A stretch of 40,967 nt of DNA from positions 1-40,967 of IMG/VR virus record IMGVR_UViG_3300036768_000812, one strand, 5' to 3'. Origin of the DNA: a virus. The notes below the pieces were generated by a model. It was not told the origin of the DNA, did no database searches, and saw only the letters and a program-made list of their open reading frames with translations. Positions 1 to 40,967 of this stretch are shown here, in pieces; positions within the stretch are counted from its first letter, which is position 1, and the number at the start of each line of letters is the position of its first letter. The translations under genes were made by a program, and so were the position numbers.

Positions 1-1
1 G

Positions 2-904
2 GTATTTGATTTATTGGACACACTTGATGAATCAGTTAACGGACTAGATACTGCAATTGATTCATTACAGGGAAATAAAGGTGCTGTACGTGATTTTGAA
101 AAAGAAGGTTTTATTGTTCCACCAATTCCATCTGGAGATGGTAATGGATTACCATCATCTAAAATACCACCAGAAAGATTGGCTAGTATTAGAGATGGTG
201 GAATATCTGGTAAAAGAAGGTTAATACATTGGTTTATTCCAGAATTTGGTGTTGTTAGAATGTATGTTAATCCAAACAGAATAAATTACCAATATTCTAA
301 AAGCATCAGATCAGAAAGAACTAAAGGTGGTTATTTACTACAATATTGGGGAGAAACTTTACCAAAATTAACGATAAGTGGAACTACTGGAAGTTCTGGA
401 GTAGAAGGAATAAATGTTTTATATGAAATGTATCGTGCTGAACAGTATGCTTTTGATTCTATTGGGTTATCATTAGCTGCAGCAAATGCTAACAGTAATT
501 TGGCAGATAATATTATGAATGCAGTAAATGGATCACTTGGTAATTTACAACCAGGCAGCTCTGAAGCTATTGCTGGTGGAATTGGAGCTGGTTTATTGGG
601 AAGTGTATTAGGCGCTACTAATGCATCTATAACTACTTCTAGAAATATTCCTTCATTAGCTTCATTGGCGTTTGGTGTAGAAATGTATTATCAAGGATGG
701 GTATTTAGAGGATATTTTGAAAGTATAACCATTACAGAATCAGCCGATGATTTTTTATGGAGATATGAGATTAATTTCGTTGTGACACAACGCCGAGGAT
801 ATAGAACAAATTATATGCCTTGGCATCGTAGCGCAACTTCTGGACCAAGCAACAATTCAGAAGTTGGTGGCGTGCCATTAAGCTTTAAAGGATTAAAAAG
901 GTAA
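2..904 (+). CDS. Hub-proximal baseplate/tail protein, 5'-partial
   Basis: The reading frame is open to the left edge (codons from base 2 read V-F-D-L-L-D-T-L), so the TTG at 14 is not a convincing start and the gene most likely begins outside the window. The visible part is about 300 residues. Two blocks look like small contractile-tail hub-associated proteins: one with VNPNRINYQYSKS followed by GGYLLQYWGE and an ISGTTG strand, and a C-terminal block FRGYFESITITESADDFLWRYE followed closely by FVVTQRRGYRTNYMPWH. Between them is a Gly/Ala-rich hydrophobic stretch (AIAGGIGAGLLGSVLGAT), which may be a flexible or membrane-active insert. It sits directly before the hub gene with a 3-base gap. The structural assignment rests on context and the strand pattern; the exact homologue (tail-tube initiator, LysM-type hub adaptor) is not settled. 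Confidence 0.7.
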   Translation, partial: VFDLLDTLDESVNGLDTAIDSLQGNKGAVRDFEKEGFIVPPIPSGDGNGLPSSKIPPERLASIRDGGISGKRRLIHWFIPEFGVVRMYVNPNRINYQYSKSIRSERTKGGYLLQYWGETLPKLTISGTTGSSGVEGINVLYEMYRAEQYAFDSIGLSLAAANANSNLADNIMNAVNGSLGNLQPGSSEAIAGGIGAGLLGSVLGATNASITTSRNIPSLASLAFGVEMYYQGWVFRGYFESITITESADDFLWRYEINFVVTQRRGYRTNYMPWHRSATSGPSNNSEVGGVPLSFKGLKR

Positions 905-907
905 GAT

Positions 908-3900
908 ATGGGAATTTTAGATACTCTAGTAGAAGCACTAGAAGATCAATTTGATCTTGGAGAAAATAAAAATCGTTCTCTTGATGTAATTGAAGGTGGT
1001 CAAACAAAGAGATATGCTAAACTAGGTGATTTTGCAAATAAATTTGATCAAAGTGCAGAACGAAATTATCTCGAAGAAGGATATTTACGTAAAGATTTAT
1101 TTAACGTTGATCCAAAACAGAGGGAAATACTAACTCAAGAATCAAATATAACTGTTTTAGTTAAAAAAAGAATGTTTTCTTCTTTGGCGGAAAATTTTGA
1201 TCCAACTTATATGGACAAAGAGGAAAAAATATTTTATAAGGCTTCCAGAATTTTATTTGATAATAAATGTAGACAAATAGCAGCATATGAAAAATTGTGC
1301 AAAATAGAACGCGTTACGTCTGCAGTTGGAGAAATTGATACAGCATTATTACCAATAATTATAAGTTTATTTGATGAATTATTTAGTTTGCCATCTTCTA
1401 TTTCTACAGATAGTTTATTTTCTAGAGTAGAAACTAAAGGTCGTAATGATTTAAACAAACTATCTTCAGCAATAGATCAAATTAAAAAAGCTTATATATT
1501 TTCATCTAATAGACAATATACTTCTTGGTTAAAAGACGATAAAAAATTATTTACATCTCAATTAGGAGAAGGAACTGGAGTTATTGAATTAACTAATATT
1601 AACAGGTTACGAACCACTACAACAATTTCAAGTAATGGTGGTACTTGTGATTTTGTTATTTATGATCCATATGAATTAATGGTTATTACTGAAATGGATA
1701 TTGAAAAAGCGCTTAGTGATGCTACATCAATTGCAAATAATCATTTGATTTTTAGAATGGGTAAAGAAAGTATAGATAATATAATTGCTAGAAACACAAA
1801 ATTATTAAATGATATAAGGCGTGCGCGTGGCGCCAGTGATATAACCTTTAGAGTTAACCCAGATACTTTTTTCAGTCGTAGAGTTGTGGCGATTGTTGAT
1901 GCACTTGGCGAAGAAATTAATTTTACTTATGATGCTGCTCTTGGATTGGGTGTACTAGGAATAGGAAATGGTGTACAAATAGATCCTTCTTGTTTACGTG
2001 GTGGAGCATTATTGGGAGAACAAGGATTAGATCCAAATAACAAACGTAATGATAATTTAAATTCAGAAGACAATTTATTTAAAGATATAATTGTAAATAT
2101 TTTTAACAAATTACAATTAGATTTAGGAACTAAAACAGTTAATAGAAATAGAGCTGAGGAATTAAATTATCCTAGAAGAAAATTAAGATTTAATTTTCTT
2201 GGCAAATTAATTATACAACCAATGGATCAGGTTCATATTTATATTGGATCGAAGTCTATGTTTGATAATAAAGTGCTATCTGGATTTCAAAATTCTTTAA
2301 CTGGATTAGGTTTTTTGCAAAATGCAAACAATATGTTGTATGATATTAAAAATACAGCATATTCATTATTAAATCCTTCAGGTAATATTGATTTTGAAAT
2401 GGAAAAATCAATAATTTTGGGACCAAATTTTCCTTCGTATTTATGGGGGGTGTTAAGAAATCAATTTATTAATGATCGTGGAGGATCTCATGTATTTGGA
2501 GGAATTATTACTGAAGCATCATCTAATTATTCTGATGGCAATTTTAATGTAAATATTAGTGGTGCTGATAATTTAAAATATTTGGAATTTGGATTTGTAA
2601 ATTTTAAACCATCCTCTGATGTATGGAATGGAGCCATTTATGATCCATTAACTCCATTTAAAACACGATTTGATGCTGTCTCTAGTAATTTTAAAAATCA
2701 AGCACCAGAATTATTACAGGAAAACCAGGTTTATTTAAGTAAAAATATTGGTTTATTTCGACATAAAGCTGGACCATTAGCTGGACAAATAGCTACAGAT
2801 AAAAATTACATTTCCGATGTAATTATAGATCAGAAAAAAGTTAAACGTCGAGTAATGTATATGCCAGATGGTTTAGTATATAAATGGAAAGAAGGAATTG
2901 GTACATTCGTTCAATTTGGTGATAGTTTTTCTACTAATGATCCAAATAAAAATTTATCAGGTCCGGCAATAGCTCCTCCATTGGCTGGGCAGGATGTAAT
3001 GAATTCTATTTCTTTATTAATAACTGGAACACCATATAATTATGCTACTTTTTATAAAGCAGCAAAAGATTCTGGAAATATGGTAGGCGATCCACAAAAC
3101 AAACAAAGTGTTGCAAACTCTTTTTTTACTTCTTTTAGAAATGAATTAATAAAAAGAAATATGACATGGGGTAATTTTATTCCATTTAAAAACTTAGTTG
3201 TTGATGAAGGTCAATTAAGTAAAGTATTAAATGGACAATTATCTATACTACAAAAAACATCAAATATTGATGATTTGTTGATACAATATCAAGATTTATT
3301 GTCTGACAAATTTAAAATAACTCAATATAAGAAATTAGATGAAAAACTTGGTGTAGAAAAGGTTTTAAATGAGAGTGAAAATGAAATAAATAATAAATTA
3401 CTCAAAATAAGACAAGAAATTGAATCTAATTTAGAAGCAATTAAGCTTGAGGATTCCACTAATCTTCGTTTAGTTGGAAATGATGTTTCATTTGATTATG
3501 ATGATTTTCTTAATGATAGTAAGAGTAAAAGCAACGCAAATGTATTTAAGCCAGAATTAAGAAGAAAATTAAGACGAAAAATTAATTTTCTAACTAGAAG
3601 ACTTTCTTGGCAAGTAAGAGCTAATGAAGATCGTAATTTAATGATTGTAGATGATACATATGATAAAGATTATGATATTATTGCTTTTGAAAAGGATTTG
3701 AACAATTCAATAGAATTATTTAATAGTGAATTTACAGATGTAAAACAAAAAGTTTTTGCGACCGCTCAATTATTGAATCTTGAAGTGTTTTGTGATACTC
3801 AAGGACATATAAGAGTTAGACCGCCACAATATAATAAAATGCCTAGTTCTATTTTTTATAGAATGATGCAAATGAAAGAGATGTCAGGAATTCAGTTATT

Positions 3901-5788
3901 TCCTGATTTCGTTAAAGATTTATTTACAAATCAATTACAAGGAACACTACAAAGAATTGAGGCTTTAGAAGATCTAATTAGACTAGATGTAATTATTTTA
4001 GGACAAGGAAGTGATGATGAATCAATAGAAAACTATCTTAATTCAGTAGTTGAAAATGGTGGTGGTTTTTCTTTCTTTTCTAATCAAAATGGAATTATAA
4101 CTGATATTAATAAAATAATCAATGAAGATTTATTTAAAAACCAATTAGCACAATCAATACATAATAAAGATTTTTTCTCTGTTAAAACTAGATACGACAA
4201 AACTATATCACTTTTAGCACCTGACAACGATGAAGATATAGGTTTTCGTCAAACTTCTATTAACGACGCTAATATGGAATTAATTAATAAAACAGTTGAT
4301 AGAATTCAGAAAAAAACAGGACAAAAAGTTAACATAGACGGATTTTTTATAACAAATAACATTGGTACTATTGAAGGTACATTAAAAACATTTAAAAGAC
4401 CAGATTTCGTTAAAACAAATATAGATTTGGCAGATAAAATAGGAGAAAGACAAAAACTTGCTTTAATATTAAACTATTTACTTAAAAATTATAAAGAAAT
4501 TATTGGCGGTAATTCTAATAAGAAATTATCATCACAAATAGTGTTGCCAGGAGTATTTACTAAAAATTCTAATATTCCAGAGTTTTTTGAAAATATGATT
4601 GAGGATGAATCTTATGATGATTTAGGTTTTGGTTCTGGTAGCAGATATATTATTAAAAATAGTAAAATTATTAGTTATGGTTTATCAGAAAATAAACCAG
4701 AGCATACGTCAATTACAGTAACCGGATTATTAGAACCAAATTCTTTTAAAATAAATTTACCACAAGAATTAAATACATTTGGTGGTGATGGAGGAAACGC
4801 TTTAGTTACAGCTCAAGCTGTTGATTATGATATGTGGAGAATGTATGGCATGCATACGACGCACAGTATTAAAGCGCCATTCTTAAGTAATCCTGAAACT
4901 CAAATAGCACCATATGCAGCTTCTGTATTAAGTAGATTTAGAAAAAATATTATACGTGGACGTGTCACCATAGTTGGAAACGAATATATGCAACCTGGAG
5001 AAGTAATATATTTGGAACCTCGTGGTATGTTATTTTATGTTGAAAGTGTAACTCATAATTTTACATACGATACTGAGTTTTCAACATCTTTGGAATTATC
5101 TTATGGTCATACTCCAGGTGAATATATTCCTACAGCATTTGATATCATTGGTAAAATGATTTATCATAATCGAGATACTGCCCAATTAATTAATTATAGA
5201 CATGCAAATACAGCTAATGAAGAAGAGATTGGGTGTATTATAATTAATAATAAATTAAATACATTAGATCCAGATGAATTAATATTTAATGAAAAATATA
5301 AAAAACAAAATGAGCAAGTTATAAAAAATATTTTATATACATCATTATTTAGACTTAATTCTTACGCATCACGTTCTTCTAATATTAGAGCAGTAATAGA
5401 AATAAGGGTATACCATGATGGTTCAGGTAATTTAGATACTAAATTGATATTCTCAGCTAATAGATTACGTAATATTTTAATTAACCCTTCTTCTGTTGAA
5501 CATTCAAAAGATCTTAAAAAAATGCAAGGATTCCTAGAGAAAGATAGTAAATCAAATTCTATAGTAAAACCAGTAGTACAAATAAGTATAAAAGATGATC
5601 CTGAAGGTAGATCGCCTTCTAGAAGAGCAAAAGATGCCGCTAGAAATATAGTTCAAGAAATGCAAACTAGGAATTCACCAAATAATCAATCAATAGATTT
5701 ATTTGCAAACGCAATATATACTTCAATTATAGATTGTTATATAAAATTTGAAAATATTCAACCAGATAAAGAAGGAAAATCAAGTTAA
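908..5788 (+). CDS. Giant baseplate hub protein (gpD/gp27-like)
   Basis: This 1626-residue protein carries what looks like an expanded version of the hub that joins the tail tube to the central spike. Residues about 420-560 hold the first hub-like part (FLGKLIIQPMDQVHIYIGSK, then GGIITEASSNYSDGNF and NISGADNLKYLE). Residues about 1300-1407 hold the second, with RGRVTIVGNEYMQPGEVIYL, a YVESVTHNFTYD strand and LELSYGHTPGEYIP, a pattern typical of late-control D/hub proteins. Between them lies a long, charged insertion with a probable coiled coil around residues 815-865. The C-terminal ~200 residues are lysine/serine-rich and not recognised. Hubs are usually 350-500 residues, so this one is three to four times larger. 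A start with AAGG about 6 bases upstream is supported, and the next gene's AAAGGA overlaps its stop codon, which suggests translational coupling. Confidence 0.8.
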   Translation: MGILDTLVEALEDQFDLGENKNRSLDVIEGGQTKRYAKLGDFANKFDQSAERNYLEEGYLRKDLFNVDPKQREILTQESNITVLVKKRMFSSLAENFDPTYMDKEEKIFYKASRILFDNKCRQIAAYEKLCKIERVTSAVGEIDTALLPIIISLFDELFSLPSSISTDSLFSRVETKGRNDLNKLSSAIDQIKKAYIFSSNRQYTSWLKDDKKLFTSQLGEGTGVIELTNINRLRTTTTISSNGGTCDFVIYDPYELMVITEMDIEKALSDATSIANNHLIFRMGKESIDNIIARNTKLLNDIRRARGASDITFRVNPDTFFSRRVVAIVDALGEEINFTYDAALGLGVLGIGNGVQIDPSCLRGGALLGEQGLDPNNKRNDNLNSEDNLFKDIIVNIFNKLQLDLGTKTVNRNRAEELNYPRRKLRFNFLGKLIIQPMDQVHIYIGSKSMFDNKVLSGFQNSLTGLGFLQNANNMLYDIKNTAYSLLNPSGNIDFEMEKSIILGPNFPSYLWGVLRNQFINDRGGSHVFGGIITEASSNYSDGNFNVNISGADNLKYLEFGFVNFKPSSDVWNGAIYDPLTPFKTRFDAVSSNFKNQAPELLQENQVYLSKNIGLFRHKAGPLAGQIATDKNYISDVIIDQKKVKRRVMYMPDGLVYKWKEGIGTFVQFGDSFSTNDPNKNLSGPAIAPPLAGQDVMNSISLLITGTPYNYATFYKAAKDSGNMVGDPQNKQSVANSFFTSFRNELIKRNMTWGNFIPFKNLVVDEGQLSKVLNGQLSILQKTSNIDDLLIQYQDLLSDKFKITQYKKLDEKLGVEKVLNESENEINNKLLKIRQEIESNLEAIKLEDSTNLRLVGNDVSFDYDDFLNDSKSKSNANVFKPELRRKLRRKINFLTRRLSWQVRANEDRNLMIVDDTYDKDYDIIAFEKDLNNSIELFNSEFTDVKQKVFATAQLLNLEVFCDTQGHIRVRPPQYNKMPSSIFYRMMQMKEMSGIQLFPDFVKDLFTNQLQGTLQRIEALEDLIRLDVIILGQGSDDESIENYLNSVVENGGGFSFFSNQNGIITDINKIINEDLFKNQLAQSIHNKDFFSVKTRYDKTISLLAPDNDEDIGFRQTSINDANMELINKTVDRIQKKTGQKVNIDGFFITNNIGTIEGTLKTFKRPDFVKTNIDLADKIGERQKLALILNYLLKNYKEIIGGNSNKKLSSQIVLPGVFTKNSNIPEFFENMIEDESYDDLGFGSGSRYIIKNSKIISYGLSENKPEHTSITVTGLLEPNSFKINLPQELNTFGGDGGNALVTAQAVDYDMWRMYGMHTTHSIKAPFLSNPETQIAPYAASVLSRFRKNIIRGRVTIVGNEYMQPGEVIYLEPRGMLFYVESVTHNFTYDTEFSTSLELSYGHTPGEYIPTAFDIIGKMIYHNRDTAQLINYRHANTANEEEIGCIIINNKLNTLDPDELIFNEKYKKQNEQVIKNILYTSLFRLNSYASRSSNIRAVIEIRVYHDGSGNLDTKLIFSANRLRNILINPSSVEHSKDLKKMQGFLEKDSKSNSIVKPVVQISIKDDPEGRSPSRRAKDAARNIVQEMQTRNSPNNQSIDLFANAIYTSIIDCYIKFENIQPDKEGKSS

Positions 5789-5797
5789 AGGAATATA

Positions 5798-7819
5798 ATG
5801 ACTGTTCCTGTTGGTACATTAAAACTAGCAACTGTTAGTAAATATAATCCTAAATTAGGATTATTAGAAGTTGTTCTTGATTTGTCTGGACTTAAACAGC
5901 CTAAAAAAATAAATATTCCTTTCAGTCTTTATTCATTTAATGGATTGTTTATTGGAGGAATACCAGAACCAGGCACTACTGTTGTTGTTGGACAAGGAGA
6001 AGGTGAATGGTATTTCGTATCTTTCTTGATGAAAGATACATCTAGATTGCCAGATTTAAAATCTGGTGAAATATTATTACAAGCATCTAGTAATACATCA
6101 ATAAAAATAAATAGAGATTCAACTATAAATATAGGGTCTTATTTAAATAAGATTTATATAAATACAGATAGAAATATTATAATAGATAATTTTAATAATA
6201 AATTATCTTTTACTGAAGCTTCTAGAGAAATAACAGGAATTGTTTTAAGAGATAAATCACCAAATGAAAACATTTCCAAAGAATCAAGATTAGATAATCC
6301 AAATTACGATAAATATTTAAAACCTATTGGATTAGATCCTAAATTTCCGGTTAATTCTGTTGATCGTGGTTCTATAAAGAATCCGGCATTTGTAGAGAAA
6401 AGAGAATTGATTTATGAGTTTGCTGGAACAACTACTATAGAAGATGAATTATTTGAATCTTCTTTATATGGGTCAACAAATGAAAATAAAAAAACATATC
6501 TATTGCCTAATAGAAGAAAAAATAGAACAGATACATTAAGTTTAAGTTTAGTTTCACCAAATTATTTAATTGAGACTGTTAAAGGTACAGTTGTAGATAT
6601 TTTTGGAAATATTTTAGACCTTAATCGTCAGCCAATTCCAATTGGAAACAATAATATTACGTTAAATCCTAGTGGTGAAGCAGATAAAGTTAAAGTATAT
6701 CTTAAAATTAGAGAGCTTCAAAGAAAAAGCATAGCATATCATTTTGAAATAAATGCAAGAAAAAATTTGATTGGACCTTCTGGAATACAACTTCCAGATA
6801 TTAATTCAAATGCAGATTATTCTCGCAATCGAAGTAGATTCTTTTTAGATATAGATAAAGAAGGACAATTTAAATTAAATGTTCCAGCGTCTTCAGAAAA
6901 TGGAAATATTCCACTATTAGTAAGATATGAGAATTATTCTACTTATGGTCCACAAGATGATGGAAATGTAAATAAGCATTATTTTAGAAAAGATGGTAAA
7001 GATATATTTGTTGATTCGTTTGCAAATTCAGAAAAGTCTACAATCAATATTACTGGCAATAAAGGTGTAAACGATAGTGGCACTACTATGGCTGGTATTA
7101 TTATAGAAGATGAAGATGGTAATGTTGCTCCTACAGATAGAATTATAAAAATAGGTGATAATGAACAAACAATAAGACACAATACGCCATATCATAATAT
7201 TTTAGATACTTGTTATGCAAGTCATACATCACAAGCAAATAAATATATTTCATATCAATATGAGCCATCATTTGATGTATCATCTATTCCTACCATTGAT
7301 AATATAGTTACACCGGTTATTAAAGTAAGTGGTAAGGATGCTAATGCAGGTGGTAGAAGCGGGTCTATTAATTTTGATGGTTCTTTGGAAATGAGCATTG
7401 GGGCAAACACCATAGATAGACAATCATTGTGGTTAGATACTGCTGGTGGAATTTTAGCCAATATTGGTAGAGATAGAAACAATATAAGTGCAGCTGTATC
7501 TATGGATGGTGATTTAATTTTACAAGTTGGCGGAATGGGTATAAGTAGCGATAGCAGGTTTAAAACAAAAGGTTTTAATAATGGTTGGCGTCCAGGTGCA
7601 ATTGACATAAGAGTGTTTAATGCTGGTTTTGATTGTACACTAGTTAGAATAGATAATGAGGGAATCAAAATAAGTACTCCAGGACGAATGATATTTCATT
7701 CTCAGGGGCAAATGACTTTTAGAAGTCAAGATTCAATACATCTCGATGCAGATCATATCATTATGCATAGCGGAGATCCACTGCAAAGTCCGGTATTAAA
7801 AGATGGAAGATCAAAATAA
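5798..7819 (+). CDS. Central spike protein with OB-fold (gpV/gp5-like)
   Basis: This 673-residue protein fits the membrane-piercing spike under the hub. The first ~85 residues form an OB-fold-like domain (GTLKLATVSKYNPKLGLLEV, then GGIPEPGTTVVVGQGEGEWY), as in gpV, gp5 and VgrG N-termini. Residues ~85-130 alternate short strands (ILLQASSNTSIKINRDSTINIG), as spikes do after the OB fold. The middle (~200-480) has inserted beta domains. The last ~150 residues are repetitive strands (SINFDGSLEMSIGANT, then GDLILQVGGMGISSDS) ending in SIHLDADHIIMHSGDP, whose spaced His/Asp residues could bind a metal at the tip. No lysozyme motif is visible, so unlike T4 gp5 it appears to lack an enzyme domain. 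The start has a strong AAAGGA 5 bases upstream overlapping the hub stop. Confidence 0.78.
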   Translation: MTVPVGTLKLATVSKYNPKLGLLEVVLDLSGLKQPKKINIPFSLYSFNGLFIGGIPEPGTTVVVGQGEGEWYFVSFLMKDTSRLPDLKSGEILLQASSNTSIKINRDSTINIGSYLNKIYINTDRNIIIDNFNNKLSFTEASREITGIVLRDKSPNENISKESRLDNPNYDKYLKPIGLDPKFPVNSVDRGSIKNPAFVEKRELIYEFAGTTTIEDELFESSLYGSTNENKKTYLLPNRRKNRTDTLSLSLVSPNYLIETVKGTVVDIFGNILDLNRQPIPIGNNNITLNPSGEADKVKVYLKIRELQRKSIAYHFEINARKNLIGPSGIQLPDINSNADYSRNRSRFFLDIDKEGQFKLNVPASSENGNIPLLVRYENYSTYGPQDDGNVNKHYFRKDGKDIFVDSFANSEKSTINITGNKGVNDSGTTMAGIIIEDEDGNVAPTDRIIKIGDNEQTIRHNTPYHNILDTCYASHTSQANKYISYQYEPSFDVSSIPTIDNIVTPVIKVSGKDANAGGRSGSINFDGSLEMSIGANTIDRQSLWLDTAGGILANIGRDRNNISAAVSMDGDLILQVGGMGISSDSRFKTKGFNNGWRPGAIDIRVFNAGFDCTLVRIDNEGIKISTPGRMIFHSQGQMTFRSQDSIHLDADHIIMHSGDPLQSPVLKDGRSK

Positions 7820-7833
7820 TATTTGGAGATAAA

Positions 7834-8184
7834 ATGATAAAAATTAATCAAACTGTATTAAATAAAATTAAATTGCAAGCAGAAGAAGCAGAAATTCAAG
7901 GGTTTAATAAATTAGCACAAGGTATAATTCAAGCTTTGAACGAAGATATTACAGATAATAGTGAATATTCTTTTGAAGAATTATCTAATAAAATATATTC
8001 CAGTCTATGGAAAATAGCTTTTGATGTTATTGGTTATCATAACTTAGAAAGTGTTGATGTGCAAAAACTAGACGAAACTATTACTGCATTATCATCTTCA
8101 GTTTTAACTGATATAGAGCATTCTTTGGATAAAAATGGCGATATAGGTCCAAATGAACCAATGTTGCCTGGTGAGATTAAATAA
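7834..8184 (+). CDS. Small helical protein of the baseplate cluster, unknown function
   Basis: This 116-residue, acidic, probably all-helical protein is not recognised. It begins MIKINQTVLNKIKLQAEEAE and ends in a proline-containing tail (GPNEPMLPGEIK). There is no signal peptide or membrane segment. It lies between the spike and the hydrophobic 851-residue protein, with GGAG (7825-7828) about 5 bases before the ATG, so it is clearly a translated member of the baseplate operon. Its size and position would fit a chaperone for the spike or the following hydrophobic protein, or a minor structural component. This is inference from position only. Confidence 0.75.
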   Translation: MIKINQTVLNKIKLQAEEAEIQGFNKLAQGIIQALNEDITDNSEYSFEELSNKIYSSLWKIAFDVIGYHNLESVDVQKLDETITALSSSVLTDIEHSLDKNGDIGPNEPMLPGEIK

Positions 8185-8210
8185 TATTTCAATGATATAT
8201 AATATTTACA

Positions 8211-10766
8211 ATGCCTTGTCAACCCGATGATATTACTATTACAGAACCAGAAGGACCAGTCTTACCTGGTATACCAGGATTAGGTTCACCATTTACGCCT
8301 TCATTGCCAGATTCTTTATTTAAGATACCAGATGGTTTTCCAGAGGATTTATTAGATTTATTTAGAAAATTATCAATGATTTTGCCACCAGGCACCATTA
8401 AGCCAGGATTAACTCCAAGTTTTAGCAAAGATATTTTTGATGGTATTCTTAGTTTATTGGATAAATTTTTTCCATTTTTAATGGCTTATAAATTCTTTTT
8501 GCCAATATTAAATTTAATTATTTGTATAATTGAAGTATTATGCTCAATACCCAATCCGTTTAAATTATCTAGAGCCATAATTAGATTATTTAGAAATTGT
8601 ATTCCAGAATTTTTGTCATTATTTCCAATATTTGCATTAATATTAATGCTAATTTCATTGCTGCTATTATTATTAGCAATTATAGAATATATTATTTTAC
8701 AATTATTAAAAATAATACAATCTATATTAAGAAACATTAGAATGTTGGTTAAAGCTATTCGTAAAGCAGATGAACAAAGTATTTTGAGCATTGTTAAAAA
8801 AATAGGAATGATTCTTTGCGGGTTTCAAAATTTATTTGTTGTCTTAGCCATAATTTCTGCAATTATTCAAGTAATTAAAGATATTTTAAAACTTATTTTT
8901 AATATTCCTCCCTGTGATGATGCAGACGACACAGATACTGAGGGATGCTGTACAAACGATGTATGTCCTAGATTTATTCGTGAAAACGGAGAGATGAAAA
9001 GATTTACTGGCACTCTACAATATTATCCTGCCGTATATGCATCGTCGTCTCTTTTTACTTCTCCTCCATTTAGCTCGCTATTTTCTCTAAATATTAGAAA
9101 TGAAAGTCATCAATTTTTTGATGCAGAAGCAACAACTTATCAACAATTTATAAATATTACTGACGCTGCTGACATTACAAATATTTTTCCGCAACCAAAA
9201 CCAGTTTTCTTCCCAACAGATTCCAATTACACGGCTTCAACTCCTCCTGGTCAAGTTCCATATGTTGTAGATTTACGATTGTTTTATAATCCAGAAGATT
9301 GGGGACGATCTGCTCCTCCTCTTGTAACAACAATTACAACTGATAATAAAACAACGATATTTGAAAATGGAATAAACACATTACAAAAACCTTTTGTTAG
9401 TACATTTAATCTAAAATTTCAAATTGTAAATCCTACTACTCATGAAGTTGTAGCATCTGGAACAGATGGAGTTATTACTTCCGGTACATCAAAATTTAAT
9501 AGTAGTTTAGTTAATTTCCAGAATATACCAGGAATTACAGGTTATAAAATTGTTATTGATGATCCTTTTAACGAAGGAAATAGAGGTGGATTTAATATAA
9601 TATCTGTAGATAATTCAAATGAATTAACTATATCTAAGCCAGCATTTAATCCAAAATCTATTGTAGGCAGGTTTATTAGATTTAAAAATTGTATTGTTAA
9701 GTATGCTCCTACTACATCATTATTGAATTATGATAATACATCAATAAATATTCCAACTGGTGTGTTAACATTAGTTGGTGGTACTGGAACAGAAGATGAT
9801 GGCAGTGCTTTGTATGGTTATGAAATAGATGGAAAAACTCAAAGTTCACAAATTGCTACATTAGAAAATTTCTTATTTAGACCTGCAGTAAGAAAAGAAA
9901 ATCCAACATTATCACCATTTGATCCAGAGATGTCTGGACGAACAATTAAAAATGTTGAATATACTTTTAGAATTCATTATGACGTATTATTACGAAAATC
10001 ATTAATTACTTTAGGATGTTTACCAGAAGTAAAATTAAATAAAAATTTTGTAAATGAAATATTTGCCAACAATTCTTCTTTTAAATATTCTGCATTAGTT
10101 GCCGCAATTAATGGTACTGATGGTAATATTTTTCCTGATGTTGCTGGTTTACAGGATTGTATGTCTATAGCCTTGGATGCATTTAGAAAAAATATGAGTG
10201 AAGAAGGTGCAGCAATATTTCAAGCTACTTGTATAGCTTGCTTAGAAAAAGCAAAACAAGATACACATGCCGCATTAACAAATATTATTGGTATTGGATT
10301 TGATCCTTGCAAGAGCACATTTACTTTAACTCCGGATACACAGTTTACTGGAAAACCTATTAATGTGCAAGTTCAATTAAATGAAAGTAATGGAGTTTCA
10401 ATAGCTGATAATTTACCACCAGAAGTATATAGTAATTTAGAATCTAGATTAAGCGCCATTTTCACATTTGGTAAAATTAGTGGATTTAAATATGATGGAA
10501 CAAGATATTTTAATTTACAAATAAATAGTGATGTTGCCGGATCTGGAACAATTCAAATTGCTTTTGATAATCAAATATTTTGTGACGTAAATATTCCTTC
10601 TGATATTAATCAGCCGCCGACAAATAAATTAAGAGAGCTTCCATATAAGTTTGTATTTGTACCAACACTTAAATCTGATCTTCCAATTGATACTGGAGAG
10701 GGCGATATTGATGGTGCTCCAAGAAGAGATGAGCATGATGTATCTAGAGATAAAGAAGGTAGCTAA
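8211..10766 (+). CDS. Large baseplate-cluster protein with long hydrophobic segments
   Basis: This 851-residue protein of unknown function has a striking layout. Residues 1-85 are proline/glycine-rich (PGIPGLGSPFTPSLPD). Residues about 88-235 hold three long hydrophobic stretches (around 88-115, 133-168 and 199-235, e.g. PIFALILMLISLLLLLLAII) separated by short basic linkers. A Cys/Asp cluster follows (CDDADDTDTEGCCTNDVC). The remaining ~590 residues are soluble beta-rich sequence, including a module at about 401-482 (FQIVNP...VVASGTDGV) that recurs in two other tail proteins. The hydrophobic part could insert in the host membrane during DNA ejection or pack inside the baseplate. Both are inference. 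No Shine-Dalgarno sequence is obvious at this ATG. The stop overlaps the next start in TAATG. Confidence 0.75.
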   Translation: MPCQPDDITITEPEGPVLPGIPGLGSPFTPSLPDSLFKIPDGFPEDLLDLFRKLSMILPPGTIKPGLTPSFSKDIFDGILSLLDKFFPFLMAYKFFLPILNLIICIIEVLCSIPNPFKLSRAIIRLFRNCIPEFLSLFPIFALILMLISLLLLLLAIIEYIILQLLKIIQSILRNIRMLVKAIRKADEQSILSIVKKIGMILCGFQNLFVVLAIISAIIQVIKDILKLIFNIPPCDDADDTDTEGCCTNDVCPRFIRENGEMKRFTGTLQYYPAVYASSSLFTSPPFSSLFSLNIRNESHQFFDAEATTYQQFINITDAADITNIFPQPKPVFFPTDSNYTASTPPGQVPYVVDLRLFYNPEDWGRSAPPLVTTITTDNKTTIFENGINTLQKPFVSTFNLKFQIVNPTTHEVVASGTDGVITSGTSKFNSSLVNFQNIPGITGYKIVIDDPFNEGNRGGFNIISVDNSNELTISKPAFNPKSIVGRFIRFKNCIVKYAPTTSLLNYDNTSINIPTGVLTLVGGTGTEDDGSALYGYEIDGKTQSSQIATLENFLFRPAVRKENPTLSPFDPEMSGRTIKNVEYTFRIHYDVLLRKSLITLGCLPEVKLNKNFVNEIFANNSSFKYSALVAAINGTDGNIFPDVAGLQDCMSIALDAFRKNMSEEGAAIFQATCIACLEKAKQDTHAALTNIIGIGFDPCKSTFTLTPDTQFTGKPINVQVQLNESNGVSIADNLPPEVYSNLESRLSAIFTFGKISGFKYDGTRYFNLQINSDVAGSGTIQIAFDNQIFCDVNIPSDINQPPTNKLRELPYKFVFVPTLKSDLPIDTGEGDIDGAPRRDEHDVSRDKEGS
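9411..9655 (+). repeat. Shared tail module A, copy 1
   Basis: This region encodes residues about 401-482 of the 851-residue protein (FQIVNPTTHEVVASGTDGV, then INGYKIVI-type strands and ELTISKP). It is related to the module in the fibre-like protein at 26157-26412 and the J-like protein at 15535-15784. At DNA level it matches the 26157 copy well: TTTCAAATTGT at 9417 and 26163, and 20 of 21 bases shared at 9453-9473 and 26199-26219. Confidence 0.75.
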
Positions 10767-12418
10767 TGGTTATTGATGATAATAATCAGGAAAACTCATT
10801 TGATAGTCAAAATAATGAGATTAATATAGAACAGTTATATAATGATTTTATTCGAGAGATTGATTTATTTAGAAGCAGAGTAGATGGTAAAAAAGTTTTT
10901 CCTGATAAAATCTCAAAAGAGAATGTAAATGTCATTAGTACAACTACAGAAGTTAGTGATTTTCCTGTTGAAAGTCGTTGTCATGCTTTTTATAGATTAA
11001 TTGGGTTACCAGTTGTTTCTAATACTTTTTCATTTTATAGTCCAGGATTTAATAAAGATGTAAATATTGATAAGCAATTACTTGAACGTCAAGTTACGAT
11101 TGCTAATCAAGTATTATCAAATAAAAACTTAATTAAAATTTTTGATCTTCGTGAAAGTTTTCATATAAATATGACGAAAAAATTTGAATTACAAAATTTT
11201 GAATCTGGAATCATAGCTTTAACAAATTCAAATAATTATAATAGAAGAGAATTTAATTTATCTATTAGAGATTCAAATCCATCTGATATTTTTGAATCAA
11301 TAAAGCAAATACATTCAATTAATTCTTCTTCATTTGTAAATTCTTTAGGAATACCATTAAGCTATTATAAAGATGATTCTGGAAACTCTATAAACGGAGT
11401 TGAAGCACGTCAACATATAATAAAACCATTTATTGTTGATCCAAGAATTGATTATAGTGTTGGACCAGCAGAGAGACGAATAGCTGCACCATTTCTTTTA
11501 ACTAAAAATTCTCTGAAATTAAATGATGATGTATATCTTAAAAGACCATATATTGAAACTGTTTGTAGAGTCAGATTAAATCCATCTAATAATAAAGATC
11601 ATTTAACTGAAACACAATTGGCAAATTTAGAAGCTTTTAAAAATTCTGATACTTTTAAAAATTTAAATATAGTACAAATATTTAATACATTACAACCAAA
11701 TGAGAAAGAACAATTATTTAGATTTATTAATATTTTTCGTGCAATGGGGCAATTATTAATTAAATCGTATAGAGAAATAGAAAAAACAGAATCATTGTAT
11801 GATTGGATTCCAATTCCAAATAAGAATGGTCCTGAATATGGATCCGATACTAGGGATGTAACTCAACAAAGTAATGCTGTTCAATCTACACAGCGCGATC
11901 AAGAAATTAAAAATAAGACATTAAAAGCGGAAATAGATAGCATTTTAATTAAAGTATTGGGACATAATCCAAATGATTTAGGAGATTTCGTATTTTCTGA
12001 TATTCATTTTTCTCCTGACCCTGAAAATTCACGATCTTTTGGAAATATAAATAAAGATAATTTAGATCATATGTTGCAAGAACGTAAAAATGCTTGTAAG
12101 AGAGCTAATGATGCTCTTAAAAATATAGAAATTATTACAGGAGAATTTAGCGGATTTGGATTTTGTGATATTATTGCAATATATTCTGCTTTATGGTTGA
12201 TAGATATTAAATATTTAGAAGGATTATTGGATGATGAAGCATTTTTTAGAGCACAAAGCACAAAAGGAATTGTAACTACTGTTATTTTACCGAATCAAAG
12301 ACCAAGTATACAAAAATGTTTAGAGGAATTTGAAAAGAAAGTAAAAGAAATGTATGAATTAATGGAGAAAATTTATCAAGATTTGCTAACTAATATTGAT
12401 TTAAATAATACAGCTTAA
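10766..12418 (+). CDS. Baseplate-cluster structural protein, unknown family
   Basis: This 550-residue protein is not recognised by motif. It starts with an Asn/Asp-rich segment, then has conserved-looking sequence SRCHAFYRLIGLPVVSNTFS and a basic/aromatic core, and ends in a coiled-coil-prone helix (EFEKKVKEMYELMEKIYQDL). It starts in a TAATG overlap with the preceding gene and has AAGAAGG 6-7 bases upstream. It lies immediately before gp25, in the position where baseplate wedge or tube-completion proteins are found in many contractile-tailed phages. A structural role is inferred from position; no enzymatic motif is visible. Confidence 0.7.
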   Translation: MVIDDNNQENSFDSQNNEINIEQLYNDFIREIDLFRSRVDGKKVFPDKISKENVNVISTTTEVSDFPVESRCHAFYRLIGLPVVSNTFSFYSPGFNKDVNIDKQLLERQVTIANQVLSNKNLIKIFDLRESFHINMTKKFELQNFESGIIALTNSNNYNRREFNLSIRDSNPSDIFESIKQIHSINSSSFVNSLGIPLSYYKDDSGNSINGVEARQHIIKPFIVDPRIDYSVGPAERRIAAPFLLTKNSLKLNDDVYLKRPYIETVCRVRLNPSNNKDHLTETQLANLEAFKNSDTFKNLNIVQIFNTLQPNEKEQLFRFINIFRAMGQLLIKSYREIEKTESLYDWIPIPNKNGPEYGSDTRDVTQQSNAVQSTQRDQEIKNKTLKAEIDSILIKVLGHNPNDLGDFVFSDIHFSPDPENSRSFGNINKDNLDHMLQERKNACKRANDALKNIEIITGEFSGFGFCDIIAIYSALWLIDIKYLEGLLDDEAFFRAQSTKGIVTTVILPNQRPSIQKCLEEFEKKVKEMYELMEKIYQDLLTNIDLNNTA

Positions 12419-12452
12419 GTATCTAATAATTTTGTATAAATACGGAGCTGTA

Positions 12453-12884
12453 ATGTCTTTCGATCTAAAAATAAAAAATGGCGATTTTGATCTAATAAAT
12501 GGAGATTTAAAAACTGTTGTAGATACTGAAAAGCTTATACAAGATATTTTAAAAATTGTTTTATCTCCTATTGGCTCAAATCCGTCTCATCCATGGTATG
12601 GATCTTATTTATCTAAAAGTCTTATAGGATCAGGGTTATCTACAGATATTATATTTCAATTTGGACAATCGCAACTTCAAAATGCTTTAGAAAATTTGAA
12701 GTCTTTACAAGATTCTCAGGTAAAAAGTTTTCAAACTGTATCTGCCGATGAGCAAATTGGTGCAATTTTAGATATTTCTTTAAATAGAAACTCTACTGAT
12801 CCAAGACTATTTGATGTTTTTATAAAAGTAGTAACTAAGGGGTATAAACCAGTAACCGCAGCTTTTACTATAAGTACCATATAG
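12453..12884 (+). CDS. Baseplate wedge protein, GPW/gp25 family
   Basis: This 143-residue protein matches the gp25/GpW family, which forms the baseplate core with gp6 and contacts the first sheath ring. Visible traits are the N-terminal hairpin FDLKIKNGDFDLINGD, the helix TEKLIQDILKIVLSPIGSNP, the PWYGSYLSKSLIGSG segment and the C-terminal strand pair ending FDVFIKVVT. The family's EPR motif, used in sheath docking, appears here as DPR (STDPRLFDV). The chosen ATG at 12453 has GGAG (12444-12447) at good spacing. The in-frame TTG at 12432 would add seven residues but has no ribosome binding site. It is followed by the gpJ-like gene, the usual order in myoviruses. Confidence 0.88.
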   Translation: MSFDLKIKNGDFDLINGDLKTVVDTEKLIQDILKIVLSPIGSNPSHPWYGSYLSKSLIGSGLSTDIIFQFGQSQLQNALENLKSLQDSQVKSFQTVSADEQIGAILDISLNRNSTDPRLFDVFIKVVTKGYKPVTAAFTISTI

Positions 12885-12927
12885 TAAATTTTAAAAATAA
12901 AAGATATATCTATAAAATAGAGGAAAT

Positions 12928-15900
12928 ATGGTTACTATTCGTAGTGTAAATGATATAATACTTGGGTTGATAGATTTTTATAAATTATCTCAACCAAATT
13001 TAGATACAAAGCCAGGTACTGTAGCTAGAGATTTACTGATTGATGCTCCTGCTAATCAATTAGCTTTATTATATGATGAATTGTCTGTTATTTCAGATCT
13101 TCAATCATTTAGTTTAGTTAGTGGTTCAGATTTAGATAAATTGGCCAAGAATTTTGGTTTAACAAGGAAAACAGCCACACCAGCAAGTGGTGTTGCCTTA
13201 TTTACTTTTAATTCATTAAATGCACCAATTGCCATTAATAAAGGTGATACAGTATTGTCATCAAATGGAGTATCGTTTACAGTACGAAATGGTATTTCTA
13301 TACAGCCATCACTTAGCAATTTTTATGCTTCTATTGCCTCTAAATATAAAAATGATTTAGATTTTCTTGGAATCAAAGATATTTATGCTGTTGAAGTTAC
13401 TGTACAAGCATCTACATTTGGTACTATAGGTAATATTAGTAAATATTCATTGAATAGAACTAATATTTCTGGTATTAATAATGTTACCAATATAAATTCA
13501 TTCTCTGGTGGTAATAATCAAGAAAGCGATGCAGTATTTCGTGCTAGGGTATTATCAACATTTAGTGGTTCTAACATTGGAACTTCGTTAGGTTATAAGA
13601 ATGTTGCATTATCAACAGATGGAGTATTAGATGCTTTAGTTATTGAACCTGGTGATCCATTGATGACTAGAGATGGTACCGTAGTTACCACAAATGCTGA
13701 TGGATCTAATACTATTATATCTGAAGGTACAGGCGGAAAAGTTGATATTATTATTTTGGGAAAGTCTTTAAATGAAAATATTGATAGTTTTATCTATCAA
13801 GATAAAAGCAATCAAAACGATCCAACTAATAAAAAAAATGATTTTGTACTAGGACAAATTGCTGGAGATGAAAATAAAACAATCAACAGAAAAAGAATTG
13901 ATAATATTGCTAATGGATCATTACCAGCACAACCAGTAGAACAAATATTGGAAGTAACAGGATCTAGTAGTGGTTCAAATTTTAAAGAAAAATCTATTGA
14001 TGAATTCGGAAGAATATCTGGAAATTATGAATTAGTAAAAGACACTAGTGTATATGCAGGTTCACCTTGGGGGTTTGATACATTTCATTGGATCGATAAT
14101 AAAGTGACTTTTGAAGAAGACAAAATTAAAGGTCAATTTAATGGACAAGATTCTCTTACTTATTCAGATGTATTAGAAATACCTAGAATACAGCAAAATA
14201 TTCCAATTATTAATGAAAATAGCTCAGTAACATCAGATCGATCAATAATTCAATTATTACATACACCATCAACAAATGTTACTAGAGTATTTAATGTAAA
14301 TACTGGAGAAAGATATTTTATTACTAATCAGAATGTAGATGGGTCAGGATCTATTAATACTACAGGTAGAATTAAAATTTCTGGAACTACATTGCCATCA
14401 TCAAGTGATATTTTACAAGTTGATTATAATTGGATAACATATTATGATCAATATGCAGATTATGATGGAAGAGCTTTAACTTCTAATTTAAGATCTGTAG
14501 TAGATAGTGTAGATTGGGGCTATTCATCTTTAGTTAGATCAGAAAAAACAAAATTTGTCAGAAATAATTCAAATACTTTTTTTGTCGCAAATGTTGCCCA
14601 CCCAATTTCATCTATTATTTCTGTTAAATATGGAAATTTAGCTGAAGGTACAGTATCAACTATTACAAGTGGTATATTTACTGGAAGACTTTCTATCACA
14701 ATTAGTCAATTAACTGATTATGTAAATTCAATAGATAGTGTTGTTTTAAAACATACTTCTATTGAAGCTTATTCTACTGCACAAAATGATGGTATTTTTA
14801 GCGTATCTACACAAGTAATAGGAATAGATGTTTTATATACAGTAACAATCATTTTGCCACATGATACGCCTGTTAAAGCTGGAGATCATGTTGTGGTATT
14901 ATTTAATTCTACTGATGTTTATAATGTTGCAAATTCATCTGGCAATTTTAACAATACAGAAATTACAATTCCTGTTTCTAATATTAATACGATAGCAAAT
15001 AAATTATTTCTAAATGTAGATTATATTGCTAGTACACAAACTTTATTATCGTCTAATATAACAAATTTTCCTGTTAGTAGAGTTGGTAACGGTTTTGAAT
15101 TTAATAAGACTGTTGGGTTTAACAATAAATACATATCTAATATTTTAAGAAAAGAAAATTTAGTTGTTCAAAAGAATGTAAGTAATCAATTTTATGTAGA
15201 ATTGTCTTTATCCAGTTCGGAATCATCTTTAAATACAGATCAGATAGTATCAATTATAAGATTGAATGATAATGTTGAATTATGGAATAATGATAATGTT
15301 GGAACAATTAGTACAAATGTAATTAATAATAAATTCCAACTTATTTTAAATGGCTTTAATTCTCCCGCTATTGGAAATAATGTATTAGTAATTTATATTG
15401 CATCTGATATTCGTAAATTTCAGCCGTTCACTTTTAGTAATGAAGTTATTAAAAGTAGATTTGCTACATTACAATATAATTCTACAAACAATTCTCTTAT
15501 TACAAACATACAAAATTTTGTTGCGCAAAATGGAATATTTTTTAAAATATTGGAACCAAATTCAGATATTGAATTAGTATCTAGATCTGACGGTTATTTA
15601 ACTCCACAAACTAATTCATCTTCTGCTACTTTTAGCTGTTTTGGTTTTAATTTTTCTTCTATTCGTGGTTTAGAAAATAAAAAAATAAGAATATACAATT
15701 CTTTTATACAAGATAATAATGGATTATATGATATTTCTTCTTATGATACATTAAATAACACGTTTACGATATCTAATAAATTAAATCATATAAGTAACAA
15801 ACAAATTTCAGTAATAAGATTATCAGACAGTCAAGATTTATGGGATGATTCATGTGTAGTTTCTACAGCTACAAATAGTTTAACGATTCCTTTTAGATCT

Positions 15901-17031
15901 CAGGCTTCTTCTGGAGATAAAGTATTTCAAATATATTTAAATTATAACAATTTAAAACAAACAACAACTAAATTGTCTGTTAATGTATCTGATCAAGTAT
16001 TAAACTCTGGTGTAATAACTGTTGTTGGCAATACTTTAATGAAAGCTGCAGATATTGTTTTTACAGCAACAGCAAATGGTTTAAAACAAAATATCAATGA
16101 GGCAATGCGCAAGGTTCTTAATTTAAATAGTCAAACTAGTTTACCATCTAATGTAAAATTAGTTAAAATAGCTAAACTAGAAAAAGTTAGTACTGTATCA
16201 TCAGGTAATGATGAAGTATTATCAGTACATAATTCATATGATATTAATGGAACACATTTGAGAGATAATTCTTATTTTTCTAGAAATTTTATCGAAGATA
16301 CTTCATTAGGAAATTTAGAGTTTATATTGCCACCCACATTTAATAATATTAGTGATAATACATCATTTAATAATATTCCTAAAATAGGAGATAAATTAAG
16401 AATAACATTTTATTATGTTACAATTGGAGATTCTGAAAATCTTTCATTTACTAGAAATGGCACATTATATACAAATAAATCTTTTGGTTTAATTGATAAA
16501 ATTTTTGTAGCATCAGGATTTTCTAACTCTATTTCAACTAAAATAACCACTTCAGCTTTTAACCAACCAATTACTGGTTCAAGATATAAAGTTACATATA
16601 ATTATACTGCCCCAAAAATTAATGAAAGAATAACGTTAAGATATAATTACAATAAATTAGTTTCTGACGTTACTTTTAATATAGAGACATCTAGACCAAT
16701 AAATGCTGATGTTATTGTAAAAGAGGCAAAATCAATATCTGTAGATTTAACAATGAATATTGTTATAACTGAATCTAAAAAGACATCATCAACTTTAATT
16801 AAACAAAATTTACAAAATGCGTTGATTACAGCGCTGAATCAAAACGTTTTGGGAGGCGTTATTGATTCTTCTGATTTAATAAATACAGCGTATTCAATTG
16901 ATGGTATTGATAGAGCTAGAATATTATTTTTCAACAGATCTAACTCTATTGGACAAGTTTTAAGTTTAAAGGCACAAAAAAACGAATATTTCGTTGCTGG
17001 AACTATAACAATTAATGAAGAAACAAGATAA
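12928..17031 (+). CDS. Expanded baseplate J-like protein (gpJ/gp6 family)
   Basis: The N-terminal ~260 residues match the baseplate J family that forms the wedge ring: KPGTVARDLLIDAPANQLAL, DLQSFSLVSGSDLDKLAKNF, then ESDAVFRARVLSTFSGSN and GVLDALVIEPGDPLMTRDGT. The C-terminal ~120 residues fit the J C-terminal domain (TFNIETSRPINADVIVKEAK, a helix with LIKQNLQNALITALNQ, then DGIDRARILFF). The ~900 residues in between are beta-rich inserted modules, including two copies of an IIRL..D..LW module (about 774-831 and 960-1012) and one copy of an F-I-xPN module (about 870-952) shared with other tail proteins. The total of 1367 residues is far above usual J proteins (about 300-660). The start has AGAGGA 4-5 bases upstream. 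The stop overlaps the next ATG (TAATG). Confidence 0.88.
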   Translation: MVTIRSVNDIILGLIDFYKLSQPNLDTKPGTVARDLLIDAPANQLALLYDELSVISDLQSFSLVSGSDLDKLAKNFGLTRKTATPASGVALFTFNSLNAPIAINKGDTVLSSNGVSFTVRNGISIQPSLSNFYASIASKYKNDLDFLGIKDIYAVEVTVQASTFGTIGNISKYSLNRTNISGINNVTNINSFSGGNNQESDAVFRARVLSTFSGSNIGTSLGYKNVALSTDGVLDALVIEPGDPLMTRDGTVVTTNADGSNTIISEGTGGKVDIIILGKSLNENIDSFIYQDKSNQNDPTNKKNDFVLGQIAGDENKTINRKRIDNIANGSLPAQPVEQILEVTGSSSGSNFKEKSIDEFGRISGNYELVKDTSVYAGSPWGFDTFHWIDNKVTFEEDKIKGQFNGQDSLTYSDVLEIPRIQQNIPIINENSSVTSDRSIIQLLHTPSTNVTRVFNVNTGERYFITNQNVDGSGSINTTGRIKISGTTLPSSSDILQVDYNWITYYDQYADYDGRALTSNLRSVVDSVDWGYSSLVRSEKTKFVRNNSNTFFVANVAHPISSIISVKYGNLAEGTVSTITSGIFTGRLSITISQLTDYVNSIDSVVLKHTSIEAYSTAQNDGIFSVSTQVIGIDVLYTVTIILPHDTPVKAGDHVVVLFNSTDVYNVANSSGNFNNTEITIPVSNINTIANKLFLNVDYIASTQTLLSSNITNFPVSRVGNGFEFNKTVGFNNKYISNILRKENLVVQKNVSNQFYVELSLSSSESSLNTDQIVSIIRLNDNVELWNNDNVGTISTNVINNKFQLILNGFNSPAIGNNVLVIYIASDIRKFQPFTFSNEVIKSRFATLQYNSTNNSLITNIQNFVAQNGIFFKILEPNSDIELVSRSDGYLTPQTNSSSATFSCFGFNFSSIRGLENKKIRIYNSFIQDNNGLYDISSYDTLNNTFTISNKLNHISNKQISVIRLSDSQDLWDDSCVVSTATNSLTIPFRSQASSGDKVFQIYLNYNNLKQTTTKLSVNVSDQVLNSGVITVVGNTLMKAADIVFTATANGLKQNINEAMRKVLNLNSQTSLPSNVKLVKIAKLEKVSTVSSGNDEVLSVHNSYDINGTHLRDNSYFSRNFIEDTSLGNLEFILPPTFNNISDNTSFNNIPKIGDKLRITFYYVTIGDSENLSFTRNGTLYTNKSFGLIDKIFVASGFSNSISTKITTSAFNQPITGSRYKVTYNYTAPKINERITLRYNYNKLVSDVTFNIETSRPINADVIVKEAKSISVDLTMNIVITESKKTSSTLIKQNLQNALITALNQNVLGGVIDSSDLINTAYSIDGIDRARILFFNRSNSIGQVLSLKAQKNEYFVAGTITINEETR
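15247..15425 (+). repeat. Shared tail module B, copy 1
   Basis: This region encodes residues about 774-831 of the J-like protein with VSIIRLNDNVELWNN, then strands GTISTNVINNKFQLIL, GFNSPAIGNNVLVIYI. It is related to copies at 15801-15963 and 19516-19683. Confidence 0.7.
15535..15784 (+). repeat. Shared tail module A, copy 2
   Basis: This region encodes residues about 870-952 of the J-like protein (FFKILEPNSDIELVSRSDGY, then GLENKKIRIYNSFIQDNNG and TISNKL). It has the same strand order as the copies in the 851- and 1324-residue proteins: F-I-xPN, DGx, an aromatic turn, xxKxxIx, Q.N.G..xIS and TIxxKL. Similarity is at protein level only. Confidence 0.6.
15801..15963 (+). repeat. Shared tail module B, copy 2
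   Basis: This region encodes residues about 959-1012 of the J-like protein (ISVIRLSDSQDLWDD, then SSGDKVFQIYLNYNNL). It is the most divergent copy, but it has the same IIRL.D..LWDD opening and a closing G..V..IY strand. Confidence 0.65.
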
Positions 17032-20000
17032 TGGAAAATATTAGAATATTAACATTGCAAGTAACTAGTAGCACATTAATTATAGCTACATTTACGCACA
17101 ATTTAGATCCTAATATAGACTCATCTAATGTAGTGATCTTAGCAGATTCTATACATGTTCCAGATCCACAAATTTTACAAGTTAAGATTTCTTCAAATGA
17201 AATGCGTATTACTACGCAACCATTAACACCTTTTGCATCTTATTTTATTACTTTTAAATCAAGTAATATATTATTTAAATCAATTAATGGTGATGCTCTT
17301 TTAATAGAAGATGGTGTAACAAACAAACATTTCTTTTTGGGACCAATGGAACCGGATAATGTTGTTAAAGAATTTTTAACAAATTATCTACGAAATAATA
17401 TTTATAATTTAGATGATAATACAACAATAGTTAGTTCTACCATACAAGCATTATCTTTAATATTATCTAAAGCATTATATGCAATAAGACAACTAAAAAA
17501 TGAAAATTATTTGTCTTTTACAGTTAATGATGAATTAAAAACAAGATCTGCAGGTCCTTTTGATAGATTAAATGAGGAAGGCGCATATAAAGTTTTAAGA
17601 GTTGGCAGAACGCCTTCTGGGACAAAAGCAAATAAAGAAAAAAGCCATAATATTTTTCCATTTTATCCTGTAACTTTAAAATCAGTGTCTACTACTGAAG
17701 TGTTGTTTCCTGATTCAGAGGATAAAATTGGCAAATTTAATATAAATAAGCTAGTTTTAAATTTATCAAAAAACCCAATTACCAAAGTTAATAATATTGT
17801 ATTTAATTTATCTTTTGGTCCAAATCTTACTTATACATATTCAATAGAAAAATTAGGGTATAGAATTCATAGTTCAAAATATGATCAAGAATTTGGATTT
17901 AGTTATGATATATTAGATACAAATCAAATATTATTAAACGAAACTATATTATCAGATTCTAATTTTTCGTTAAATAATATAACTTCTGTTCAAGTATCAT
18001 ATGAATATAAAAACAATGGAATAATTATTGATGCTTCATCTATAAATGTTTCTACGGTTTTAGTTTCATCTCGTGAAGTTATTCCGCCAATTGTTAATGT
18101 TTTTCATTTAAATCATGCGCCAATTGTTAATAGCTCTGGTGATATAGTTAAAACTGGCGGTATTACTTTTATAGATACAAATAATAGTATTGATCACACT
18201 CATAAGGCATTTTTATATGAAATACCTTTTACATTAAGCGGCATTCCTTCCAGACCAGGAGAATATTCTGTTGACTATTCTACAGGCACAGTATATGTGT
18301 ATGGAGCCGATTCCTTAAATGATGGTACTGGTCCATTTCCACCTGTTGTTACTTATAACTATAAACATTTTTATGAAAATGAAATAGATTATGTATATGA
18401 TGAAGAAGAAGATGAAGGCGATTTAGTTGCTCTACCAAATGGTAGTTTGATTAATAATGCAGGAACAGTTAGATTTTCTTATGAAGAAGTATTAATACCT
18501 GGGCAGGATTATGAAGCTAATGTTCATAAAGAAGAGTTATCTGAAAGAATTGAAAATAGGCTACTAGCTTTAAATATTTTAAGAACAAAAAAAGCGCCAA
18601 TTACTAATGTTTTTAGAATTTATAATGAAACTTCTGGAGAAATTTATGGTATAACTAGATGGGATGACAATAAAATTTATTTTAAATATAAAAATGCTCC
18701 TCGTGTTTTAACCGCTAAAAGAGAAAGAGCAAATTTTGCAAATCAAATAAATGAAATATTATTTGTTAATACGTCTACATCTCATTTAGTTGGTAAAATA
18801 TTTAAAATACTATTAAAAAATAATAATATTATTGCTCAAACAGAAGATAGTTTAGGATCTTCTATTAATACAAGTATTAGATTTTCCAATCTTAATGTAT
18901 TTGTTAATGAGAAATGGTTTAATAGAGAAGAAACGATATCTGAAAATACAAATAGATTAACTCAATTTGGAGATTATTGCATAGATTATTTAAATGGAGT
19001 AATTTATTGTTATGTTTCTAACGTACAAAATATAGAAATTGGATCTGTTAGCTATAAATATAAAAAAATATCTCCAAATAATTCACATGTAATTACAGTT
19101 AATGATATTTATTATCAATTTAATGAAAATGTTCCAAAAAATAAAACATTTTCATATTCGTCATTTGACGAAGGAGAAATTATTCCTAAAACTATAGATT
19201 TTTCTGATGAAATTTCAAAATATAATGAGTTATTATATCCGTATCAGATAAAAGATTCTGAAATTGGCATTTTTACTACATCTGGCTTTATTCCTGGTGT
19301 AACTGATTCAATTAAATTTGTAAGATCTATTTATGAATTTGATAGTTTAAAAAACGATATTAATCCAATTAATTTTGTTCTCGGTGCCACTTTTTCTGGT
19401 AATACAATAAATGTTTATCCTATAAATAATATAGAGTATGAATTTGTGCAACATGATGGAACACATTACTTTGTAAATATTCCAGAAAAATTTAATTATT
19501 TATCCCCCAATATAAATATCAATATTTCTATAATTAGGCAATCAGATGGTTATGAATTATGGGATAATTTTGGCACAATAGTGCCAGGTAATCCGGTTAA
19601 ATTAATTTTGTCAGGAATAAATTCTCCTTCTGTTGGAGATGCAGTATTAGTTAATTATACTTTTAACATTAATAATTTGTCTAGGGTAGTAGTAGATTAT
19701 AATAAGGGAGATTATTTTATTGATTATAATTATTTGGCAGATGAAATTGTAGTAAGTTATGAATATGGAGATAATGTTTTAGATTTTAGAGCTGGAAATA
19801 GTTTAAATTTTGGAGATAATTATTATGTTAGTTATAAAGTTGGAGCTTTACGTGATGCCTTACTGAAAAATTTTGGAACATTAATTGATATTGAGCATCT
19901 TAATACTTTTGATATTGATTTAGATAGAGAAAGATACAGAGATGCGTTAATGGCAGCATTAGAATCATTTATACAAGGTCCAACTATTTCTGCTATTAAA

Positions 20001-23000
20001 AATATTGGAGATAAAATATCTCATATTGAACCAGAAGTTATTGAGTCAATATTTCAAAATTGGTCATTAGGTAACAGCCTGTTGAATCCAAGATCAATTG
20101 AAACTAAAGGAAAATTTTCCATTCTTCCTGCGCATCATGGAAATGGAGTATTAATAAACAATGTAGAACAACAAATTACTTTTCCATTAAATTCAAATTT
20201 AAAATTTGAATCAGGATCGTTTGAAACTTGGTTAATACCAGAATGGGATGGTATAGATAATAATTCTGAATTGATATTCTCTGTATTGAGGGATGGATAT
20301 ATTATGAAATCCAATAAAATATTTATTGGAGCGCTAGAATATCATCCAGAATATAATGATGGTTCATTTAAATTAACCAAATTTTCCAATGTGTTTGGTA
20401 CACCTAATACTAATAAGGATGGTTTATATATTTATTATGATAAAGATATAAGTGGCAAATTTAATAGATGGTATGTTAAAGTAGTAGATGGATATACCGA
20501 TGGATATATATATGGTCCGGCAAACTATGTAATAAATATAAAATCTAATGGAGTATTTTATGATACTAAGTCCATAGCTTCTACTATGCCATCTAATATG
20601 AAAACAATAACAGGAATTAATAGTCTAACTATTAAAATTAATGGAGGAGATCCTATAAGTCAAGGTATCACATTTATTTGTGATAAAGAACATTATATAT
20701 TGGATTTTGGTGAAGAGGTAGCTAAAAACAGATTATCTTTATTTAAAGATCCAAGTGGATATTTTAATTTTAGAGTTTATGATAAGTTTAAAAATCCATA
20801 TTATATTAGCGCTGATGTTTCATCGTGGAAAGCACATGAAAAACATCATATAGCTATTTCTTGGAAATTAAATACTAAAAATAGTCGCGATGAAATGCAT
20901 TTATTTATTGATGGATTTGAAGTTCCAAATATTATTAAGTATGGAAATAAATTGTCTCCTTATTTACATGAAAAATATAGAACTATTAATCCAGAACAAA
21001 TAATTGGAGTTGCTAACAAAGATATTGTTGGATCAAATGATTTAGTTACCGTTCAAGGATCAAATATAGTAACATCATCTATTAATTTTGGAAGTTTTAA
21101 TATCTCAATAGGAGATACTATATTTATTGAAGAACCTGGATTTTCTAATACTGGATACACTATTATATTAATTAATGGAAATCATTTAACTCTAAATGTG
21201 CCTATGCCAATAAGCATGTCGGCGGCAAAATTTTCTATAAATAAGCAACAGTTTGTAGTAACATCAGAAATAGATATTTATCCGAATATAGCTGTTTCTA
21301 CCATTAGTAAATTGTTTGAAGCTTCAGATCTTATAGTTACCGATGGGTACAATACTGTTACAGCTATAACTAATTTTATTACACAAGGTGTAGAACCAGG
21401 ATATTTAATTGTAATTGACCATCAATCATTTCCATCAGTATATACAATTCTTAATGTATCAAATCATTCGTTAGTTATAAATACTACTTCTACAATTTCT
21501 GCTTCTGGTTTGTCATATAGAATTTATCCAAATAAAGAAGTTGAAATTCCTGGAGTTAGAGCATTAAAACCAGCTTATAATATATCTAAAGATGGTTATT
21601 TTAATAATATTATTACTTTATTAAATACAGTAAAAAGTAAAGATTTACTAACCATTAAAACTTTAGGACTTAATTTTAGAAAAATTAAAAAAAGATATTA
21701 TGTATGGGGAGATAATGTAGAAAATATAATAATGACTCGTCTACCTCCACCAATTTCATTGGATGAAGCAGATATAACTAGAATTATTATTCCGTCCTCA
21801 TTAGTTGGACCATCAAATTCTACTTTATTATCTGGTATATTTTATTCTAATAATATTATTGGTGCTAAAACATCTAATTCACAAAGTGGTAGAACTTTAT
21901 CTGTTAATATTGCTGGAACTAATATTGATTTTTCTATTCCTGTTGAAGTAAAAATAACTGGTCAAGTTGGATTTTATACTTTAACAGAAACAGTATTATT
22001 CAATGAAGCTGGTACAAAATTTACAACAAATAAATTTCTATCTGTAGATTATATAAATGTAAAATGTAAACCAATTTATACATCTAAGAATTGTCTAACT
22101 ATTGAAGTAAAAGAAAAATATAGAATTACAAAACCTGAAAATAGTGCGCATGCACCTGTGGTAAGATATGCTTATCAAATGAGAGCGGGATCACACTTAC
22201 AAAGTGCTGGGTATGATGTAGTAAAGGACGGATACCAAGTATTTAGTAGTTTAGATGTCGGAAATCATTTAGTTATACATTCTCCTCCATCTGTTGCAGG
22301 TTTCTATAAAATAAAAGGAATATCGTCAGATTTTCATTCGTTGACTATAGTTCCGACTATTCCATCATTTTCTTTGCCATTACCTAGTTTTACTGGAGGT
22401 ACATATGAAATATTAAATACAACAGAACATAGAACAGGTTTACAAAATGGCTTCTTTACATTTGAACAAGATTTATTGGTTGGAGAGCCATATTTATTAG
22501 AAAAAGGGTGGTATGAATTTAATTATAATACTTATTTGATTTGTAAAATTGATCCTATAATGAAAGATGCATTTATTGGATCTGATTTTAATGGAAATAA
22601 TCATATTGATGCAATAATTAATGAATTAAAAATAACATCAAATATGATGACGGATACTAGAATCGGTGAAAGTGTAGGAGAAAATGAAAGATCTATAACA
22701 AAAGATTTTAATTCATTAAAGGAATTAAAAAAAGATATTAATACATTAATGTTAGTGTCTTTTGATTCTTATCCATTTATTAATATGGCTGATTTTTATA
22801 TTAATTATGAAGATAAACCATATGTTCAAGCAGATGTGTCTGTTAATGATAAATTTTCAAAAAGTGTGTATATTACTGATAAGCCTATAATTTTACAAAA
22901 TTCAGGAATTCTTGATACAAAAAAGGATGGTACTATTGAATTTTGGATAAGCCCAATTCATGATACTGCCAACGATCCACATGTTAGATTTTATTTTGAT

Positions 23001-24164
23001 GCTAGTAGTGCAGTAATAGAAGAAATTACTAGTGAAAATAATTCTGTTGTTCGTATTAATGGTAAAGCTTCAAAAATATTAAGTGTTAAAACTATAAATA
23101 ATCCAAATATAGATTATTTTGCCGGTGGCTCTTTAGAATTAGATTACAGTGGAGCTATAACTGAAAACGTTATAAGTTTAAATATTGGATCCACTAAAGT
23201 TTCAAATGATATTTTACAGGTAATAAGTGTTAAAATAGTAAATGATCTTTCTGAAACAGATTATTTTGATGGTGGATCAATTGATAAAGATAAAAGAACA
23301 ATATATCTATCAAAACCGTTACCATCAAGTCCATTAAATCTCAAAGTTACTTATAAAACAATAAAATCTAATTTGAATATAATTAATAATCAAATTATTA
23401 AATTAGGTAGAAGATTACCAAATCATAAAACTAAGGTATTAGTAACTTACATTCCTAAAGGATTACAAGGAGATAGGATATCTATTTTTAAAGATAAATC
23501 TGGTTACATTAATTTCAATGTTCACGCTTCTAATATAGATTATTTAGTACGAGCGCCTATTTATTGGGAAAAGAATTCTTGGCATAGAATAAAAGCGAGT
23601 TATAAGTTTAATGGTAATAAAAATTCTGATGAAATTAGATTGTTTATAGATGGATATGAGAGAGGAAATGTATTGTTTGGCACCAATTTCTTATTTGGAC
23701 AGCCGCACGTATATGGTTCTTCGTTTGCCGGTAATACTAATATCATTAGATCAATTAAATTCAAAGATAATATAAATACTTTATTTATAGGATCTCAATT
23801 TACAAAAGAATCAGCTGCATTTTGTTTAATTGATAATTTAAGAATAAGCAATATTTCTCGTCCAATTTATGCTCCATATGGAGAACCATTAGATATAAAT
23901 TATAATAAAAATATAAATGTAGTTTTGCCTGTAACAGAAGACCTGTATACAACTTATTTGATGAATTTTGAAACATTATTATCTAAAAATGAAGATTTTA
24001 TTCTATTAAAAAATAAAAAATCTGGAATATTTGATTTTTCTGTAAATATTTTTGATTCATTTGGTATAATTAATAATAACAGTAAAATAAAAGCAATATT
24101 GGAAACCTTAATTAAGGCTCTTAAGCCTGCAAATAGCAGGGTTTCCATCAAATATATAAAATAA
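17031..24164 (+). CDS. Giant baseplate/tail protein with two LamG-like domains
   Basis: This 2377-residue protein directly follows gpJ with a TAATG overlap. Its N-terminus resembles a wedge-attachment region (MENIRILTLQVTSSTLIIAT, then PMEPDNVVKEFLTNYLRN and a helix IQALSLILSKALYAIRQL). Residues ~200-1000 are beta modules, including one IIRQSDGYELWDN module (~830-883). Residues ~1019-1333 form a LamG/concanavalin-like domain (SFETWLIPEWDG, HHIAISWKL, MHLFIDGFEVPN). A second is at ~1937-2290 (TIEFWISPIHD, WHRIKASYKF, EIRLFIDGYERGN, CLIDNLRISN). Three copies of a ~70-residue module with the pattern DGY...G..L.I...Y.I...L.I lie between them. The C-terminal ~80 residues form an alpha/beta piece ending KALKPANSRVSIKYIK. 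LamG domains usually bind carbohydrates, so a role in surface adhesion is inferred. Confidence 0.82.
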   Translation: MENIRILTLQVTSSTLIIATFTHNLDPNIDSSNVVILADSIHVPDPQILQVKISSNEMRITTQPLTPFASYFITFKSSNILFKSINGDALLIEDGVTNKHFFLGPMEPDNVVKEFLTNYLRNNIYNLDDNTTIVSSTIQALSLILSKALYAIRQLKNENYLSFTVNDELKTRSAGPFDRLNEEGAYKVLRVGRTPSGTKANKEKSHNIFPFYPVTLKSVSTTEVLFPDSEDKIGKFNINKLVLNLSKNPITKVNNIVFNLSFGPNLTYTYSIEKLGYRIHSSKYDQEFGFSYDILDTNQILLNETILSDSNFSLNNITSVQVSYEYKNNGIIIDASSINVSTVLVSSREVIPPIVNVFHLNHAPIVNSSGDIVKTGGITFIDTNNSIDHTHKAFLYEIPFTLSGIPSRPGEYSVDYSTGTVYVYGADSLNDGTGPFPPVVTYNYKHFYENEIDYVYDEEEDEGDLVALPNGSLINNAGTVRFSYEEVLIPGQDYEANVHKEELSERIENRLLALNILRTKKAPITNVFRIYNETSGEIYGITRWDDNKIYFKYKNAPRVLTAKRERANFANQINEILFVNTSTSHLVGKIFKILLKNNNIIAQTEDSLGSSINTSIRFSNLNVFVNEKWFNREETISENTNRLTQFGDYCIDYLNGVIYCYVSNVQNIEIGSVSYKYKKISPNNSHVITVNDIYYQFNENVPKNKTFSYSSFDEGEIIPKTIDFSDEISKYNELLYPYQIKDSEIGIFTTSGFIPGVTDSIKFVRSIYEFDSLKNDINPINFVLGATFSGNTINVYPINNIEYEFVQHDGTHYFVNIPEKFNYLSPNININISIIRQSDGYELWDNFGTIVPGNPVKLILSGINSPSVGDAVLVNYTFNINNLSRVVVDYNKGDYFIDYNYLADEIVVSYEYGDNVLDFRAGNSLNFGDNYYVSYKVGALRDALLKNFGTLIDIEHLNTFDIDLDRERYRDALMAALESFIQGPTISAIKNIGDKISHIEPEVIESIFQNWSLGNSLLNPRSIETKGKFSILPAHHGNGVLINNVEQQITFPLNSNLKFESGSFETWLIPEWDGIDNNSELIFSVLRDGYIMKSNKIFIGALEYHPEYNDGSFKLTKFSNVFGTPNTNKDGLYIYYDKDISGKFNRWYVKVVDGYTDGYIYGPANYVINIKSNGVFYDTKSIASTMPSNMKTITGINSLTIKINGGDPISQGITFICDKEHYILDFGEEVAKNRLSLFKDPSGYFNFRVYDKFKNPYYISADVSSWKAHEKHHIAISWKLNTKNSRDEMHLFIDGFEVPNIIKYGNKLSPYLHEKYRTINPEQIIGVANKDIVGSNDLVTVQGSNIVTSSINFGSFNISIGDTIFIEEPGFSNTGYTIILINGNHLTLNVPMPISMSAAKFSINKQQFVVTSEIDIYPNIAVSTISKLFEASDLIVTDGYNTVTAITNFITQGVEPGYLIVIDHQSFPSVYTILNVSNHSLVINTTSTISASGLSYRIYPNKEVEIPGVRALKPAYNISKDGYFNNIITLLNTVKSKDLLTIKTLGLNFRKIKKRYYVWGDNVENIIMTRLPPPISLDEADITRIIIPSSLVGPSNSTLLSGIFYSNNIIGAKTSNSQSGRTLSVNIAGTNIDFSIPVEVKITGQVGFYTLTETVLFNEAGTKFTTNKFLSVDYINVKCKPIYTSKNCLTIEVKEKYRITKPENSAHAPVVRYAYQMRAGSHLQSAGYDVVKDGYQVFSSLDVGNHLVIHSPPSVAGFYKIKGISSDFHSLTIVPTIPSFSLPLPSFTGGTYEILNTTEHRTGLQNGFFTFEQDLLVGEPYLLEKGWYEFNYNTYLICKIDPIMKDAFIGSDFNGNNHIDAIINELKITSNMMTDTRIGESVGENERSITKDFNSLKELKKDINTLMLVSFDSYPFINMADFYINYEDKPYVQADVSVNDKFSKSVYITDKPIILQNSGILDTKKDGTIEFWISPIHDTANDPHVRFYFDASSAVIEEITSENNSVVRINGKASKILSVKTINNPNIDYFAGGSLELDYSGAITENVISLNIGSTKVSNDILQVISVKIVNDLSETDYFDGGSIDKDKRTIYLSKPLPSSPLNLKVTYKTIKSNLNIINNQIIKLGRRLPNHKTKVLVTYIPKGLQGDRISIFKDKSGYINFNVHASNIDYLVRAPIYWEKNSWHRIKASYKFNGNKNSDEIRLFIDGYERGNVLFGTNFLFGQPHVYGSSFAGNTNIIRSIKFKDNINTLFIGSQFTKESAAFCLIDNLRISNISRPIYAPYGEPLDINYNKNINVVLPVTEDLYTTYLMNFETLLSKNEDFILLKNKKSGIFDFSVNIFDSFGIINNNSKIKAILETLIKALKPANSRVSIKYIK
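19516..19683 (+). repeat. Shared tail module B, copy 3
   Basis: This region encodes residues about 830-883 of the 2377-residue protein (ISIIRQSDGYELWDN, GINSPSVGDAVLVNYTFN). It is very similar in layout to copy 1 of the J-like protein, including the NSP..G..VLV block. Confidence 0.7.
24100..24147 (+). repeat. Composite hairpin near the end of the 2377-residue gene
   Basis: The arms TGGAAACC (24100-24107) and GGTTTCCA (24140-24147) form an 8-bp outer stem. It encloses an AGGCT/AGCCT hairpin with CTTA loop (24115-24128) and an alternative CCTGC/GCAGG pairing with an AAATA loop (24126-24140). It lies in coding sequence just before the stop at 24164. Confidence 0.4.
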
Positions 24165-24206
24165 TTGAGTTAATCTAATAATAAAGTATACTAAATAGAG
24201 ACAATT

Positions 24207-27200
24207 ATGACAAAAAAAGAGCCAATTTCAGGTATACAAAATATATGGTTTGATTCAGAACAGGTTGATGATTCTGATTTAAAAACAGAACAGGAATATA
24301 ATAATTCCATTCAATCTGGATTGATAAATAACCATATAGGATCTGGTGTTTTAGCAGAAACTGTAACAACAAATATTATATTTGATTCTTTATTACATTC
24401 TGGATTACTAGATGGAACTAATGTACAGCCACAAAATCAACCAACAGATACAACTTTAGGTAACCAATTAGAGGTCGAGCTAACTGAATCTAAAGTTACA
24501 TCAAAACGCACAGTTAAAGTATGTATCATAGGATTAGATTTTCAAGGTAATTTACAATATGAAAGATTTGAATTTAAAGTAAATGAAAAACAAAATGGAA
24601 CAAAACATTTTGTTAAAGTATTATTGATTTTATTTAATGATTTTATTGGAGTTGAAACAACATCATTTAATTTGGGTGGAAGAATTGTAATTAGAGAGTC
24701 AAATCCGTTTTCTCTTTCAAGGAATGCTATTATGGCTTCACAAGATGTGATGCCGAACTTATTTTTTAGAGATTTTTTTACAACAACAACTTTGTCATTA
24801 AATCTATTATTAAATTCAGCTCTACCATTATATAATGTAAACAATTTAAATATTACTACAATTGAAAAAACAAATTATGCCTTATTAAAAGGTGATGTTA
24901 GTTCTCAGATTGGTCAAAAGTTTTTAGCAACAACTAACAATATTCAAAAAATTAGTTTGTTATTATCAGTTAAAAATAGTGAACCAGGATCAGAATCGGA
25001 TTTAGCTTGGCAAGGAGATATAATTATTAGTGTTTATCCTTTACAAACAGCAATAGACTGCCCTACTGATATTGTTCCTGATTTGCTAATTGATTTTTCA
25101 CCATCAAATATTCCTTTAGCTCAAATAAGTGAAAATTATAATTCTTTATTGGCTAGAGGTATAGTGCTTGATTCAGTTCCACAGCCTGTTGATTTTATTT
25201 TTAGTAATTCCTCATTATCAGGAGGAAATGTTATTGTTCCAGGTTCATATTATGCTGTTACTATAAAAAGATCTGGGTCAGCTAATAAGTGTGATATTTT
25301 AGTTTCTGCCGGCAATAGTTTGGGATCTAATGCTAGAGTTACACTGTTTAATGGAAGTGTGTGGACAGATATTGTAGAAGATGATTTATGGTATAGAATT
25401 TGGACTGATTCTGCTAAAGTATCTGACGGACAAGCATATGAGACAGGAAAAGGGTTAGTTATTCCAAAAACTAAATTAAATGAATCATCTGGTGTAGTTG
25501 AAGATTATGTATTAAAAGATCTTTCGTTTGTTGGTAATGATATATTTAGAGCAGCTTTATTTTCCAAAAAAGAATTAAGTGGCGCTATTCAAGATCAAAG
25601 AACTGGTAATTTAGTACAATCTAGACAACAAAATGTTCCAGATATTAAATTATTAAATTCTTTAGATTTAGCTAATTTAGATAAAACTACAGAAACGTTT
25701 CTATTTGGAGCTATATCCGATAAAAATAAAAAGAGTTTTGATAACATCAACACAAATATTGTGTCCAATATGCATTCATTTGCTATGGCAAATAATGAAC
25801 TGTTGATTAGAATTATTGATGATCCAACAGATGGATATAGATATGATACTAGTGTTACTTCACTAGTATCATATTTATTAAATGGTGACTTAGTAAATGC
25901 AAAAATTATTCCAAATATTAATAATTTAAACAATTATTTTAGAATTGGTCGTGCCGAATTATGTTCCATGATTTATGGAGATGTAAATGGTGATGGAGTT
26001 GTAGATGATAAAGATTTAGAAGAGTTAAACAAGTTATTAGGTGCAAATCTTAATCTATCTCCTCCACTTAATACTTCTATTGTTACTGATGGATATACTA
26101 CGACCGTAACTAATGGATACAATACTTTTATTGATATTTTTAAAACTGATACAGGCATTTCATTTCAAATTGTTGATCCTAATACAAATTTAGTAGTTGC
26201 ATCTGGTACAGATGGAGTTTTAGTTGCGAATCCAAATGATGGATCATTAGCACAGTTTAGTAGTGCATTAGTTACATTTGGCAATATTGTTGGATTAAGT
26301 TCATATAAATTAGTTATTTTAACTTCATCTGTACAGGCAAATAAAGGAAGTTTTACAATATCTGGCATAGATGCCATGACTGATGTTATTACAATTCATA
26401 AATTAATTTATAATTCTGAGAATTTTGGCAAAATATTTAGAGCAGATCTTGATGGAGATTTAATTATTACAAGTAATGATGGATATTTATTATCTAATTA
26501 TATAGACAAAGTTCCATTTCAGCCACATTTTACATATCCTCCACCAGCAACTAACCCTTATACCAAAATAGGAACAAGATTTAATGTAATTAAATTAATA
26601 TTGGAAAAATATGTTGATAGAACAGATGATTATACATCTGCAATAAATACTAGACATAACGATTTACATACAACACCAAATATATTTGCCACTGATGGTT
26701 ATTATGCTTCACATAATTATTTAAATCAACCTGTTACATTTTTGATTGTTAAGCAACAATATTGGGAAGATTATTTGGTTGTTGTTAATAGTAAACCACG
26801 ATTAGTTCCAACTGTATTTACTTCTAAATATGGTTTTAATAAATTTGAATGTATTTTGCCTAAAGGTGAAAAATGTGATACGTATGGATCTACATTAGAA
26901 TTTGATCCTGGTAGAATTGATGTATTCGTTCCTAATAATTTAATTTTGGGAGATGGCGGAGAATTACAAAGACCTGATGGTTACTTTTATAAAGTAGATT
27001 TTGAAGTAGGTACTATTACTTTTGAAATACCAGATGGTTTATTTGGTGCAGAACGAACAATCGATTTAATGGGCGATTTTATTGTAGATTATAATGGTCT
27101 AGGAACAACTAGATTAGGTTTTCCTGCCATGAGATTTGCTGACTGTTCTTTTGTTACTAATGATGCTTTAGCAAAAGATCAAATTAGATTTTCTGTTTCT

Positions 27201-28181
27201 GTGCAATCATTTTCTCCAAATACTAATGGATTAGATATTGATGGTTATCAAGGTGCAATAGTAGATGGTAAAATTGGAGTATCAATAGATCATCAAACTG
27301 GATTTTTAACTCTTAATTTTACAAATCTATATCAAGATAATATCTTACCAACTTTAAATACTAAAGTTCAAGTGCAAGTTTTCCTGAAGAAAGGTGGTTT
27401 TAATAATCAGACTTTGTTTGTTGATTCAACTAAAGTTAAAAATATATTAGAATTAATAAGTGTATGGAGCGGTCCAAATGTAGGAGGCGCTTCGGCTTTA
27501 GTTGATTTAAGTAATGATGTAAGTGGAATTATGCCAATTATTCATGGCGGTACTGGATTAAATCAGACTGGAGTATATGGAACTGTATTAATGAGTTCTG
27601 GAACTTCGTTAACTTATCAATTCGTCTATAATCTTCCAGGCACAATTTCATATTCTACTGGAATACCAGATGCCAATAGAGTTCCAAAAACAGATGGTTA
27701 TGGATTATTAGATCCAAGTTTTTACTATAAAAATCCAGTATATATATATGGCGTAGCTGGTATAGTATCGCATGATGGTTATACTCCTGCAACAATAGGG
27801 GCATTTACATTTAGATTTGATAAATATATTTTACAAGGAATTAAAGATATTAAACTTGAAGCTATATTGGAAACAACTAACCCTTCACATACTGCGTCAA
27901 TATTATTATTTAATTTAAATACTAACAGCTATATTCCATTAACTGGAATGTCTACAACTAGCGATGATGCCGTAGTATTAAGATCTAATGATATTAAATT
28001 ATTATTATCTTCTGGAGCTACTGATTATATTTATGAAATTCAATTAAGGCTTGATCCAACAAGTTCTATTGAGTCTGCCATTTGTAAAATGGCTCGTTTA
28101 GTCATTACTTATAATAATCCTGCTACAGCACCTCCAACATCAGCAAATAATACATACAATTTCCAACCATTCTTACCTTAA
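24207..28181 (+). CDS. Tail-fibre-like protein with split dockerin-type repeats
   Basis: This 1324-residue protein has an N-terminal attachment-like region (ISGIQNIWFDSEQVDDSDL, GLINNHIGSGVLAE), then beta domains. At residue ~591 is a textbook dockerin calcium-binding repeat (GDVNGDGVVDDKDLEELNKL), and at ~747 a second, weaker one (RADLDGDLIITSNDGYLLSN). Between them sits a ~85-residue beta module (651-734) that also occurs in the 851- and 1367-residue proteins. The distal part has a fibre-type GGTGL motif (IIHGGTGLNQTGVYG, around residue 1112) and ends in a beta-sandwich-like domain. The DGY tripeptide recurs about eight times. The last large gene of the tail cluster is the usual place for a receptor-binding protein. 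The start at 24207 has only a weak GAG upstream. A 14-bp inverted repeat lies inside the gene at 25841-25874. Confidence 0.8.
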   Translation: MTKKEPISGIQNIWFDSEQVDDSDLKTEQEYNNSIQSGLINNHIGSGVLAETVTTNIIFDSLLHSGLLDGTNVQPQNQPTDTTLGNQLEVELTESKVTSKRTVKVCIIGLDFQGNLQYERFEFKVNEKQNGTKHFVKVLLILFNDFIGVETTSFNLGGRIVIRESNPFSLSRNAIMASQDVMPNLFFRDFFTTTTLSLNLLLNSALPLYNVNNLNITTIEKTNYALLKGDVSSQIGQKFLATTNNIQKISLLLSVKNSEPGSESDLAWQGDIIISVYPLQTAIDCPTDIVPDLLIDFSPSNIPLAQISENYNSLLARGIVLDSVPQPVDFIFSNSSLSGGNVIVPGSYYAVTIKRSGSANKCDILVSAGNSLGSNARVTLFNGSVWTDIVEDDLWYRIWTDSAKVSDGQAYETGKGLVIPKTKLNESSGVVEDYVLKDLSFVGNDIFRAALFSKKELSGAIQDQRTGNLVQSRQQNVPDIKLLNSLDLANLDKTTETFLFGAISDKNKKSFDNINTNIVSNMHSFAMANNELLIRIIDDPTDGYRYDTSVTSLVSYLLNGDLVNAKIIPNINNLNNYFRIGRAELCSMIYGDVNGDGVVDDKDLEELNKLLGANLNLSPPLNTSIVTDGYTTTVTNGYNTFIDIFKTDTGISFQIVDPNTNLVVASGTDGVLVANPNDGSLAQFSSALVTFGNIVGLSSYKLVILTSSVQANKGSFTISGIDAMTDVITIHKLIYNSENFGKIFRADLDGDLIITSNDGYLLSNYIDKVPFQPHFTYPPPATNPYTKIGTRFNVIKLILEKYVDRTDDYTSAINTRHNDLHTTPNIFATDGYYASHNYLNQPVTFLIVKQQYWEDYLVVVNSKPRLVPTVFTSKYGFNKFECILPKGEKCDTYGSTLEFDPGRIDVFVPNNLILGDGGELQRPDGYFYKVDFEVGTITFEIPDGLFGAERTIDLMGDFIVDYNGLGTTRLGFPAMRFADCSFVTNDALAKDQIRFSVSVQSFSPNTNGLDIDGYQGAIVDGKIGVSIDHQTGFLTLNFTNLYQDNILPTLNTKVQVQVFLKKGGFNNQTLFVDSTKVKNILELISVWSGPNVGGASALVDLSNDVSGIMPIIHGGTGLNQTGVYGTVLMSSGTSLTYQFVYNLPGTISYSTGIPDANRVPKTDGYGLLDPSFYYKNPVYIYGVAGIVSHDGYTPATIGAFTFRFDKYILQGIKDIKLEAILETTNPSHTASILLFNLNTNSYIPLTGMSTTSDDAVVLRSNDIKLLLSSGATDYIYEIQLRLDPTSSIESAICKMARLVITYNNPATAPPTSANNTYNFQPFLP
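25841..25874. repeat. 14-bp perfect inverted repeat inside the fibre-like gene
   Basis: The arms ATATGATACTAGTG (25841-25854) and CACTAGTATCATAT (25861-25874) pair perfectly around a six-base loop (TTACTT). A G-T and an A-T pair could extend it outward. It lies in the coding sequence for YDTSVTSLVSYL, about 100 bases before the dockerin repeat. There is no T-tract after it, so it is not a classic terminator. Confidence 0.7.
26157..26412 (+). repeat. Shared tail module A, copy 3, inside a dockerin pair
   Basis: This region encodes residues about 651-734 of the fibre-like protein (FQIVDPNTNLVVASGTDGV, GLSSYKLVI, NKGSFTISGID, TIHKLIY). It lies between the two dockerin-type repeats and has near-identical DNA to the copy at 9411-9655. 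Confidence 0.75.
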
Positions 28182-28297
28182 TTTTCACTGTATTCAGAAA
28201 TTGTATATTTTTATATGAAAAATTTTAATAATAATACATAATAACAATTAGTTTAATTAAAATAATAAAAATTTATGTACATGATATAGAATGTAAC
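28182..28297. other. AT-rich spacer between tail and sugar cassettes
   Basis: This 116-base, almost pure A/T spacer separates the tail operon from the glycosyltransferase cassette. A weak sigma70-like pair (TTGTAT at 28201, TTTAAT at 28224, spacing 17) is present but could easily be chance in such sequence. There is no GC-rich hairpin that would mark a rho-independent terminator for the tail operon, and no good ribosome binding site before the ATG at 28298. Confidence 0.4.
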
Positions 28298-29413
28298 ATG
28301 AAAATATCATGGATGGGTTTTGCGGCAACTAATCATAGTTGGGCAATTGTAGCACAAAATATATGTCGTGCTTTAAAATCACTTGGACATGAAGTACATA
28401 TATTTTCTACCAATGGAGTAAAACATTTTCCAGATGATTTAAAACCTAATTTGCGCGGCTATGTCGAAGAAGGACAAACTAAATTATATGGTAATTTACT
28501 AGATGATCAATATGATATGCAATTATCATATACAGCATTTAAAAATTTCGACAAATATTTTTTAAGGGGAAATAAAAATCGTTTCGGTATTTGGAATTAT
28601 GAAACTGATATTTTACCACCTGCATTTGCAAAAATGACAAAATATGTCGATAAGGTTTTGCCATCATCTAATTTTTCAAAATATGTTTTTACTAAAAATG
28701 GTGTGCCTGAAGATCATCAAATTGTAATACCTCATGGTATACGACTTGACAAATTTATAAGAGGTAATAAGTTTCCTCTGAAGACAAACAAACGACTTAA
28801 GATATTGGCAAATATTGCGCAACCACATATCAGGAAAAATATTCCTGGACTTTTAAGTGCATATGGAAAAGCCTTTACAAAGAAAGATGATGTTTGTCTA
28901 ATATTAAAAATATCTCGCCAAACAAAAAATTCTACTTTTGAAGTAGACTTTCAAAAGTTATTTTCTAATTTTAGAGATAAATACAAAAATCATGCGGACG
29001 TAGAAATTATAGACACATTTATTATAGATATAGAGGATTTATATAATGCTTGTGATGTAGTTTTTACTATGACCCATGCCGAATGTTTTTGGATGCCTGG
29101 ATTAGAGGGGTTTGCTGCTAATAAAATTGTAGTTGCTCCTAGATATGGCGGTCAATTAGATTATATGAATGATGATAATTCATTTTTAGTTGATGGCAAA
29201 TATTGTAGGGCACCAATACAGATGCAATATTGGTCTTCTTCTCCATATGCTAGGATGTTTGATCCTAGTACAGATCATGCTTCGGAGATATTGAAAAATA
29301 TATATAAAAATTATGATGAATTATTAAATAAATTTTCACCAAACATAAAAAAAATACTTCCTGATTATACTTGGGAATCAATAGCTAAAAAGATATTGAG
29401 CTTATGTAAGTAA
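28298..29413 (+). CDS. GT4-type (GT-B fold) glycosyltransferase
   Basis: This 371-residue protein is a retaining GT-B glycosyltransferase of the GT4/Glycos_transf_1 type, which moves a sugar from an activated nucleotide donor. The N-terminal Rossmann half begins MKISWMGFAATNHSWAIVAQ. The C-terminal donor-binding half has NIAQPHIRKNIPGLLSAY and the signature EX7E motif (E262 and E270 in AECFWMPGLEGFAAN), followed by VVAPRYGGQLDYM, which contacts the donor in relatives. Length is normal for the family. It is the first gene of a sugar cassette with two GT2 enzymes and a nucleotide-sugar dehydratase. The acceptor is unknown: host surface glycan, virion protein or modified DNA are all possible. 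No clear Shine-Dalgarno sequence precedes the ATG. Confidence 0.85.
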   Translation: MKISWMGFAATNHSWAIVAQNICRALKSLGHEVHIFSTNGVKHFPDDLKPNLRGYVEEGQTKLYGNLLDDQYDMQLSYTAFKNFDKYFLRGNKNRFGIWNYETDILPPAFAKMTKYVDKVLPSSNFSKYVFTKNGVPEDHQIVIPHGIRLDKFIRGNKFPLKTNKRLKILANIAQPHIRKNIPGLLSAYGKAFTKKDDVCLILKISRQTKNSTFEVDFQKLFSNFRDKYKNHADVEIIDTFIIDIEDLYNACDVVFTMTHAECFWMPGLEGFAANKIVVAPRYGGQLDYMNDDNSFLVDGKYCRAPIQMQYWSSSPYARMFDPSTDHASEILKNIYKNYDELLNKFSPNIKKILPDYTWESIAKKILSLCK

Positions 29414-29462
29414 ACATTATATATAGTATTTTTATGAATGATACTTTTGATGAATAATAAAC

Positions 29463-30257
29463 ATGATTAAACGATCTAAATCTTTACAAATAAATCTAAA
29501 TGACAACGGAATAGATTTGGTAAACCAAAAGGCATTAGAAATAGACCTAAGTATTGTCATACCAGTCTATAATAAATATAATTTTACTAAATCTTGTTTA
29601 TCCGATTTAAGTCACTTACCACATAATCATGAAATAGTGATCGTTGATAATGGAAGTGTAGACGAAACTAAACAAGAATTAGAAAAACTTGTTGACCATG
29701 GACAATTAAATTTGATTTATGTTCGCAATGAATATAATTATGGCTTTGCCAAAGCATGTAATATTGGTTATTCTGTATCTAATGGGAAAAATGTATGTTT
29801 TTTAAACAACGATATTAGAGTTAAATCTAATCATAGTAATTGGACGTTTCCACTTATTAGTAATTGTGATAATGGGTTGGTTGGTCCTACTATGGGACAA
29901 TTAGATAATAACTTAAACTTTGTACAAGAAGCCAATAAAATTTTGAATGGAAAATCTTACATGAGTGGTTGGTGTTTAGCATCATCAAAACAAAATTGGG
30001 AAAAATTAGAAATTGTAAGACCTCCGATTTATGAACATGATACTTATATTTTTCAAATTTTTTCTGAAGAATTTGGTTTAGCATATTTTGAAGACACTGA
30101 TCTTTCATTTAGAGCTAAACAATTAGGAATACCATTTAAAGTAGTAGATATTCCTGTTGTTCACTTTGGTAAAATAACAAGTAGGCAATTAAATACACAT
30201 AAATTGTATTTAGATGCTCGTAGAATATTTATTAATAAATGGGCTGGTAAAATTTAA
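29463..30257 (+). CDS. GT2-family (GT-A fold) glycosyltransferase
   Basis: This 264-residue protein is a GT-A glycosyltransferase of family 2. Motifs in order are LSIVIPVYNKYNFTKSCL (N-terminal nucleotide-binding strand), IVIVDNGSVDETKQEL (the usual DNGS..D donor contact), NYGFAKACNIG, FLNNDIRV (NND in place of DxD, metal/donor binding, about residue 115) and YFEDTDLSFRAKQLG (ED/D catalytic base region, about residue 216). The closing HFGKITS segment is common in rhamnosyl-transferase-like GT2 enzymes. About 30 N-terminal residues precede the domain. It lies 49 bases after the GT4 gene, and no Shine-Dalgarno sequence is apparent. The donor sugar cannot be read from the sequence. Confidence 0.85.
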   Translation: MIKRSKSLQINLNDNGIDLVNQKALEIDLSIVIPVYNKYNFTKSCLSDLSHLPHNHEIVIVDNGSVDETKQELEKLVDHGQLNLIYVRNEYNYGFAKACNIGYSVSNGKNVCFLNNDIRVKSNHSNWTFPLISNCDNGLVGPTMGQLDNNLNFVQEANKILNGKSYMSGWCLASSKQNWEKLEIVRPPIYEHDTYIFQIFSEEFGLAYFEDTDLSFRAKQLGIPFKVVDIPVVHFGKITSRQLNTHKLYLDARRIFINKWAGKI

Positions 30258-30293
30258 TAATTTAATATTACATGATCTATATTATAGAAAACA

Positions 30294-30306
30294 ATATAAT
30301 ATATGA
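30294..30306 (+). promoter_or_regulatory. Putative -10-type promoter element (13-mer copy 1)
   Basis: The sequence ATATAATATATGA, containing a perfect TATAAT, ends 17 bases before the ATG at 30324. An identical 13-mer ends 17 bases before the ATG at 31353. Transcription starting about 7 bases after TATAAT would leave a short leader that still contains AAGGA. No -35 element is evident, and such a motif is not rare in A/T-rich DNA. Confidence 0.35.
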
Positions 30307-30323
30307 AAGGATAAGTTATTATT

Positions 30324-31313
30324 ATGGATTGGAAAAGTAAATTATTATTATTTTTGTTTGGAACGTTTGTATTATGCGCTGTAACATTTATTATATATAA
30401 GCAAATAGAGATATCATCAAGACAAGAGGCTATAGAAAAACAAGTTGTTGCTCAAAAAGAGTTAGCTGATAATATAATGAGATCTATTTCTCAATATGCT
30501 ACTAAACATGATTTAGAATCGTTCGCAAAAGATTCTAATGTGAATCTTGAAGCTATTAAAAAAGACTTAGATAGTCTTAACGCTAATTTAACAGCAATTA
30601 ATCATGTTTTAGTATCAAGCAGAAATCAAGTTGTTACAGGAAGTGGTTCATCTGGAACTACACCAAATCCAAACCCAAAACCAATAGACCCTAATAATCC
30701 AGATCCTTATGGTTACACCAAAAATAGACAGGTTATTGAATTATCTGAACAATTTGATAATACTAATGTTCCAATTGGTAATGTAGGATTTAGTGCATGG
30801 CAAGAAAAACCGTGGGATTATACTATATATGCCAGACAATATAAGTTAACAACTGTTATTGGCACTGATGAGGATCAAAGACATTATGTATATAATAAAT
30901 TTACTATAAATTCTAATAATAAGGATTATGATGTCAAAATTGAACAATCTAAGACATTAGAACAATATCCAGAAGCAAAATTTAGATTTTGGAATCCTAA
31001 ATTACATATGAATGCTGGTGGTGGTGTACAAGTATCTACTGTTCCTCCTAGAGGAGATGCCTCAGCAGGTTTATCACTAGGTATAATGAGTTATGGAAAA
31101 TATCGTACATCTCCTGATTTAAGTATATTGCAGATTGGCGTTGGGTATCAATTTGATAGTCAAAGACCATATGTGTCAGTTAATCCTATAAATTATAATG
31201 TTGGTAAGCTGCTACCAGGTAATATAGCCAATAATACTTATTTGGGACCTACTGTACAGGTAAATACTGCCGGAAATGTTTTATTAGGCGCTGGTTTAAG
31301 TGTTGGTTTCTGA
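30324..31313 (+). CDS. Membrane-anchored coiled-coil protein with beta-rich C-terminal domain
   Basis: This 329-residue protein is not recognised as a family. Residues ~5-27 form one transmembrane signal anchor (KLLLFLFGTFVLCAVTFIIY), residues ~30-95 a coiled coil, and residues ~105-135 a Gly/Ser then Pro/Asn linker (GSGSSGTTPNPNPKPIDPNN). The rest is beta-rich. The end looks like paired amphipathic strands with small and aromatic residues, finishing GAGLSVGF with a terminal Phe, similar to the closing strand of outer-membrane barrels. The layout would allow an inner-membrane anchor reaching across a periplasm, for example a spanin-like or superinfection-exclusion role. This is inference. It sits between two GT2 genes. 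AAAGGA lies about 12 bases before the ATG, a long spacing. Confidence 0.75.
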   Translation: MDWKSKLLLFLFGTFVLCAVTFIIYKQIEISSRQEAIEKQVVAQKELADNIMRSISQYATKHDLESFAKDSNVNLEAIKKDLDSLNANLTAINHVLVSSRNQVVTGSGSSGTTPNPNPKPIDPNNPDPYGYTKNRQVIELSEQFDNTNVPIGNVGFSAWQEKPWDYTIYARQYKLTTVIGTDEDQRHYVYNKFTINSNNKDYDVKIEQSKTLEQYPEAKFRFWNPKLHMNAGGGVQVSTVPPRGDASAGLSLGIMSYGKYRTSPDLSILQIGVGYQFDSQRPYVSVNPINYNVGKLLPGNIANNTYLGPTVQVNTAGNVLLGAGLSVGF

Positions 31314-31322
31314 TATAAACTG

Positions 31323-31335
31323 ATATAATATATGA
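31323..31335 (+). promoter_or_regulatory. Putative -10-type promoter element (13-mer copy 2)
   Basis: This is the second exact copy of ATATAATATATGA, with its end 17 bases before the ATG at 31353, the same distance as the copy before 30324. An AAGGAAAG ribosome binding site follows at 31340-31347, so a transcript starting near 31336 would keep it. There is no recognisable -35 element. Confidence 0.35.
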
Positions 31336-31352
31336 TATGAAGGAAAGTTGCA

Positions 31353-32186
31353 ATGTGTCATCTATATATTTTTACTTTGACATGGAATGCTGGTGACAAA
31401 TTAACCAAATTAAAAGACTCATTAATGACAGCATTAGATAATTTAGACAATATGGATTATACTTGGCTTATAAAAGATAATGATTCAAAAGATAATACTT
31501 ATGAGATAGCATCCACTTGGAGTTCAAAAATAAAATGTTTTAAATATAAAAATAATTTACAAAATTTTTCACAGGGAATGAATTATTTGTTTTCAGAAGC
31601 ATCTCCAAATGATAACGATATGATATTATTATTAAATAATGACATCATTTTCAATGATAATAAATCAATTAGAAATATGATATCTTTATTAACAAAAGAT
31701 ACTGGTGCTGTTGGTGCCAGATTATTATATACTGGAACTAATAAACTTCAGCACGCTGGTGTTGTTTTTGATCCTAAACATCGTGGACCTGTGCATTTTA
31801 GAGCTGGCGAAATATCAGACGATAATGCAGAAAAAAATAGATATTTTCAAGTTGTAACTGGTGCTGTTCTTCTAACTAAAGCAGAATACTTTAGAAATTC
31901 ATGTAAAAATAATAAGTCTGGAATTAATGGCATGGATGAATCTTTTCATTGGGCTTTTGATGATGTAGATCTTTGTTTATCAATTAGATATAATATGGAT
32001 AAAAAAGTTGTATATTGTGGACAAACAAATATTTCACATGAAGAATCTAGTTCATTAAAGAAAAATCCAGCTAACAGATTATTTATGACTCATAATTGGA
32101 ATGTATTAAGAAATAAATGGTCAAAACATATTGTTGCTGATAAAGATTTATATGATAAAGATACTAAATATAATTTAGTAAGGTAA
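31353..32186 (+). CDS. GT2-family glycosyltransferase (rhamnosyltransferase-like)
   Basis: This 277-residue protein is a second GT-A glycosyltransferase, only distantly similar to the one at 29463. It has an N-terminal strand IFTLTWNAGDKLTKLKDSL, the donor-binding IKDNDSKDNTYEIA, MILLLNNDIIF (NND in place of DxD, about residue 97), GAVGARLLYTGTNKLQHAGV and a catalytic WAFDDVDLCLSIRYN segment near residue 205. The GARLLY..GTNKLQHAG pattern is common in GT2 enzymes that build O-antigen or rhamnan chains. It has a strong AAGGAAAG ribosome binding site at about 8-base spacing. Its stop is 3 bases before the dehydratase ATG, so the two are very likely co-expressed. Confidence 0.85.
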   Translation: MCHLYIFTLTWNAGDKLTKLKDSLMTALDNLDNMDYTWLIKDNDSKDNTYEIASTWSSKIKCFKYKNNLQNFSQGMNYLFSEASPNDNDMILLLNNDIIFNDNKSIRNMISLLTKDTGAVGARLLYTGTNKLQHAGVVFDPKHRGPVHFRAGEISDDNAEKNRYFQVVTGAVLLTKAEYFRNSCKNNKSGINGMDESFHWAFDDVDLCLSIRYNMDKKVVYCGQTNISHEESSSLKKNPANRLFMTHNWNVLRNKWSKHIVADKDLYDKDTKYNLVR

Positions 32187-32189
32187 GCT

Positions 32190-33158
32190 ATGAATAAATA
32201 TAAACTAAAATGTTTAGTTACTGGTAGTTTAGGATTTATTTTCTCTAATTTTATTAGAAAAGCATTATATGAAAAATATCCATATAATTTTATTACTTTA
32301 GATAAAGCAGTATTATCATCTTCACTAAATAATATGTACTTTAATAAAGCTTTGTCAAGTAATTATATTGCAGACATTACTGACCATCATATAATTGATC
32401 GTATATTTGAAATTGAAAAGCCTGATATTGTTATTCATGGAGCAGCTGAAACATTCGTTGATTATTCTCTATCAGATCCTAATAAATTCATTAATACAAA
32501 TGTCTTAGGAACACAAAATCTTATTAACTCTTCGTTAAAATATGGTGTGAAAAAATTTATTTATATTTCAACAGATGAAGTATATGGTCATTTATCTAAA
32601 GAATCAGATGAGTCATGGACTGAAGAATCTCCGATTAATCCAAGGAATCCTTATTCTGCTAGCAAAGCTGCAGGAGAATTATTAGTAATAGCAGCTAACA
32701 AATCGCACGGATTAATTTATAATATTACAAGATCATCAAATAATTATGGACCAAGGCAAACTCCTGAAAAGCTTATTCCTAAAGTTATAAAATGTATTAT
32801 AAATAAGCAACCAATACCCATATATGGTCAAGGCATGCAAATAAGAGATTGGACTCATGTATATGATAATTGTGCTGGTATTTTAACAGTTCTTGATAAT
32901 GGTTCACCAAATGAAATATATAATATTTCTGCTAATCAGGAATTTACTAATATTGAGGTTGTCCACAATATTTGTGAGGCTATGGGAGAAGGACATGAAT
33001 TAATTAAATTTGTAGAAGATCGTCCTGGTCATGATTTTAGATATTCTATTAATTCTAATAAAATAAAATCATTAGGGTGGAAACCACAACATAAATTTAA
33101 AGATGCTATACATGATGTTTGTGATTGGTATAGATCTAATCAGTGGTTTTTAAGATAA
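32190..33158 (+). CDS. RmlB-like nucleotide-sugar 4,6-dehydratase
   Basis: This 322-residue protein is an extended short-chain dehydrogenase most like dTDP-glucose 4,6-dehydratase. It would convert an NDP-hexose to the 4-keto-6-deoxy form, the entry step to rhamnose and other deoxysugars. Visible motifs are the NAD-binding TGSLGFIFSNF near the N-terminus, STDEVYG (the Thr-Asp-Glu catalytic set of RmlB), YSASKAAGE (catalytic YxxxK), SSNNYGPRQTPEKLIP and PIYGQGMQIRDWTHVYDN for nucleotide-sugar binding. Together with three glycosyltransferases it forms a self-contained deoxysugar cassette, although rmlA, rmlC and rmlD are not in the window. A related decarboxylase or epimerase activity cannot be excluded, but the DE pair favours a dehydratase. 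Its stop overlaps the next ATG in TAATG. Confidence 0.87.
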   Translation: MNKYKLKCLVTGSLGFIFSNFIRKALYEKYPYNFITLDKAVLSSSLNNMYFNKALSSNYIADITDHHIIDRIFEIEKPDIVIHGAAETFVDYSLSDPNKFINTNVLGTQNLINSSLKYGVKKFIYISTDEVYGHLSKESDESWTEESPINPRNPYSASKAAGELLVIAANKSHGLIYNITRSSNNYGPRQTPEKLIPKVIKCIINKQPIPIYGQGMQIRDWTHVYDNCAGILTVLDNGSPNEIYNISANQEFTNIEVVHNICEAMGEGHELIKFVEDRPGHDFRYSINSNKIKSLGWKPQHKFKDAIHDVCDWYRSNQWFLR

Positions 33159-34735
33159 TGCATCAGAACGAACTATTAGATATAAAAAATAATTTTATTA
33201 AAAAATATTTTAATATAGCACCAACTATGGTTGTTTCTGTTGGTAGAAACAAAAATGGAAATTATATATTAGAAGTACGAACTAATGAAAAAAAAGTTGT
33301 TGATATATTACCTAAAAAATTTTGTGATCTTGATATAAATATTGTATTTTACAATCAAAGTAATAAGGAGTCAAATATGCCTGCAAAATCAATTACAGAA
33401 GAAGATAAAGTTGAAGAACTCGATGATGATGTTACTGAAAAAGATGTATCACCTACTTTAGATCAAAGTAAATTGGCTGCGTTGAAAGCTAAAAGTCAGG
33501 CAAAGCAGCAGGAACAAAATATGGCATCTAAAATAGTGGCAAAAAAAGAGAGAAGTTTGGCATTAGGAATTGTTGGTTCTGGTCAGGCAGGGTCAAGATT
33601 AGCCGAGGCATTTTATAAATTAGGATATGACTGTATTGCAATAAATACTGCAATGCAAGATTTAAAACATATTAATATTCCAGATTCAAATAAACTATTA
33701 TTAGAAGGAACTTTGGGTGGTGCGGCGAAAACATTATCAATTGGACACGATGCTGCAGAATCTCATAGATCTGAAATATTACAATTGGTTGATAATAAAT
33801 TAGGTCATACACAAGTTTATGTATTTTGCACAAGTTTGGGTGGAGGATCTGGTGCAGGTTCTACTGAAGTTATGATTGATATTCTTTCATTAACAGGTAA
33901 GCCTACAATTGTTATTGCTGCGCTTCCAATGGAAAATGAAGATGCTCAAACAAAATCAAATGCGCTTGAAACATTGTCAAAATTAGCCAAATTCGTGCAA
34001 TCTAAAAAGATACACAATCTAATAATTGTAGATAACGCAAAAATTGAAAGCATTTATAGTAATGTTAGTCAATTGGATTTTTTTGATGTAGCAAATAAGG
34101 CAATTGTTGAACCAATTGATGTATTCAATACATTATCATCATCGCCATCTTCAGTTAAAGCTATAGACAATGCAGAATTTGCTAAATTATTAATTGATGG
34201 CGAAGGTTTAACTGTTTATGGATCTATGCTTGTTCCTAATTTTACTGAAGATACTGCTATTGCTGAAGCAATTATTAACAATCTTGACGGAAATTTATTG
34301 GCTTCAGGTTTTGATTTAAAACAATGTAAGTATGTTGGTGCGATGATTGTTGCTAATAAAAATACTTGGGCTAAAATTCCAAGCGTTGCAGTTAATTATG
34401 GAATGGAATTAATTCAAGATCGTTGTGGTCAACCATTAGGTATTTTTAAAGGTATATATTCTATTGATGAAATGGCTGATAATGAAGTAAAAGTATATAC
34501 TATGATTTCTGGTTTAGGTTTACCAACTTCTAGAGTAGAAGAACTTAAAAAGTCTGCACAACAATTAATAGGATCTGCTAAAGTAAAAGATGAAGTGCGA
34601 ACTTCTAAACTAACTATAGATACTGGAATTACCGATTCTTCTTCCGCAGCGCAAAAAATTAAAGAAAAAATTGCTCAAAAATCTTCGGCATTTGGTAAAT
34701 TAATGAGCGGCAGTGTTGTTGATAGAAGAAAGTAA
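33158..34735 (+). CDS. Tubulin/FtsZ-family GTPase with extra N-terminal domain
   Basis: This 525-residue protein is a tubulin-superfamily GTPase that should form filaments. The GTPase core holds GIVGSGQAGSRLAEAF (T1, residue ~137), LEGTLGGAAKTL (T3-like), CTSLGGGSGAGSTE (tubulin signature, T4, ~228) and AIDNAEFAKLLI (T7 loop, ~335), where the Asp and Glu could supply the catalytic acids for the next subunit. A Lys/Arg-rich tail follows (SAAQKIKEKIAQ, ending VVDRRK). The first ~73 residues form a small alpha/beta-like domain (IAPTMVVSVGRNKNGNYILE), followed by an acidic then Gln/Lys-rich linker. The ATG at 33158 is in a TAATG overlap with the dehydratase; GTG 33143 would add five residues inside that gene. 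An in-frame ATG at 33377 has the best ribosome binding site seen here. Possible roles by analogy with PhuZ and TubZ are DNA positioning or segregation. Confidence 0.85.
   Translation: MHQNELLDIKNNFIKKYFNIAPTMVVSVGRNKNGNYILEVRTNEKKVVDILPKKFCDLDINIVFYNQSNKESNMPAKSITEEDKVEELDDDVTEKDVSPTLDQSKLAALKAKSQAKQQEQNMASKIVAKKERSLALGIVGSGQAGSRLAEAFYKLGYDCIAINTAMQDLKHINIPDSNKLLLEGTLGGAAKTLSIGHDAAESHRSEILQLVDNKLGHTQVYVFCTSLGGGSGAGSTEVMIDILSLTGKPTIVIAALPMENEDAQTKSNALETLSKLAKFVQSKKIHNLIIVDNAKIESIYSNVSQLDFFDVANKAIVEPIDVFNTLSSSPSSVKAIDNAEFAKLLIDGEGLTVYGSMLVPNFTEDTAIAEAIINNLDGNLLASGFDLKQCKYVGAMIVANKNTWAKIPSVAVNYGMELIQDRCGQPLGIFKGIYSIDEMADNEVKVYTMISGLGLPTSRVEELKKSAQQLIGSAKVKDEVRTSKLTIDTGITDSSSAAQKIKEKIAQKSSAFGKLMSGSVVDRRK
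33365..33379 (+). promoter_or_regulatory. Strong internal ribosome binding site and start in tubulin gene
   Basis: AAGGAG at 33365-33370 lies 6 bases before an in-frame ATG at 33377 (protein MPAKSITEED...). It is the best Shine-Dalgarno match found by eye in the window. The upstream ATG at 33158 has none and depends on stop/start overlap. Either the real start is 33377 or two forms are made, with and without the 73-residue N-terminal domain. Confidence 0.55.
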
Positions 34736-34762
34736 ACATTTTAATGTGTTATATATTATTCT

Positions 34763-36262
34763 GTGACTAAAATTATCATTAAGGGAAATTATTCTCAGAT
34801 TGTTGGTGAAAACGATTTGGAGCATTTATTGGCTCTAGATAAACACCTATCTTTCTTTGTATTGGGCGCTGAATATACTGCAGCTTATCGTGGATTTATT
34901 AATGATAAAGGTGAATATGTAAAATGGGATGGGTTTAAAAAACTATTAAATCCTTCTGGTATTTTTTGCACAGGTCTATTAAATAGAGTTATGTCATTTT
35001 ATAATGACAATAATAAGACGTTTGAATTAATAGATGCAAGACCTCCAAAATCAATTGGTACTCCTATAAATATTTTGGAAAAATTAAAAAAACTAAATAA
35101 AGAGCCTTATCCTTATCAATTAGATGTTTTAAATGTTATTGATAAATATGATCGTGGTATTATAAAGATGGCAACTGGGGCTGGAAAATCTTTAGTTGCA
35201 GCTCTTATAACTGCCAAATTAGGTAAAAAGACTATAATATATGTTATAGGAAAAGATCTATTATACCAATTTTATAATTTCTTTTCTGAAGTATTTGATG
35301 AGGAAATAGGAATTATTGGAGATGGACAATGTATAATAAAAAATATTAATATTGTAAGTATATGGACAGCAGGTCAGGCGCTTGGTATTAATAAGAAAAA
35401 TATTTTGTTAGATTCTGATTTTGATGAAAAAGAGACGTCTCATACTAAGTATGATTCAATTAAAAAATTGCTTAAAGACGCTAAAGTTCATATAATTGAT
35501 GAATGTCATATGGCTGCATGTGAAACTATTCAGCAAATATATAAAAATACTAATGCTGAACATTTATATGGTCTTAGTGGATCGCCTTGGAGAGATGATG
35601 GACAAGATTTACTAATAGAATCTATATTAGGTAATTATATAGTAAATATCTCTGCATCATATTTAATAAAAAATCAATTTTTGGCACAACCTATTATATT
35701 ATTTAGAGCTGTACCACCATACCCTTATGAATTAAATAAAGTTTATCAAAGTGTATATAGAAAATATATTGTTGAGAATTATGAGAGGAATAAAATTATT
35801 TTAGAAGCCGCTCAAACAATGATAAAAAAGGGATATCAGACACTAGTCTTATTTAATAGTTTAAAACATGGTAAAATTTTATATAAATTATTATCAAAAC
35901 ATTTAAATTGTGTATTATTAGATGGATCTAATGATCAGGAAACAAGAAATAAAGTTAAACAAGATCTTTTAGATAATAAAATAGATTGTATTATAGCATC
36001 TAGGATATATGATATTGGTGTAGATATTCCTAGTTTATCAGGATTAATTGTTGCGTGCGGTGGCAAATCAAGCGTTAAAGCTTTACAAAGAGTTGGGCGT
36101 GTAATACGAAAATATAAAGATAAAAAATTTGCAGTAATAATTGATTTTATAGATCAGGCACCTTTCTTATTTGAACATTCAAAGACACGATATAGAATAT
36201 ATAGATCAGAAGATGGATTTGATGTTAAAATACCTAAATCCATTAAATGGAAAAAGAAATAA
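34763..36262 (+). CDS. SF2 helicase, UvsW-like
   Basis: This 499-residue protein is a superfamily 2 DNA helicase like T4 UvsW, which processes stalled forks and recombination intermediates. An N-terminal ~100-residue substrate-binding region precedes the Q-type entry EPYPYQLDVLNVIDKYDRG. Then come Walker A MATGAGKSL (~136), motif II DECHMA (~246), motif III GLSGSPWRDD, motif IV LVLFNSLKHGKIL, motif V ASRIYDIGVDIPSLSGLIVA and motif VI QRVGRVIR (~441). Length matches UvsW. The start is a GTG at 34763, since an in-frame stop lies at 34742 and no ATG fits. No Shine-Dalgarno sequence is seen. It lies 27 bases after the tubulin gene and upstream of the helicase-loader block. Confidence 0.88.
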   Translation: MTKIIIKGNYSQIVGENDLEHLLALDKHLSFFVLGAEYTAAYRGFINDKGEYVKWDGFKKLLNPSGIFCTGLLNRVMSFYNDNNKTFELIDARPPKSIGTPINILEKLKKLNKEPYPYQLDVLNVIDKYDRGIIKMATGAGKSLVAALITAKLGKKTIIYVIGKDLLYQFYNFFSEVFDEEIGIIGDGQCIIKNINIVSIWTAGQALGINKKNILLDSDFDEKETSHTKYDSIKKLLKDAKVHIIDECHMAACETIQQIYKNTNAEHLYGLSGSPWRDDGQDLLIESILGNYIVNISASYLIKNQFLAQPIILFRAVPPYPYELNKVYQSVYRKYIVENYERNKIILEAAQTMIKKGYQTLVLFNSLKHGKILYKLLSKHLNCVLLDGSNDQETRNKVKQDLLDNKIDCIIASRIYDIGVDIPSLSGLIVACGGKSSVKALQRVGRVIRKYKDKKFAVIIDFIDQAPFLFEHSKTRYRIYRSEDGFDVKIPKSIKWKKK

Positions 36263-36318
36263 ATATTCTAAATAAAATAAATAATTATACAATATTATAT
36301 TGATTGGGATTAAATTGA

Positions 36319-36969
36319 ATGACTAATAAAAACAAAAAGTTACAAGAAAAAGAAATAACTGGAGGTGAATTAACTGACGCCCCCAATGACAAATATAGGA
36401 TATTTTTTGAAAAATTTGCTGAGATAAACACATTGCCAATTAATGAATGGAAAACGGTGCATGTTTTAGGATATTTTTGTAAAAAATATTCCGAGTTTTA
36501 TAATACAAAATATCAATTTAAATTTAATAGTCCAAATCCATCAAAATCATTTGAAGTTTTTCAAATTAAAAAAATGGCTTCAATGCTAAGCGCTAATCCA
36601 CAAATATTGGTTGATTATATTGATTGGGTTTATAATACTAGAGTAAAAGAAAGTAGTAGAAGATTAACTTCTATTTCTTTTTTGACTGTTGAGCCTTTAT
36701 TGAACTATTATAAATTAAATATTTTGTTGGCTGGTAAAAAGAATATTTCAATAAATAGATCAACTGAATTACCTGAAAAATATAAGTCAATTATATTAAA
36801 CAATATTGGAAAAAAGATAAATACATATGGTGATTTATCTTTTGCTTATCAAGCTGTTCAGAGTGGCTCTGTTGACAATTCTACAGAAACAATAAATAAT
36901 TGGAATAGAACTATGGAATTATTATATTCGGCAGGTTTAGATAAATCAATACTAGGAAGTTTAAAATGA
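36319..36969 (+). CDS. Unknown protein in replication block
   Basis: This 216-residue, basic, probably helical protein is not recognised. It starts with a Lys/Glu-rich segment (MTNKNKKLQEKEITGGE), has a central helix-rich part with WKTVHVLGYFCKKYSEFY and ANPQILVDYIDWVYNTRV, and ends in a helix near ELLYSAGLDKSILGSLK. Its stop overlaps the next ATG (ATGA), so it is translated with the Sm-like and loader genes. Its position between UvsW and the helicase loader suggests a replication or recombination accessory role, possibly DNA-binding given the charge. That is inference only. GGGA lies 9 bases upstream of the ATG, a weak ribosome binding site. Confidence 0.75.
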   Translation: MTNKNKKLQEKEITGGELTDAPNDKYRIFFEKFAEINTLPINEWKTVHVLGYFCKKYSEFYNTKYQFKFNSPNPSKSFEVFQIKKMASMLSANPQILVDYIDWVYNTRVKESSRRLTSISFLTVEPLLNYYKLNILLAGKKNISINRSTELPEKYKSIILNNIGKKINTYGDLSFAYQAVQSGSVDNSTETINNWNRTMELLYSAGLDKSILGSLK

Positions 36970-37406
36970 TACCGAATGTAAAAGATTTTGTAGTGTTAAT
37001 TTTTAAAAATTCTATAAGAGTAGAAGGATTTGTTAATTTTTGGTCAGAAAAAAAAATAATTCTAGAATCGCGTAATAAAGATTGTTTTATTGTTATTAAT
37101 GATCTTTCAGAAGTTTTAGCTTATAAGATAATAAAAGATATACAGAAACAAGATCAAAATAATAAATCTGAAAAAGCAGAATCTATTAGACAAGCATTGT
37201 ATAATGATTACGATACACAAAGCTATATGAAAGATAAAAATATTCATAGAAATGAAGATGGATCGTTAGATATAAAAAGTTTAGCTGAACTTAGAAAAAT
37301 GGAAGCCGAATCTGAGAGACAAATTATAATTAATAAATTAAAAAATCATAGAATAAGCGGAATACAATCGGTAAAATATGATACACCAAGATTTTTTAAG
37401 AAGTAA
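36966..37406 (+). CDS. Small protein with possible Sm-like N-terminal fold
   Basis: In this 146-residue protein, residues 1-55 read as a five-stranded small barrel: VKDFVVLIFKN, RVEGFVNFWSEKKIILES, CFIVINDLSEVLAYKI. A Gly before a long bent strand and a closing strand after an Asp-rich turn are the pattern seen in Sm/LSm/Hfq and other SH3-like barrels. The rest is charged helix (EKAESIRQALYNDYDTQSYM) ending in a basic tail. If the fold is right, it could bind nucleic acid or act as an adaptor for the loader. GGAAG lies 6 bases upstream of the ATG, which is in an ATGA overlap with the preceding gene. The next gene starts 29 bases before its stop. Confidence 0.72.
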   Translation: MIPNVKDFVVLIFKNSIRVEGFVNFWSEKKIILESRNKDCFIVINDLSEVLAYKIIKDIQKQDQNNKSEKAESIRQALYNDYDTQSYMKDKNIHRNEDGSLDIKSLAELRKMEAESERQIIINKLKNHRISGIQSVKYDTPRFFKK

Positions 37407-38079
37407 ATCTTTAAACTGTATACCATATAAAAAAATAGATGAAAAATTAAAATCTATAGATCTTTTGCAAGAGCCTGTAGATGTTAAAAATTTAAAAATC
37501 ATAGCTTATAATCGTTATGCAGAAAGCAATATCCCAATAGAGTATTGGGATCTTAAGATGGATAAAGATTTTATTGGAGATTCCCGTTTATTAGATAAAT
37601 ATAAAGATTTAGTATCAGATATAAAAGGTCATTATGTTTTAGGAACATCCATATGTTTTGCCGGTAATCATGGTACAGGTAAAACTATGTCAACTACAAA
37701 TATATTAAAAAAGGCTTGTCAGAAAGGATATTCTTGTCTTTATACCACTTTAAGTGATATTGTAAATGTATTAACTCAAGCACCATCTGAAGAAAAATAT
37801 TTGGCTAGGAGAGAATTATGTATGGTGGATTTTTTAGTAATTGATGAGTTTGATTCACGCTTTATGCATAATGAAAATGCATCTGATTTATATGCTAGAC
37901 ATTTAGAGAATATTTTTAGAACTAGAAGTCAAAATAAACTTCCAACATTTATGTGCACCAATTCCCCTAATATATTAGAAATGTTTTCTGGTCCTATGAA
38001 ACAAAGTATTGAGAGCCTTATAAAAGGATATATGAAGATATTTATTGTCTTAGGTGAAGATATAAGGAAAAGAAAATGA
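37378..38079 (+). CDS. DnaC/IstB-like AAA+ helicase loader
   Basis: This 233-residue AAA+ ATPase is of the DnaC/DnaI/IstB type, which loads the replicative helicase on DNA. It has an N-terminal ~60 residues with YNRYAESNIPIEYWDLKM, typical of loaders just before the ATPase. Walker A is GNHGTGKT (~96), Walker B is FLVIDEFDS (~152) and the sensor-1 strand is PTFMCTNSP, followed by a C-terminal basic lid (LGEDIRKRK). A loader function is supported by the DnaB-like helicase gene just downstream. The ATG at 37378 overlaps the preceding gene by 29 bases and has only weak GG(T) upstream. A later ATG at 37558 would remove the conserved YW segment and is less likely. Confidence 0.85.
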   Translation: MIHQDFLRSKSLNCIPYKKIDEKLKSIDLLQEPVDVKNLKIIAYNRYAESNIPIEYWDLKMDKDFIGDSRLLDKYKDLVSDIKGHYVLGTSICFAGNHGTGKTMSTTNILKKACQKGYSCLYTTLSDIVNVLTQAPSEEKYLARRELCMVDFLVIDEFDSRFMHNENASDLYARHLENIFRTRSQNKLPTFMCTNSPNILEMFSGPMKQSIESLIKGYMKIFIVLGEDIRKRK

Positions 38080-38296
38080 TGTTTGTTGTAATTAATAAAA
38101 TTTTTATATCTCATTGATAATTTTATGATCTTATGCCAAGAAAACCACCAGCCTTGTGCTGGTGGTAATTGACATATGTACATATACAACAGAATGCACG
38201 TAATGCTATTATAAATTAATCAATAGTAGGGCAAGTAATGATAGTTATAATAAAATTATATTATGCATGCTGTAATTTACATTAATTTGGTGAAAT
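38080..38296. other. Non-coding spacer before DnaB-like helicase
   Basis: This 217-base A/T-rich spacer is the largest gap inside the replication block. It holds the GC-rich hairpin at 38144-38166 and, beyond it, an A/T-rich leader with many TATA-like strings. TTGACA at 38169-38174 has no acceptable -10 at 16-18 bases. No open reading frame with a plausible start was found on either strand. It could hold a promoter for the helicase gene. Confidence 0.5.
38144..38166 (-). terminator. GC-rich hairpin, best read as a leftward terminator
   Basis: The arms ACCACCAGC (38144-38152) and GCTGGTGGT (38158-38166) pair perfectly over 9 bp around a 5-base loop (CTTGT). On the minus strand the stem is followed by TTTCTT, a short U-tract. 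On the plus strand there is no T-run. It stands out in this A/T-rich DNA. A leftward terminator is the best structural reading, but no minus-strand gene lies close to it, so it may instead act as an RNA structure in the helicase leader. Confidence 0.5.
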
Positions 38297-39703
38297 ATGA
38301 ATTATTCTAACTTAGATTTATCTATACTTAAAGCTATTATTACAAATAAAAAATATGCACTTGATTTTGTATCAGAATGTGATCCTAAATTATTTTCAAA
38401 TGACATTTGGATATTTGCAAATATTGTATGTAATTATATAAAATTTCATAAGGAGCTTCCTACTTTACGTACATTAACAGAAAATTTAGGAAAAAATAAT
38501 AATGATCATCTTATTCAAACAATTAATAAATTTTGGAATGAAGTTTATAATTTTAAATACAATATTAATGAGTTTTCTTTTGATTTAATAAAATTAAAAA
38601 AACGTTTCGCTGAAAATCAAATAATCAAACTAAAAGATTCTATATCTAAGTTAGATCCGGAAAAAATAGATATTAATAAGAATGTTTTGGATCTACAAAA
38701 AACAATTCAATCTATTAAATCATTAGATCAAAAAAGACTTTATGATCGTAAAACTTTAAAAGACGCGATTGATATATTTAAAGAAGAATATAAACAAAAA
38801 CAACAAAATCCTAATTTTGATCAAGGTATATTAACTGGATATTCTTATTTAGATTATACTACTGATGGATTACGTCCAGGAGAATTATTATTAATTGGCG
38901 GTGAATCTGGTGGTGGTAAATCTATGTTATTAATGAATATGGCTATCCAAATGTGGATGCAAAATAATACGTTAAATATTGAATCTAATTTTTATCCAGG
39001 TTATGATGTTTTATATTTTTCTCTTGAAATGCCATTTAAACCGTGTTTCAATAGAATTCTAGGAAGATTATCTTCTATACCTACAAAAAAAATAAGAAAC
39101 GCCAAATTGAATGGTGAAGATGTTGAAAAACTTAAAAAGGCAATTAAATTCATTAAAAATTATCCAAATCAATTTGAAATTATAGATATTCCTCGTGGTG
39201 CTACGATGGAAAGTATAGAGCTTTTATATGAAGATGCAAAAGTTCATTTTAATCCAAAAATAGTTGTTATTGATTATTTGGGATTAATGGAATATAGCGA
39301 TACATCAATGGATGATTGGTTGAAACTTGGTAAGATTGCAGAGAAAATGCATGAATTTGCTAGAGTACACGGATTAGTAGTCTTAAGTGCTGTACAATTG
39401 AATAAAGCAAAACCAGGAAAAGATGCTGAAGAAAAGATTGGTTTGCATAGGATTGGACGCTCTGCACTAATTATGCAAAATGCAAATATTGCAATTCAAA
39501 TTGAAACGAGAGCCAATGAAAAAAATTATCCAGATATGTTTTATCATCTAATTAAAAATAGAGATGGAGAAATTGGACGAGGAAGAATAATAAAAAATTT
39601 AGCTTCTGGAACACTTATAGATGATCCTATTAAAATTGATGAATCTTATGATATTAAAGATATAGATGATATATCAGAACAAGTAGAATTATTAGATATT
39701 TAA
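38297..39703 (+). CDS. dnaB: DnaB-like replicative helicase (SF4)
   Basis: This 468-residue protein is a hexameric replicative helicase of the DnaB/T4 gp41 type, which unwinds the fork 5'-3'. Residues 1-~120 form the helical N-terminal domain (LDLSILKAIITNKKYALDF). The RecA-like C-terminal domain has ILTGYSYLDYTTDGLRPGEL, Walker A GGESGGGKS (~201), VLYFSLEMP, Walker B IVVIDYLGLM (~322), LSAVQLNK (motif H3) and DMFYHLIKNRDGEIGRG (H4 and the Arg finger region). Length is usual for the family. GGTG lies about 6 bases before the ATG. It follows the DnaC-like loader after a 217-base spacer. The gp41 role is assigned by homology and context; the symbol is by family. Confidence 0.9.
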   Translation: MNYSNLDLSILKAIITNKKYALDFVSECDPKLFSNDIWIFANIVCNYIKFHKELPTLRTLTENLGKNNNDHLIQTINKFWNEVYNFKYNINEFSFDLIKLKKRFAENQIIKLKDSISKLDPEKIDINKNVLDLQKTIQSIKSLDQKRLYDRKTLKDAIDIFKEEYKQKQQNPNFDQGILTGYSYLDYTTDGLRPGELLLIGGESGGGKSMLLMNMAIQMWMQNNTLNIESNFYPGYDVLYFSLEMPFKPCFNRILGRLSSIPTKKIRNAKLNGEDVEKLKKAIKFIKNYPNQFEIIDIPRGATMESIELLYEDAKVHFNPKIVVIDYLGLMEYSDTSMDDWLKLGKIAEKMHEFARVHGLVVLSAVQLNKAKPGKDAEEKIGLHRIGRSALIMQNANIAIQIETRANEKNYPDMFYHLIKNRDGEIGRGRIIKNLASGTLIDDPIKIDESYDIKDIDDISEQVELLDI

Positions 39704-39913
39704 TACAATCACGATTGACAATTGACAAAACAAATTATTATTAACATAATTATGATGTTTTATAGTCATCATTATTGATGATACAATAGGTTTATTAAAT
39801 TATATGATATTCTTTTTTTAATATATGTTATTTATATCTCATAATACTATCTAATAAACTATATAAATATCTTAATGTTTTAGTTATTTATATCATATAA
39901 TTGTAATTTACAA
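39704..39913. other. AT-rich intergenic region between convergent genes
   Basis: These 210 bases lie between the 3' end of the helicase gene and the 3' end of the minus-strand LRV gene. They contain the rightward promoter candidate, a 6-bp A/T-rich hairpin (TCATCA/TGATGA, 39766-39781) and the left arm of an inverted repeat (39897-39917) that overlaps the LRV stop codon. There is no protein-coding frame with a start and family-like sequence. Confidence 0.5.
39722..39750 (+). promoter_or_regulatory. Sigma70-like promoter, rightward
   Basis: TTGACA (39722-39727) and CATAAT (39745-39750) are spaced 17 bases apart. That is a perfect -35 and a 5-of-6 -10 match at ideal distance, the best promoter-like pair noticed in the window. 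A second TTGACA lies just before it at 39715-39720. It reads rightward into non-coding DNA and then antisense to the LRV-repeat gene, since no + strand gene follows. It might make a small or antisense RNA, or be a chance match. Confidence 0.45.
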
Positions 39914-39917
39914 TTAT
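39897..39917. repeat. Near-palindrome at the 3' end of the LRV gene
   Basis: The 10-base arms ATAATTGTAA (39897-39906) and TTACAATTAT (39908-39917) are separated by one base and are perfectly complementary. It overlaps the LRV stop codon (39914-39916). It may help end transcription of the minus-strand gene or bind a dimeric protein. A/T content is high, so its significance is modest. Confidence 0.4.
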
Positions 39918-40967
39918 CTTACATAAGAACTTTCATCTTTATCTAATTGTTTTAAAACTTCAGGTGGAGTATTAGGATTTTTAGCTACTGCTCTTCTTAC
40001 CAAACTACTTTTATCGTTAGCTAATTGCGCTAAAACTTCAGGTGGTGTATTAGGATTGCTAGCTATATTTTCTCTTACATAATCATATTCATCTTTAGCT
40101 AATTGCGCTAAAATTTCAGGTGGAGTATTAGTATTTTTAGCGACCGATTCCCTTATATAAGCATATTTATCTTTAGCTAACTGCGCTAAACTTCCAGGTG
40201 GAGTATTAGAATTTGCTGCCACTATTTTTCTTATATAAAAATATTCATCTTTAGCTAATTGTGCTAAAATTTCAGGTGTAACATTAGGATGTTTAGCTAC
40301 ATATTCTCTTATATAAGCATATTTATCTTTAGCTAATTGCTCTAAAAGTTCAGGTGGTGTATTAGGATTTTTAGTTACCTCTTCCCTTACATAATTATGT
40401 GTATCTTTAGATAATTGTGCTAAAATTTCATGTGGTGTGTTAGTATTTTGAGCTACTAATATTCTTACACTATAGTTTTCATCTTTAGCTAATTGAGCCA
40501 ATATTTCATATGGAGTATTAGGATTTTCAGCTATGAGATTAATAACTACTTTCCCAACTTCCTCATCTTGCTTTTTCGCCCATATAAATGCCTCTTTTAT
40601 TTCTTCTGAACTAGTCTCATTAGATTTTATTTTAGCTAATAAACTCTTAGGTGCTGATGCAGCTTTACTTCTTGTGATACTCAATATATTGTCTGACTCT
40701 TCACCAAGAATCTTCTTTAAATCACTAACGTCTATCTGATCATCAGAAGCATCAAATATTGACAAACCAATAATATTATTATTAATATCTCTCTGATAAA
40801 CTAACGCTATTTTGCTTTCTGGACTTCTTGGTATGGCTTTTAAATTTATAATAAATAGAAATACTATATTAGATTTATCATAATCTTCAAAATATGCTTC
40901 ATCTTTCATGGAGATACACCATTTTGTATCAAGACCATGATGTACACTTGCAGCCTTATTCTTAATC
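39914..40967 (-). CDS. LRV-repeat protein, 5'-partial, unknown function
   Basis: On the minus strand, the ATG at 40907-40909 (331 residues) is probably internal: the frame stays open to the window edge, reading SVHHGLDTKWCIS just upstream, and the sequence continues as one domain (KWCIS, EAYFEDYDKSNIVFLFIINL, KIALVYQRDINNN, LSIFDASDDQID). That W-C/beta pattern before repeats is seen in some phage proteins of unknown function. The C-terminal ~205 residues hold eight 26-residue repeats of the leucine-rich-variant type (NPNTPPEVLAQLAKD...VR..VAK), which stack as a curved helical solenoid and usually bind protein. The last repeat stops at SSYVR, so the array ends abruptly. It is the only convincing minus-strand gene here and the product is not identified. 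Confidence 0.8.
   Translation of the reverse strand, partial: IKNKAASVHHGLDTKWCISMKDEAYFEDYDKSNIVFLFIINLKAIPRSPESKIALVYQRDINNNIIGLSIFDASDDQIDVSDLKKILGEESDNILSITRSKAASAPKSLLAKIKSNETSSEEIKEAFIWAKKQDEEVGKVVINLIAENPNTPYEILAQLAKDENYSVRILVAQNTNTPHEILAQLSKDTHNYVREEVTKNPNTPPELLEQLAKDKYAYIREYVAKHPNVTPEILAQLAKDEYFYIRKIVAANSNTPPGSLAQLAKDKYAYIRESVAKNTNTPPEILAQLAKDEYDYVRENIASNPNTPPEVLAQLANDKSSLVRRAVAKNPNTPPEVLKQLDKDESSYVR
39917..40526 (-). repeat. Eight tandem 78-bp coding repeats (LRV type)
   Basis: There are seven full units of 78 bases and one partial (63 bases), inside the minus-strand gene. Each encodes a N-x-N-x-x-P...L..L..D.....[VI]R...[AV]. pattern, with the most conserved part around NPNTPPE. 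The repeats differ at many synonymous and non-synonymous positions, so the array looks older than a recent expansion. Confidence 0.85.

Follow-up and report, generated by a model that had tools for sequence, protein, structure and literature searches.

The window analyzed here, the whole of IMG/VR virus record IMGVR_UViG_3300036768_000812 (40,967 bases), encodes a TubZ-like tubulin, most likely of 452 amino acids and starting at position 33377. In lytic infection by a phage that builds no nucleus, this protein probably holds replicating phage DNA, or particles, in position or moves them. The tubulin is a filament-type protein from very large phages that form an uncultivated group. Homology, fold, conservation of the start and genome context were observed here, and polymerization, cargo and timing are inferred.

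Tubulins occur in phages in two known settings: PhuZ centers the phage nucleus, and TubZ shares out plasmid-like prophages. On the tests run here, the present family fits neither. Reviews recognize two groups of phage tubulins, TubZ of phage C-st and PhuZ (PMC7950403), and tubulin homologs in huge metagenomic phages have already been reported in general terms (PMC7162821).

Identification of the tubulin family

Single-protein scans of viral contigs with the window tubulin and with its neighbor UvsW gave no matches. When the DnaB protein of the window was used as the probe, 12 relative contigs were found, and each of those whose DNA extends that far carries a syntenic tubulin with about 59-66% identity. 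A ten-member family alignment was then searched against viral contigs, giving 104 places, 80 of them kept, and 61 distinct complete tubulin proteins were extracted. Translation starts were analyzed at the 58 loci whose match extends to residue 1 of the 452-amino acid form, and conservation in an alignment of 48 rows, including 47 relatives. The relatives show 51-75% identity, the longest contig spans 480,838 bases, and each of the 17 large records carries exactly one copy of the gene. No relative was found when bacterial and archaeal genome contigs were scanned with the tubulin, so that these give no hint of the host.

The start of the tubulin gene

From ATG 33158 to 34735 the frame is open for 525 codons with no internal stop, and an earlier note, made from the sequence by itself, had described a tubulin/FtsZ-family GTPase with about 73 extra N-terminal residues. 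These residues are probably not part of the tubulin, because in the relatives translation begins at the counterpart of Met74, where a strong Shine-Dalgarno sequence is conserved. The relevant features of the window are as follows.

33377 to 34735, plus strand: tubulin gene as re-called, a TubZ-like GTPase of 452 amino acids (supported by the start of relatives at the equivalent Met, the Shine-Dalgarno sequence and Pfam)
33365 to 33370, plus strand: Shine-Dalgarno sequence AAGGAG of the tubulin start, 6 nucleotides upstream of ATG 33377

In most of the first relatives, homology begins at residues 69-74 of the 525-amino acid protein; these relatives have a Met at, or a few codons from, the equivalent of residue 74, and an in-frame stop shortly upstream. 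Across the 58 loci, the frame remains open upstream of the start for at most 22 codons (median 6), and a Shine-Dalgarno-like motif precedes the start in 55. In the alignment of 48 rows, every row has 10 or fewer residues ahead of the Met74 column, and a counterpart of residues 1-73 is absent from all 47 aligned relatives. A protein found by fold, A0A6J5RW92 (UniProt, uncultured Caudovirales phage), is 62% identical and likewise exactly 452 amino acids long. The gene was re-called as 33377-34735 on the strength of the starts in relatives, the Shine-Dalgarno sequence at 33365 and the length of A0A6J5RW92. No Shine-Dalgarno sequence precedes ATG 33158, which proves little, given that many genes of the window have no obvious one. 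Most likely, then, the tubulin starts at Met74 (33377), and residues 1-73 are the product of a distinct small gene that lies in frame with it.

The small open reading frame upstream of the tubulin

Two features define this region.

33158 to 33376, plus strand: small open reading frame of 73 codons that shares the frame of the tubulin and lacks its own stop (codon usage, predicted fold)
33361 to 33366, plus strand: TAATAA, two stops in tandem, in the -1 frame relative to the small open reading frame and just ahead of the tubulin ribosome site (read from the sequence)

The 73 codons are probably coding. Codon usage of 33158-33376 fits this phage in this frame only and is coding-like along most of the length, and the ATG and the preceding gene's stop overlap (TAATG). 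The predicted fold is a compact helix-strand-strand-helix-strand arrangement, with pLDDT mostly about 80-88, followed by disorder over residues 67-100. No homologs were found in Pfam, in annotated phages, at the loci of the relatives or in the 17 large records; a fold match to a free-standing protein of 67 amino acids from an uncultured phage, A0A6J5RTM5 (E = 0.03, probability 1.00), is moderate evidence. In other members, varied, unrelated small genes or homing endonucleases occupy the slot that follows the sugar dehydratase and precedes the tubulin, including a 91-amino acid gene in the closest relative (L019); in one large phage (L009), a separate open reading frame of 68 amino acids is found there. 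Comparison of the latter with the small open reading frame of the window is no more than suggestive of kinship, with shuffling p values of 0.006 (local) and 0.07 (global) and a BLAST result that is not significant.

The TAATAA lies where the end of a gene would be expected; tandem stops within 30 nucleotides in one given other frame have a chance of about 6%. A frameshifted neighbor, an assembly indel or a fusion specific to this window would explain the missing stop, and a length change of one base would fit. Residues 1-73 would represent a separate small gene whose stop was lost, either from the phage itself or during assembly, so that it continues into the tubulin frame; small amounts of a longer, fused protein could be produced. 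A missing stop between neighboring small genes can mimic a new domain.

It is unlikely, in our assessment, that the fusion is real and the small domain belongs to the tubulin in this phage, whether always or only in an additional, longer product that begins at ATG 33158 and accompanies the 452-amino acid form; it would then hang from the filaments on a disordered linker and recruit a partner, along the lines of the earlier note. The small open reading frame does share the frame of the tubulin, the two are not separated by a stop, and its codon usage is gene-like over most of its length, so that a fused product is physically possible, which counts against a separate gene; the model gives it a folded domain of its own and a flexible stretch, and the TAATG coupling with the upstream gene could drive translation. 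However, the domain is present in no relative, the internal start with its strong Shine-Dalgarno sequence is retained, the tandem stop lies one frame off exactly at the expected gene end, and other members, L019 among them, fill the slot with different separate genes. The N-terminal tether domain proposed in the earlier note is therefore unsupported for the family, and a separate small gene ahead of a tubulin starting at Met74 is the reading adopted below.

Domain architecture, conserved motifs and fold

The 525-codon frame contains the motifs GSGQAGSRL, CTSLGGGSGAGS and AIDNAEF. Pfam models for Tubulin (E = 2.6e-15) and TubZ-like_C (E = 1.1e-7) match the 525-amino acid protein past their cut-offs; with the 452-amino acid form, the values are 8.3e-16 for PF00091 and 9.5e-8 for PF22453 (TubZ-like_C), and both models are matched by 10 of 10 members tested. 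The following features were delineated (residues in the numbering of the 525-amino acid frame).

33377 to 33556, plus strand: family-specific N-terminal extension, residues 74-133, acidic and then a predicted helix
33575 to 33598, plus strand: T1/G1 nucleotide loop GSGQAGSR
33827 to 33862, plus strand: T4 signature CTSLGGGSGAGS, with residues 226-232, 234 and 235 invariant in 48 sequences
34160 to 34180, plus strand: T7 loop AIDNAEF with D337 and E340, both invariant in 48 sequences
34646 to 34732, plus strand: conserved basic C-terminal tail, a helix followed by FGKL...VVDRRK, with a mean majority-residue fraction of 0.76

The glycines of the T1 and T4 loops are also invariant in the 48 sequences. 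The N-terminal extension has an alignment occupancy of 93-97% across the 47 relatives, and its first 29 residues carry a median net charge of -5 in relatives; what had been taken for an acidic/Gln-Lys linker to an added domain is this conserved extension of the tubulin itself. At the other end of the protein, the last 30 residues have a net charge of +5 to +11 in relatives. In TubZ, the basic C-terminal tail is required for assembly and contacts TubR-tubC (PMC7762940; PMC5322520).

Prediction from the single sequence was poor, and a model built from the 48 sequences was used instead (mean pLDDT 79.8, above 90 in much of the core). The best fold matches in the PDB are to TubZ (2XKA, E = 1e-25), whose chains make up the top 22, followed by CetZ and FtsZ; PhuZ is absent from the top 50. 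By sequence, too, the best solved relative is plasmid TubZ/RepX.

Relationship to other tubulins

In the phylogenetic tree, the family forms a single clade (support 96/96), apart from the clades of PhuZ (100/100) and FtsZ (99/98). Plasmid TubZ sequences are spread over more than one group, the nearest being Cetobacterium TubZ (84/81), on a long branch; long branches leave us unsure of the exact relation of the family to plasmid TubZ. Together, motifs, Pfam matches, fold and phylogeny bear out the assignment to the tubulin/FtsZ family made in the earlier note, which had proposed both the structural and the phylogenetic comparison.

With TubZ (Bacillus plasmids, 2XKA and 4EI7; phage C-st), the family shares the fold, the GTPase motifs, the TubZ-like C-terminal domain, the long C-terminal helix and the basic tail. 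It differs in its identity of about 20%, its own clade and the extra conserved acidic/helical N-terminus, and has neither a recognized TubR partner nor centromere repeats here. Among annotated phages, the sole match is gp138 of Bacillus phage G ("putative FtsZ-like"; 23% identity, E = 1e-15), and a few plasmid TubZ proteins match as well. Phage G is a jumbo phage too, but gp138 groups with TubZ of Bacillaceae plasmids and has a small gene directly upstream. A0A6J5RW92, which belongs to the family itself, is known as a database entry ("FtsZ Cell division GTPase"); no study of it was found in the literature searched.

A phage FtsZ-like protein might act as a decoy in host division, co-assembling with host FtsZ or blocking it. 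The NCBIfam FtsZ equivalog TIGR00065 does match weakly (E = 4.8e-21), at 75.5 bits against a cut-off of 295.2, whereas the C-terminal domain is of the TubZ type, not the FtsZ type, in all members tested, and the family branches outside FtsZ, which makes such a role very unlikely.

Gene neighborhood and the search for a partition system

Four genes accompany the tubulin in the window.

32190 to 33158, plus strand: nucleotide-sugar epimerase/dehydratase (RmlB-like), upstream neighbor; intein-bearing homologs match dTDP-glucose 4,6-dehydratase
34763 to 36262, plus strand: UvsW-type helicase, downstream neighbor
37378 to 38079, plus strand: DnaC-like helicase loader (phrog_50, 6.5e-18)
38297 to 39703, plus strand: DnaB-like replicative helicase (Pfam, 2.8e-30)

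Pfam and PHROG matches confirm UvsW, the loader and DnaB as neighbors, as had been noted earlier. Most members share the order sugar dehydratase, tubulin, UvsW, and then loader and DnaB, in some cases interspersed with small genes; at 50 loci, the gene immediately preceding the tubulin is the dehydratase, and varied small genes are found there elsewhere. GIY-YIG-like homing endonuclease genes directly adjoin the tubulin in several members (L031, L046, L053, L054, L056 and L073).

A TubRZ-type partition system, in which the phage would persist in a plasmid-like or pseudolysogenic state and the tubulin would segregate it through a TubR adaptor on a centromere, is suggested by the fold and the C-terminal domain, both closest to TubZ, and by phage C-st, which employs TubZ in this manner (PMC7950403). 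We nevertheless hold it to be improbable. No recognizable TubR-like or helix-turn-helix gene was found directly upstream of the tubulin in the window or at the loci of the relatives, most of which have the dehydratase there; a distant TubR could lie elsewhere in the genome. No direct-repeat family or iteron-like centromere repeats occur at 32800-35000 of the window, and three relatives have only two-copy, chance-like repeats near the tubulin. Neither a tyrosine integrase nor ParA was found in the 17 large records.

Phage-nucleus genes

A spindle of the PhuZ type, which centers the phage nucleus and delivers capsids, would agree with the presence of a tubulin in a jumbo phage that has a contractile-tail baseplate gene. 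PhuZ of phiKZ-like phages is likewise a tubulin of jumbo phages, and the window protein weakly matches PHROG 4733. PhuZ, however, is shorter, forms its separate clade, matches the predicted fold poorly and is accompanied by a nuclear shell and a multisubunit RNA polymerase. Profiles for the shell protein (chimallin) and for the polymerase (PF00562) matched 0 of the 17 large records of relatives, and both were found in the chimallin-phage controls Noxifer and Haymo; the shell profile missed one of the three jumbo-phage controls, Aphrodite1, and PF00562 matched all three, two of them over the cut-off. A search for the T4-type capsid (PF07068) was uninformative, with no match anywhere, controls included. 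The records are uncultivated and possibly incomplete, so each absence is weak alone, and the seventeen together are more telling. We regard a PhuZ-type spindle as the remotest of the roles considered; of the two phage tubulins with which the earlier note had compared the protein, TubZ is the closer, and searches of the large relatives turned up no genes of the phage nucleus.

Inteins in the replication cassette

Two relatives (L080:2357-5134 and L081:2450-5269) contain a full in-frame intein with a LAGLIDADG endonuclease inside the tubulin, matched by Pfam and NCBIfam intein models past their cut-offs. The insertion site, GSGQAG^S, lies in the T1 GTP-binding loop, between the equivalents of G145 and S146, and the intein ends in HN before Ser. 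The literature searched contained no previous description of a tubulin with an intein. Long in-frame intein-like inserts also interrupt the sugar dehydratase (L048:1875-3971 and L093:1680-3764) and UvsW (L092:5493-8171 and L095:5999-8767); the one in UvsW is placed at the Walker A lysine, and its final HN is followed by Thr. The replication cassette of this clade seems to be rich in inteins.

Proposed function

Family membership and the intact catalytic residues make GTP-driven filament formation very likely. GTP would be bound in the T1-T4 pocket, and subunits would stack head to tail, the T7 acidic residues of one completing the GTPase site of the next; the resulting filament would treadmill in the manner of TubZ. 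The conserved basic C-terminal tail and the acidic/helical N-terminus may bind cargo or regulators, and, when a huge phage without a nucleus infects lytically, the filament would keep replicating phage DNA, or particles, in position or move them. The genome context leads us to favor, with moderate assurance, a lytic role unconnected with a nucleus.

More tentatively, the family could represent a third kind of phage tubulin system, found in huge phages that neither build a nucleus nor live as plasmid prophages: a conserved TubZ-like filament encoded in a lytic replication module, with N- and C-terminal cargo tails of its own and, in some members, a GTP pocket formed only after intein splicing. 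If the tubulin is conserved, outside both known settings, in phages of up to 481 kb, filament-based organization of phage DNA would be more general than nucleus formation, and the question of why very large phage genomes need a cytoskeleton would become testable.

Other genes of the window

A 329-amino acid protein encoded a few genes upstream of the tubulin (30324-31313 in the window), and in that position across the clade, likely has an N-terminal membrane anchor. Three very large proteins of 1626, 2377 and 1324 amino acids (908-5788, 17031-24164 and 24207-28181), with no PHROG match, flank the baseplate genes. At the end of the window, on the minus strand, 39914-40909 encodes an LRV (leucine-rich-repeat-variant) protein (Pfam, E = 2e-43).
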